Of a stretch of 64,000 nucleotides of DNA, positions 1 through 64,000 are shown piece by piece (position 1 is the stretch's first letter; every line of letters begins with the position of its first letter). The notes below the pieces were generated by a model that had not been told where the DNA came from, searched no databases, and saw only the letters and a list, made by a program, of their open reading frames with translations. A program made the position numbers and the translations under genes. Source of the stretch: Byssothecium circinans (taxonomy: Eukaryota; Ascomycota; Dothideomycetes; Pleosporales; Massarinaceae); assembly GCA_010015675.1 (NCBI GenBank), contig ML976983.1, forward strand, positions 603,372-667,371, written 5' to 3'.

Positions 1-714
1 TCGGCCTCTGACGGCCTGGCAATAACCTTCCTTTTTATTCCACTCACTAAGCAATATCATAAGTAGACTAATACAACGAGTCTTCGTTGCTTCACCTCGC
101 CGTATATACGGATACCTGGTATATTTACCAACACTGATCAGTGGTTGGTTTAACCACTGCAAATCAGCAAGGGATATCAGAAGAGACGACGAAGACGGTA
201 CCATTAGGCCTTCCCCGTTGCCTAAAGGACCTCGCCATACCCTCAAATCTTCGGAAGAAGTAAACGCAGCTATCTGATGGCTGGTGAGTTACCTAGCCAG
301 AAGAGCGTCCATCACGCAACCCTCGATAACCACAGATTTCCGCCTGGTTAATCGAACAACAACAACCCCTCCTCTACACCCTTAAGAATCTCTGATCTTT
401 TTACTCTACTTTTCGACCTCTTCTTCACACCTACAACAACCTCTCTTTTACCCTTTTTTTTTTTTCCCTACCTACAAAACAACAAATTGGTTTTTATCCT
501 TCTCGTCGAATTACCCCTCTTTTACGATACTTTCCTGCGAGTCAAGGCTATTGACGGCTTTGAGTCAAACCAACTAAGTTTTCGACCGAGTGAAACACTA
601 TGTTTCACAATACCTGTCTTCGGCGAGTCAAGAACCCGTCTATCAACAACAACCAACTTGAGCCTAGGAGAAACGCCTGTGATCGAGGTGTAGTTAGACT
701 GGTACACTGTTGCA
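1..714 (+). other. Untranslated leader of the first copia element
   Basis: No gene is seen upstream of the gag start at 715. The stretch is pyrimidine-rich (a T run near 461-470) and has a short hairpin-capable inverted repeat near 138-159 (cagtggtt / aaccactg). I could not identify a 5' LTR, primer-binding site or target duplication, because no copy of this sequence recurs at the 3' side of the element. The true 5' end probably lies at or beyond the window edge. Confidence 0.4.
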
Positions 715-2481
715 ATGACTACGATGAACAACAACGGGAGTCAAGAGCCCGAAGGCAACCCGGATACAAGCTTGGCAAGCGCAACCAACACAACAACTAC
801 AACCCAAGGAATACCAATACCTCAGAAATTCCTCCCCCACGTCAATCCAGCCCTATGGGATAATGCTGCGAATATCGATGTCGCTGGCAGTAGCGAGATT
901 TCACAGAAAGACCTCTCTACCTTCATCCTCTGGCACCTTGCCATATACCAACAAGAAGACCTATTAGGCAGGGACCTCTGGAGTGCTGCCCAGAGAGACT
1001 TTGAGGGGTGGTCCGAGGGGCACCTCAAAGAGGTACAACCCATCGTTGTAAGGCTCCTCCGGGACTTCTTATTATATCGTGGTGTTTATATACCCCTCGA
1101 CGGCGCATTGATCAGCCGAAATATCGCCCAAACCCTACAACAAGAAAACCACCACTTTTGGAGCGACCAAGAGGTCAACGCAGCGGCAGCAAGAAGTGCT
1201 ATTTTCCGGCAACGCACAGATTACCGAGATTTCCTCGTCAACTTGCAAGAGCTGCCAGAAACAACGATTCAGCGCATCCAACAACAACGTGAAAGGCCAC
1301 AGCAACCTCGCGATATCAGCGCACGCGATACCCCCTCAAGCAACTACACCCCCCTTTCAGAGCAACCAACAACAACAGCAACGACGGGATATCCACCTCC
1401 GGCAGCCCAGCCAGCTGCCCAATCAGTCACCACTCTGACTGACCCTCTGCAGCCAAAACAACTAACCGACCTCATGAAGTTGTATACAGTAGAGATGAAA
1501 TACAGTGGTGAAAAGTACGATATCTTTGACACGAAGCTACGCCGTTTCAGAGACAACTGCTATAAAGTCGGGATACCCCAATCGAGAGCAGCAGCTGCCT
1601 TCTCAATCATGCTGAAGGGCAAGGCAGCAACCCACTACTTTCGCGAAATCTGCGATAAGGCAACTGGCGATATCCCCAGAGACCTCCCCACCGTCGTGCG
1701 CCTCATGAAACAACACTTCGAGACCGAAGAGAGCCGCCAGGCGTACCTATCAGAGTGGCGAGACATCGCCTTGATAAAGATTATCCAACAGCACCCAGGA
1801 AAGACCAAATTAGAGGCCTTCGAGATGATGCTCGAAAAACTCGCCACGTTGCAAGAAGCCTTATCATCGTCAAGTCAAGGTGATTTTTCACTTCGCGAGC
1901 AGGTTATTAACGCCTGCCGCGATGTGAGGGAGTGTGAGCTCAGCCTCTTCAACCCAGCAGCAACGTACGAAGGCGTCTGCAACCAACTTCGCACAGCGAC
2001 TTCTACTGCAACAAGGTTGCAAGCAACAGGAGCTTATCAGACCTATCAGGCTGAAAGTGACCAATTCTGGACCGACCGGAGATATAACGGCAACGGTCGG
2101 AACAACCGCTTCCCGAGACAACAAGGAGAATATCGCAGCAGCAGCCAGCGACCACATTCAGCCACAGTGCCATTGAAGAAGTGCTACGTCTGCGGTCAGC
2201 CCGGCTGCTGGTCAACGAAACACTCGAAGGAGGACCGCCAACAGGCATACAACCGCTTCAAAAGCAATAAGCTTGTGAAAGACCCCTCAGGAGGACGATA
2301 TTATCACTTCTTGGCCCAGTATGAGGGATGCGAAGAGCTTGATAGCGATATCGACGATAATGAGGATAATGAGGATATCCAATATTACCTCCAGCCAAAG
2401 ATAACAACAACGACGATAGCCAATTCTTTGTCAGTTATTTCGGCACAACCGTTGACGGCAACACCCTCACATCCATCCTAG
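715..2481 (+). CDS. Gag of a Ty1/copia-like retrotransposon
   Basis: 588 aa, intact. This is the structural capsid protein that packages retrotransposon RNA. It has a low-complexity Gln/Thr/Pro-rich N-terminal third and a helical capsid-like core around residues 240-450. Near residues 490-503 is a zinc-knuckle-like segment with spacing C-x2-C-x4-C-x4-H, so the third and fourth ligands are swapped relative to the usual CCHC order. The tail is acidic. The pol frame lies in the -1 frame and is open from 2373, giving an overlap of about 108 nt with gag, which suggests expression by -1 frameshifting. No slippery site was assigned. Identification as copia gag rests mainly on the pol domain order that follows. 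Confidence 0.8.
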   Translation: MTTMNNNGSQEPEGNPDTSLASATNTTTTTQGIPIPQKFLPHVNPALWDNAANIDVAGSSEISQKDLSTFILWHLAIYQQEDLLGRDLWSAAQRDFEGWSEGHLKEVQPIVVRLLRDFLLYRGVYIPLDGALISRNIAQTLQQENHHFWSDQEVNAAAARSAIFRQRTDYRDFLVNLQELPETTIQRIQQQRERPQQPRDISARDTPSSNYTPLSEQPTTTATTGYPPPAAQPAAQSVTTLTDPLQPKQLTDLMKLYTVEMKYSGEKYDIFDTKLRRFRDNCYKVGIPQSRAAAAFSIMLKGKAATHYFREICDKATGDIPRDLPTVVRLMKQHFETEESRQAYLSEWRDIALIKIIQQHPGKTKLEAFEMMLEKLATLQEALSSSSQGDFSLREQVINACRDVRECELSLFNPAATYEGVCNQLRTATSTATRLQATGAYQTYQAESDQFWTDRRYNGNGRNNRFPRQQGEYRSSSQRPHSATVPLKKCYVCGQPGCWSTKHSKEDRQQAYNRFKSNKLVKDPSGGRYYHFLAQYEGCEELDSDIDDNEDNEDIQYYLQPKITTTTIANSLSVISAQPLTATPSHPS

Positions 2482-4481
2482 CTGACCAGTCAGCCCGTCA
2501 CGGGATAACAAAGGAGGATATCAAGGGCCAACAACCGGAATCACAGGGCATATTCACCCTCGAAGGGAGATACTCGTCAACAACCTTCCAGGGTATAATG
2601 CCAGACACAGGGGCCTCGAACTACTCTACTGCTGGCCACCATCAATATCTGGCATTGAACAAAATCGACCCCTCGATAACGTTGGATACCTCCACTGCCG
2701 GCGAGGCCAACATTCGCTTCGGCAGCGGCGATCCAATCGCATCAATGGGGACAGCAGATGTTCCGTCCCCCTTCGGCATTATCCGATTTCACGTTGTACC
2801 TGTGAATACTCCTTTCCTCCTCTGTTTACGAGACATGGACGAGATGGGCGTTAAATTCGACAATATCGACAACATCCTCTAACAAGGGGATAAGATCGTC
2901 CCTATTATCCGCAAATGGGGGCACCCTTGGTGGCTGTTGTCACAGGAGCAAAACCTGGCCTACAACCATCTGACAGACGTCGAGCTACGCCGCCTCCATC
3001 GCCGATTCGGACACCCCTCTGTTCAACGGCTTTATCGGGTGTTATCACAGGCTGGCAACGACGTCGAAATCGCAGCTATCGAGCACTTGACGAAATACTG
3101 CCATCACTGCCAACTCCACGGCCGGGCCCCCAATCGCTTCAAATTCACCCTTCGCGACGATTATCACTTCAACTACGAGATAGTGGTCGATGTGATGCAT
3201 CTCGAAGGCAACAAGCCCGTACTTCACGTGATTGATACTGCAACAACCTTCCAAGCAGCCCGTACTTCACGTGATTGATACTGCAACAACCTTCCAAGCA
3301 GCCCGTACTTCACGTGATTGATACTGCAACAACCTTCCAAGCAGCCCGATTTCTAAAAGACGTCTCCGCCAAGCACACGTGGGAAGCCCTACGGTTGGTT
3401 GGATTGATGTCTACCAAGGGCCCCCTGATTGGATAACAACAGACGCTGGCCGCAACTTCCATGCCCAAGAATTCAGACAATCGGCCAGGTCAATGGGAAT
3501 ATCCATCAAGGAGGTCCCCGTGGAGGCCCATAACAGTATAGAAAAGGTCGAGAGATATCACGCAGCCCTCCGCCGGGCATATGAGATTATCCGGGCCGAA
3601 TCGCCTTCAACACCACCAGAGGCAGCCCTACAATCGGCCCTCAAGGCCATCAACGATACAGCAGGCCCGGAAGGCATAGTGCCCACTTTACTGGTCTTCG
3701 GGGCATACCCAAGAATGACCGAGGAATCACCCCCATCGCCAGATATCACCGCGCGGGCTGAAGCGATTCGGAAGGCAACCAAGGAAGTGCAAAAGCTCTA
3801 CGCGCAACGACAAATAGCCGATTGGCTCGCGACGCGGAATGGGCTATCACAACGAGTACTTTGGACCTCCCTTTGCAATCGCTGGTCCGCGTATGGCGCG
3901 AAAACAACGGCTGGCAAGGGCCCTATCGCCTGATCGCCGTTGACGGCGAGAGGTGCACCCTCGAGCTCCCTCACGGCCCAGTCAATTTCCGGTCAACAGC
4001 AGTCAAACCCTACCACCGCGATGGAGATACGCCGGGAGGGCCCCATCGGCAGTCCGATCACATCGGCGGCTCGGAGCAACAGCCTCCCGAAGAGCCCTTC
4101 GCTGAAGAGCCCACTGGCGAAGAGGCCAGCGAAGAGACTACCGCCCTATCGCCAGGCCCAACACGACGACCTCGCGGCCGTTCTCGCAAGCACCCTATCG
4201 CCCGTGAAGTTGACAACCCGGCCAACCAGGACGATGAACCCATCGAGGATACTATCGTCGTGGCCCACGTGACCAGCAAAGAGGAGTCAGATATGCAACT
4301 CGCGATTGACCTACGCAAGAAGGGTACTATCACTACCCCAGGGCAACCCTTCGAGCTATCCACCAAGCAGGAAATCGAGAGCTTAATCGACCGCGGCGTG
4401 TTCGAATTCGTGCCTTTTGACGAAAACCAACACCAAGATATACGTATCTTCAAGTCACGTATCCATCACTTGCACCTCTAG
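2373..4481 (+). pseudogene. Broken copia-like pol: protease, integrase, edge of reverse transcriptase
   Basis: Domain order is that of copia. A retropepsin carries the DTGAS motif near 2600. A GAG-pre-integrase zinc region follows (R-F-G-H-P-S near 3003 and C-H-H-C near 3100), then an integrase core with the second acidic residue in TTDAG near 3440 and the third near 3540-3550. Only the first residues of the RVT_2 reverse transcriptase remain (through FKSRI at about 4460); the rest and RNase H are absent. Breaks: an in-frame TAA at 2880-2882, a 43-bp triplication at 3216-3344 that shifts frame, a shift near 3390-3400, and another near 3838-3845. It cannot encode a working polyprotein. Confidence 0.85.
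3216..3344 (+). repeat. Three tandem copies of a 43-bp unit inside integrase
   Basis: Three identical 43-bp units start at 3216, 3259 and 3302, and a fourth start (cccg) appears at 3345 before diverging. The two extra copies add 86 bp, which is not a multiple of three, so the integrase frame is lost. The copies show no differences, so the event is recent or an assembly artefact. Confidence 0.95.
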
Positions 4482-6990
4482 CGCTTCCGCATCGTAAGAT
4501 TTCCGCTCCTGCGGAGCAGGGGGGCTTAACGAGTTAAAGTCGAGTGCCCCGCACACTCGGAAGCCGAACCTTCATGAGGCTGTACTTGGTTTGCGGCTTT
4601 CCGTTGCGGGGATATGGTTTCTGGTTGGTTGGTTGGTTGATTTCATTTACCCTGACCTCTCCCTTTTCGGGATATGCAGGCTACCACTACTGAAGTCTAT
4701 CCTTGTATATCTATTTTACAGTGTACCGCTACATGCACAAACTTTTAGCCTCGTTAGGCCTGTGTTTGTGCCTCTTCTATCGACTTTGGCGTGCACCTCT
4801 CTACATGTGAAATAGGAAATTCCTTCGCTGAACACTCTGTTTCCACTCTTGTGTAATATATCATCTCGTACTATTTATAGCCATTCTCTCGGTGTAAATC
4901 CCTATCTCCTAACTTCCTAGTACGGTATATGACTGTCATGATGTCCTCCTTGTATGTCTAATAGGAATCTAGTGAATGCTGGGAGTGCTGAGAGCAGAAA
5001 TTTCAATAGCGAGTCCGTCACTGTTGTGGCTAGGTGGTATTGTGGCGTATCTGTGTGATATCTATTGAATCGGACCGGGATAAATGGTGACGATTTGTTG
5101 TGAAAGCGCTTGTGTAGGTCGTCTATGCTGAGGGTGGGTGTTGGTGAGTTGCGGTGTGGTTTAGCTGAGGGTGTTTTCGTTGAGCACGGTGAGGGCGACT
5201 GAGGAGTATGTGGAGGCGATTTTGGTTCTGATTGTGGTTGAGATTTTGGAGGGGTCTTCAGAACTGAAGCATAAGTCGGTCTTGCGATATTTAATGACGT
5301 GGTTGGTGGCGGAGGTTAGGCTTCTAGTAATATTAATAGTAACTAAGCAAAGTCGATTTACATTACGTATTGCATTAGAGACTAAGATTCATGAAGTGAA
5401 CAGAAAGTTTCCAGATCTGCTATCCAGCTCGAGGATCACGTTGCTGCATGTCCCCTTGATATGAAATCCCTTGAATAGTCGCTGGAGTCGCTAAATATGG
5501 CTGTCGTTGGAGATGTGGATCGCTGGAGTCGCTGGATGTGGCTGTCGTTGGAGTTGTTGAACATCACTGTGGCTGAAACAGTCACGTGTGTGGCTGGAGC
5601 GTGGATCATGTGTATATAGACAGCGCCTCGCCCTTCAATACAGAACAACGAGTTCTGCTCAATCACTTGCTTCAACAAACACTAACACCGCAAGTCGGTG
5701 CGCAAGGACCACCGCGACGCGCGCCCTTAGCGGCCATGTTACGTGCATCGCTCGACAGTCGCGTCTCTACGCCCATAGTGCAGAATAAACGGATCTTCGA
5801 AAAGGTAGTGGATGGGCCCTTCGGGAGGAATTGAGAGCAGAGACGTGTTGAAAAAAGAAGCAAACAGAACCTGCTTTATCAGCCACTTTATTGTTTTTTG
5901 TTATCTTTCTCATCTCAGCGTCACTTCTTAGCAGCCAGGCGTGAAGCGGACGCATGGAAAGCAGAGAGTAACGTAGAATGGGTGCGTCGATGGCAGTGAG
6001 AGGTGAAGCCCCTGCGTGGAGGGAAAACCATGTGAAGAGGGCGAGACAGCGCCTTGAGAAGCAAATAACCGGAGGCATCCTTCCCCGCGATTATCCTATA
6101 CCACTGACATTGTCCATAGGCAGTAGCTGCTACTTCGGCAGTATTGAACCTGCCTTCCAAGCGCCACCGTTTACTGCGTGACGAGCTGCGCGTTGGTCAA
6201 CCCCTGGAGCTATATCAACTTCGTTTTTGCGTTGACACCAATTACCCGGACTTATACCTTGCCATACTGTTTCACCTTTGCCAGAACAACGCGTAAGTGA
6301 ACTTGATTCTTTGGAAGAGGGTTCCTACGAGCGTCTATAACGTTGCACGCATACTGCCTGCATTCTACTGTTAGTGATTGACAAGTGAGGGGCTGACTGA
6401 TTAGGAGCAGGTCATATATCTTTCCAAAATGCCTGACAACTCTGCATCCAATGCTCTGTCGGGCCAGCAAGGCGGTACGCCCTGAATGGTCAACGGAGAT
6501 AAGGATAGGAATGGACAACCTTAAGGCAGCGCTTCTAATGCTCAGCAATCGCAACTGGTTACTCTGGCTTAGCAATTGGAATCGTTCACTCTTGCTCTCT
6601 CTATACAGTCCCCATTAACGACTAGTGATAGACTTGCATTGGGTCTGTAACTGATCTCGGCAACGGAAGGCTCAGATCCCCGCGGTTAAGAAGATTTGAT
6701 AGTGCTATGCTTCCTTTTTAATGCACGAACAGCTCATGCATGCTTTGGTGATTCTTATATGTTCCTTATTAAAGTGTATCTAAGAGGAGCGTCTCAGATT
6801 GATAGCAAATAATAGCTTTCATTATCATCCTGCGCGTTTCTTTTAATTGTTAGCATAATAGGGATGCTTACCTCTGCATTAATGATAGCTTTCATTGCAC
6901 GTCGCACTAGTGCTAAACTTGCTGCAACTATATTAGATCACTCTAGAGTTTTCGCGTGGTACAGCAAGGACCCCTTACGTTCCTTACTAC
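4482..6990. other. Gene-free stretch after the truncated copia element
   Basis: Only short ORFs without recognisable domains occur here. GC is ordinary until about 6.6 kb, then falls. No 3' LTR matching upstream sequence was seen. The only structure noted is the 33-bp imperfect direct repeat at 5480-5553. Confidence 0.5.
5480..5553 (+). repeat. Imperfect 33-bp direct repeat
   Basis: Two 33-bp copies (5480-5512 and 5521-5553) begin cgctggagtcgct and end ggctgtcgttggag. They differ at three positions, all G versus A, with the A versions in the first copy. This is compatible with RIP-type transitions but too few to prove it. Confidence 0.7.
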
Positions 6991-8130
6991 GCCTTATGAA
7001 ATAAGACTAGAGATCTATAGCGACAGAAGCCTACTATGTTTAGCAGCAGTATTAGACTGTAGTTGTGAGGGGCGTGATAATGCTCTAGTATAGAACTTAG
7101 GATCATCTAATCTATAGATTAATAAAACTAAATAAAGGATTAAGAGCGAAGCCTATGCCCTAGCTTAATCTAGTTAGATGTAGCATGGGAATTAAATCTA
7201 CGCTATTAGTGTAATATAGATGCAGTAATTTAATACTTTGTATAGATAGACCTTAACTAATATTATATATTAAAAAGTAGGTCCTGCCTCCTAGTCTATG
7301 TTAAGCAATATAGTAGCTTATAGATAGAGGGGCTAAGAGGGTATAGCATTAGAACTAGACTAGTATAAGCTATTATAGACTATAGGGTAGGCGCGTATAT
7401 ATATATATAAGAATACTTAATTTAAATATCTTTAATAGGCTAGATTATTTACTCTTACCTATAGATAGTACTAGAGCGTACCTTTATATTAATTCTTTTA
7501 AAAATTATTATCTTTCTATATCTAAAGTTCTTAAATATAACTATAATAAAAGTAGTAAAGGTCTATAATTATAGTATTTCTCCTAAGATAATATACTTAT
7601 ATAGGTAACGTATTCCACTATTAAGCCGGCCACACTATTAAGCCGGCTATATATTACTAAGGGGTATACTTGCCAGGCCTAGTCCGTATAAGGGGAGGTC
7701 GGTATATAACGTGTATACGTTAGGTAGTTGGTCTTTAGTAGTTTAAGAGGTAAATGTATAAAGCAACTAATTCTATAACAGACTATAGAATAACTAAGTA
7801 TTAATCTAGGTAAGAGATAAACTATAGAGAATTAACTACAAAGAATTAGAATTAGAAAGACAAAGGAAATTTATCTAGTCTTTATATCGCCTATCCTGTT
7901 CCTTTGCTATGTCCTTGCTACGCCTGCTACGTCTGTAGTAGTTGTAGTAGACTAAGCACTTAGGTACTACGTCTGCTACGTCCTCTTAGCACGTAGCGCA
8001 CCAAGCACGTTACCTAACCTGCTAACGTAACCTAACCCCGCGCATCGTCGTGTAGCCGTTCCCTAGGCTTAATACCTTCTACGCTGCATTATCTAGCTCT
8101 GGATACCCTGTATCCTTTCTTGTTTATAAC

Positions 8131-8225
8131 ACCACACTATTGAGCTAGCTATACTATCGAGCTGGCTACACTATTAAGCCGGCCACACTATCGAGCCGGC
8201 CACACCATCGAGCTGGCCACTTTTG
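8131..8225 (+). repeat. 17-bp subterminal repeat array, left arm of element A
   Basis: About five 17-bp units of the type acactatcgagccggcc run in tandem. The outer units carry ctagct or ctggct where the inner ones keep ccggcc, i.e. C to T and G to A changes increase outward. The array is in inverted orientation relative to the one at 9470-9595. Confidence 0.8.
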
Positions 8226-8703
8226 CTTAGCAAGGAAAATCAAACCATATTATCTTAATAATAAAGCTAAACCTTAATATTTTCTTTTAAAGTTTTAAAT
8301 CTAGATAGATATATATATAATCTAGTAGGTTTTAAATTTATAAAGCTATAGCTTACGTAATACAATAGTTATTAGTAAAAGAGAAAATCTTAAGTAAAAC
8401 CTACCTTTTACTATAGATTTATAGCTAAACGTTAGTAATATACTATATAACTTTTAGGACTTAATTATTAGTATATTAGTTAGTAGCTATTAAGTTATTA
8501 TAGCGTGCAGCCTAGGTTTAATACTATAATAGTAGGTATAAGGTAGGGGGTAAGAAAAGTTAAAAAACCTTCTAAATAAAGTTATATATATTAGATATCT
8601 CTACTCTCTTCTTAGGAGGAGGATAGTATATACTAAATAAAGCTATATATAAAATTTAAAGTAAGTAAATACCTCTAAAACTAAAAGATCTAGCTTAGGA
8701 AGT

Positions 8704-9469
8704 NNNNNNNNNNNNNNNNNNNNNNNNNNNNNNNNNNNNNNNNNNNNNNNNNNNNNNNNNNNNNNNNNNNNNNNNNNNNNNNNNNNNNNNNNNNNNNNNN
8801 NNNNNNNNNNNNNNNNNNNNNNNNNNNNNNNNNNNNNNNNNNNNNNNNNNNNNNNNNNNNNNNNNNNNNNNNNNNNNNNNNNNNNNNNNNNNNNNNNNNN
8901 NNNNNNNNNNNNNNNNNNNNNNNNNNNNNNNNNNNNNNNNNNNNNNNNNNNNNNNNNNNNNNNNNNNNNNNNNNNNNNNNNNNNNNNNNNNNNNNNNNNN
9001 NNNNNNNNNNNNNNNNNNNNNNNNNNNNNNNNNNNNNNNNNNNNNNNNNNNNNNNNNNNNNNNNNNNNNNNNNNNNNNNNNNNNNNNNNNNNNNNNNNNN
9101 NNNNNNNNNNNNNNNNNNNNNNNNNNNNNNNNNNNNNNNNNNNNNNNNNNNNNNNNNNNNNNNNNNNNNNNNNNNNNNNNNNNNNNNNNNNNNNNNNNNN
9201 NNNNNNNNNNNNNNNNNNNNNNNNNNNNNNNNNNNNNNNNNNNNNNNNNNNNNNNNNNNNNNNNNNNNNNNNNNNNNNNNNNNNNNNNNNNNNNNNNNNN
9301 NNNNNNNNNNNNNNNNNNNNNNNNNNNNNNNNNNNNNNNNNNNNNNNNNNNNNNNNNNNNNNNNNNNNNNNNNNNNNNNNNNNNNNNNNNNNNNNNNNNN
9401 NNNNNNNNNNNNNNNNNNNNNNNNNNNNNNNNNNNNNNNNNNNNNNNNNNNNNNNNNNNNNNNNNNNNN
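8704..9469. other. Assembly gap (766 Ns)
   Basis: A run of Ns inside element A. It is directly abutted on the right by the 17-bp tandem array, so a collapsed repeat is the likely reason. The true length is unknown. Confidence 0.95.
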
Positions 9470-9595
9470 ATGGTGTGGCCGGCTCGATGGTGTGGCCGGC
9501 TCGATGGTGTGGCCGGCTCGATGGTGTGGCCGGCTCGATGGTGTGGCCGGCTCGATGGTGTAGCCGGCTCAATAGTGTAGCTAGCTCGATAGTGG
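9470..9595 (-). repeat. 17-bp subterminal repeat array, right arm of element A
   Basis: Seven tandem 17-bp units of the type atggtgtggccggctcg. The five next to the gap are identical; the last two show G to A and C to T changes. This is the inverted counterpart of the array at 8131-8225. Confidence 0.9.
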
Positions 9596-12500
9596 AATAC
9601 GTTACTATAGTTAGTAGGTAAGTAATACTAAAGCATACACCCTTATTATTAGGGTTATGTATCTAGATAGAAATATCTAGTATTACTAATCTAATTAGAA
9701 ATTAATAATATAGGAATCTATAGTCTTAGACTAAAGTGCTACTACCTCTTAAACCCTTATATACTCCTTTCTAGATGCTAAGATTATTATATATAAATTA
9801 GGAGAGTAGATTAGGTATAAAGGGTATATTAGCTTAATTAGCATGTAGCTATGCCTTACTCCCTACGTTAGTGCTACGTCGCTTACGCTTATTAGACTAC
9901 TTTATAGTAACTCTAGTATCTATAAGTATCTCTATCAAGCTATTAGATTCCTTAAAGATACCTAATATATTAGAGCCTTTATAGTTAACTTATAGGTATA
10001 ATTAAGATAGCTATAGGTTATAGATAGTCTAATAGTACTACTAGCTACCTAGCCTTAGCGTAAGGCTTTATAGCTAATTTTAAAGTCCTAATTCCTCTTT
10101 ATTATCCTACTATAAGTACTAAGACTATCCCTTTACTTACCTATATCTAAACGCTGTAGCCTTTATTTACCTCTAGGTCTTATAGAAACATATAGGATAT
10201 AGGTAATTACTTCTTTTTCTTTTTAGGGTTACTTAACTTAGACTATATTATTATATCTATAGTAACTAGTTATATACTTAGCTAGCTATCTAATATTAAT
10301 CCTTTATTAGCTAGATAGTTATCTTTAAACTGCTAGGATAGTTCTAAGCATGATAACACTTACTCTTAATCTAGAGATTAAGTTTTAGACTAGCTAGTAA
10401 CTTTAAAATTTAAGCTAGTAAGTAACATATTAATAGTAGAATAAATTCTTTTAAAATATCTAGGAACCTATAGATTATAGATTTTTTAGATAAAGTTATA
10501 GGCTATCTACCTCTTCCCTTAATCTAGTTCTATATTCTTAATACTAAATTCCCTAATTAAGTACTAATAGAATATAGTATCTCTTCTATTAATAGCGGTA
10601 TAATAGCCCTAGATACGCACGTCTACATTATTATAAGAAATTAAAAAGCTATTAATTTCTTAATAGGGCTCTTTCTTATAGCCTATAAGTTAAAAAAGCT
10701 CTACTAAATTCTGTAATGCAATAGTCTAATTATAAGCATTCTATTAATTAGTAATATCTAGTATAGATGCTCTACATTTTACCTTATAAGTAAGAAATAG
10801 AAGGTATATATTATACGTAGCTATAATATAGGAATAGTCTTCTAGTTTATTACTAATAAAAAGCTAGAGTTTCTATAATTATTATCTATTAAATGCCTCT
10901 TACTTAAATCTAAGACTATAATCTAGTTACAGACATAGTCTATAGAAAGGAATAGTGTTATTCTAGCTAGTATTAGTAGTCTCTTTAAGGATCATTAGAT
11001 ACTTAGCACTATAGTATACTAAGATTTCGCTAGGAGAGATAATAAGCTATATAATATTATAGATTACTCTAGTCTTATTTCTACCTTTAATTATATCTAA
11101 AGTATCTTTAAAAAGATCTTTATTAAATAATATATATTCTAGTAGTAGCTGCAACGCTCTTAGAAGCTTTTAATAAAGCTCTTTACTTTTTATTATAATT
11201 CTCTCTTTATATTTACCTATAAAGCTACTACGTTCCCTAAGTTAACTTTTATACTATAGATATCTATATAGAGTACTCTTCTATTCCTATAGTTATTAGT
11301 TACTTAGTATTTATAATAGGACTATTTCTATGCTAATACTAGCATCTAAATGCTTATAGCAAAGGGACGCTAAAATCTCTTTCTTATAAGCGCATGATAG
11401 ATAATATCTTAAAAATAATATATTATTCTCTCTTGCTCTTCTATTAGCTAGTTTCTATTCTCCTTCTAGTAATTAACTTAAGCCTTACTAATAGTCTAGT
11501 ACCTAAGTTTTCTATTAACTAAGGCTATAGATACCTATATTCATTTTATAGGTAGCTTAAGTAAAGAGTAGAAGGGTTAAACTTTACCTTTTTATTAAGG
11601 TTACTTTAAAGTCTTTATCTACTAAATAGAGTTAGGCGCTATTTAGATAAGACTGGTACCTTAGATACGTAAGCTTCTATAACTTTATTATAACGCCACC
11701 TTAATAGTAGATATGATGCGAGAATTTTATTAAATTATAGTAGCTTTATTTATGCTACCTTAATATCTTTATGTTTTAATTATTAGCTTAATTATAATAG
11801 TTAAGAGTTATAAAAATGCACTTTTCTTTATAGTAGTTAATAAACGCTTTCTCTTTATAGTAGCTAAAAGTAGTAAAGTACCTACTATATTAATTTAACT
11901 TATAGGATTAAAGCGCTTATATGTATTACTACTAAATATAAGTTAGAGTATTAAAGTTAATATGCAAGTCTATAGGAAGGAAGCTACTAAATATACTAAG
12001 CTTATATAACGCTAAGGCGCTTACCTTATACTAGTATTAAGAGAGTAAATAAAGAGCTTAGTATTAGTAATCTTACTATATATATACATATTTGCTTTAC
12101 TAATACCTTAAGTATTCTTGCTAATAGATGAATGGTGTGTAGATATATATAGAACTAAAGAAAAAGTACGCCTTCTTTCTAGCGTCCTTCTAGATAGCTA
12201 ACTTTTTCATGATAATTAGCTATAGCTATTAGTAGTTATAAGGAAAGAAAGATATCTATAAAAGTCTTAGGAATACAAAGACTAATGCTTATTAACGTAA
12301 GAATTACTCCGTAGGAATGTGTTTAAGCTAGGATTATAGAAATAAGAGTATTAATAAGATCCTCTATCTAATTAGATATAGCTAAATAAGTAATAGCCTA
12401 TAGGAATATAAATCAGAAATAGCTCTACTATAGCATGTACTTTAGAATATAAGTCTATATTATGTATAGCTAGACTAAACTCTAAAACTAGGTTATATAT

Positions 12501-15500
12501 TATTACTAATTATTCTATACTAATTAATATATAGCTAAAGTTACTACTCTACGCTTACTAAACCGCTAGCTAGATAGAGTATTAATAAGACTAAGGACTA
12601 AAAGGCGCTTTAGGTGTAGTTAATAATAGTAGAGCTATAGGTATTATTAACTAGCACCTTACTAGATAAATTCTAATTTAGATAATACTAATATGAAAGA
12701 TAGAGGAGGATAGTATAAAAAGAGTAAGTTAGATAAAGTAAGGGGCTTAATATAATATACTAAGAGCTCTATAATAGATCTTATAGTACTATATTTATAC
12801 CTCTATAACCTAGGTAGAATAGGGAAGATGTAGTAGGTTATCCTATTATAGTAAAGAAATTATAGAAAGCTAACTAATTATAGCTTAGAGATACTATCGC
12901 ACGCTTTAAGGTAATATAAACTAAGTAGTAGTAGACTACCTTTACTATATTATCTTATTATAACTACTAACCTAGTAACCTAGTAACTAGCGCGTAAACT
13001 AGATAACCTACTACTTACTCTTAGTATAATTAGCACCTATCTCTATTTAGTAATAACTAGCTTTATTAACTATATTTAGAGCTATATAAGGCTTTATAGC
13101 TCTACCTATAGTAGAAGACGCTGTAATTACTAGCGTACTTTAATAATAAAAAAGTAGTAATAATTATATATAATAATAGAGAGTAGTTTTAGTCTATTAA
13201 GGATCTATAGCCTATATGAATCTATCCCTTAGCCTATCTTGCTTTTTACTTATGCTTTAAGTAATGCTAGCACCCTATTAAGCTCTATAGTTTTATTCTT
13301 AGCAGCTATATTAAAAGCTTCTATAGCTAATTTATTATAAGTCAACTTTTTCCTAGCCTAATCCCTTAAAGCTAGGCTCTTTACCTATAAGTTAATCTAT
13401 AGAATAATATTAAGCTTCTAGGTTGCAGGATTATATTAGCCTGCGTTAATGCGGTACTAGAACTTAGCGTTCTTAGATTTAGATAGTAAGATATAGTTCC
13501 TATCTATAACTCTAGGGGTAAATTTAGAGGTAGAGCTACTAAGTATTTTTACCTTTTAAATAAAGGCTCTAATTACTTTAGATATTATTTAGCTTATAAA
13601 AAGGTTTAGCTATCTTAGCCTTAAAGATAAAAATAACTTACTAGGGGTTTAAATAGGTTAAGAGAGTAAAAGTATAAGTTTTAAGTAATCTAATATAAGG
13701 TAAGATATATTAAGAATCTAGAAAATAGCTTAGAGGATAGGGTAATAGAGTACTATTTAAATACTATATATTCTAGGATAACTAGCTATGCATGTAATCA
13801 GATAGACTATAATATAAGCAGCTAATTTATATAATAAAAGGTAGCATAGCTCCCTTACTAACTATCTAAGGACTTATAGCATTTTAAAAGTCTAGTTAAG
13901 GTTATAAAAAATATTTTCTTACTATATGATTTAGTCTTAACTTAGAAGAGACGCAAGTATAAAGGAGGTAAAGTAAAAGTAATAATTATTAGGTAATATA
14001 CTAATACTAAAATAAGGACTTTGCTAAACTTATTATAAGTGCTAGGGTATTAGCTTATCCTTCCTACTATTACTAGTAACCTAGTTTCTACTATATTAGT
14101 ATAAGTATAGACTCTTAGCAAGGAAGAAAAGCTAAAAATACTATATTAATATAGGAATACTTATTTAGCTAGCCTTTAGGTAGAACTACTAGATGCTATA
14201 AAAAAAAGTTATATTAGTTAATAGTCTTTATAGATAGCTAGATGCATATACATTTATAGTTCTAGCTTGCATAAGAATGAAACTTCCTTTAACCTAACTA
14301 ATAGATTGCGGTTTATCTTTTAACTAGACTAATTAAATTACTTTTAAATATTTCTTATAGCTTAATAACTATCCTAGCTACGGTTAGATAGATTTTTATT
14401 CTTTTAAGTTAAATAGCTAGATTTCTCTAAGGTTATCCTCGTCTTTAATTAGCTTATCTTTATTAGGCTGCTTGTTTCCTAATATTTCTCGCCGCATCCC
14501 CCTAAATATTTCTTGATGCGCTAACTTAGTTAATTCTTAGTACTTAGAAGGAACCTAGCTATTAGATATAGTATTAAGTAGACCTAATAGACTATATTTT
14601 AAATATTAGGCTACTTTGAATAGCTTATAGTCCTTCTAATAGTTCATAAGTTTATTAGGGTAGGGTAGTATGAATAGACATAGTTCTATAAAACTAAGCT
14701 TTTTATAGAAACTAATAGCCTATCCTCTTAGGTTCTATAGTAATAATAAAATAGCTAAAATAAAGCTTTATCTATTAATCTAGTAGCTAATAGCCTTAGA
14801 GCTAATATTTAAATACACATCTTAAATACTTTTATATACGCCTTACTTTTAGGTTTAATCTAACCTTTATCTAAAGGATTAGGAATAGGTTACGTAAAAT
14901 CTAGTACTTTATCTACGTACTAGAAAGCTAGTTTAATACTAGATAATTACTAATTAATAATAGCTAAGATAATAGTAGGATCTTCCTCTAAGATAAAGAT
15001 ATTTCTTTTATACAGATTAGGGTGAAAAATCATAGGAATAGCTATGTTTTAAACGTAAGGGTCCTTAGCTATTCTACTTATTACCGCGTAACTATGTTTA
15101 AGTAGTTAATAATGTATTTTAATAGATCTATAGTAGTATAAACATTTTAGAGAAGACCTAGCTAATAGAAGTCTAGAAATTCTAGCGTTAATTAGACTAT
15201 TACTATGTATAGCAAGATTAGGCTCTAAAGATGCTATTTAGTATTTTACTAGTTTTAATACGCATTAAGCAACTTATAGGGTCTATAATTAGGGTTAATG
15301 CTATAATAATATCTAGATTATCTAATATTATAGTCCTAGTAGATAGCTCTATAATAAGGACTAATATAAAATTCCTAGTTTAATAATAGCTTTAGAGTAG
15401 TAAGATATAGGGTATTTATAAAGTATAAGCTACTATAGGCTAGAAAGTTAAGGTTATTAAGTTTCTTAAGCTTTTTATATATTACCTCTATATACCTGAT

Positions 15501-18500
15501 TTAATCGCTTACGCATATAGCTAGCTATCTTTTATATAATAGAATTCCTAGTGCGTATTCTATAATAATATATTTACTACTAATAGTGTTTGAAGCGTTA
15601 TTACTCTACTCTAGTATTCTTAGTATAAGAATAGTAGTCTTAGCCTATACTAGAAATATATAAAGCTATTAGTCCTTTAGCTATTTTTTACTAATTACCT
15701 TAGTATAGAACCTATAAAACTTAATAGTTATAACTTTAGAATTTATTATTAACCTTGCTAGCCCTGCTAGTAAGAATAGTAGTCTTATAATAACATATTT
15801 CCTATTATTAGTATAAAATATAAAGACTCTATTAAAGCTACCTTCCTTCTTATTATATAAAGTAATAGAGCTAGCGCTAGGATAAAGTGCTACAACCCTA
15901 TAATATAGGGCATTAAAATTAAATTATATAATATACGCGTCTCTTTCTCGTATATTCTAACGGAGCTATCAGCCCTTTATATAGTTATAAGAATTAGGGC
16001 CTATAATTATGCTAATGCTCTATTTATAATATAAAAGAAGAAGGGCTACCTAGACTACTTACTTTCCCTAATTAATTCTATTATCTACCTTAAACTAAAA
16101 GATTTCGTATTACTAAGAAAGGATCTTATAGAAATTATAAGATGTGCTAAGGCTAAGGCGTCTATATAATATAGAAGTATTAAAGTTCTATTTAGAGAAA
16201 CGTACTACGTATAGAAAAGATATAATAAGAAGTAAGATACTCTATTTAATATAATATAATATATTAGACCTTCTACTTTAAAGCTAGAGATCTATTAACT
16301 TAAATAAAGGAAGAATTAACTACTAGGGAAAGCTTAAGTTAATTACTTAAGTAATAAGGAACTTAGGTAATATCTAGGATAAAGAGCCTTTTTATATTTA
16401 GGCCTTAGCATTACCGCATAGTCTATATTTGCTAAGGCGCGTAATTTATGCTACGATATAAACTATGCAAGCTCTATTATAATTTATGATAAGAGGCACT
16501 AAGAGTACTATTATAGACTAATCAATTTGTTTATATTATTAGCACTACTCTTATTTTTAAATTATACTTATTAAAAGTATTCTATTAACGTTTTTCTAAC
16601 TAGACTAGAATAACCTTAGCACTATTATACTCTAAACGTTACGCTTAATTATAAGTAGTAATTATTATTAACTTAAGGCTCTAATAAAAATCTTATTATC
16701 TATCCCTTAACCCTACCCCTCGCGCTAACTAGCAGTTAACAAATATTATTTAGTTAGGTTAGTGCTTTTATAATGCAAGTAGCTTTTCTATTATCTCTAG
16801 ACTACTACGTAAGATTTTATTCTTTAGGAAGGAATAGAGCTAAACATTAGGCCCTCTAATTCTCACTTATAGGTAGCTATAATCTATAGAAGGGAAAACG
16901 TATTAAGATTCAATATAATAATGCATTTATGTAATATAGTACTTGCTTTAGCTACACTTTATACTCTTTAATGCTATAGTTATCTTTACTTTTTAGTGTT
17001 ATTATATTATGTATATTTTTAAATACCCTAAAAGAGTATAAAACCTTCTTTCTTAGAGGGGCACTATTAATAAAGTATTTTATCTTATAATTATAATACT
17101 TTAGGCTAGCATACTGCGAAGTTATATATCTAAGCTCTATCATATATTATATATTATATACGCTAGCTATATAAAGAAGATTAATTACGACACAGTACCT
17201 ATTATTATAAGGGGGTTTCCTACGTACCTTTACTAGCTTACTAGGACTCTTATAGGTATTTAGTAGTAAATTAGATAGAGAGTAAGACTATTAAGGGTAA
17301 TAGATATCTAACCTTATATAAGTATAAGATAACGCTTTATAATTAGTAAGACTAATATATCTTATTAAGAAGATATGCTTTTAATTTAGTAAAGAGAAGA
17401 GTTAACTAAGAAGAATAAGAAATATCTAGAGAGTGTCTTAGGTTATATACTAATCTCCTTAAACCTTACTATTGCCTGATCCTTTATTAATATCTAGCTA
17501 AGAGGTTATTATCTAAAGATATCCTCTATTATATAGGATATTATTATATAACTTCCTTATTATCTAGCTAAGCCTTTACTTATCTTAGACATTATTACAT
17601 AATGTTAGTCCTTAGTAATACTAATAGCTAATACTTTATATTCTACTATTAGTATTATCTCTTATTATATTATCTCCTACTAGTACCTAGTTATATTCCT
17701 TTATAATTATAATACCTATATAATTATTTTAAGGACTAATTCGTAGTACTATAACCTCTTAAGAGTAAATATTACCCTTATTACTAAAGTAGCTAATACT
17801 AAACGCTACTAAATTCTAAACCTTAGAAGAAATTATAGTCTATACGTTAAAGCTATTAAAAGATAAATATTATATAGATAAACTATACTTACCTCTAGTC
17901 TAATATAAACTCTCCTTAGCTACTACTATAGCTTCTTAGGCTCCTTATGCTAGCTATTCCCTACCTAATACTTAAGCTAAAATTTATAGTAGTTAAGTTC
18001 TCCCTATTATACTTCCCTTTACTACTTACACTCTTTATTATTATCTTTATTAGTAATTTAGTGTTATTATTCCTATATTACTTCTTAGATAGAGGTGTAG
18101 CTATAACTATTATATTAGAATATAGCATGTTTAGAAGTAGCTAAATATAAGACTCTTATTTTACGCTCTATATAATCTCTGCTTGCTACTTATACCTTCT
18201 TTTTAGCGTAGTCTTAAGGTAAGAGAGTTTTAAGGGCTTACCTATAGTTAGTACTTTTCTACTATTCTTTCTCTATTCTATAGCCTTCTTTATAGCTATA
18301 TTAGCTACTTTATTAACTATGATCCCTTTATAGGCTAGTATCTAGTAAACTTATACTAGACATTCTTAGTCCTAGAGGTCCTAGATTTAGTAGGTAATCT
18401 CCTTTAGTATATAGGCTTCTATTTATCCTTTAGCCTTAGTAATAGACTATATAGCAGCCTAGTTATTTATATAGATAGTAATATTATATCTACTTTTATT

Positions 18501-21286
18501 CTAGTCCTACGTAATTTATAGTGCTAGGCTAATGCTATATAGCTCTACTATATATACTATAGATATTATAGGTAGCCTTAGGTATACACTACGTGTCTAC
18601 TATATATATAGATATACTATAGTAGCACTAATCTTATTATCTATTCTACTTCTATCTATATATATGCTAAGGTCTTAGCTTATTATAGTTTCCCTATTAT
18701 ACGAAGTAGAGGCCTAATATAGAACTAATAGTATAGAGGTAGGTAAGAGCATACTAGTTACTAATATTATATAGAGAGTAGCTAGCTAATCCTAGTACGT
18801 ATATTTTAAATATATATTCCTATCCTAGCATGCTTAAAATATAACTTTTTATTCCTCTACGCTATTAACTTAAAGTTCTATATAGGACACTCTAGTTTAG
18901 GTACCTACAGGTTCTTAGTAAAATTTATAAGATAGGTAAAGCTTACGTAAGGAAATCTAATAAAAGTCTCTAACTTTAGTATTTTAAGGTATATATAGTG
19001 GGCTAGGTATAAGATAAACTACTACCTTCTAGCCTAATATTATAAGGAACCTATACCTAGTAAGCTAATACTTAATTAGGTTTAAGAAGGCTAGCTAGTA
19101 GGTCCGTATAGTAAGCTTTAGTAGTTTAAAGAGAAAGATAGTTTTTTCTATTTTCTTTACTATAGTTAGGGCCTTAGCATTCTATTTTATCTACTTATAC
19201 TTAAGGTGCTCCCTATCTAGACTATTTTCTAATACTTAATCTACCTATTCTAAGTCCTTTAACTAGCTATCTTGCCTTCTACTATATAGCCTTAATGCCT
19301 ATCTTATTATAAGTGTTATTACTATAATACCTAAGATAGTATTTATAGTAAGATATCTACTAATAATTTGTCTATATTTATTTTCTAGTTTTTATTACCT
19401 GCTTACCTAAGAATATTAGACTATAGCTTAGTCTTAATATTTATTAGGAGTCTATAGTTATCTAGGAGGTAACGCTAGGTATTAGTAGAATAAAAGGCTA
19501 ATTTACTATAGTAATAATATAATAGGCTTAATTCTTCCTATTCTAGATTAATGTTAACCTAAAGAGCTAGCCTAATTTTCTTTCTTAGTAGTGCCCCTCT
19601 CTATTAGAAAGTAACTATCTTACTAGTAGTAACTTATAGCCCTTTACTAACTTTAGGTTACGTAGAACCTATTCTTATAGATTAATAGTATCCCCTTAGC
19701 TAGACTTAGTTATTCCTCTTATCTTAATTCCTACTATTTATACGTGACTATACCTATTAGTATGAGAAAAGCTCCTACTATTACTTAAAAATACCTTATA
19801 ACTCTACCTAACTCTTATATAACCTATATAATATCTTTGCCTATAGCTTTAATAAGCTTATTATTAGTAGATAGTATAACGAGGTTATTTATAGAAGATA
19901 CAATTTTTTATATAGAGGATCTAGTAATAGAAGACTAAGTCTAAAAGATATAAAGGAAAGGCTTTCTAATTAAGTTAATAGATAGCCTTAACTTCTATAA
20001 GAATAATATGTTAGATAATATAGTAGGTAGAAACATTAGTAACCTATTATATATCTAATCTTCTTTTAGCGTATTTAATGTATTCTAGAGGCTTTGTTTC
20101 TATAGTTAGGTCTTAGACTCTATAAAATATACTAAACTAATGCAAGTTACGTCTACGCTTTTATAATAGGACTAAACCCTAAATTAAAGGCTATTATTAT
20201 CTAGTTATAGAGCCTATAATTATGCATACTAGTCTATAGTAGTTTATAACTACTCTAGATTAAGGATTTTAATATATTAAATAGCTTACTAGAGATACTA
20301 TATACTCCTCTAAAGTAATACAAGCCTATTAAAGTTAATATAGAAAAAGGTAGCCTATAGGTTTTTAGTACTCTTTTAGTTTATATATTTTAATAAACTA
20401 TATAGAGCTATTCTTAATGCATAGCTTACTTTTAAGAATTTAAAAGAGTTTATAATTTATTTTATCTTCGCACTAGTAGAAGAAGTTAAGGGCTGGCTAA
20501 AAAAGAACTTTCTAAGAGGGTAAGATTTTAAGTAAAGGGCTTTATAGCTAGAAAGCTTAATAATAGGGCTAAACCTTACTTTTAAGGGTAGCTAGTCTAA
20601 CTATTAGTATTAGATTTACTCCTTAGCTATCTATCTACCTATGCGTAGAGCTAGAATAGAGCTTTTACTATTTAATATAATAACTATATCTGAATATATG
20701 ATAGGTACCTTTAATCTAAAGATAGTACTAGTATATATAGCTAGTATCTTTAATCTAAACGCTATATCTAAATATATAACTAGTACCCTTAACCTGTATT
20801 CTATCTCTAGATAAGGGAATGCATATTAAGTTTAAGCACTAAAATAGGTACTTTCAAGAAACCTAAGAATCTATGCATATTATATAAGAACATTTTAGCA
20901 CTCCCTAAGCCTATGCCATTATTAACTTTAGGAAATAATGCAGTGCTTAAGAGAACTTCTATAGGTATTATATTTTTTACTCCTATTTATTATTAGATAA
21001 TTAGGTAATAGTGTAGTATTAGGAGGTATACTATTAGCTATATAGTTAAGTAACCTATTAGCTAAATCTATCTAGTCCTTACTAATATTATCTCTTCCTA
21101 TCTTATAGCACTTATAATAGAAGTTTGTATCTAAGTCCTTTATACTTAACTTTTGTATCTTATGAAATTTTAAATTCCTAGCCTTATTAAGTGCTTTATT
21201 AACTTTCTAGTAGAGCGCCTTCTATTACTATAAGATAGATTCGCCTAGATTTCCTTAGCCCTTCTTATAGTTATAATATAAGTATA

Positions 21287-22239
21287 ACGTATTCCCCTAT
21301 CAAGCGCGCCAAAATTTCTTGGCAAGGAAAATCAAACTGTATTATCTTAATAACAAAGCTAAACCTTGATATTTTCTTTTAAAATTTTAAACCTAGATAG
21401 ATATATATATAATCTAATAGGCATAAAAATTATATAGCTATAGCTTACGTAATCTAGTAGTTATTAGTAAAGGAAGAAATCTTAAGTAAAACCTACCTTT
21501 TACTATAGATTAATAGCTAAACGTTAGTTATATACTATATAACTTCTAGGAGTTACTTATTAGTATAGTAGTTAATAGCTATTAAGTTATTATAGTATAT
21601 AGCCTAGATTTAACGCTATAATAGTAGGTATTAANNNNNNNNNNNNNNNNNNNNNNNNNNNNNNNNNNNNNNNNNNNNNNNNNNNNNNNNNNNNNNNNNN
21701 NNNNNNNNNNNNNNNNNNNNNNNNNNNNNNNNNNNNNNNNNNNNNNNNNNNNNNNNNNNNNNNNNNNNNNNNNNNNNNNNNNNNNNNNNNNNNNNNNNNN
21801 NNNNNNNNNNNNNNNNNNNNNNNNNNNNNNNNNNNNNNNNNNNNNNNNNNNNNNNNNNNNNNNNNNNNNNNNNNNNNNNNNNNNNNNNNNNNNNNNNNNN
21901 NNNNNNNNNNNNNNNNNNNNNNNNNNNNNNNNNNNNNNNNNNNNNNNNNNNNNNNNNNNNNNNNNNNNNNNNNNNNNNNNNNNNNNNNNNNNNNNNNNNN
22001 NNNNNNNNNNNNNNNNNNNNNNNNNNNNNNNNNNNNNNNNNNNNNNNNNNNNNNNNNNNNNNNNNNNNNNNNNNNNNNNNNNNNNNNNNNNNNNNNNNNN
22101 NNNNNNNNNNNNNNNNNNNNNNNNTTTCAGCTTAATAGCTCTTATATTTAAATTGTTATTAAAGGTTGAATGTTTGATTTTCCTTGCTAAGAAATTTTAG
22201 CGCGCTTGATAGGGTGGCGCGCTCAATGGTGCTTTACGT
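21287..22239. mobile_element. Inverted-repeat DNA element B, related to element A, interrupted by a gap
   Basis: The left end starts ACGTATTCCCCTATCAAG at 21287 after TA. The right end finishes acgt at 22239 before TA. Both arms share GCGCGC-containing 17-bp units and then a caaggaaaatcaaac segment (21324 onward; inverted near 22172-22186); the right arm has one extra 17-bp unit. The left interior matches element A at 8230-8543 with scattered C/T and A/G differences. As placed, the element would be about 950 bp, too short for a transposase, so a non-autonomous copy is likely. Positions 21635-22124 are Ns. Confidence 0.6.
21635..22124. other. Assembly gap (490 Ns)
   Basis: A run of Ns inside element B, at nearly the same internal position as the gap in element A. 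The shared repeat probably broke the assembly at both places. Confidence 0.95.
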
Positions 22240-23395
22240 TAGTAGATTTAATAATATAAGCTTCTATAACTACTATATTAGATAGCTACCTACTTATTTT
22301 ACTACCTTTGCTAACTACTATAGTGCTACGCGTATAGCGCTTATTACTTAAGCCTAGTAACTTCTTTAGGGAGGAGTATAAAGATAGCTAGTTAATACTA
22401 TAAGCTTTTAGGCTTAAGCTATAAGTGCTACTAGTAAAAATTACTTTAAACCTAGTTTTAAGACTATATAAGGGCTAACCTTAATAGTAAATATCCTCTT
22501 TAATCTACTTAACTATACTAAAGTTAATATCTTTTACTACCTTTTAGTAGTAAAGCTATCTTAAATCTTTATTATTACTATAAGTTTTTTTAGATATATT
22601 TTTACCTTATATATATACTAATTCTATTATAAAGTATTAAATTTACTATACTAGTAGACTACCTTATTTACTTTTTTAGTATCTTACTTTATAATACTAC
22701 GTATATACCTTTTATAGTTTATTAAGATAATACTAGTCCTTAAGTAGCTAGTATTCTATTCTAGCGCTAGTTATATATTAAGGTAATACTTATTTATATA
22801 TATAAAAACTTTAATATTACTTCCTATACTTAATATACTATAGCTTATAATTATATAAAGGAATTTATATACTATGCTAGCTATATTTCTATTATAGGCT
22901 AGTATAGTATAGTATATTTTAATTATATTTATAATAATTATATAGTATAGTATACTTTTTTTAATACTAACTAAAATACTAAGTATCTATATATACCTCT
23001 ACTACTACCTCCTCCTTATAATAATAATTCTAGTAGTACACGCTTAATATCCTTTAAGTCTAGCTCTAGATAAGGTGCTTACAACTACTATAACCTATAT
23101 AAGTTACTTAGTAGTTCTATAATATACTTATCTAGATACTAGGTTAGTACTTTCTAAGTACTTTTATAATATTTAGTATCTAAAAAGGTCCTTATATAAA
23201 CTTAAAACCTAATAAGGTATATTAGGCTTCCTTGCTACTACCCTTTATATATAGCTATTATATAAATAAAATATATCTTATACATATATAGCTCTCTTTT
23301 ACTTATAAATAGTATTATTTTTAATAGGTCCTATATATGTACTTATGTAATATTTATCTTCTGTAGTTTTAGTTCTAGGTTTTAGTGTTCTCGCT

Positions 23396-24352
23396 TACTA
23401 AAACTTATTCTGTCAGAAACCTGCGTTATTAGCTGCTGTAGGCGGAGTTCAGAGTCCTAATTTGCTTAAAAGATAAGAGGGAAAATGCGGAGTACCTCAT
23501 CCACCATTGACCTCACAAAGGCCGGGACCCCAGCTGTGCCGCTCATCGCCGTATCTGGATGCCTTAACTGGCTACCTATTGATAATATCCTTATACGGCA
23601 CGATATACTCTCTTCCTGTGTAATTTCTCACCGAACACTTCTACTCTAATGACTTATTTTTCAGACTTTCAGTCCGAGGCCTCTCTGCGACGTTCTCTGC
23701 ACAAAGCTCATTTACACCATGCCTTTCGCGATAGCCTCGGGACTTGCACTTCTCATACCGCTCCCTACGTATCTCTTCCAACGCCGAAGGCGGAGGAAAG
23801 CGGCGGTGCATACTCAAGGATACACACTTCCTGCTTAACACCGACCAAAAGAGCCTTTCTTAGCCTTCTACTTTCAGATGGCAATGTACAACGAAGTACC
23901 ATCTCTTTTTCGTCTTCAGTGTCGTTATGGGAAAGACCATGGTCACTCAATGATTGATTACTAAGCAGACAAGTCGCGTATCAGCTTATCGCTCATACAA
24001 AACAGCCCCTGTCATTGACTTTTTTTCATTAGTAATCAATCATTGAGTGATCATGATCATGATCACCCCCATCAATGTTCCAGGTTTATTCACTTTGTGG
24101 CAAACCCACGCTCAACACCATCGCCCCAGAGAATGTCCGAGCGATTAATTTGTCGAGGGATTTCGTTGTTTGAGCCCGTGCGACTGGCCGGGATGGAATA
24201 GCGCCGCTGTTCTTCCGTTTCCGCTATTGGGAGCTTGCTTAAACACCACACAAGCAGCAATTCTTCCCAGTTGAACAATTAACACAATCTCTCATTCATT
24301 GTTGCTTCCTTCGTTAAGTCATTCTACCTCTATCTTCAGGTTAGGAGGTTCT
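23396..24352. other. Non-coding spacer between the RIP block and the AIM9-like gene
   Basis: Composition returns to normal here. An ORF of about 100 codons at 23649-23957 has no recognisable domain, and its overlapping antisense ORFs are equally unremarkable. The only structured feature is the inverted repeat at 23935-24058. Confidence 0.5.
23935..24058. repeat. 30-bp inverted repeat around a 64-bp loop (MITE-like)
   Basis: Arms are 23935-23964 and 24029-24058. The inner 22 bp of each arm (including caatgattgattacta) are perfectly complementary; the outer 8 bp have two mismatches, both transitions. The whole unit is 124 bp and non-coding. It is followed by a short gatcat repeat. A miniature inverted-repeat transposon is the simplest reading, but I found no clear target duplication. 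Confidence 0.75.
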
Positions 24353-26242
24353 ATGAATCGTATCATTTCAAGCAGGGCACCGCGGGCAAGGCCTTACCTC
24401 CTGTCATACCCCTTCTGCACGCTGCACACACCATCTCCAACCCAAACTTCAAAATTTCGAGATCGGAGAATAATCCACCGATCATTTTTCGGTACTACGA
24501 CATTCAGCTCTTCGAAAAAGATAATCGGCGCTCCCATAGAACGTGAGCACCTTCCGTAGCCCTCCTTTTTCATCAAAAAACCGTGGTCCTAATGTGGATG
24601 CAGGCCTCGATCCTTACGCTTATACCAGTGGCCGATGGCTCCGTTGCGATGAGCTAGAGCGAGAATCACGCCTCATACGGTTTGATTTTGATGCTTTATG
24701 TCGTAGAATCATAGAGCTATGCCCCAATGCCAGCTCCATCGCCTCGTACGACAAGATGGAAGGCGGTTTCAACAGAGTGTTCATATTTCACACTGACAAC
24801 GCAAAACGCATCGTCGCGAGATTGCCCTTTGCGTTGGCAGGGCCGCCAAGGTTGACGACCAGCTCCGAAGTTGCGACTATCAAGTATCGTACGTTTTCCA
24901 CAAATGGAATGAGTGGGACGGAGTGGCTTAGCGACTGACTTCTCTACATCTTTTTAGTACAAGCCAAAACCAGCATGCCTATTCCGAAAATCCTTGACTG
25001 GAGCGATGACGCTTCAAATGCCATTGGGAGCGAATACATCATCATGGAACATGCCCTCGGGATTCCACTGCACCAGAAATGGCCAACTATGGATGGGAGC
25101 GATCAAGTTTGGTGCATAGAGGCTCTCTGCCGAAAACTCAAAGAAGTTGTCGACCTCCAATTCCCCGGCTATGGGAGCTTGTACTTTGCGGACACTACGT
25201 ATATCACCGCTTCTAAGCTGCCGTTGGACCAGGAATTCTGCATTGGTCCCCACTGTGGAAGTATGTACTGGAACTGTAATGTCAAACAGCCTAAATATTA
25301 TCACGAAGTCGGCCCAAATCAGGGACCATGTGAGTTAAACTACGTGCCTTCTGACTAGCAGAACACTAAGCAAGCACTCCAGGGCCTGAACTTGCCGCAT
25401 ACTGTGATGGACTCATCGATACCGGAATCTCCAGAATCCCACCAGCACAAGCTGTACCAAAACGACCACGTTATCAAGGGTCTATTCAGACACACCGCGA
25501 ACTACTCGAATACGGTCGGGCGGTGGTAAAGGAAATAGCCAAGGACCCTCGACTCTACAACGTTGCTGGCCCTGTAATGTTCCACCCTGACCTGCATAAA
25601 AGGAACATTTTCGTCTCGGAAGATGACCCCACTATCATCACTGCTATTATCGACTGGCAGTCGTCTAGCATCGAGCCGGCGTTTTGGTATGCAGACGAAG
25701 TGCCAGACTTTGCGCAACCTATTCCTGATTCTTCATCCGACGATCAACTTGAGCGCAAAAGCGAGGCATGTGCAAAAACATACAACGTGTGCACTCAATT
25801 CCTTTTGCCGAAAATTTCGGAGCCTAGGTTAATGGACGAAGCCTTTTTTCGCCCTTTCCGATATTGCTACCGGACCTGGGAGGATGGCGTCGTTGCATTT
25901 CACGAGGAACTGATCCAGACTTCACGACGCTGGAAGGAGCTTGGTCTTGCAGGATCGTGCCCCTTTCCTTTACCCAGTCCCGACGAATATGCCGTTCACC
26001 TGAAAGATTACAAACTTTTCGAAGCGGCACACGAGTTGAGATATAGTTTGTCGAGTCTACTCAATACTGCATCTGACGGTTGGGTCCCTCCGGAACACTG
26101 GGAAGCAACCGAGTCAGCTCACAGGGAACTTTTCAAGAGCCTGTTGCAGGAGGTTCTGGGAAATGAGCACCCCGACGACGATGAGCCGCTCAGAGACGAG
26201 ACAGATGTTAGAGAGATTTGGCCATTCGACCTGAAGGAATGA
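24353..26242 (+). CDS. AIM9-like mitochondrial phosphotransferase (APH kinase fold)
   Basis: Four-exon model: 24353-24542, 24604-24888, 24958-25329, 25383-26242; 568 aa. All introns are phase 1; their 5' sites are GTGAGC, GTACGT and GTGAGT. The first exon encodes an Arg/Ser-rich N-terminus with no acidic residues for about 30 positions, fitting a mitochondrial presequence. The kinase-fold region has the nucleotide-binding stretch EGGFNRVF, the catalytic-loop motif H350-P-D-L-H-K-R-N, and a following IIDWQ with its metal-binding Asp. The family is that of yeast altered inheritance of mitochondria protein 9; its substrate is unknown. It is not evidence of antibiotic resistance. It lies about 1 kb from the RIP-affected block but shows no stops or RIP bias. 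Confidence 0.85.
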
Positions 26243-27145
26243 GTGGCTAGGCTTAGCTGCAGAGGGCTGGCGAGGGCCATGTCGCAATCTCTCTACATAA
26301 TAATGTTGCATCACTGCGTGCGTCTTCAAACCTCGTTGGTCGCCCCTCTTGCTGTGTCTTAATAGTCGCTAGGAAAATTGAGCCGCTGAGAGGGTAATAT
26401 GGAACTACTGCTACGGTGCTACCACGGTGGGTTGTACTGGCTTATATATGATAGAGATGTGATCGATTAGATTGAAGTATAACGAGGCGTATCGCTGTGC
26501 CACGCTGCATGAAGCTATTGTGACTCTGAGAATTGGATGACCCCCTCGTATGTGAGCGGTAGCGTAGTCGAATAGAAAGATAGCCTGATTCGGTATTGGG
26601 GGTCTTGGGAAGATGTGTGGCGGAACCGCGTCTGAGGCGGATCACACGCATCGGAGGATACCGCACCTGACTACGCTTGAGCCTGATTCAACATCAGGGC
26701 TTAGAGGAAGACTACACTCGTTACTAGTACATCAATCAACATTATTCCTACTTATCGTTGCATAGGGAGCTACCCTACCACGACGTATGGTGAATCTCAT
26801 CCTGCACACTCCCTTTGTACGCAAACTTGCTGATCAGCGTGGGCGCTCTGGTTTCCTTACCCAGTAATCATCCCCACGTTTCTCCAAAAGGAACTGCGCT
26901 ATCTTCTATCATCAGCTCTTAACCATCGAATCCTATGTATTGCAAGTGATCGATGCAGATTTTTTAAATTGTTTTTTTTATAGTTACAGACCCAAAGCTC
27001 TCATATATCAACAGATGACCCACCCATCATTAGATCATTCACCATCAACCAGTGCTCTCCCAACGTCCACACATCCCGGGTATCCAAATCATGACCAAAC
27101 CTTCCATACCGGTAGCCAAACTCGGCATCCTAACCCAACCCTAGG
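26243..27145. other. Spacer between two genes that both end or start inward
   Basis: It holds the 3' end of the AIM9-like gene and, on the opposite strand, of the SPX-VTC gene. The short ORFs (for example 26940-27227) have no domain and partly overlap the SPX-VTC gene antisense. Nothing else was seen. Confidence 0.6.
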
Positions 27146-29889
27146 TCAAACCCCACCGAATACCCACCTGACCAAAAGCGCGCCAATGACAAAATTCGCC
27201 CCCACAGCCACACCCACGATCCCCTGATGGACCCACCCCAAGCTCTCGTGCCTCGTCTTCATACTAACCAGAGCGATTCCGCAAAGCAACACATTGAAAA
27301 TCGTCCCAAAAAGAATCACCATAGCGACAACACCCCTCTCTTTCCTACGACTGGTGGCTGTCATGGTAGTGATGATGGCGTTGATCACGGTGGCCATCAG
27401 CAAACAGGTCGAGTAGAAGCGCAGTTTGGCCATTTCGGTCTTGTGTTGTCGGACCTGGAGTTCTGTGAGGAGAGATCGTCGCTCGTGTTCGGTTTCTCGC
27501 CTCAGTAGGAACTCGCGTTGAGGGTTGCGAATTGTTCGGAAGAGGCTACTAAAGTAGCCCTCTTGTGAAGCAGTCCTGTTGGGGCCGCCGAACGTTCCGT
27601 AACCTAGGTGGTGTGTTAGTTTACTTATTCCTAAAACAGATGGGCAAGGGTCAGAATTACCTCTCGATGCTACAGCGGAACGCTCGTCGACGACGGCCTC
27701 GTCATCGCTACTGTCGCTACTGTCATAACCAGACACCTCGTCGGGCACTTCCCGCATTCCAAACAACCATCTCACCTTCGCCGCACAGGCTTCGAAGAAC
27801 TTCTGTCCGGGGTAGTCGTTCGATTCACTAGGGTCGATGTAGATGTAGTAGCCCTCATCTTCCGACGCCGGATTGTCGTATTCGTTCCAGTAACCTTGGA
27901 CTTCAGTCTCAGCCTGAATTGGTGGTGGGTAGTCGGCGTATGGCTTTCTCTTCTTGCGAAAAGCCTGTAAAGGCGGCGGGTCAACAAAATCAGGTGCTGA
28001 AGTTGCCGAAGTCTCCCCACGGGGAGTATAGGGGGTCGAAAAGCCATCCGTTGGTGAAGTCGCGGATATAGAGGCCTGCGGAGGAGAAACATGAGTTATC
28101 GACCCGTGGACACTGCTATCCTTCCGTTTTTGGCGTTTGATTGCCGGAGGTAGCTTGCGGATGTCTTGGTCCAACAATGGCATCCAAATAGGAGGGGCCA
28201 TCACTTCCGGTCTACAGCAGGTCCATACCGCATGCGCTTCAAGGGAAAAGCCGCGGACTCGCTCAAGCAAATGACTACAATCCAGGGTCTGAATCAACGC
28301 TGCAGAGTGAGTGCCCTCCCTGCGTATCTGAAGTACAGCATGAGGGAACGCTGTTGATCCGTTACGAGCTTCAGCCAGCCAGTCATCACTTCCCAGATCT
28401 TGAGGTAGCGATGCTTTGGTAAACACATCGCGATCCAGGAAAGCCCACATTCCCCCGGAATTGTTATTGTGAAGACCAACAAAGCGAGTGCGCTTAGAGC
28501 AGAGACCTGCAATTGGCTTCACTTCATGATGCTCGGAAAGCCACCTCTGGACAATTTGGATGTTGTTTCTGTGCAGTTGATCCTCACCCTCGACTTCGTG
28601 CTCCTGTAAGCCAGAATCCTGTCGTGTATTGAACGGCGCGGAAACGCCAAGGAATGACGGAAGTTCTTTTCTCTTCAGCTGTGCGGTTACAACATCATCA
28701 CTCGCTTGCGCTTCGACGTTGACAGTGATTGTTGCATCACTGGAAGAAGTCCAACGTGCACCTCCTACAGCCTTCACTTGCAAGGTGCCTGTTGTCTCTT
28801 CACTGGCTCCTATTGTGCTGGCGTTTTGCTTGATTGCATATGACCCTGGGTGATCTAGGACAACAAGTCCAATGGGATCCTCGTTGCTTAGATGCTTATC
28901 AAGGTTTGGAGAAGATGGTGGGTGCCCAAGTGTTGATTTTGATGAGTTCCCCGTCGTCAATGTATTGCGTCCCGAGAACAGGCGCATATAGTGCAGTAGT
29001 AAGACCTCGACTTCAAGAATGTGATCCTTGTGTATCCAGTAGGTAGCTTTGCTGCCTTGATCTCCTAGTGGCGTCAATGAGAGAGCTAGATCAAAGTCAA
29101 GGTTAGTTCCATTCTGGATCAACTGAGATACTCTCAATGATGGTGAGGACGCATATCCGCCAGTTGTAATCCGCCCGTTTGTAGCAGGCGCCTCAAAAGC
29201 GGCGCGTAGAGCGCCAAGCACAGAGATGTATTGATCCAGTACATGCCCTAGATCCAGTTGATAGAAACTCTCTGGACTTCCTGTGACTTCGTGTTGGAAG
29301 CGGCGTTCTAACTCCCTGTCATTTGTCCATCGCTTATACTTTTTCAAGATCTTGCGAAATCCGGTCCGTTGAGCGATTTGGAACCGTGAAAGCGATCGAA
29401 TTTCTTCTCCGGCTCTGTTTAATGTCAGAAGGTCGCGATTTAGGAGCGGCGGTATATATTCTGGGGATATTGGTATACCTGGTGACGTCTGCGTCTATCT
29501 TCGCGAATCTTTCAATTGTACAAGCTGGCAGGCGGCCCTGAGAGTCCCTTCGCGACTGCAATTGCCCGATACTTTTGTCGATGTGCTCTAACCGACGTTC
29601 GATCTCGCCGCTCTTGCTGCGTATAAACAGGTATATGCGATCGTGTTGGGCCTTGAGCGCGTGGTAGAATGTATCGCCGAAGGCTTTTTCGCTCGTCGCG
29701 CCTTGTCCGGGAATCGAGACAGCTTTACGGGTACCGGTGCTCGTCTGATGCTTAATCAGGTCTTTGAGGTAGTCATAGTCGATGTTGACTGTGATCTGGG
29801 TGAGCTGGAGCGGTTGGTTGGGGTGATGGTGGAAGCTTACAATGTGCCCATTCCGGAGAGCGACGGCGCAGTGTGTCTCCGTATTTCAT
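27146..29889 (-). CDS. SPX-VTC domain protein, Vtc5-like
   Basis: Three exons on the minus strand: 29889-29841, 29788-29479 and 29414-27146; 875 aa, close to the size of yeast Vtc5. The small first exon starts MKYGDTLRRR and splices (phase 1, GTAAGC) to NIDYDYLKDLIKH, the classic start of an SPX domain that senses inositol pyrophosphates. SPX helices continue through RSLSRF and RKILKKYKRW (about residues 115-150). A degenerate VTC-like tunnel domain follows around residues 270-520, then a disordered Ser/Pro-rich segment. The end has three hydrophobic segments of DUF202 type. VTC proteins form the vacuolar polyphosphate polymerase; Vtc5 is its accessory subunit. I infer the same role here. Confidence 0.85.
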
Positions 29890-31275
29890 GCTTTGGCAGG
29901 CTTGTCCAGGAGATACAATGGCATGCAGACGTGATGCTGTGGGATGAGTCGCAGGCGGAACTATTTGGAAGGTACGCTCGACACAACTTGAGCACACGAC
30001 TTTCTATCGAGAGTGGAAGCCGTTCCGGATGAAGGATGGCAAGATCAGAGACTGCACCGTCGTCTACAAGTGGACGGGCAGGTAATTAAGAGCATGCGCT
30101 ACAGCAGAAGAGCCGTTAGGTGCCGTTAATGGGCGCACCAGAACAATAGGTGGACAAGTCCTATGACGACATCGACCGAGGTATATCGACTAGCTAAAGC
30201 GCAACAGAGAAGAGAAGAGAAGAGGAAAGGAGTGGAACAGCGACAAACGCTCGTACGATATCGTCAAGCCGAATCAATATTATCCGCAAAGGAGGGGGAG
30301 AAAGAGAAGCGGTTTACGAGTACGCTGTCCGGATGCTGCACATTGCATAATAATATGGCAAGGTCCCCCTGTACCCCATGCGTTATCAACCGAGAAAAAG
30401 TTGCGAAAAGATCGGAGACCCTGCGGAAAAATGCACATGTGCAGTAGACGCCCAGTAATACGTCTGAACTCTGAAAACAAAGTTCCAGCGTCTTCACAAC
30501 TTACATCAACGCCACTTACGATACCTGTCGGAACAAGTCCAGAGTCCACATGTGCAGACTTTTCTCGCACAGCCTCGAGACTCTTGAGAAAGTTGGACTA
30601 CCATAGCTCCGCAGTACGTCCGACCCAAGGGAGTCCCAGCGCAACGGGTTGGCCATTCGGCTCATTCGGCTCTACTGTGGTATCCAGCGAAAGTAGTGTG
30701 ACAGTGAGAGGCCGCTAATTCGGGGTTTGTAAAAAGCTCTTACTTTATTAAATACAACACTAAATTGTATTAAAACTAGTGCATGGCTTTAACTCTACCT
30801 TCTCCGCACAAGGTGGCTACACTAAGTATTAAATACGATAAAATAAAAATTCTTTCCATCCTAACTTAGCCTAGCCAAAACGTTATTTCCGGCGTCTCAC
30901 ACCCTTGCTGCGCACTGACCTGTCACACTACTTTCGCTGGATACCACAGTAGGGTCTGCGGGGCGGCGTTGGGAATGGCGATTCGATACGATGCTTCCGT
31001 CTCGTCATGCAGCTTCTCTCAATCGTGCATATGGTGTGGCGTGGCGTTCGCGCCGTTGGATAGGCCATGTGCGCAATTACTGCATTGGCCAAACATTTTG
31101 AAATTGTGGAACTTGGGATAACGTGCTCAATTCGGGCCAATGGCACACTGTTCCGAGAGAAGAACATGCATATGAAAGGCAGTAATCCATTCCACACTAT
31201 AGAACGCCGATCCACGATTTACATGCGAGAACGCCCATGATCTACTCTGATAGTCCTACACAGAGCCAAGTGCAA
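29890..31275. other. Spacer between SPX-VTC gene and ILV6
   Basis: About 1.4 kb without a convincing gene. It carries the upstream region of the SPX-VTC gene, the downstream region of ILV6, and the inverted-repeat element at 30672-30952. The short ORFs here have no recognisable features. Confidence 0.6.
30672..30952. mobile_element. MITE-like element with perfect 33-bp inverted repeats
   Basis: Arms 30672-30704 and 30920-30952 are exact reverse complements over 33 bp (ends ctactgtgg / ccacagtag). The 215-bp interior is AT-rich and non-coding. If the outermost TA of each arm is read as a target duplication, the termini become CTGTGG...CCACAG, which would fit a Tc1/mariner-derived MITE. That reading is not unique, because a palindromic arm extends trivially. 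Confidence 0.8.
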
Positions 31276-32310
31276 TCAGCCTGGGGGAAGAGTGCTCTGG
31301 TCGACAACGTCCTGGGCGTCCTTCTCCTCGACCTCCTTGGGATCTTGAAGCGGCGAACGGGGTAACGCCATCAGACCTGCGTATCTGTTAGCACATGCTT
31401 TCGTATACTCGTACTGATACGGGGCCTCACCTGTTCGCGCAGACTCCAAGATACCGAACGGTGCGATGAGCTTCATGAACGAGTCGATCCTAGTCGACTT
31501 CGCAGACACCTCCACAATGCAGTTGTTTGTGCTGATGTCGAGCACCTTGCCGCCGAATTGATGCGTCATGAAGGTGATGGCGCGCAGATGCTCGTGCTTG
31601 TGCCTCAATGCCTGACTGACAGCCAGCTTGTTTGGGTGGAAGTCTCTCCGGAGTGAATCGCGAGCTGCCTCTGCTGCAAGCGCCACCTGCTCTTCAGAAA
31701 GCTCAACGGGCGCTTCACCCTCAGCGAGTTCCGGCTGGATAGCTTCTTGATGGTGATTGAGCAGCTCCTCAAAGTACTCCGGGCCTAGAATCGAGACCTT
31801 GGCCAACAGCAGCTCGCGCTGGACGAGAGCTGATTGCGTGTAGTCCAGGACAGCCCAAACCGGGACTAAATCTTCCAGCTGGCGACGGGCCTGCTCCACG
31901 ACCCCTTCTTGACCCTGAAGCACAATGGTCATGCGCGAGAGGTCGTCCACCTCGGTATTGCACACAACCAAGCTGTCAATGTTGAAGCCACGGGCGGCCA
32001 GAATTCCAGAGACGCGGGAGAGCACACCGGGCTCGTTCTGCACCAAACAGCTCAGGATGTGTCGCTTCGGCGGAGCTTGGGAGGGCAGCGGCGTCTCATA
32101 GAGGATGCTGCTGACGGCAGCCTGGGCGGACCAGGCGGGTGGGCGGTCATCGATGGGGAGGGGCGCAATACGGCGATGGAGAGCTTTGTATGCGAGAGCC
32201 GAGGTGGACGAGGAGCTCTGTGACCGTAGCTGTTGACGCCCAGCGGCCACGCATGGCCTGGAGAGGAAGCTGCGCACTGGCAGAGCCTGGACGGCCCGCC
32301 GAGTTGCCAT
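31276..32310 (-). CDS. ILV6: Acetolactate synthase regulatory (small) subunit, mitochondrial
   Basis: Two exons: 32310-31431 and 31376-31276; 326 aa. The 54-nt intron (GTGAGG...CTAAC...CGCAG) is in frame, so an unspliced reading looks open but inserts 18 foreign residues. I chose the Met at 32310 because the next residues (MATRRAVQALPVRSFLSR) form a mitochondrial presequence, while the in-frame extension upstream does not. An ACT domain begins at RHILSCLVQNEPGVL with RGFNIDSLVV. The C-terminal domain contains HQFGGKVLDIS and ends near LMALPRSPL. The subunit confers valine feedback inhibition on Ilv2 in branched-chain amino acid synthesis. It is divergent from the KH gene, with 283 bp between start codons. 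Confidence 0.95.
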   Translation of the reverse strand: MATRRAVQALPVRSFLSRPCVAAGRQQLRSQSSSSTSALAYKALHRRIAPLPIDDRPPAWSAQAAVSSILYETPLPSQAPPKRHILSCLVQNEPGVLSRVSGILAARGFNIDSLVVCNTEVDDLSRMTIVLQGQEGVVEQARRQLEDLVPVWAVLDYTQSALVQRELLLAKVSILGPEYFEELLNHHQEAIQPELAEGEAPVELSEEQVALAAEAARDSLRRDFHPNKLAVSQALRHKHEHLRAITFMTHQFGGKVLDISTNNCIVEVSAKSTRIDSFMKLIAPFGILESARTGEAPYQYEYTKACANRYAGLMALPRSPLQDPKEVEEKDAQDVVDQSTLPPG

Positions 32311-32593
32311 TGCGGAAGGTGCGGCCTTGACGAAGGCAATTGGGCGTCTTTCGAGGGGGGGCTGGAGCAGTCGAGGAGATGTCCCAAGACAAACGCAGCT
32401 CACCGTGGAAATTCCAGACGTTTTGCGGCGATACCGGAACCAGGGATATGGACGCACGGATGGTGTTTAGGCGAGAGGGCCTTGGCGCGCCCCAAGCCTT
32501 TTAAACTCTTTTTGGCCTGGCCGACCTACCTCGACCTCACCACCACTGCTGTCGCAGCCTGTAACCACCACACCGCTCGCCCGCCTGCTCGCC

Positions 32594-34542
32594 ATGGCAG
32601 ACACATCACGCCGCTCGCGCTTCGATAGCGATAACTCTGATCGCCCGTCGCGCTCGCGCTTCGACCGGGAGGGGGAGGGGTCAGGCTCAGACCGTCCGCG
32701 CTCCCGCTTCGACACCGGTCGCCGCTCGCGCTCGCCTACAAGCAGAGAGCCAGAGTCTCGTCGCACGCGCAGCCCCATTGCACGCGGCGCTTCAGATAGC
32801 CCTGCGACTGCCGAGAAGCCCAAGATAAATGCTGCGGCACTTGCGGCGGCTGCGGCGGCTAAGATCAACGCGCAGATTCAGGCGAAGAAGGGCATCCAGC
32901 ATGTAGAAGTGCCCCCGATTCGCCCTGTATGTCCCCCTCTCCATCCCCCTAAGCCACCGACTTGCGCTAATAACATCACAGGTGCTTAGCCCCGCAACCC
33001 CCAAGTCGCCCAACCTCAAGTCCGGCACGGCCAGTATCAGCGAGACGTATCAGCAAGATGGCGACTACATCAAGGACATAGAAATCAACGATCTGCGTAA
33101 TCGCTACACACTGACAAAAGGAGCTGTACAAAAAAAGGTATATACTTGAGCTTTTGCTGTCCACTGATCTTCCAGGGCCAGCACCTTGTCTCCGGCCGTT
33201 GCGCAATCCTCGTAATTTGAATTGCAACGAGCCGTGATCAAGCCCTTGTTTGAGCATCCCTCTTTCGAGAGAGATAGAGCTTACAGACATCTAGCTGTCC
33301 GCACGTTTGGCCACTGCTAACCTCTATTGTGACATTTAGATCAAAGACGAAACAGGCGCCGGTACGCTACTCCCGAAACTATTATTTAACCATTGTAGAA
33401 CTTTGCTTATATTCTAAGATGTCACTACCCGAGGCGAATACTACCCGGATAAGAACATGGCCACCGCTGCTGTGAGTTGGCGCTGACCCAAGTTGAATCC
33501 GTATGCTAACTTGACAGAACCCTCCGCTCTACCTTCGCGTCACCAGCACTTCCAAAGCAGGCCTCGATGCTGCTGTCAAGCAGATCGAAGATATGATGCA
33601 ACAGGACCTGCCCAATCTAGTTGATGAGCGTAGATTCCGCCGTCGCGAGCCCGAAACCTTCGAGCGTGACGAGTTTGGTCGGGTATATAACCTTGTGCTA
33701 AGTATCTTTTTGTGGAAGCTAACATATGTAGCGCAAATGGCCCGAAGAGAAGCTTCCGGTTGACCTGGAACCCATCGGCGGCTTCAACCTGAGGGCTCAA
33801 GTGGTCGGCCAAGGCGGAATGAACGTCAAGTTCATCCAGACGGAGACCGGGTGCAAAGTTCAGATCAAGGGTCGTGGCTCGGGCTTTCTGGAGAATGCCA
33901 CCAACCGCGAGAGCGATGAGCCAATGTACCTGCACATTGCTGGACCCCGCCAGGAAGGTGTCGATGAGGCGAAGAAGTTATGTGACGAGCTCCTCGAGCA
34001 AGTGCGCAAGGACTATCACTCCTACAAAGAGAACTCTGCCCGGAATCGTGTTAATGGAGGTGGCGACCGTTATGGAGGAGGCGACCGCTATGGAAATGGA
34101 CGTCCCGGTCACGACGACCGTCAACGCAGCCAGAGCCACGGATACGGAGGCTATAGCGGTGCCAACGATGCTCATCAGTCTCCCATTGCAGCAACCAATG
34201 CTTCAGCTGATCCTATGGCAGCCTGGTACGCTTCGCAGCAAGGACAGCAAGCGACCGGGGCCGATCCATATGCCGCGTGGGGTGGAATGGAAGCCTACCA
34301 GCAATACGTATGGCAATATTGGTATGCGCAACAAGCTGCTCAGCAATCGGCTCCCGGGACCGCAGCTTCTGCGAGCGCAGCACCGCCCCCGCCGCCTTCG
34401 GAAGCCCCTCCTGGAGCTGCACCCCCTCCTCCCCCGCCGTCTGGCTCGCCTCCGGGCTACAACGCGGTATGTATCTTTCTATTTTCCTTGACATTATTGC
34501 GGAGCTAACTAGTTCAAGGTCCCCCCGCCTCCTGGCTTGTAA
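32594..34542 (+). CDS. KH-domain RNA-binding protein, KHDC4/BLOM7-like
   Basis: Seven exons: 32594-32926, 32982-33137, 33340-33361, 33419-33471, 33518-33682, 33732-34466, 34519-34542; 495 aa, every junction in frame. The N-terminus is Arg/Ser-rich with repeated SRFD units, typical of splicing factors. A first KH-like region spans NDLRNRYTLTKGAVQKK and the tiny third exon. A second KH domain carries the GxxG loop as V-V-G-Q-G-G. An RGG-like Gly/Tyr/Arg segment, a Gln/Tyr-rich part and a proline-rich end (PPPPGL) follow. In animals the family associates with spliceosomal proteins; a nuclear pre-mRNA role is inferred here. Six introns in a 1.9-kb gene is high for this window. Confidence 0.9.
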
Positions 34543-35170
34543 ATGTTTTCGGACATGCGAGGCAGCTTTCATCGGTCTTCAAGACGAGGTGAATTTCAGG
34601 GATGGCGTTTTGTAGTCGATCTTGTCCGTCAAGGTATTCCGGCTAGTATTTGACCGTAAGTCCTGACTCGTCTTTCGCTTAGGCAGGTTTGCCAGGCTTG
34701 CCCAGCATTTGTGGGAATTCGAGGATTGAAAGAGGACATTCAAAGGCGACATTCGAACTGCTTGCTCAAGTTCTATGATGGATCCGGTGCCGACTTTGCA
34801 GTAGCTCGTTCTGTATCTGCTCCCAGCGCTGCCAGTCCATGGGTAAGTGCCCAGGTGCGAGGGGATGTGATGGGGTCACGGATCTCAACATTTGAAACTT
34901 GTCGAGAGGGCTTGGATTCTACATTGAGCGCGGAGGAAGCCTTCAGAATAATTCATATTGATTCACCAGTCATATTACCTTTGTTCTCCTATTCTCGTGA
35001 CGTGGATCTGGACATGCAATGGTAGGTGATGACTCTCGGCGGCGTCTGATAGGCCAGAGCTTCCCCAGAAATCAAAATCCCTGTGGTCGGTCCGACATCG
35101 CAATCGGTAGATTTTTGTGGAATTGCGCGCGTTCCGTCCACTGACTGCATTGCCTCACAACGAGCCAACG
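34543..35170. other. Spacer between the KH gene and the aconitase gene
   Basis: It contains the 3' untranslated part of the KH gene and the upstream region of the aconitase gene. A 104-codon ORF at 34711-35025 lacks an ATG start and any domain. Nothing else was seen. Confidence 0.6.
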
Positions 35171-38005
35171 ATGCGGGCATACGCGATACGAGCTGGCCAG
35201 TTTGCCAATTGCAGGGTGAGTTTTCATTCAAAACAATGCACGAAGTGCTGCGTAGAACTTCATGGGTCCTGCGACCGCGCTACAGACCTCATTCAACGAG
35301 TAAAGAGATACGCTTACCAACTACGCTGCGATAGGCACACGCTCTCCCCTCCCTTCGCCATGCTCAAATACCATCGCGGAGGAGTCTAGCTACGGCTCAC
35401 TCCGTGCCTCGCTTCCAACCTACCGATCTCGCCCTCCGCACGCCGCCGTACAAGAAGCTCCTCAAGCGTCTGGAAGAAGTTCGAAGAGTGCTGGGCCCGG
35501 CTAGGCAACTGACGCTCGCCGAAAAGATCCTCTACTCGCATCTCGATAACCCAGAAGAGTCGCTCCTCACCGGCACACGGAATGGCAAGGACATCCGAGG
35601 CAAGGCGAACCTCAAACTCAAGCCCGACCGCGTGGCCATGCAGGATGCGTCTGCGCAAATGGCGCTCCTGCAATTCATGTCGTGCGGGTTGCCCTCGACC
35701 GCTGTTCCCGCTAGCATCCATTGCGATCATATGATTGTGGGAGAGACTGGTGCTTCCTCTGATTTGAAGAACTCGATTGCTGGGAACAAGGAGGTGTTTG
35801 ACTTCCTGGAGTCTGCGGCGAAGAAATATGGCATTGAGTTTTGGCCGCCGGGTGCGGGCATTATTCATCAGAGCGTGTTGGAGAATTACTCTGCGCCTGG
35901 CCTGATGATGCTGGGGACGGATAGTCATACACCGAACGCGGGTGGGTTGGGCGCAGTGGCGATCGGAGTGGGTGGTGCGGACGCGGTAGATGCGCTAGTC
36001 GATGCGCCCTGGGAATTGAAGGCACCAAAGATTTTGGGAGTGAGGCTTGAGGGGAAGTTGAGTGGATGGGCAAGTCCGAAGGACGTCATCCTGAATCTGG
36101 TTGGCCATCTCACTGTGCGGGTATGTTTGAGGAGTCCAAAAATTGAGACAACGGCTAACGAAAATAGGGTGGTACTGGGTACCTCATTGAATACTTTGGT
36201 CCTGGCGTCGAGTCACTGAGCTGTACAGGCATGGGGACCATAACCAACATGGTTTGACTCCTCTATTCCTCACAAATTCAGTTATCCTCTAACAATGTCC
36301 AGGGCGCAGAAGTCGGAGCCACAACCTCACTCTTCCCCTTCTCTCCCGCACACATCCCGTACCTCGAAGCTACACACCGTGGACCCATCGCCCAAGCCGC
36401 TCAAGCCATTGCTTCATCACCTATGGAACGAAACCTCCTGCGGAGAGACCCAGAAGCTGAGTACGACAAGGTTATCACGATCGATCTATCGACTCTCGAA
36501 CCGCACATCAATGGACCGTTCACCCCGGATCTGTCAACACCACTATCGAAGTTCAAGTCAGTCGTAGAAGAGCAAAATTGGCCGAGGACATTTGGCGCTG
36601 GTTTGATTGGCAGTTGTACGAACAGCTCCTATCAGGATATGGTGCGTATTACCTAGTAGATTCTTGATTTGTTATACAAGATGAAGCATGGTGACGTGAC
36701 ATTACCCTATATCGGCGTTGCTAACTTCCTGTAGACCCGTTCTGAGGAGATTGTCAAGCAGGCTTCTGCTGCTGGCCTAAAGCCCAAAGCGGATTTTTTC
36801 ATCACTCCAGGGAGCGAATACATCAGGGCGACCCTTGAAAGAGATAACACGCTGCAGACTTTCTCATCAGCCGGTGGCACTGTATTGGCGAACGCGTGTG
36901 GTGTAAGAATGCCACTCTACAAACTGCATGTGTGCCATACACTGACTTCGTACTTTAGCCGTGCATTGGGCAATGGAAGAGGACAGACGACGTCAAGAAG
37001 GGCGAGGCCAACGCTATTTTGTCCTCTTACAACCGTAACTTCCCCGGCCGGAACGACGGCAACCGTTCCACGATGAACTTCCTCGCCTCTCCAGAACTCA
37101 TCACCGCGATGGCCTACTCTGGCTCGACAACCTTCAACCCCATGACTGATAGCATTCCCACACCATCCGGAACACCGTTCAAGTTCACTCCACCAAAAGG
37201 CTTCGATCTCCCTTCAGCTGGTTTCGCGGAAGGAGTAGAAGAGCTTCAACCCACACCTGGCGTGCCAGACCCAAGCGTCGAAGTCATTGTCGATCCCAAC
37301 TCCTCACGCCTAGCCCTCCTTGACCCCTTCTCACCTTTCCCAGACTCCGAACTCACATCTCTCCGCGTTCTCTACAAGGTCAAGGGTCAGTGCACAACAG
37401 ATACCATCTCAGCAGCAGGTCCGTGGCTCAAGTACAAGGGCCATCTCCCCAACATATCCGAGAATACACTCATCGGAGCTGTGAACGCCGCTACAGATGA
37501 AGTGAATGTCGCCTACGACATCGATGGCACAAAATCCGGTATTCCCGAACTCGCGAAGCGCTGGAAGTCTCAAGGCCAGGAATGGCTCGTCGTAGCCGAG
37601 CACAACTACGGCGAAGGCTCGGCACGAGAGCACGCCGCCCTCCAACCACGATATCTAGGTGGCCGCATCATACTCGCCAAATCATTCGCCCGTATCCACG
37701 AAACTAACCTAAAGAAACAAGGTATCGTCCCGCTAACCTTCGCCAACGAGTCCGACTACGACCTCCTAAACGCTTGCGATGAAGTCGCTACGAGGGGCTT
37801 ACTAGATGTGCTGAGGAGCGGTGGAAAGGAAGAAGTCGAGTTGGTGGTTCAAAAGGGTGGGAAAGAGACGGTGATCAAGACGAGGCATACGCTCAGTGAG
37901 GACCAGTGTGCGTTTGTGCTTGCGGGGAGTGCGTTGAACGTGCTGGCGAGGAACGCTCAGATTGAAAGGGAGGAGGTCACGAGGGTGAATGAGCTGTCTG
38001 ATTAG
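35171..38005 (+). CDS. Mitochondrial aconitase, probably Aco2/AcoB type
   Basis: Six-exon model: 35171-35215, 35335-36120, 36168-36251, 36303-36641, 36735-36902, 36959-38005; 822 aa. The first exon (15 codons) is the least certain: it was picked because it joins in frame to a presequence-like stretch ending [10 protein letters not shown], whereas no ATG exists downstream in that frame before the conserved region. All three iron-sulfur cysteines are present (GSCTNSS and NACGPCIG), as is the active-site loop GEGSAREHA. Aconitases isomerise citrate. The second fungal mitochondrial form also dehydrates homocitrate for lysine synthesis; the divergent C-terminal swivel domain (short insert around [12 protein letters not shown]) points to that type, without proof. 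Confidence 0.9.
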
Positions 38006-38691
38006 AGAGTGGAGAAGGTAGTTGTGAGGGGAAATGGCATAAAAGAATGGCGTTGTATGTATACTCTGTGTAAGTCGGCTTTGAAGCGTTGAAATAGTAC
38101 AGCTTTTAAGGGTTTTATGAACGATAGACTTTCAGATGGTTTTCAACACAGTGTGGACCAAGGCCGTCCCGAAGTCGGGCATATTGAAACGACGAGATTG
38201 TGTTCGTCTGCCATCATTGCCGGGTTCCAGCACGTCATTGCTTAGCACGCGAGTTGCGACCAACAAACCCTCGAGACGATGCCGCGCACCAATCACAAGA
38301 AACAAAACATCTACCGTGTCATCGCTGCCGGAGTTAAGCCAGTCTCCCGAAGCTACACGATTCATGTTCTGTACGGCTCAGGCGCTTTTTCCGTGAGCAG
38401 CGTCTCTTTCTGACATAGCCAGTCTTGGGGTTTCTTAGGATGTGCTCATTGTGGCTATCTTTGGCAAGAGTGATTGAGGAGATTCATTGCGTTATTGAAG
38501 AGATTTTTTCCCCTTATTTTTTCCCTTTAAGAGTGCAAGATGAAGTTTTCGATCTTTAGATCAAGATACTAGGACGGTACACGGTTTAATTCCAGATAAC
38601 TTTGCCCCTCCATTAACGTACCCTTAGTTCCACAGCATCCCATTAATATTTCCCCCCCTCAACAAGAACGCCTTGGAAACCCATCGGCAGC
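38006..38691. other. Spacer between aconitase and transporter genes
   Basis: No gene is seen. The stretch just upstream of the transporter is rich in T and includes a purine/pyrimidine-skewed segment near 38500-38540. Short ORFs on both strands have no domain. Confidence 0.6.
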
Positions 38692-40428
38692 ATGGCCTCC
38701 GTCCCAAGAGATAGATGGTGGAAAATCAAATGGTTCTCTGACGAAGACACCAAAGAAGAGCGCCGCCTGATAACGAAGCTCGACATGTTTCTCGTTCCGT
38801 ACTCGGTGCTGGGGTACTGGGTCAAGTACATTGACCAGTCGAATCTGAACAACGCGTACGTGGCGGGTATGAAGGAAGACCTTGGGTTTTACGGGAATGA
38901 ATTGGTGCAGCTACAGACGCTGTTTACACTGGGTAGTGTATTAGGGCAGATACCATTTCTGTAAGCCTGGGATCCTCTCTCCATGTTTTCTATGAGACAG
39001 ATACTCTGTACTGACTAATGAGATAGCTTCATCATGACATATATCCCCATTCAGTACCTGATACCCGTCTGCGATATCATGTGGGGCATCTTCACACTCC
39101 TACAATACCGCGTCCACTCGTATGCCGAGCTCGCAGCGTACCGGTTCCTGATTGGTTGGTTCGAAGCGGCCTTCTTCCCGGCGATGCATTATGTGTTTGG
39201 GAGCTGGTATAAAGGGCATGAGATTGCGAGGCGGGGTGGGATATTTTATACTGGACTGGGTGCCGGGACCCTGACGGCTGGGTTGATCCAGGCTGGGGCT
39301 TCGCATCGTTTGGAGGGCGTGCATGGTAGGTTGTCTGGGATTCGGTTGGGAAGAGTGATGTGCTGACGGAGTGATGTCTGTAGGTTTAGAGGGATGGCGT
39401 TGGATGTATATTATCTGCGCTGTGATAACCATTCCCGTGGGTATACTTGGCTACTTCATCCTCCCGGGCACAGTCGATCGTAAGTAACATCGGGCGCAGA
39501 TGAGGTAACCACCCTACTAACTTTAATACCCTGTTTTCTAGAACCCAACCGCTACATCATCAACGACCACGACATCTCCGTAGCCCGCACCCGCCTCGAA
39601 AAACACGGCCACGTCCTCCACGGCAAGATGAAATTCCGCCACATTTTCAAAACGCTCCTAGGCTTCCGCTTCTGGCTCATCACCGCCACAGACGCGCTCT
39701 TCTGGAACGCCGGAATCCACAAAAACACCGCCAGCTTCCTCCTCTGGATCAAAAGCATCGCCCCGGGTCGCTTCAGCGTCGCTAAGATCAACGAGCTAGG
39801 CACCATAGCCCCCGGCCTCGGCATCGCATACACTATCATCGCATGCTTTGCGTCCGACCTCCTCATAGGCCCTGCGTGGGCGATAACGCTGTGCTCTCTT
39901 TTCAACGCCGTGGGGCTTGCTATTCTTACCGCGTGGACGGTGCCGGAAGCGGCGCTGTGGTTTGCGTTTGCGACGATGTACTGGAGCAATGCGTTGTCTA
40001 GTGTGTTTCATGGTTGGGTGAATAATTTGCTGAGGGATAGTCCCGAGGAGAGGAGCTTTACGCTTGTGCTGATTAATTTACTCTCGCAGTCTTCGACGGC
40101 TTGGACGCCGCTGCTTGCGTTTCCGACGGTCGAGGCGCCGCGGTTTCGGAAGGGGTACTCGTTTTGTTTGGGGTGTGCGGTTGCGTTGATTATTTGTACG
40201 TGGGTTATGTGGGGGTGGTTGAGGAGGGATGAGAGGTTGGCGGGACGGACGGGAGGTGTTGACGAGGAGGGGAGTGGAGGGGATACAAATAGCAGCGACG
40301 GTGGGAGTGAGGAAAAGAGGTATGAGGAGAAGCAGATCACGGGAGTTAAGACGGTGGAGAAAAAGAGTAGTTCTAGAGTTGGTGAGGAAGAAATCGTTGG
40401 AGAGGATGATGCGATTGTACGACGTTGA
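38692..40428 (+). CDS. MFS anion:cation symporter, pantothenate (Fen2/Liz1)-like
   Basis: Four exons: 38692-38960, 39027-39325, 39384-39479, 39542-40428; 516 aa. The protein has about twelve hydrophobic segments. Family landmarks include VPYSVLGYWVKYIDQSNLNNAYVSG-like wording at residues 36-57, the loop with YRFLIGWFEAAFFPAMHYVFGSWY, and GWRWMYIICAVITIPVG. The C-terminal cytosolic tail is hydrophilic and Lys/Glu-rich. This is the allantoate/pantothenate permease (Dal5) family. The closest match I recognise is the plasma-membrane pantothenate transporter group; biotin or another carboxylate cannot be excluded. The 3' half has many GCG/GTG-type codons but no stops. Confidence 0.85.
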
Positions 40429-41458
40429 TTGGTCTCCGACCACGACCAATGTTTCTGCCGCAAGACCCTGAACGTTCAGAGGGAGTCTCAAGTCTAGGTG
40501 TTGGAAGTCGGGGTTTCTCTCGCTTAAAGAAGCAATACGGAAAGTACCGTGGTAGCTGCTTCGTCTCCGCCAGGGCTGAGTTTCCACGCAATTTGCCGGC
40601 GCGCACAGGACGACGCACTCCTTCTAGGCGCAAGTAAAATGATTCGTATGCGCTGACTCTAGATCCTCTTCCAAGGTATATAAGAACAGGAAAATACAAG
40701 GAAGGCGCAGTTTCACACATAGACTTTTCTCAATTCGAAAATAAAAAATTATCCGAGGTGTGTTGTGCCTACAATTTTTTCCGAGTTGGGATTGCGAAGC
40801 TGTAAGCTTTTTTCTCGATCGGGAAAGGATCGTTGACTCAGCCTTGCGCGTACTTCTACTTCAACCGTTCCTGAGGTGAGATGAGCGTTGAACTTGAAAT
40901 ACTCTTTGCAGGACTAAGACACTTCAGCTGCCAGGTCCATGGTGAAAGGAAACGTGATTTAATTTTGCGCCGAGGTAGCTTGGACTCTGCTTCTCCAATG
41001 GCTGCGAAGAGATGGGGAAAGGTGGAGTGGCGAAATGGCCTTGGTGGATTTTCTCCTAATGAGGATGCCATGTAGTAGGTGTCTCTACACGAGTTTTGCT
41101 AAAGACGTTGGAGCTGAAGGGCAAGTACTCAGGTGAAGATAAAGGGTGTTCCGTCTAGTGAGGCGAAGAGAAGGGCTTTTGGGGGTTGAAATATGGATGT
41201 GATATAAAAGAAGAGCGTTGGATTCGAAATAACTGCATACTATCAGTCACCTCACTTCATCATTTCATACGCAGTCCATATTCAATCCGATACCAATTTG
41301 TTTTGGAAGACTCCCTCGAAGCAACTTTTGCGCCGACGTTTTGAATCCTCAAGCGAAACTACGACAAGAAGACCGATATACCTACCCATCACACCGACGA
41401 ATACGAAACTACTCCTACCTCCAAAATCCTACACAATTCACCCTGGCATTCGCATCCA
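40429..41458. other. Spacer without recognisable gene
   Basis: Several ORFs of 60-170 codons here are antisense shadows of the transporter's 3' end or have no domain. No RNA gene or repeat was seen. Confidence 0.5.
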
Positions 41459-41688
41459 TGGCCATCGTAGCTGCGATCAGCCTCGTTCGTCGCCATCCTG
41501 ACGCGGGGGTCTCAGACTTTGCGAACGCTCAGATGAAAGATAATCCAACGACTTCAGGGGCTGGGACAGATGGAAAAGAGAGCGGCGGCTCTTCTTCGGC
41601 GAAGGGATCACCTGCGGCAGAGTCAGTGGGGAAGCCAGAGGCAGGCGGGGCGAAGGAATCCGGAAGTCAAGGAAGACCAGGGAAGTAA
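41459..41688 (+). CDS. Possible small secreted or membrane-anchored hypothetical protein
   Basis: 76 codons from the ATG at 41459. It begins with a hydrophobic segment (MAIVAAISLV) followed by RRHP, then a Gly/Ser/Lys-rich, low-complexity tail. The frame stays open for about 39 codons upstream but without ATG, so an upstream exon is possible. Similar small proteins with one membrane segment and a disordered tail are common in fungal genomes, but I do not recognise a family. It may be spurious. Confidence 0.35.
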
Positions 41689-42775
41689 GGAGAATCAGTG
41701 ATATACTTATGGTGTTGTAATAATCTTAAGATGTCAACGTTTTTAAGATACACGGAGGAGTTGAGGGAACGATATTAGAGCTGGAATCTAGACTGCTTCA
41801 TTTACCGAAGACACTCCCGCTGGGCGAGATACACGATCTTTTAAGGCATCAGTGAACTATTGTCGTACTATACGCTGTCTAAATTAATATTTTCCTATAC
41901 AACAGCGAATTATCAGATAACTCTAATAGGCCCTCTCAGTTCTTCAAGGTAATTTTCTAGTGGTCCTGATATAGTAGCCAGAGTTGGTTATATATCCTCT
42001 GGTCCCTATGAATTTTACTTAAGCTAAATTTTCAGGGAGTCTAAATCTCGCGCAGTCTTCTTTTCGCGGCACTCTCGTTGACTACAAGATGATTCGTAAA
42101 CTTGCCAGGTAAAGTAAAAATCCTTCCTCCTTTAAAATACACGAATGTAATTACCATTTATACAGCTATTAGACTTAATTCTAGATGATAATCTAAAGTC
42201 GCCAAGGATAAGACTGCTAAACAGGTCTGTATCAATGGCATCGCTTTAACACCTGAAGAAGAAAAGAAGGATCTGCAAAATGCTTGTGTTTGTGAGGTAA
42301 TTATTTCTATCATAAGGTAGTGTCAAGGGTACACGAACTAAATATAAATGGACCTAGTAACAAGTGGCTGAGGCGTAAGCGAGAGATATAAGTTGGAGGG
42401 GGGGTTGTAAGTCACGTGACCCACATTTCACCAATCAAAAATATATGTAAAACACCAAAAACAGACTTGGAGGCTACAATTTCCGCAGTTATGAAATCCG
42501 AGGTGAGTACATAAGGCCGCAGATGAGTTATTCATGGGGGTCAGACTATTCATCGTTGATGTCATATGAAAATCGCTTGCGTCAATAGCTAGTTCCGACG
42601 TTACTGCCACACTCACGGCCGCATATCAGAGGCGAATCATTATTATTGAGCAGTTTTATCTCTAATAGAGTAACGCTACTAGAGGTTGCTGAATGATTTC
42701 GAACCGTCCCCGGCATGATACCATCAATCACGTGAGTTGTCGCAGACCTAGGGAATTGTTCGAAAAGATGAAATG
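41689..42775. other. Spacer, partly AT-rich, downstream of the HeLo gene
   Basis: The composition from about 41.8 to 42.35 kb is AT-rich and looks like mildly mutated old repeat DNA. No ORF with a domain is present. Confidence 0.45.
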
Positions 42776-43612
42776 CTAAAATTGAATAAGCTGGTTACCA
42801 TGAACGTGTGATGTGCCGCCCTGGTGCATGATTTTGCTGTTGTAGTTGTTCCAGGTGTTCGTCGCCCCTACCTAGCGGCCATCAGGTTTAGAATGATAAC
42901 GTTATCAAGGCACACTTACATCAGATTTCTTCAAAACTTCCAATATGACAGCATGGAGATCTTGGTCTTGGGACGCAGCAATACCATCAAGGATGTTGGT
43001 AAGGATTTCATTGGTCCCAATTTCCGAAACCTCCTCCTTGCAGAGGTCTTGTTGTGCTTGCCGTACCGCTGGGAAGGTTTTGATAAGGTCGTCAACCAGC
43101 TCGATTATGTCCGCAATTAACCGTTCGAAGTATTTCTTTTTATACAGTGCCCATTTCACCTTCTGTTGCAAGGGAGTGTTATTCTTTCTTTCGATGGACA
43201 ACTCGCGCATTTTCTCATGTAGAGTCCGATGGTCAGAATCGACGTCCGCTTGTGTATCAACAACAAGCAGGCTAGAGTCACCGGCAGCTGCCTGGCTCTT
43301 GAATTTTCCAGACTCCCTTTCAGCATCTTTAAACAACTCTAACACCTGTCCTAGCAATTCCTCCGCCTTTGGTATATCCTCCGTGGACAATATTGTCGAT
43401 CTTAGGGATTGGGCATTCGCGACCTGGCCACTAAGCCCGGCGGCCTTGCCCCATCTCGAAAGCCGGAGCCCTGCGTTGTCGAGCTTGAGCAAATCGGTCT
43501 GAAAGTCTTTGCCGATATTACGGGCGAGTTGAACGAATTCAAAGCAGTCCACGGCATTGTTGAAGAGGCCAGCAAGGGCGACGAGGCCGACAGCGAGACC
43601 GCCGGCTTCCAT
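42776..43612 (-). CDS. HeLo-domain cell-death effector with C-terminal amyloid-like motif (HET-S-like)
   Basis: Two exons: 43612-42920 and 42871-42776; 262 aa. The 48-nt intron has GTAAGT, an internal ctaaac and a CTAG acceptor, phase 0. Residues 1-231 form a HeLo domain: a hydrophobic N-terminal helix (GLAVGLVALAGLF), then NNAVDCFEFVQLA and RLSRWGKAA, closely resembling the HET-S N-terminal domain. In that family the domain inserts into membranes and kills the cell after its C-terminal motif is templated into amyloid. Exon 2 encodes 31 residues rich in Asn/Gly/Gln/His (232-262) with Q248-G-G and V254-H-G, matching the receptor's N-terminus without gaps. Without splicing the protein ends at 235 aa and lacks the motif. 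It is divergent from the NLR gene, with 245 bp between starts. The cell-death role is inferred. Confidence 0.85.
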
Positions 43613-43857
43613 GGTCGCGGCTAGCGTATATAAGTAAAGATGAGAATAGACGTATGGTTTGGATGAATGGACTACATTATGGGAAGTCGATGCCTGGACC
43701 TAGATTTCTTCTACACACTGCAGCCGCATAACACGTGCATTTCAGCTGCGGGGTCGTCGACGCTGTCCTTCAGCTGCCTTCGCGGATACGGAGTGCTGTG
43801 CCTCCACTTGGGCCCCGTACTTTGCTTCGCCCACGGCCGCTCCTCTGAGCGGCGAGC
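43613..43857. promoter_or_regulatory. Shared divergent promoter of the HeLo/NLR pair
   Basis: 245 bp separate the two start codons. A TATA-like tatataag lies at about 43627-43634, close to the HeLo start, and could serve either strand. The layout implies co-regulation; no specific operator was identified. Confidence 0.5.
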
Positions 43858-46800
43858 ATGAGCTCTTTCGCGTTCACCAACGACGGAGGCCGGGTCGCCA
43901 TCCAAGCCGGCCAATACATCGTGCACGGAGACAGCGTCGTGCAGTAGGTTCAGTCGCAGCTCGAAGAATAACATGCGAAACAGTCGCTGACGGCACAGAC
44001 ATGCTCCAAATCACCCCGCCAAGCTGCCCTGCGCTGAGGACGCCCCCTTCAACTCCTTCGCGAAACAGCACGAGCGGACCTGCCTTAGGGGCACGCGCGT
44101 CGACCTCCTTAACGAGATACATGGCTGGGCGGATGGGCTAGACAAGCGGTGCATCTTCTGGCTGAGTGGCCTGGCGGGCACGGGAAAGTCGACGATCGCG
44201 CGGACCGTCGCGCGCCGGTACTGCGACAGGGGGCGTCTGGCGGCCAGCTTCTTCTTCTCGCGTGGCGGCGGCGACGTTAGTCACGCAGGCAAGTTCGTCA
44301 TCAGTATCGCGGTGCAGCTCGCGGACAACGTCCCAGCATCACGCGACCACATGGTAGACCGCGATGATATTGCTAGCCAGTCGTTGCACGACCAGTGGCA
44401 GCACCTCGTTCTCCGTCCGCTGTCGAAGCTGCACGAGCGTGAGCCATACGTTGTAGTCGTCGACGCGCTTGATGAGTGCGACAACGACGACGATGTCCAG
44501 ATCATCGTGCGGCTGCTGGCTGAGGCTCAGTCGCTGGAGGGGATCCGGCTGCGGGTGTTCCTGACGAGCAGGCCAGAAGTGCCGATCCGTTGGTGGATGG
44601 CAGATGCGGAGCACAAGGACAAGCACAAGGACTTTGTGCTCCACAGCATATCGCCGTCGATCGTGGACACCGACATAAGCCTTTTCCTGCAACACTACCT
44701 TCGCATCGTTGGACAAAAGCATAGCTTGGGCGTCGACTGGCCGGGCCCAGAGATCATCGAACAGCTGGTCCGACGTGCATGCGGCTTGTTCATCTGGGCT
44801 GCAACTGCGTGGCGATTCATCAGCGATGGAAAGCGGTTTGCGGCCAAGAGACTGGAGACGATCCTTGTAAGCAACAAAAGCACAGCTACAGCTCCAGAGA
44901 AGCATCTCGACGAGATGTATGTCACCGTGCTCAAGAACTCAGTCTATCCCAACTATACGGATGAAGAGAGAGAAGAGCACTATATAGCATTAAGGTACAT
45001 TCTCGGAAGTATAGTAGTTTCGCTCTCTTCTCTTTCGGTTGATGCTTGGAGCAAGCTACTCCATGTTCCAAAACAGAATGTCGACCAGACGCTCGAGGAC
45101 CTGCATGCCATCTTGAATATCCCAAAGGATCCGACGCAGTTAGCCCACATCCATCACCCTTCGTTTCGCGACTTCCTCCTCGACAAAGACCGATGTGGCG
45201 CTGCTTTCTGGGTAGACGAGGAGCAGGCGCATCAGACCTTAGCAGACAACTGCATCAAGCTTATGACTGCCTCTCTCAAGCAAGACATCTGCGCCGTTGA
45301 CAATCCTGGCGCGCTTGTCATCATTGGTACGGAAAGGAGCCGAATACTGCAATATCTCTCCTCGGGGCAGCAATACGCATGCCAATACTGGGTGGAGCAC
45401 CTTCGTAAGAGTGGTACTCAGCTTCATGACGATGACAAAGTACATTGCTTCCTACAGAAACATCTACTTCACTGGTTCGAAGCTCTCAGCTGGATAGGCA
45501 AGGTCTCTGAAGGAATCCATGCGCTGATTGTTTTAGAGTCTATTTTGGCTGTAAGTTGCTTCCAGGACGATAATTGTACATGTTGCTGATTTGTGGCTCA
45601 GAAGAGCAGGTGTCCCCGCCTATCGGAATACGTCCACGATGCTAAACGGTTTATCACATCCAGCCGGCCAACAATTGAGCTGGCTCCTCTCCAGATATAC
45701 AGCAGCGCGCTTATATTCGCGCCAATGAGAAGCATAATACGACAGCAATTCAGCCGGTTTATCCCTCGATGGATACGACAGATACCGAGGGTGAACAACG
45801 ATTGGAACGCAGTACTACAGACAGTTGAAACCCATTCAAATTGCGTAAATTCCCTATCCTTCTCAGCAGATGGGACAGTGTTGGCATCGGCAGGTGGCGA
45901 TGGGATGGTCAAGATATTGGACGTAAAATCGGGAGCGGTGCTGCAAACACTTGATGAACATCAACGTTCAAAAGCTGTTTGCTCCGTATCTTTCTCACCC
46001 AACGGAACGCTTCTAGCGTCATCATCTGCAGATGGAACGATTATAGTCCGGGATGCGGGTTCAAGAGCAACAACACGGATCTTAAAAGGCCATTTGGATT
46101 TGGTTAATTCCATTGCCTTCTCGCCAGACGGTATGTTGCTAGCTTCGGCGTCATCGGATGCGACTGTCAAGCTGTGGGATTTGCAGTCGGGAAAAGCTCT
46201 GCACACGCTTAGGGATCATTCACAATTTCCTCAGTCTGTAGCCTTCTCACCAGAGGGAACGTTTCTAGCGTCGGCCTCACAAGATAAGACGGTTATTATC
46301 TGGGACGCGGGTTCGGGAGCGACATTACGAATCTTAAAAGGCCATTCGGATCGGGTTTATTCCGTCGCTTTCTCGCCAGATGGGATGTTGCTTGCTTCGG
46401 CATCAAGTGATACAACTGTCAAGCTGTGGGATTTGCAGTCGGGAGAAGCTCTACACACGCTCATGGGTCATTCGAAATGGGTTGACTGTATAGCCTTCTC
46501 ACCGGATGGGTCGCTAATAGCGTCTTCATCAGGCGATCATACTGTTAGGCTATGGGATCCGCAGTCTGGAATAGCGATACAGGTGCTCGAAGGTCATTCA
46601 GAGCCTGTTGGTTCCGTAACCTTTTCGTCGGACGGAACGTTGTTAGCCTCAGGCTCGTGGGATGGGATAGTCAAGCAGTGGGACGTACGGCTAGCGAAGG
46701 TACGACAGATGCCAACAGACTGTTCTAGTCCTGTTGAATCCGTCGCCTTCTCACCAAACGGAAAGCTGATTGCTTCGGCCTCCCAAGACACGACTATCAG

Positions 46801-47626
46801 CCTATGGGACGTCCAATCAGGAACAGTGCTACAGACATTCGAGGCTCATTCACGCGAAGTTTGGGCTGTCGCATTCTCAACAGACGGAACATTACTGGCA
46901 TCTGGGTCGTGCGATAACACCGTTAAGATATGGGACGTACGGTTGGCAGAGCGACCACGGATGTTGCGGGCCCTCAACAGCCATTCTGCGCCCGTTAGAT
47001 CCGTAGCCTTCTCGCCAGACGGAATATTGTTGGTGTCGGCATCGTATGATACGACCGTAGTTGTATGGGATTTCCGGTCGGGAGCGATGTTGCGGATATT
47101 TAAGGGTCATACGTCCAGTCTTTCCTCTGTGGCTGTCTCGCCGAGCGGAGCGTTAGTGGCGTCAGTAGGTTGTAATTCTACTGTCAAAGTCTGGGATATA
47201 CAATCTATGGCGGTGCTGCATACCTTTCGTCAAGGGGATACCGTCCAGTGGGGGGATGTGCAATCTGAAGCGGCGCTGACCACATCTCTTGGCAATATTG
47301 CTAAGATTAGGACTCTGTCATTTTCTAACGGTGGGAATTACCTCGAGACCAATATTGGCCGGTTACATAGCACCATTTTTCCCGAGAAAGCCGCCGTTCT
47401 TAGCCCTACTTCTCACACTTCCATATTCATAGTCGGTAGATGGGTAACGGCCGAATCTAATAATGTACTTTGGTTTCCTTCCGAGTATGTTCCAACTAGC
47501 ACTGCTGTTCATGGAAACAAAGTTGGTCTAGGATGTTCGTCAGGACAAGTGTTGGTTATGGAATTCGATTTCCCCGTTTCCTTCTCGCCTGCCTCAATAG
47601 TTAGGTCTCCCTTAGTTACTAGATGA
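43858..47626 (+). CDS. NACHT-WD40 NOD-like receptor with N-terminal amyloid-like motif
   Basis: Three exons: 43858-43943, 43999-45550, 45602-47626; 1220 aa with every junction in frame (introns 55 and 51 nt; GTAGGT...CTGAC...CACAG and GTAAGT...GCTCAG). Exon 1 encodes essentially only the N-terminal motif: residues 7-29 with Q16-A-G and V22-H-G. The linker starts LPCAEDAPFNSF. The NACHT domain has Walker A GLAGTGKST (86-94) and Walker B VVVVDALDECD (180-190), followed by winged-helix-like regions ending near HPSFRDFLLDKDRCG. About eleven clear WD40 repeats occupy roughly residues 620-1110, plus a degenerate end. In NWD2/HET-E relatives ligand binding to the WD repeats triggers NACHT oligomerisation and motif amyloid formation. 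Here the partner would be the divergent HeLo gene. No break was seen. Confidence 0.88.
46030..46460 (+). repeat. Two-WD unit duplicated within the receptor
   Basis: WD repeats 2-3 and 4-5 are paired at a 252-nt (84-codon) spacing: cttaaaaggccatt recurs at 46081 and 46333, and the segments encoding MLLASASSD and TVKLWDLQSG recur in the same register. Repeats 3 and 5 are nearly identical in protein while the others are more divergent. This fits internal reshuffling as known for fungal WD40 receptors. Confidence 0.8.
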
Positions 47627-48400
47627 AAATTTGACCGAGTTTTGTAACACATGTTGTAACGAGCATCGACTTAACATACACCTCTCCTCAGCTTTCGATA
47701 GACAAGAAATCCATTCCCCTTTACATTATCAACATAGTAGTCAACCCAAACCGTTAATCTCCTATCCTAGCTACGCACGTCAAGAACACAGCTCGCAACA
47801 GTAAAACAGCCGCCCTCTCAACACCTTTGCCCTATTTACCATATTCCGAACAGAATCAATAAAGGTGTGGTAACGTACCACCTACGGGTACCGCGACTTT
47901 AGGCTTTCTCAAAGATAGAGGTACAACGCGGATGAATCACGCCGCCAGGAACGGACGCGAAGCCATCGTGGGGTTACTTGACGGGAAGCACTATATTCAT
48001 GATCCTATGGTCGTATGTGAAAATAAGAAGGCACAGGAAGGTATATATCCATTATACTAAGCTAGAGAGTGCCAACTATAAGCTTTATACGTCTTTCGAA
48101 TGTAGTTGATGCAGTTGTGTTGGTAGATACTAGGTGTTTAATAGCCCTACTGAAGAACGAGGTAAGCGATAATAAACACCATGGTACTGACTTTAGTGTT
48201 CGCGGCACGAGTTTGCTGCACATGATCGTTAACTTCGAATAGGGCTTTAAATCTCTAACAATGATTGATCACTTCGCTATATCTCTATCAGACCAGGCGG
48301 ATACCTTGACTTGAAGCAGGTATCCTTCACACGTTTCGCGATTCCAATTCAGATGCCATTGCTCGCTCTCCTTTTCTCATCTCGTGACCGCTCAAGTCCC
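47627..48400. other. Spacer between NLR and SDR genes
   Basis: Mostly non-coding, moderately AT-rich. The one recognisable fragment is the ankyrin-like relic listed separately. Confidence 0.5.
47911..48000 (+). pseudogene. Ankyrin-repeat relic
   Basis: A short open stretch reads as one ankyrin repeat: a helix-like FLKDRG followed by TRMNHAARNGREAIVGLLDG. No neighbouring repeats are in frame. It is probably a remnant of an ankyrin-repeat protein, possibly of another receptor or HET-type gene once next to the NLR. A chance resemblance is possible because only about 30 residues match. Confidence 0.4.
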
Positions 48401-49291
48401 TTAATCGGTCTTCGTCTCAATCATAGGCTTTAACATACCCGCAATGACTCTATCCGCAGTAGACGACGGCAACAAGCCATAAACGAGACTATTAACCACG
48501 GCATGCCAAAAATATGGAGTCACACACTTATGCCCATGCCCGGCCCTCGCCAGTATAGACTGCGCCATCACGTCCGCCGTCGGCATTAACAGTCCCGCCT
48601 TAAGATTGGGTTCTTTCTGCAGCAGCGGCGTGTATGTAGGGCCGATCACGACTTCCAGCACTTCAACGGCAGACCGAGCCTCGGCTTGCTCAGCGAAGAG
48701 AGCCCGGTTCCAGGCGTGCAAGGCGCCCTTGCAGCCAGAGTATGCGGCAACGTAGGGCTGCCCGACCTGCGCGCCGGAGCCGCAGGTAAGGACTAGTGTA
48801 GGCTTCTGCTGGGCAGCGAGCTGGGGGAGCAGGGCACGGGTAAGATGCAAAGGGAACAGGACGTTGAGTGAGAACAGCGCTTGCATCTCTGCGGGTGTTG
48901 TAGACTCAAAGTGCTTGAAGTTGCTCGATAACGGGCCTGTTCCGCCAACGTTGTTGATTAGGACCGTGAGGGGCCCAGGCAGGTCCCCGACCAGGGTGAC
49001 GATGTGGTCGATGTCTGTGGTCGTGAAAGTACTCGCATTAGCGGTTACGGTGCGGAATTTGCGCTGTGGGTAGGCGGCAGCGAGTTCTTCGCGCACGTTG
49101 GACAGCTTGCTCTCGTTGCGGCCATGGATGAGGACGTTGAAGCCGCGAGCTGCGAGTTCGCTGGACAGGGCGCGACCGATGCCGTCGCTGGCGCCAGTGA
49201 TGAGAGCCCAGCTTGCGCCGCCGTCGGGAGTCTTGTGGAGGTATTTGGGCAAGCCTGAGGCGTAAAACCAGTGAATGATTGGGAGCGGCAT
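48401..49291 (-). CDS. Short-chain dehydrogenase/reductase, 17-beta-HSD / 3-oxoacyl reductase-like
   Basis: 296 aa, intronless. It has the NAD(P)-binding motif T32-G-A-S-D-G-I-G, the N113-N-V-G-G structural motif, and the catalytic set S172, Y184 and K188 (YSGCK). RN at 58-59 after the second strand suggests NADPH preference. The fold, the N-terminal hydrophobic lead and the length resemble the very-long-chain 3-oxoacyl-CoA reductase / steroid dehydrogenase group, but the actual substrate is unknown. The start at 49291 is the first Met before the Rossmann fold. The gene converges with the NLR gene and appears intact. Confidence 0.85.
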   Translation of the reverse strand: MPLPIIHWFYASGLPKYLHKTPDGGASWALITGASDGIGRALSSELAARGFNVLIHGRNESKLSNVREELAAAYPQRKFRTVTANASTFTTTDIDHIVTLVGDLPGPLTVLINNVGGTGPLSSNFKHFESTTPAEMQALFSLNVLFPLHLTRALLPQLAAQQKPTLVLTCGSGAQVGQPYVAAYSGCKGALHAWNRALFAEQAEARSAVEVLEVVIGPTYTPLLQKEPNLKAGLLMPTADVMAQSILARAGHGHKCVTPYFWHAVVNSLVYGLLPSSTADRVIAGMLKPMIETKTD

Positions 49292-50374
49292 TGGAGCGTT
49301 GTGTGACAGGATGTGGAAGCGACTGCCCAGTGTAGCTTATATATGTAGGGAAAGAAGCCAGGACGGTGATTCGGGTTGAGTACGCATTACTTGTACCTCA
49401 GGGCAAACATCTTGGTGTCACGCAATCGGCGATTTATCTTCATGTTGTAGTCGAAGGACTCGGAACGGTGCAAAGTTTGTAAGAAGGGGGCGCTTAGTTG
49501 CGCCGGATGGAGCGGACGAAAGACAGAGGGCTGCAAGGAATTGTCCGGTTTGAGAATCGTAGACTATGCAGCTCGGGCCACTCCAAATGTAGAAATATTT
49601 GTGGGCTGGGCAAACCGCACTAGACCTTAACAGGCATTTAGAGTACATGCACTTCTGCTGACGAATCAGAGAGATGGCAATTTGCACTCTCCATCACCTC
49701 CGTTACTCTACTCCACTTTAAACAATATACGAGCTTGAAACCCGAAATACCTTGCCCCCTCACTTCCTCCCAACCCCCTCCACCACTCTCGCCGGATGCG
49801 CCTGCAACACGCCCCAATCCAGCAACTTCTGCACCGCCGCATAGGTCGCAACACCGAGCGCGCGATGCTTCGGCATTGCTTCTCTCGCGTACCCACCGCC
49901 GAGAGCGACGCCCTTTCCCTTCCTTCAAATGTCTCTTTCTCTTTGCCCGCCCCCCCCCCCCCCCCCCCCCCCCGCGTCGCTCAACGCAGATTACAACACG
50001 GGCACCTCCAGCTCCACACACTACAGAAATTGTCCCCCCTATTATAAAGGGGGCAGTGGGGTGGAATCCCCCAAGTAGGAGGCATTCATTTTCGGGTCTA
50101 GCGCCTATTACATACCTTATTTTTAGTTACACACGATAGTTGTAATTTAATTTTTATTTATTAGGTATCTTCGCAGAGAGAGAGAGAGAGAAGCTTCTAT
50201 TTTAGCATTTGCTTACTTTAGAGAGCCAGTAAATACTCCAGTGGGAAGCCGGAGGTAAGGCAGCCTGCCTACCTTTTCACACCCTATGCTAGGGGTAGAC
50301 ATGCTAGCATAGGAGGGGTTAACCCCCTATTATATGGTTTATTCTCCTACAATAAGGGGGACAGTTTCCGTAGT
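49292..50374. other. Spacer with poly-C tract and GA microsatellite
   Basis: No convincing gene. ORFs at 49638-50139 on both strands run through the poly-C tract and are compositional artefacts. A (GA)n microsatellite lies at about 50176-50191. The sequence just before 50375 is the pre-insertion flank of the copia element. Confidence 0.55.
49950..49973 (+). repeat. Homopolymer C tract of about 24
   Basis: An uninterrupted run of C follows a pyrimidine-rich stretch. Length in such runs is unreliable in most sequencing data. It splits the surrounding ORFs arbitrarily. Confidence 0.85.
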
Positions 50375-50379
50375 GTAAG
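50375..50379. other. Target-site duplication, left copy (gtaag)
   Basis: gtaag at 50375-50379 is repeated at 55829-55833 directly outside the other LTR. This marks the insertion site of the second copia element. Confidence 0.9.
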
Positions 50380-50587
50380 TGTCGCAGTGAGCAGAGTGGA
50401 CAGTACGCAGTGGAAAAGATTGTGGGATTGAACTGAGGTTGTACTATCTAGGAGCTACAGAAGGTATAGGTGCGCAGGCACAAATAACGCTAGTCCTAGA
50501 CAGGTGTAGTACTCTCAGAAAGGTGAGTAGCACTCAAGCAAGGGTAGGAGTAACCATCTCATAGGGTAAGAGCCATAAACCGTGACA
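50380..50587 (-). repeat. LTR (3' LTR of the minus-strand element)
   Basis: 208 bp, with TG...CA termini, identical to 55621-55828 except at 50481. Confidence 0.97.
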
Positions 50588-50597
50588 CACCCCCCAG
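50588..50597 (-). other. Polypurine tract
   Basis: Read on the minus strand, ctggggggtg lies immediately before the 3' LTR, the expected place for the plus-strand primer of reverse transcription. Confidence 0.7.
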
Positions 50598-50642
50598 CTG
50601 GCGTGGACGCTCAGGCATGGAGTTAATGACAGCTGATCAGTA

Positions 50643-53600
50643 TCAGTGTATGTAGATACCGTCAAGATCGTTGCCATTAGCCTGACGCAGGCCCTTCAGA
50701 CGCTCGGTAATATCAACGAGGCCAATTTGGCGGACGAAATCTGCAAACTTCTGCTTGGGCAGAATCTTTGTGAGTCCATCAGCAGGCATATGGTTGGTGG
50801 GGACCCATTTGATGTTGATGCGTGAGGCGGTGACCTCCTGTCGAATCCAGAGCTGGTGTATGTCAACGTGCTTGACCTTTGTATCAAGCTTGTCATGCTG
50901 CTTTGTAACAATACCAACGGTCTGCTGATTGTCACACCAGATAGTAGGGGTACAGTCGAGAGTGAGGTCAATACCAGAGAAGAATCGCATCCATTCTTCC
51001 ATCTGGGAGCCAGCAAGTGATAGAGCCAGTAATTCAGATTCTGTAGTAGATTTCATAACTGTACGTTGTACTGTTGACTTCTAGTCGATCATTAGTCCAC
51101 CAAACTTAAACGCGTAGCCTTAAGAGCTCTAGCGAGTCTCAGGCTCGTCAGCGTATGAGGCATCAGAGGATCCAAAGAAGAGAGGATCGCGGTACGTTGG
51201 ATCGTCAGATAGATACTCAGCCATATCCTGCGCGCCAGCAGAGGCTTCAAGAGCAAGAGCTTTCGTGCTGAGCAGGTAGCGCCAGGTCTGCCGGACCTTC
51301 GAGATGTGAGACTGTCCTGGGTTGGTAAGGTGACAGGCAAACACGACGTGCGTACGGGCAACGTCAGGTCTACCCCAGACGGCAATGTATGCGAGAGAGC
51401 CAACCAGTTGCTGATAGAGCTTCGTTCGAGCAATGTCAGGCTCCTCAGTAGACTGCGGCAGCCAGTTCTCCGTAAGTGGGACGTCTGGAGCCTTGCCCAC
51501 AGTCTCAATGCTAAATCAAGCGCACACCTTGTTGATGAAAGCGTCTTGGGCTAGCCATGTCTTGTGCAGAGCTCGATCGCGGACGATACGGATTCCGAGA
51601 AACCAGGTAAGGTTTCCTATAGCTTTGATGTTGTATAGGTCCACCAGTTTCTTTTCAAAGGACTTGTGGAAACAGGCATTAGATCGATGATATGCCATAA
51701 CAATGTCGTCAACGTAGACGAATAGGATGAGCCAGCGGCTTGTGTACAAGCAAGGAAAGCCTTCAACTGGCTTCAGACCTAGCTTGACAAGCTGTCGACG
51801 TAGTTCGTTGTACCATAGGATTGGTGACTCCTTCAGGCCGTACAGGGCGCGGAGCACCAGCATGATCTCGCCTTCAGCATAGCGGAACGCCTTAGGTGTT
51901 TCAGCGTACAGTTTTCAATTGATCTCAGCGTTTAGGAAGGTAGTAGGGACGTCGTACTGCTTCAGCTCTAGATCAAAGTAATTGGCGATTGCAACGAGAG
52001 CGCGGAAGTTGCGAATCGCGAGCGTAGCAGCATACGTGTCATTAAGTGGAGCTTAAAGATCTCCTCAAACAACGAGTCAAGCCTTAAACCGTGAGAGGTA
52101 TCCATCTCCGTCAATCTTGTACGCGAATACCCACATTAACAGCAGTACCTCGCCGTCTGCAGTGGCCTTAGACTTGTCAGTTCGTCTAAAGACGCCTTTA
52201 GCGTGTAGGTCTCGCCATTCAACCTCTAGAGCGCGTCTAAATTGACTGCCGAACATGTGTGTGTTAAGCTGCTTTACTGCCTTCGGCAGAGGTGGCAGCT
52301 GAGACTGATGGATCCGTGGTATTCCATCTCCCGTAGGTATGGAGCGAATCTCGGTCAAAAATGCACGGAGATAGTTGACAAGAGGTGTAGCTCCCAATGC
52401 TGTAGCGTATGTGTGAATTGCAAAGTTGTTAAAATCTTTCTGCTTTCGATTGCGTTTGCCAGAGATGATTAAGCTTGTGTCAGTTGGGTCCAGGTTAACG
52501 TCTCGTGGAGCTCTCTCGCCGCGTTGGCGATAGCCCTCAGGTATTTCATCACTCTCAGGAGTCTGATTGCTTGTGACAGTAGACATTGTAGGTCTAGGAG
52601 TAGGTAGCTATTGCTGTGTCGATTCAAATGCGTCGTCCATCTGTTCACCCCCCACCTGGGAGCCTGCAGCTCTCGAAGCTGAGGTCGTAGGTGTCTCTAC
52701 TAGGCGGCGACGTTGACGAGCAGTCAACAAATCTTCAATACCAATATCATCATGTTAATGTTCTTCTAGGTATTCGAGTAGTTCGATCACCTCTTCGAGC
52801 ACTAATCCTGACGCATACCCATCCATCCCATCAAAGAAGAGTGTATGCTCGAATACGACGTCGCGTGTGACGATGACAGTATCCTTTGTAGGCAGCCATA
52901 TGCGGAAAATGTTGGTGCCTTGGTAGCCAATGAGGTAGCCAATAAGAGTGCGCGATTCAAGCTTGTCAGCAGCCTTAAGATCACGGTTGTAGACGTAGGC
53001 GCGACAGCCGATAGGCCTCATATAAGCGACGAGTGGCTTTCGTCCCCATACAACCTCGTACGGTGTCTTCCATCCCAGTGCTTCAGTAGGCGTGCGATTG
53101 AGTATATATGCGGCGGTGCGATACAGCTCGTGCGATAGACTCTTTGGCAGATTGGCGTGAATGCGCATGGCGCGAGCTCGTTGCGTCAATACTCCGCCAG
53201 CGCGTTCAATAAGTCCATTTAGCTCCTTTGTTCCAGCTGGTGCTGGCTCATACAGCATACCCAGCTCTTCTGTTGTGTTGATAAGATCGTTTCCAAATCC
53301 TTTCTCATTATCGCATCAAATAGCAACTACGTCAGCGTTGTACACGCGCTGAATCTTGCGGATCAAGGACATGAACCAGCGTATAAGGGTCGTCTTGTCT
53401 TTCCGCTTAACTATGGCTATTTCATGCCACTTTAAGTGCTCATCTATAGAGTGCAGGGCGTACTTGCTGCCGTCGATACACTCGTCTCCTACAGGGATGA
53501 TGTAGATCAGGTCTATCGCGATTCGATAGAACGGTTATTGTGCGCGGCTCTCAGCCGGGCGTCTCAAGATAATATGAGTCATTCGAGCTTTGATACATGT

Positions 53601-55466
53601 CTGGCATTGACAGTCCATATGTTCTCCAGTTAATTAAACACCTTTAACGTTTAATTCAAGCTGGTCAACTGCTTTCTAACCTAGATGGCCCCAGATCTAA
53701 TAAGCAGCACGCCGATCAATGACGTTGGTAGGCTTTGGCGCGTACGACGGACGGTAGGATGCCCCAAACGTACTCAACGGTGAGTGTAGAAGCGATAGCG
53801 GCAGTCAATTTAATGGCTCAGCATCTATCAGCCAGTGGCCTCCATTATACTTGAGTTGCGCGATAACGTTTGATGGTTGGCGCATGTACAGAACATCACG
53901 GCCAGAGTCAAAATGGATAGACTCTGTACGGCAGCGAGCGAGTCCCAATAAGCTTGTGAGAAAGCCTTCAACATACGCGACGTGCGTCAACTCCAGCGTT
54001 TGTAGCCTATGTGGTGTTCGAGCGACGAGTTCTATCGTGCCCCAAGCCGTGATAAGGATTCAGCTATTGCCTGCGTGAACGTAGCGATGTTGCGGATTAT
54101 TGTTCATCCTCTTCCAGCCATGCTAGGACTCTGTATTGACAACATGGGTGTTAGACCCTGGATCAACGATCTATCAGTTGAGGAGCTCAGCCTTATCAGC
54201 GTTGTCTCCAACCATCACTGTGAGCTCTCCGTTAGGCTCAGTGTTGTTGTCCAATGTGATTATTTTTGAATCGTCATTTAATTGTTCTTCGAGAGATTCA
54301 GGCTCAAGAGAATCAACTTGATCAAGACTCACGTGTGATAGGCCAGCAATCACCACAAAGGTGTTACTGTCCTTAGCAGGAGGATTGCCATTATCAACTC
54401 GCAGTGATCCAGTGTTCTGAGGTTGTTGGGCTGTCTACTTCTTGAGAGCAGTTTTAATGCGTGCGTTAATCTTGGGGTCCTTCTGTGCTTCTTCAACTTT
54501 GCGAGCCATCTCAGCAGTAGGCCGATAGTCCTTTGGACGTCGTAGGTGGCGTGGGTTGAGAATGAAGCAGTCAGCATACCAGTGCTTCTTCCCGCAGACA
54601 CAGTTTCTGGATGGCTTGTCTCGGTCACGGCTGCTACCGCGGTTACCTTTGGCAGGTTCAGCATCAACTTGCTTTGTGACTCCAAGCTCGGCAGCTGAGA
54701 CTGCCAGGCCAGTAGAGTGTGGCTTTGTACGGCGTAGATAGGTAGTCATCTCGGCGACGTAAGTATCCAGAGATGAGATCTCGGTGGTAGTGCCTCGCGC
54801 TTCATGCTTGAAGATCTCGCGCAGGCAGGATGTGGCGTACTCTTAATCGAGTGCCTTGCAGGCGATCAGAAAGTCCTCTTGTGGTCGATTGCCTTCGGTT
54901 TCAGGCAGCTTAATTGATTTACCTTGAGCAGTGATGTATACCCAGTCGGCCAGCCATTGCTCGACCTTCTTCGCAGCTCGTGGTGCAGTCTTGAGAGCGT
55001 TGTATTTGTCGGCTAGCTCGCGACGACGTGTCGCGTCTGTAGGACAAAAGAACTTCTTGAGGGTAACCAGCCGATCGTATGGCGTATCATGATCCTCGAT
55101 CAGATGTATATGGCGAGCAGCAATCGTCTTGCTAATGTCCATGTTCAGGTCAGCCATAGCCTTCATTTGAGTGCGGTACTCGGAACGACGGCGTTCCCAT
55201 CGATCGCATTCCCATCGGTAGGATTCTCGATCGTCAGCAGATAGGTGAGAGAGCCTAGTAGCTTCAAGCTCGTAATCAGTGAGTTGAGGCTCAAGAGGCT
55301 CCTGTAGCTCAGGGAGATCCTCCTTCGCTACGTCAGGGTTGATGTATTGCCAGAGGCCATGTCGATTGGCGACGTCTCGGCGAATAAACAACCAGATAAA
55401 CCAGTCGTCTGGTGTGTTCAGGACGACAGTGACTCGCGTCACAGCGGGGTCGGACTCAGTAGCCAT
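50643..55466 (-). pseudogene. Copia gag-pol, single frame broken by about twenty stops
   Basis: From the ATG at 55466 to the end at 50643 one frame of about 1,608 codons runs through all domains without any indel. Gag has a zinc-knuckle-like CVCGKKHWYADC near 54600. A retropepsin-like VDPGSN lies near 54160. Integrase residues appear in CDNEKGFGND (about 53310) and NGLIERAGG (about 53215). RT carries the YVDD box near 51705 and RNase H the STTESELLAL segment near 51050. Stops include 54843-54845, 54435-54437, 54174-54176, 53805-53807, 52755-52757, 52077-52079, 51516-51518 and 51129-51131. Those I could interpret are CAA/CAG/CGA to stop or Trp to stop, i.e. only C to T or G to A changes. Confidence 0.92.
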
Positions 55467-55607
55467 TGGATCCAGGCAGAGATCCTAGTATGTGCGCCGT
55501 AGGGATGCGCAGGTGAACAGGTGCGTTGTGGAGAACGCGGTACAGTAACGGGCGACTCTAACAGAGCGTCGTTACAACAGCAGGTGAGAACAATCCCAGG
55601 GTGCAAG

Positions 55608-55620
55608 CCGGGCTCATAAC
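55608..55620 (-). other. Primer-binding site, probably half of initiator-Met tRNA
   Basis: On the plus strand the bases next to the 5' LTR read ccgggctcataac, which resembles the anticodon arm of initiator methionine tRNA. Copia elements of several organisms prime from the 5' half of that tRNA. The match is judged from memory of the tRNA. Confidence 0.6.
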
Positions 55621-55828
55621 TGTCGCAGTGAGCAGAGTGGACAGTACGCAGTGGAAAAGATTGTGGGATTGAACTGAGGTTGTACTATCTAGGAGCTACA
55701 GAAGGTATAGGTGCGCAGGCATAAATAACGCTAGTCCTAGACAGGTGTAGTACTCTCAGAAAGGTGAGTAGCACTCAAGCAAGGGTAGGAGTAACCATCT
55801 CATAGGGTAAGAGCCATAAACCGTGACA
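55621..55828 (-). repeat. LTR (5' LTR of the minus-strand element)
   Basis: 208 bp, identical to 50380-50587 apart from T at 55722. The right copy of the gtaag target duplication follows at 55829-55833. Confidence 0.97.
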
Positions 55829-55906
55829 GTAAGAGGTATATAAAGGCGCGTACGACAGAGCAGTAAATTATCAGAGACTAAAGGACGTACAGAATTCTCC
55901 CTATTA

Positions 55907-57589
55907 TCATGCCGCCTTCACAAACCTCACTGTCTGATCATCCGGCGGGCCCGTAGTGAAGTGCTCCTTGATGTTACCGAAATATTTTTCACTGTCAAAT
56001 TCTTCAGGCAGAACAACATCGAACTCATTGATGACCCTTGAGACCACACTCCTTAATTCCATCATAGCAAGACCCTTCCCGACACAACTATAAGGGCCCG
56101 TGGAGAAAGGAATAAAAGCGTTCTGGTTCAGCACTAGCTCTGGCCTTGTTGTCCACCTCTCGGGAATGAATTCATCTGGTCGCTCGAAAGAGCGCGCATC
56201 ACGATTCATGGCGAATGGCGGCAGAGACATTAGCGTATTTCCAGGGATATAATGGCCGTTGATAGTAAATCCTTCCGGGGGTGAAACGCGCTGACCGCCA
56301 ACCAAGACCGACGGCCAGATACGCATAGATTCCCAGACGATGGAGTCAAGAAGTGGTGCAGGCCGTTCGCAAGAGTAAGAAGATTTGGCGTCCCGGTATT
56401 CTTCCCGGATTCCGCGCATATAGCGTGGGTGTAACGCGAGGTGTATAAAGATAAATGTGAGTGCTGTTGAAATAGTTTCACTGCCTGCGGTGATAATAAG
56501 ACGTGAGTCACCGTAGAGTAGGGCATCGCCTTCGGGGTTTCGCGGCGTGTTGGCGATTAGGTGCATACTCAAATCGGGTTGAGGGTCTTTGGCCTGTAGC
56601 ACATGTCAATAAGAAAATATAGTTTTACAAGAGCGGTTTTACACACCGCCATACGCTCTTCCATCTGCTGTTGCGACCAATCTGCCCAGACTTTGAGTGG
56701 TCCACCCAAGTGCATCAAAACCCCGACCGCGTTCGCAAACCACGGTACATGATAGACATACCCCATAGCATCGAGGCCATCTGTCATAGTGTGTAGAATG
56801 CTCTCAGCATACTCATTCGAGCCCCCATTGACCAACCCCATCGGTTTGCCAAACGCCAATGCTGACATGACGTCGTAAGCGTAATAGACACAGTAGTTGA
56901 GCAGTTGTACCGGCTCCCCATCTGCTTCTCTTAGGCGCGTGAGAAGCTGCGAGGTGAAATCCTCAACACGTGGTGCATAATCCGAGAGCGCTAATAAAGA
57001 TTAGCGACGCGAATACGCAAAGAATGGGAAGATGCGCACAGTCCTTCATAGCATTATCCCAAATCTTCCTTCGCTGCCTATGAAACGCTTTATCGCGACT
57101 CAAATGCAAACTCTTCGTAAGGAGATCGTAAAAGGGCCCCTTCGTCGTCGGCGACTTGAAGCCCAAAAGCGGTTGAATTGCAGCGGGATCGAAAATCGCC
57201 AGCTCTCTTGGGCCAACGCGGACATAATCGCCATATTGTTTTTGAAACTTTGCCTGCACTTGGTAGTAACGCATATCCGACTTCATGACTTGTGCTATAG
57301 TCCAAACTTTCGAGATTCTCGCTCCAAAGGGGCCCGGAAAGTGTTTGAGCTGGTGGAAGAAGGCGCGGTAGAGGATGATCTTAGTGCATAGCGGCAGGAA
57401 GAAGGCGGCAGCGACTAGAACTCCAAACAGGAAAGTTGAGTAGTAGACAGTGAGCCAAAATACCGCAGTGGTGATAGTGACGAATGGGAGCGTTAAATGG
57501 TCGACTTCGACGTGCTTGAGCACTGTTTCGTGCAGTAGGACAGCGGATACAGGTGCGATGACGAGAACGCTAGTTGTAGAGATGTCCAT
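55907..57589 (-). CDS. Cytochrome P450 monooxygenase
   Basis: Three exons: 57589-57040, 56990-56647, 56593-55907; 526 aa, in frame throughout. The first splice donor is GTGCGC and the second GTGTGT, both weaker than usual. The N-terminus has two to three hydrophobic segments and then the proline-rich hinge FPGPFG, typical of ER-anchored fungal P450s. The oxygen-binding helix has AGSET (334-338), the K-helix ExxR is E386-S-M-R, the PERW motif is present, and the heme loop is FSTGPYSCVGKG with C468. It appears functional. It is divergent from the SDR gene at 58097 and about 80 bp from the copia target site at its 3' side. A secondary-metabolism role is inferred from the neighbours. Confidence 0.9.
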
Positions 57590-58096
57590 GGTGATAACAC
57601 TAGCCGATTGTTAACCGATGCAGTTGTTGGTCTTCTTGAGATGCTTTGGGGGAGTGTCATTCCTCTGTTGTAATGCTACCCCTCAATCTGCTGTGCAGAG
57701 ATCTTCAGCTCCGTTCACAGCTGCAGACTGCCTATTATAGCCTAGCGGCTGCTGTGTGTGGAGAGGGTCTTGTTACATTCACCTGCGCCGCTTTTTACCC
57801 ATCGCAAGGATAAGATCAGCAGTGCATGTAAGGACCCCTTGCGTATTTTAGACCCACATGCGCTTAGAAGCATGTTAGCGGCTTTGCAAGCTAGTGCTTC
57901 TTTGATTTGTCTGATCCGCTGAGATAAAGTATTCCAGCCACATCACTCCCCCTCTCACGTACTTTTTGAGACGACCTGACTCTTTTGACGTCGAAGAATC
58001 ACACTGATTGAGTTTCTTTGTACTAAGGTCAATTTTCCCCGCCATACTTCGCCACATCACCTAGTCTTCCTCTCATTTCCTGCCATCTAATTCATC
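57590..58096. promoter_or_regulatory. Shared divergent promoter of P450 and SDR
   Basis: 507 bp separate the two start codons with no intervening ORF of note. Divergent sharing of a promoter is common in fungal metabolite clusters. No specific factor site was recognised. Confidence 0.45.
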
Positions 58097-59158
58097 ATGG
58101 GCGCGTTTTGGTCACAGTTGCTTCCTCCTCGTCCAGTATTCACCGAGGCAAACATACCACCGCTTGATGGTAGAGTCTTTATCGTCACTGGCGGCAATGC
58201 AGGGATTGGGTACGAGCTTGTCAAAATGCTTTACGCCAAGGGCGGCTGCACCATCTACATCGCCAGTCGCTCGCTGAGTAAGATATCAGCGGCAATCGAG
58301 GACATCAAGTCAACTCTGTCCACCTCCGAAGCATCGCCCGCGAGCCTGAAGAGTCTTGTTGTGGATTTCAGCGATCTCACCACAGTCGCCCAAGCGACGT
58401 CGGCATTTCTTGCGCAAGAAACACGTCTAGATGTTCTCTGGAACAATGCTGGAATCGCCCAGCAACCCCCCGGAAGCACCACGGTCCAAGGATATGAGGC
58501 TCACATGGGCGTCAACTGCCTTGGACCACATCTCTTCACACAACTTCTCCTGCCAGTCCTGCTGAAGACTGCCAGTACCGCTGTATCCAGCAGCGTGCGC
58601 GTCATCTATACAACGTCTCAAATAGTTGACTCAACAGGTCCTCCAGGTGGTGTTTCGCTCGCTGATCAGGAGCCCGGCAAGCATCCTAACGACAAAAATC
58701 GGACATACAGTGCCTCTAAGGTCGGAAACTGGTTCCTAGCTTCGGAGCTTGACAAGCGCACTCGCAACGACGGCCTTGTTTGCATAGTACAGAACCCTGG
58801 GAACCTCAAGACGAAGTTGTGGAATCCAGCATCACCACTCGCCAAGTTCTTGATGTCACCCTTTCTCTACGATGCTCGCATGGGTGCGTACACTGAACTG
58901 TGGGCCGGGCTGAGTGAAGACGTGACAACTCAAGACGGGGGTAAGTGCGGCCTTCCCTGGGGAGGCAGGTGGCACCCAAACCTAGGAGAGACATACTTGC
59001 CAACCTTAAGTCCAGGGAGGAGGGCGGAACTGGTGGTGCGGCAGATTTCTGGGAATGGTGTGAGAAGCAGACAAAGCCATTCTCTTCGTGAAATATTCAG
59101 ACTTTCCACACAACACACGTATTATTCATGCCAAAGGTATTGCGATTTTTCTTCATAA
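58097..59158 (+). pseudogene. SDR oxidoreductase (retinol-dehydrogenase-like) with frameshifted C-terminus
   Basis: The open frame is 353 codons. It has T31-G-G-N-A-G-I-G, N116-N-A-G and the catalytic Y204-S-A-S-K208, so the Rossmann core is complete. After about residue 295 (near 58979-58983) the family-like sequence continues in the +2 frame, where it reads RRDILANLK and FWEWCEKQTK before a stop near 59090. The annotated frame instead gives an unrelated basic tail ending at 59158. A one-base deletion in the AAC-CT run explains this. Whether the enzyme still works is open, because the lost part is a C-terminal cap and not the active site. A sequencing error is possible. Confidence 0.75.
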
Positions 59159-59582
59159 TTCATATCTCTAATTACGCGGAGTCTTTATCACCTGCCCCGC
59201 TTGTTGTGGTGGAACTGCAAAAACCGGTTCATGGCAGATAGGGGTCGGGCTGCGCTTTCTTTTGTGCGTACTCTTACTGCGCCGTAAATGCGATTTTTTA
59301 GAAGGAGAAGCAATTGGTAATTACAATGTAAGACAATGATAGCTAATCCCTTGATACGGCCCACGTCTAGCTGCCGCCCAACTAAGACACCCCTGGACTA
59401 GGCCACCGACCGGTTGAATGTAAAACCATTCATGGTACTATTATCTCAGCATGGTTTTACAAGGTTGAAGAACCGGCACCGGCCATTACATGTCTCATGG
59501 AGTAGGTGCTATTTCTACAAAACAAGGTAATTGAGAGTTTACAGTAGCTCATGTGCGGATTTAGTTCAATTGCATCAAGAAA
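59159..59582. other. Spacer without gene
   Basis: No domain or repeat is seen. The N-terminal part expected for the hydrolase that follows should lie here but could not be found. Confidence 0.5.
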
Positions 59583-60283
59583 ATGACACTCCCAGAAGTT
59601 GCTGAAACTTTTCATTCTCAAGGCTTTAATGTGCTTCTCTACGACGCAAGGAGCGTGGGCGAAAGTGGTGGCCATCTGAGAAATATGCTCGACCCTCTCC
59701 AGATGGCCGAAGACTTATCTGGTGAGCCCCTCCCGCCCCAAAAACATGACACAAACATCTCATATAATTAGACATATACACGTATGTGGCAAGTCTTTCC
59801 AACGTCGACGCACGCAGGAGCGTTCTCTGGGGAATGTCATTTGGCGCCGTTGTGAGTGCATGCTGCGCTGTTATTGACCGACGTCCCAAGCCCATCATCA
59901 TGGTTTGCCCGATCTTCAGCTACGCGTACAACCGGAGAAGGCCGACAAAGCGTACGCCATGCTCATCAGGACCACATCTCCCAACTCCGAGGTAACGAAC
60001 CTTATTCACTAGCTCCTTTTACCCCACAGGATGAGATCCCATTGAGATGCGCGGTGCGGGAGGACCAGGCGCAATGGAGCTATACAGGCTTATGAAAGCG
60101 GCCGCCGAGTCTGGGAATGTTCACTTTCGTCACCGGCTCATGCTGCAGACATATTATAAACTGGCTATGTTCCGACCCAAAGAGTATATGGAAATGATAC
60201 GAGCTCCTACAATGATGGCCATTCCCGAGCTGGATGACATTTGCGTATACCTGCAGAAAATGGCAACCATTACCATGAACTAA
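59583..60283 (+). pseudogene. Broken alpha/beta hydrolase (fungal polyketide-cluster type)
   Basis: The frame starts inside the fold (LPEVAETFHSQGFNVLLYDARSVGESGG), so about 40 N-terminal residues are missing. A working intron (donor after 59720, acceptor before 59772) leads to DIYTYVASLSNVDARRS and the nucleophile elbow G-M-S-F-G. A frameshift follows near 59930 and the remaining pieces lie in other frames (LMLQTYYKLAMFRPKEYME, IRAPTMMAIPELD near 60150-60240). The region holding the catalytic His is absent. This hydrolase family is often found beside fungal polyketide synthases. Not functional. Confidence 0.75.
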
Positions 60284-61213
60284 TTTAACCGTGAGAACAG
60301 GGCACGCGCAGGTTCCAGTGCACAACTTGTTGTAACCAAGGTCACCCGCAGATCAAAAAAAAGGTTAGCTACAGGTTAGCTACAGGTGGTAGTGACCAAG
60401 GCAGCTTGGCATTGACGGCCTGGTGTATGCGAAGCACTCTGTGCCGCTAAGCTGCAGCTAAGTCTCGGCCAGTGTGAAATGACCACGCCGCTTCATCATG
60501 CATCAAACGACAATAATTCACATCCTCATGCAGAGAAAATCTTATCTACTTGAAGGGTTACTTTTATGATACTAACACTTGCTCTAACGGTATATGTGGC
60601 GTATACGGCTGATCCCGCTACTATGCCGCTGCCCGTGCGTGCCTTACGATCTAGTGGTCTCCGTTGGTAGCCTTCATGCAAGAGATAGAGAAGGTAGGGA
60701 TCTTCCATTATCCGGGAAGTGCTTCTTTGACCTGCCAAGTAGGCCATGTTGAGGTCCTGGCATCAGTGATTATCTCATCCCAGCTTGCATGGCTAACTTG
60801 CCCCAATAAACACGGACACATTTGTTCGCCACCGGTAATTTTCCAAAGGAGAAATTGGAGCGGCACGGGTAAAACAGTAGAACATGGAAGATGTCGCATA
60901 GTCGTTCAGTCCAGATCCCCTTCGGCGACTTCTGGAAAGCGTGGACTGGAGGTATCAAGGCTGTTAAAGCCCTTTTGCACTGATCACTTACGGCCGAAAG
61001 AATTTGGCGTGTGATGCATAGGTGCTGGTTACTATTTCCAAGTAAGAGTTGGAGCGAACGATTACATAGGTACAGAATCATGTATGTCATCAGGCCTATA
61101 ATGACTATCACGTGAGTACTCTTCTTATGTGCATAACGTTACGCCACAGGAGTTAAATCCTCAGTATCAGACGCTTTTTATATAATTCTTTGCAAAATCC
61201 CACTCTGATTACA
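60284..61213. other. Spacer upstream of the PKS fragment
   Basis: No gene recognised. A 12-13-bp direct duplication (aggttagctac) occurs at about 60363-60387, and a TATA-like tatataa at about 61179-61185 sits about 30 bp before the PKS start. Confidence 0.5.
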
Positions 61214-61890
61214 ATGACTAAGACGCAGTATCAGCAGGAGCCCGTCGCCATCGTAGGTTTTGCCTGTCGACTTCCTGGCGGCAACGATACCCCTCAGAAG
61301 CTCTGGGAATTGTTGGAACGAGGCGAAATCGCATCCAACATTGTTCCAAAGAACCGCTTCAACGATGATGGCCACTATGATGGATCACACAGACCGGGAA
61401 CCATGGGGCTTGATGCTGCCCTTTCTGAGTTCGGGAGAACGGAAGCCATTGCCATGGATCCAAACCAGCGCCAAATGCTTGAAGTCGTTTACGAAGGATT
61501 TAAAAATGCTGAAATCCCACTGGAGAAGATTTCCGGTACTTCCATTGGTTGCTTTGTCGGCTCATACTCGTCTGGTATACATCTCCTTTTTTATCGTATT
61601 AGATCGAAATTACTCAGGCGGTGACTGATCAACGCTACTCGTTAGAGACGTCGAGGACCGACCAGCAAACATCGCGATCGGCGTCGGGCGCAGCATCATG
61701 GCCAACCGGCTCAGTTACTTCCTCAATGTCAAAGGTCCCAGTTCAGGAATGACACTTCACTTACGTCCAAGCAAGGACCTGGTCATCTTCGGGCACCACG
61801 TACTCATACGCAGCCTTAAGGATGCATGTTTTCACACCAGTGGGGCCGTGATTGACAAAGTACGTGAAAGTCGCGCGTGGGTTTGAAGCA
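61214..61890 (+). pseudogene. Fragment of a highly reducing polyketide synthase (ketosynthase start)
   Basis: From the ATG at 61214 the sequence matches the start of a type I iterative ketosynthase: PVAIVGFACRLPGG, then RPGTM, EAIAMDPNQRQMLEV and GCFVGSYSSG. After a break (only 28 bp between possible splice signals at 61575-61602, too short for a normal intron, followed by an in-frame TGA) it resumes as DVEDRPANIAIGVGRSIM and RLSYFLNVKGPS near 61646-61743. It then loses the frame exactly where the active-site cysteine loop should be. About 20 residues are also missing after RPGTM. The remaining megasynthase (AT, DH, ER, KR, ACP) is absent. Non-functional; it marks a former biosynthetic cluster. 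Confidence 0.85.
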
Positions 61891-62878
61891 TCAGTCGAGT
61901 TTATAGCATAGGTTGACACTGGACAGCCCTGCCAGAGAGGATGGACAAGGACGTGATTTTGGGAGGGGGAGTGTCACAGCGGTTAACGGCGATAGCTGCG
62001 CTAGTGGCAGCCAAAGACAGTATGAGAATGCTGAGAAGAGTGGAGGGAAACATTGTAGCAGAGTCTTTCCCAGGGCAGTGCTACTGAGAAGCGATGCCGA
62101 GGATGCTGAATTGGATGGCTGTGGTGATGTATTTGGAGGTGAATGAGTGATCTTATATACTGCTGCGAATTTCTCCTCTAGAAAATCTTCAGACTATTTG
62201 AGGTTTATATCGCGAGCGACGCTATGATATCTAGGCAACAATACAGCAGTAAGGCAGGTTTGTGTTGCTTTGGCGGTCATCGTAAAGGTTGTTCTTTACA
62301 ACCCGGGCGTTCACCTCTTCAGGAAATTTAGCGTCAGATATATTGAAGAAGATTTATTCCATGTTAAAGGAATCGGTGCGATCTGTGTGCTGGAATATGA
62401 TTCTTAGCCTGCACGTAGAAGTATGATAGGTGTTATAAGATGGTTGCGCTCTAATAGAGGTCAAGTTGGCGAGTGTGTAAGGGGATTTGGACCATAGTGG
62501 TAACGGTAGGGTCGAGGTTTTGAGAGCTGGCAGATCTTACAGTTACTTGACTAGTACCCCTCGAGTATGGCAGCCTAAACATCTACCATACTCGGGGTCG
62601 TCTGGCACACATTACTGGATCACAAAAACAGTTCTACCATGCTATGTGGACTGTTAGCATAGCCGCAATATGTTCAAATAACATGCCCATTTCTATTGTG
62701 CCTATCGAGAGATTCAATCTATGATTGGCTTATCTAGGTAGCAGTAAAAACCCCTGTGCACTTGCAAATTATATGCCTAGGTAGTGTAGTATACGCAAGC
62801 TGAAAAGCAAGTCTGACGTAGAAACAAAAGAATCGTTCTCTCACTACATGACTGAAGTAACGATAGCTAGCCATAACA
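61891..62878. other. Spacer after the PKS fragment
   Basis: No ORF here matches later PKS domains. Small ORFs (for example 61913-62146) have no domain. Nothing else was seen. Confidence 0.5.
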
Positions 62879-63388
62879 TCAGATTCGCTTTGGAGCAGCC
62901 CGTACGATTTCCAGGGCAGCATCAGTGACATAACCCTTACGGATTAGCTCTTCGACGTATTCTTCGAGCCAAGTTTGGCAGTTCGGAGCCTGCGATTCAC
63001 AGAGTCAGTCAATCCGGCATTGTGCTGCCTGTTTCACACTTACTGTAGGACTGAAACAGTCCTCACTCTTTTTCGGAGGCGGCACATCGAGTGCCGCCAT
63101 TTCGAGGCGATCGTGAGCTGTTGTGTCTTCTGTGGCAGCTCCATTGCCCACGGTGTCATGGATGTATCGGTCGTCCACTTGGGCCAACTCTATCAGTCAG
63201 TACACATCAAAGGTCGTCTCAAAGTTGTAGTTCCGCTTGAACTGTAAGAAGAACCCAAGTCTGGTATTTCCGGTGACGTGTATCACCTTTCCTTTTAGGT
63301 CATGGCCTGTAGTGGGGATGAAGATTGCCCAATGAGCGGGTGTCGGAGGATCGTTGTGGAGAATGGCTAGGTAGATCTTGCGGGCCAT
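62879..63388 (-). pseudogene. Small fungal conserved-protein gene with one internal stop
   Basis: Two exons: 63388-63044 and 62989-62879, joined by a GTAAGT...CGCAG intron of 54 nt. The frame begins MARKIYLAILHNDPPTPAHW, carries FFLQFKRNYNFETTFDVY, LAQVDDRYIHDTVGNG and, after the intron, NCQTWLEEYVEELIRKGYV. I recognise this as a widespread, uncharacterised family of about 150 aa in Pezizomycotina. Codon 64 (63197-63199) is TGA, most simply a C to T change of CGA, so the full product would need readthrough. Everything else is intact, which makes the loss look recent. Confidence 0.8.
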
Positions 63389-63826
63389 TGTGTGCGCAGT
63401 AATGCGGCGGGACGAAAATGTTGAACAATGGAGGTAAGAGCTTTCTGAGTAGGATGAGAGATGTGATGAAGGAGTTCCTGGATTCCTTGTTGAAGAAAGA
63501 CGAGCCTGGAAAATAATCAGTGTTGAGACGCAGTATCCGGCGGAGAATGAGAACAACCAAAGTGTACAAGAGGTGAAGTGTATTGATCAAACTTAGTGTG
63601 TTGGTGGAGCGAGATGCGAAGATGAGGGTTCTAGGCTGCCGAGCACGCTAGCCCGTACCCTGCGTGACGGCGTACCGAGGTTGACGGCGCGACGCACGGG
63701 ACGGCGCGACGCACGCTCCGAACACCAAAACAGCAATAGGAAATGAGGCTGCAGAGCCTCACACAATAGCTATTATCACGAGATATTCTAGCGGAGAGTT
63801 ATAGAGGGCCCAAATAGTATATTGCG
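63389..63826. other. Spacer with a 17-bp tandem duplication
   Basis: Two direct copies of gacggcgcgacgcacg at 63683-63698 and 63700-63715. No gene recognised. Confidence 0.6.
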
Positions 63827-64000
63827 CTATAGAAATCGCTTTGGAGTATTGATCGCGCGGCCGCGTCGTGATAGAATAGGTGTCGCGCCTGCTGCAGCAC
63901 CTGAAGCCTCCCTACTATCCTCATGCTCCACAACAGCTGTTTTTCGTGGAGTAGCTGTTATAGTAGCCTTGACGCCCTTCTTCCTTCCCTTTTGAGATGA
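63827..64000 (-). CDS. C-terminal end of an ORF running off the window
   Basis: The minus strand is open from the window edge to a TAG at 63827-63829 (about 57 codons). The sequence is basic and Thr/Ala-rich and ends RRGRAINTPKRFL. Similar RxGRxIxxPxRF tails occur in fungal transposon proteins, so a transposon-derived gene is one possibility. Too short to assign. Confidence 0.3.
   Translation of the reverse strand, partial: SSQKGRKKGVKATITATPRKTAVVEHEDSREASGAAAGATPILSRRGRAINTPKRFL

Follow-up and report, generated by a model that had tools for sequence, protein, structure and literature searches.

A putative HET-S/NWD2-like two-gene module with a separate single-copy motif family in Byssothecium circinans

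The described fungal amyloid death-signal codes are a handful, namely HRAM, PP, sigma and PUASM. The HRAM pattern, as given in the passages of PMC4518210 considered here, features hydrophobic residues at positions 5, 8, 10, 16 and 18 and a glycine at position 19, with R or K preferred at position 15, and the same passages put the share of HRAM proteins that match the Pfam family HET-s_218-289 at only about 25 percent. Two repeats in the HeLo protein are, as far as the sources covered state, general for HRAM and not universal. In the portions considered of the respective papers, a GxQxG segment is reported as common to PP and RHIM (PMC5485727, PMC7885112), HeLo-PP pairs are described as early as 2012 (PMC3321046), and the idea of Kajava et al. 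that HET-s and RHIM motifs share an origin is mentioned (PMC5485727). Here, we present a locus from a 64,000-nucleotide stretch of DNA (the window) of Byssothecium circinans, Pleosporales, in which neighbouring HeLo effector and NACHT-WD40 receptor genes carry matching short motifs.

The HeLo gene resides on the minus strand and comprises exon 1 (42920..43612; residues 1-231, the complete HeLo domain), an intron (42872..42919; GTAAGT...CTAG, phase 0) that separates the HeLo domain from the motif, and the motif-bearing exon 2 (42776..42871; residues 232-262), where the putative effector signalling motif spans 42782..42853, i.e. HeLo residues 238-261 in the family alignment. An intergenic region of 245 bp (43613..43857), counted from start codon to start codon, divides it from the divergent receptor gene on the plus strand. 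There, exon 1 (43858..43943; residues 1-28 and part of 29) includes the putative receptor signalling motif (43873..43943; residues 6-29), the last codon of which is split by intron 1 (43944..43998; GTAGGT...ACAG), and is followed by exon 2 (43999..45550), encoding a NACHT (NPHP3_N-type) NTPase at approximately 44114-44572 and then a helical part, intron 2 (45551..45601; GTAAGT...TCAG) and exon 3 (45602..47626), encoding the WD40 region at approximately 45806-47215 and the C-terminus. The spliced HeLo model equals the public B. circinans protein P0001 (262 aa) letter for letter and the spliced receptor model is an exact match to P0121 (1220 aa), the latter requiring the acceptor that gives intron 45551-45601 and not the alternative at 45604. 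The coordinates, the introns 42919-42872 and 43944-43998 and the 245-bp spacing in the original prediction are correct; its list of receptor introns lacks the second one, 45551-45601. Among the 120 best of 263 HeLo matches, a crude pattern finds V[SGR] tails suggesting unspliced-intron read-through in 47.

Domain searches place a HeLo domain at effector residues 5-201 (PF14479, E 9.9e-51), and in the receptor a NACHT domain at residues 68-220 (PF24883, E 2.9e-29; also PF05729, E 2.6e-6) and a WD40 region with 11 PF00400 stretches. The AlphaFold model of the effector (mean pLDDT 84.6) features helices up to residue 232, and a Foldseek search returned four PDB matches at E <= 0.001, all of them HET-s/HET-S N-terminal domains (TMt 0.84-0.89). 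In the full-length model pLDDT falls below 50 at residues 234-253 and 257-262, as would be expected of a disordered tail, and a model of exon 2 or the motif alone was uninformative (pLDDT 52.7). Neither the motif profile nor the C9 tail had a match in PDB searches.

The gapless alignment of the HeLo tail with receptor exon 1, predicted from the window with seven identities in 23 positions, was reproduced and exceeds chance, the best ungapped segment being equalled in 11 of 20,000 shuffles. The window receptor scores only 2.1-2.4 bits with effector profiles (E about 1), and the window effector scores higher with the receptor of the paralog (48) than with that of its own pair (34). Taken over the family, the profiles, the shuffles and a profile-profile match (hhalign, effector against receptor motif profile: 25 columns, gapless, probability 92.9, E 3.8e-7) support the view that the HeLo effector and the adjacent NACHT-WD40 receptor carry a homologous short motif, and the window observation of matching motifs on neighbouring genes is confirmed.

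Relatives were taken as the best 120 of 263 matches for the HeLo protein and the best 120 of 1690 matches for the receptor. Within these sets, the C-terminal motif was found on 21 HeLo proteins and the N-terminal motif on four further receptors, each sharing a contig with a motif-bearing HeLo protein. The original prediction had named absence of the motifs in orthologues as grounds for rejection; the motif is kept on both proteins in related species. Its consensus is [FWYI]-x-N-x-x-x-[KR]-[IV]-x-x-Q-x-x-x-x-x-[VI]-x-G, it is single copy on effector and receptor alike, and K or R occupies the conserved place in 21 of 23 sequences. Mean pairwise identity among 16 proteins is 0.505 across motif residues 237-258 and 0.251 across linker residues 225-236, and the motif is thus conserved beside a variable linker. 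The same-contig pairs are the window pair (contig size 1443157) and the paralog pair P0020/P0125 (2118044) of B. circinans, and one pair each from Paraphaeosphaeria sporulosa (3244807), Pyrenochaeta sp. (234417) and Phaeosphaeriaceae sp. SRC1lsM3a (679919), where same-contig means contigs of identical size within one species and immediate adjacency is seen in the window only. Five of 15 motif effectors from named species have a same-contig receptor among the best 120 of 1690 receptor matches. Carriers of the motif belong to ten named genera, Alternaria and Exserohilum among them, and to a further Phaeosphaeriaceae; membership of the class Dothideomycetes was confirmed for four carrier genera, and the remaining named ones we take to be Dothideomycetes likewise.

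Within the B. circinans genome, a six-frame scan of 76 loci gave scores to the window pair only (57.0 and 43.4 bits, values that owe something to the presence of both window sequences in the scanning profile), the next score being 8.9 bits (E 0.6); the scan covered the flanks of about 48 of 110 NACHT matches, with some stretches read as N. The paralog pair P0020/P0125 was not found in the genome sequence searched, and receptor residues 1-50 as a protein query recovered only the receptor itself (3 candidates). A shared motif between HeLo/receptor neighbours at C21 was unsupported (234 of 1500 shuffles; at most 4.5 bits by profile, E 0.006 in a four-sequence set). C42 has another HeLo-like place, with many stops, and C2 features a weak PF11558 match containing a stop.

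Correspondence between effector and receptor motifs extends to all five pairs, for which the best ungapped segment of the 27-residue motifs was equalled in 0-5 of 5000 shuffles each. Ranked by a profile built on 12 effector tags, all from outside the pairs being tested, the five paired receptors come 1, 2, 3, 6 and 7 among the 120 listed receptor N-termini (hypergeometric 1.1e-7, indicative only, as the five pairs share ancestry and are not independent), with the unpaired receptors P0184 and P0150 among them. In the reverse direction, motif-bearing HeLo tails fill the first 11 of 120 places with the five-receptor profile, headed by P0040, a motif protein absent from every training set, and 10 of the 21 motif-bearing tails score no better than the best PP tails. 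Lack of covariation between the two motifs, the other ground for rejection named in the original prediction, is neither borne out nor contradicted: effectors fit their own receptors no better than exchanged ones, the cognate sum being reached by 13 of 120 permutations of the five pairs, and cognate specificity is thus unsupported.

Membership of the HET-s-related (HRAM) class is a possible but doubtful assignment for this motif. Asparagine and glycine are its two invariant columns and lie 16 residues apart, which equals the HRAM N3-G19 spacing, and both hydrophobic 8 and G19 occur in 23 of 23 sequences; moreover, HRAMs tolerate wide sequence change (PMC4518210) and single-copy HRAM-like motifs are known on PNP_UDP effectors (PMC9815663), according to the passages covered. 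However, the other published core positions mostly fail, with hydrophobic residues at position 5 in none of 23, at position 10 in 1/18 effectors and 4/5 receptors, at position 16 in 7/18 and 2/5, and at position 18 in 4/18 and 1/5, and with R/K15 in 1/23. The window effector also has no second repeat, exon 2 encoding just 31 residues, and the pieces scanned gave no Pfam HET-S or HET-s_218-289 match, although the latter model catches only the minority of HRAM proteins mentioned above. By the published pattern, of which it fits only the frame of N3, hydrophobic 8 and G19, the motif is indeed unlike the canonical HET-s repeat. It reaches no Pfam cut-off, and no Pfam match to sigma was found either, in a library that may hold no sigma model. 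The further suggestion that the core lies closer to PP/RHIM holds only for the receptors, all five of which have a central [GA]xQxG near the GxQxG of PP and RHIM, as do 2/18 effectors, and the profile comparison is negative: hhalign with a PP profile made from 44 effectors gave probability 0.5-2, every one of the 23 motif sequences scores below 0 bits with the PP profile, four receptors whose N-termini are PP-like exceed 20 bits, and PF17046 detects the PP-like receptor P0197 (8.1e-10) and none of the five motif receptors. The PP pattern FxGx(x)NxGLQLxGxNxGxL was not found in the motif by these comparisons; PP and the motif are distinct, and an outlier of the PP/RHIM class is quite improbable. 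Contrary to the original prediction, the pairing of HeLo with a motif other than HET-s is not in itself unusual: HeLo-PP pairs were already described in the passages cited (PMC3321046), and a PP pattern fits 44 of the 120 HeLo relatives listed from 263 matches. We regard as rather unlikely that the motif is an intermediate between the two major classes of immune amyloids, HRAM-like in its outer frame (N3, hydrophobic 8 and G19, equally spaced in both) and PP/RHIM-like in the GxQxG centre of the receptors; if true, cross-seeding could directly test the proposed shared origin of HET-s and RHIM.

Chance similarity or shared low-complexity composition of genes that are merely adjacent might be argued from the seven identities in 23 of the window pair, and is extremely unlikely in view of five same-contig pairs, the effector-trained ranking and the profile-profile match. 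The shared segment could also serve as a docking peptide, homotypic or heterotypic, that forms no amyloid, as amyloid is proposed by analogy and K/R is conserved in 21 of 23 sequences; this is unlikely, position, length, N/Q/G content and architecture being as in the known amyloid-signalled pairs of the passages covered (PMC3321046, PMC9815663). The locus is probably a HET-S/NWD2-like two-gene regulated-cell-death module with a separate motif family, amyloid formation and killing being inferred. In such a module, the NACHT-WD40 protein would act as sensor and oligomerise upon ligand binding to its WD40 region, and the oligomer would gather the N-terminal 24-residue motifs into an amyloid-like stack that could serve as a template for the homologous motif, present once on the HeLo tail. 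The HeLo protein thus recruited would release its N-terminal helix into the membrane, form a pore and kill the cell.

The best reading of the tag is a single-copy amyloid-like motif that was not found described in the text passages compared (PMC9815663, PMC4518210, PMC3321046, PMC7885112, PMC5485727 and PMC12261475, PMC12881547), figure logos and supplements of key surveys, which possibly list it, lying outside the comparison. Matching tags unlike the fungal amyloid tags compared suggest an additional private channel from receptor to killer for the death signal. If true, one more code coupled to a HET-S-like HeLo domain would mean that the repertoire exceeds what surveys state, and would supply both a short single-copy target for structural work and a candidate pathway for cell death or self-recognition among Dothideomycetes.

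Among known systems, PUASM and the unassigned NLR34 class (PMC9815663, in the passages covered) share an amyloid-like motif at the N-terminus of fungal receptors. PUASM, FxGxGxQxxGxGxF in those passages, has G where the B. circinans motif family has its invariant N and a PNP_UDP partner instead of HeLo, and by inspection its pattern was not found here, the invariant N lying two residues past the aromatic and the effector being HeLo. NLR34, with no effector reported in the passages covered (PMC9815663), is set beside the motif by description only. The HeLo-PP and HELLP/PNT1 pairs are alike in an effector with a single motif copy and receptors with a GxQxG-like core, but the profile of the B. 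circinans motif is unrelated to PP, and the spacing around Q and the flanking residues differ. In arrangement, the pair resembles HET-S/NWD2 of Podospora anserina (HRAM1), where a HeLo effector with a C-terminal motif neighbours a NACHT-WD40 receptor with an N-terminal one, and the B. circinans HeLo domain agrees in fold with the solved domain of HET-s; unlike HET-S, the B. circinans effector features a single motif and not two repeats, with a different sequence pattern, and a phase-0 intron sets this motif on a separate exon.

The HeLo gene (43612-42776, minus strand; two exons, 262 codons) and the NACHT-WD40 receptor gene (43858-47626, plus strand; three exons, 1220 codons) lie on contig C7 (window at 603372-667371) of the 48.4 Mb genome of Byssothecium circinans (Pleosporales, Massarinaceae), with 245 bp between their start codons, and both gene models are identical to public proteins (P0001 and P0121), which are themselves annotation. 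Residues 5-201 of the HeLo protein match the PF14479 profile (E 9.9e-51), and its AlphaFold model, built on a 43-sequence alignment, has a mean pLDDT of 84.6, being confident to about residue 232 and below 50 at residues 234-253 and 257-262. With this model as the Foldseek query, four PDB matches had E <= 0.001, all of them HET-s/HET-S N-terminal domains. The end of the helical domain coincides with the end of exon 1 (residue 231), and the intron therefore splits the killer domain from its tag, the short motif common to the HeLo C-terminus and the receptor N-terminus. By our own count in an alignment, HeLo residues 22 and 32, here D and N, correspond to HET-s positions 23 and 33, where the title of PDB 2wvq gives the mutations D23A and P33H. 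Downstream of the receptor, a 311-aa open frame (48401-49336, minus strand) is by appearance a candidate short-chain dehydrogenase/reductase, and GC is 21-40 percent at 6001-24000 versus 47-58 percent in the remaining window, as expected of candidate RIP-degraded repeats.

Among the best 120 of 263 HeLo relatives, 21 carry the new motif in their tails (15 from named species, 6 metagenomic), 47 have PP-like tails by a loose pattern and 44 by a stricter one, the latter being the source of our PP profile, and 5 have other tail types. A further 47 resemble intron read-through at the motif-exon junction (V[SGR]), a class drawn by a crude pattern from protein tails rather than DNA. Many metagenomic relatives end with V[SGR] directly after the HeLo domain, as if gene callers had run on into an intron left unspliced and so missed the exon with the motif, and surveys built on such calls would overlook the motif. 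The partial protein P0040 of Coniosporium apollinis (Dothideomycetes incertae sedis) carries the motif, which is thus present outside Pleosporales, and is the top HeLo match of the receptor-motif profile (16.2 bits).

A search with receptor residues 1-620 scored 7986 candidates, of which 1690 had E <= 1e-20. In the best 120 of these, four receptors besides that of the window share species and contig with a motif-bearing HeLo protein, the shared contig being judged by eye from equal size and species name, and all four carry the motif in their N-terminal part. Same-contig pairs, window included, thus number five from the 15 named-species effectors; gene adjacency was seen in the window only.

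The effector profile comprised 18 tails, including the short P0067 and P0113 and excluding P0040, P0057 and P0086, in which the motif is cut or shifted. In an alignment of these tails with the window receptor, two columns never vary, an N and a G that lie 16 positions from each other. Position 1 is aromatic or I (18/18 effectors), position 7 K/R (16/18), position 11 Q (15/18) and position 17 hydrophobic (17/18), each also in 5/5 receptors. Over 16 full-length proteins, pairwise identity averages 0.63 for the HeLo domain and 0.505 for the motif, against 0.25 for the linker at residues 225-236.

The similarity within the window pair was equalled in 11 of 20,000 shuffles, and that within each of the five pairs in 0 to 5 of 5000. 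With the profile of all 18 effectors, the receptors of the five pairs ranked 1, 2, 3, 4 and 7 of 120, of which 71 scored at all; a profile lacking their five partners and one close relative gave ranks 1, 2, 3, 6 and 7 (hypergeometric 1.1e-7, an indicative value only, since the pairs are of common descent and not independent). Absolute scores were low (2.1-2.4 bits for the window receptor), P0125 of the paralogous B. circinans pair excepted (16-17 bits). Conversely, the receptor-motif profile filled its first 11 places among 120 HeLo tails with motif-bearing ones, the other 10 of 21 being interspersed with PP tails, and profile-profile alignment of effector and receptor motifs covered 25 columns (probability 92.9, E 3.8e-7). 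Across the five pairs we found no preference for cognate over swapped partners, the cognate match being equalled in 13 of 120 permutations.

Within the genome, the motif occurred only in the window pair among 76 loci scanned. A second divergent HeLo/NACHT-WD40 pair (contig C9, about 1134600-1139800) has the common segment NEWVGNIAED / DQWVGNVIID, unlike the window motif and equalled in 8 of 1500 shuffles; if this pair is functional, the genome would carry at least two separate codes, and Podospora anserina has been reported with three independent codes (PMC7885112). Part of the WD40 region of the C9 receptor reads N. In a third neighbourhood (C21, about 670030-673800), where HeLo and NACHT genes are divergent neighbours, comparison gave no significant common motif; a short exon there, following a GTGAGT donor, is weakly like the new motif. 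An ORF at C18:821200-822900, by appearance a candidate nucleoside-phosphorylase-type effector with a PP-like tail (ITFGNSQDSIQAGNIHGNIQFG), adjoins a relative of the window receptor with in-frame stops. Searches of the unmasked part of the genome gave no match to PF17046 and nothing above cut-off for PF11558 and PF17108.

Architecture and motif sharing alone are the observed parts of a mechanism modelled on HET-S/NWD2 (PMC9815663). By analogy with that system, the WD40 part of the receptor would sense a trigger, NACHT would then oligomerise, and the N-terminal motifs would fold and template the HeLo tail, upon which the HeLo protein would attack the membrane.

The original prediction placed the motif outside the HET-s repeat class and its Q-x-G core closer to PP/RHIM-type motifs. 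Under the HRAM rules as printed in PMC4518210, N3, hydrophobic 8 and G19 are present in 23/23 motif sequences and positions 10, 16 and 18 are mixed, but hydrophobic 5 occurs in 0/23 and R/K15 in 1/23, which supports the first claim; that experts would nevertheless class the motif as a divergent HRAM seems to us possible but rather unlikely. The second claim holds for the receptor centre, which is PP/RHIM-like, and not for the whole, since hhalign probabilities against the 44 PP effectors were 1.1 (effector motif), 0.5 (receptor motif) and 2.05 (both). None of the N-termini of the five new receptors matched a Pfam family, and the control receptor P0197 matched PF17046; of three effector tails two had no Pfam match, and that of the window hit only an unrelated family, below cut-off. 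Because the HRAM rules partly fail and the PP profile and Pfam comparisons are negative, the motif, judged from its sequence, appears HRAM-like in frame and PP/RHIM-like in the receptor centre, and as a whole matches neither class. For receptor/effector pairs, passages from the main text of PMC9815663 name HRAM (with sets like HRAM2 and HRAM4), PP, sigma and PUASM, plus a further PNP_UDP-linked motif; as these do not include the new motif, this suggests, but does not prove, that the family is unreported. We file it provisionally as a distinct motif inside the already known HET-S/NWD2-type system.
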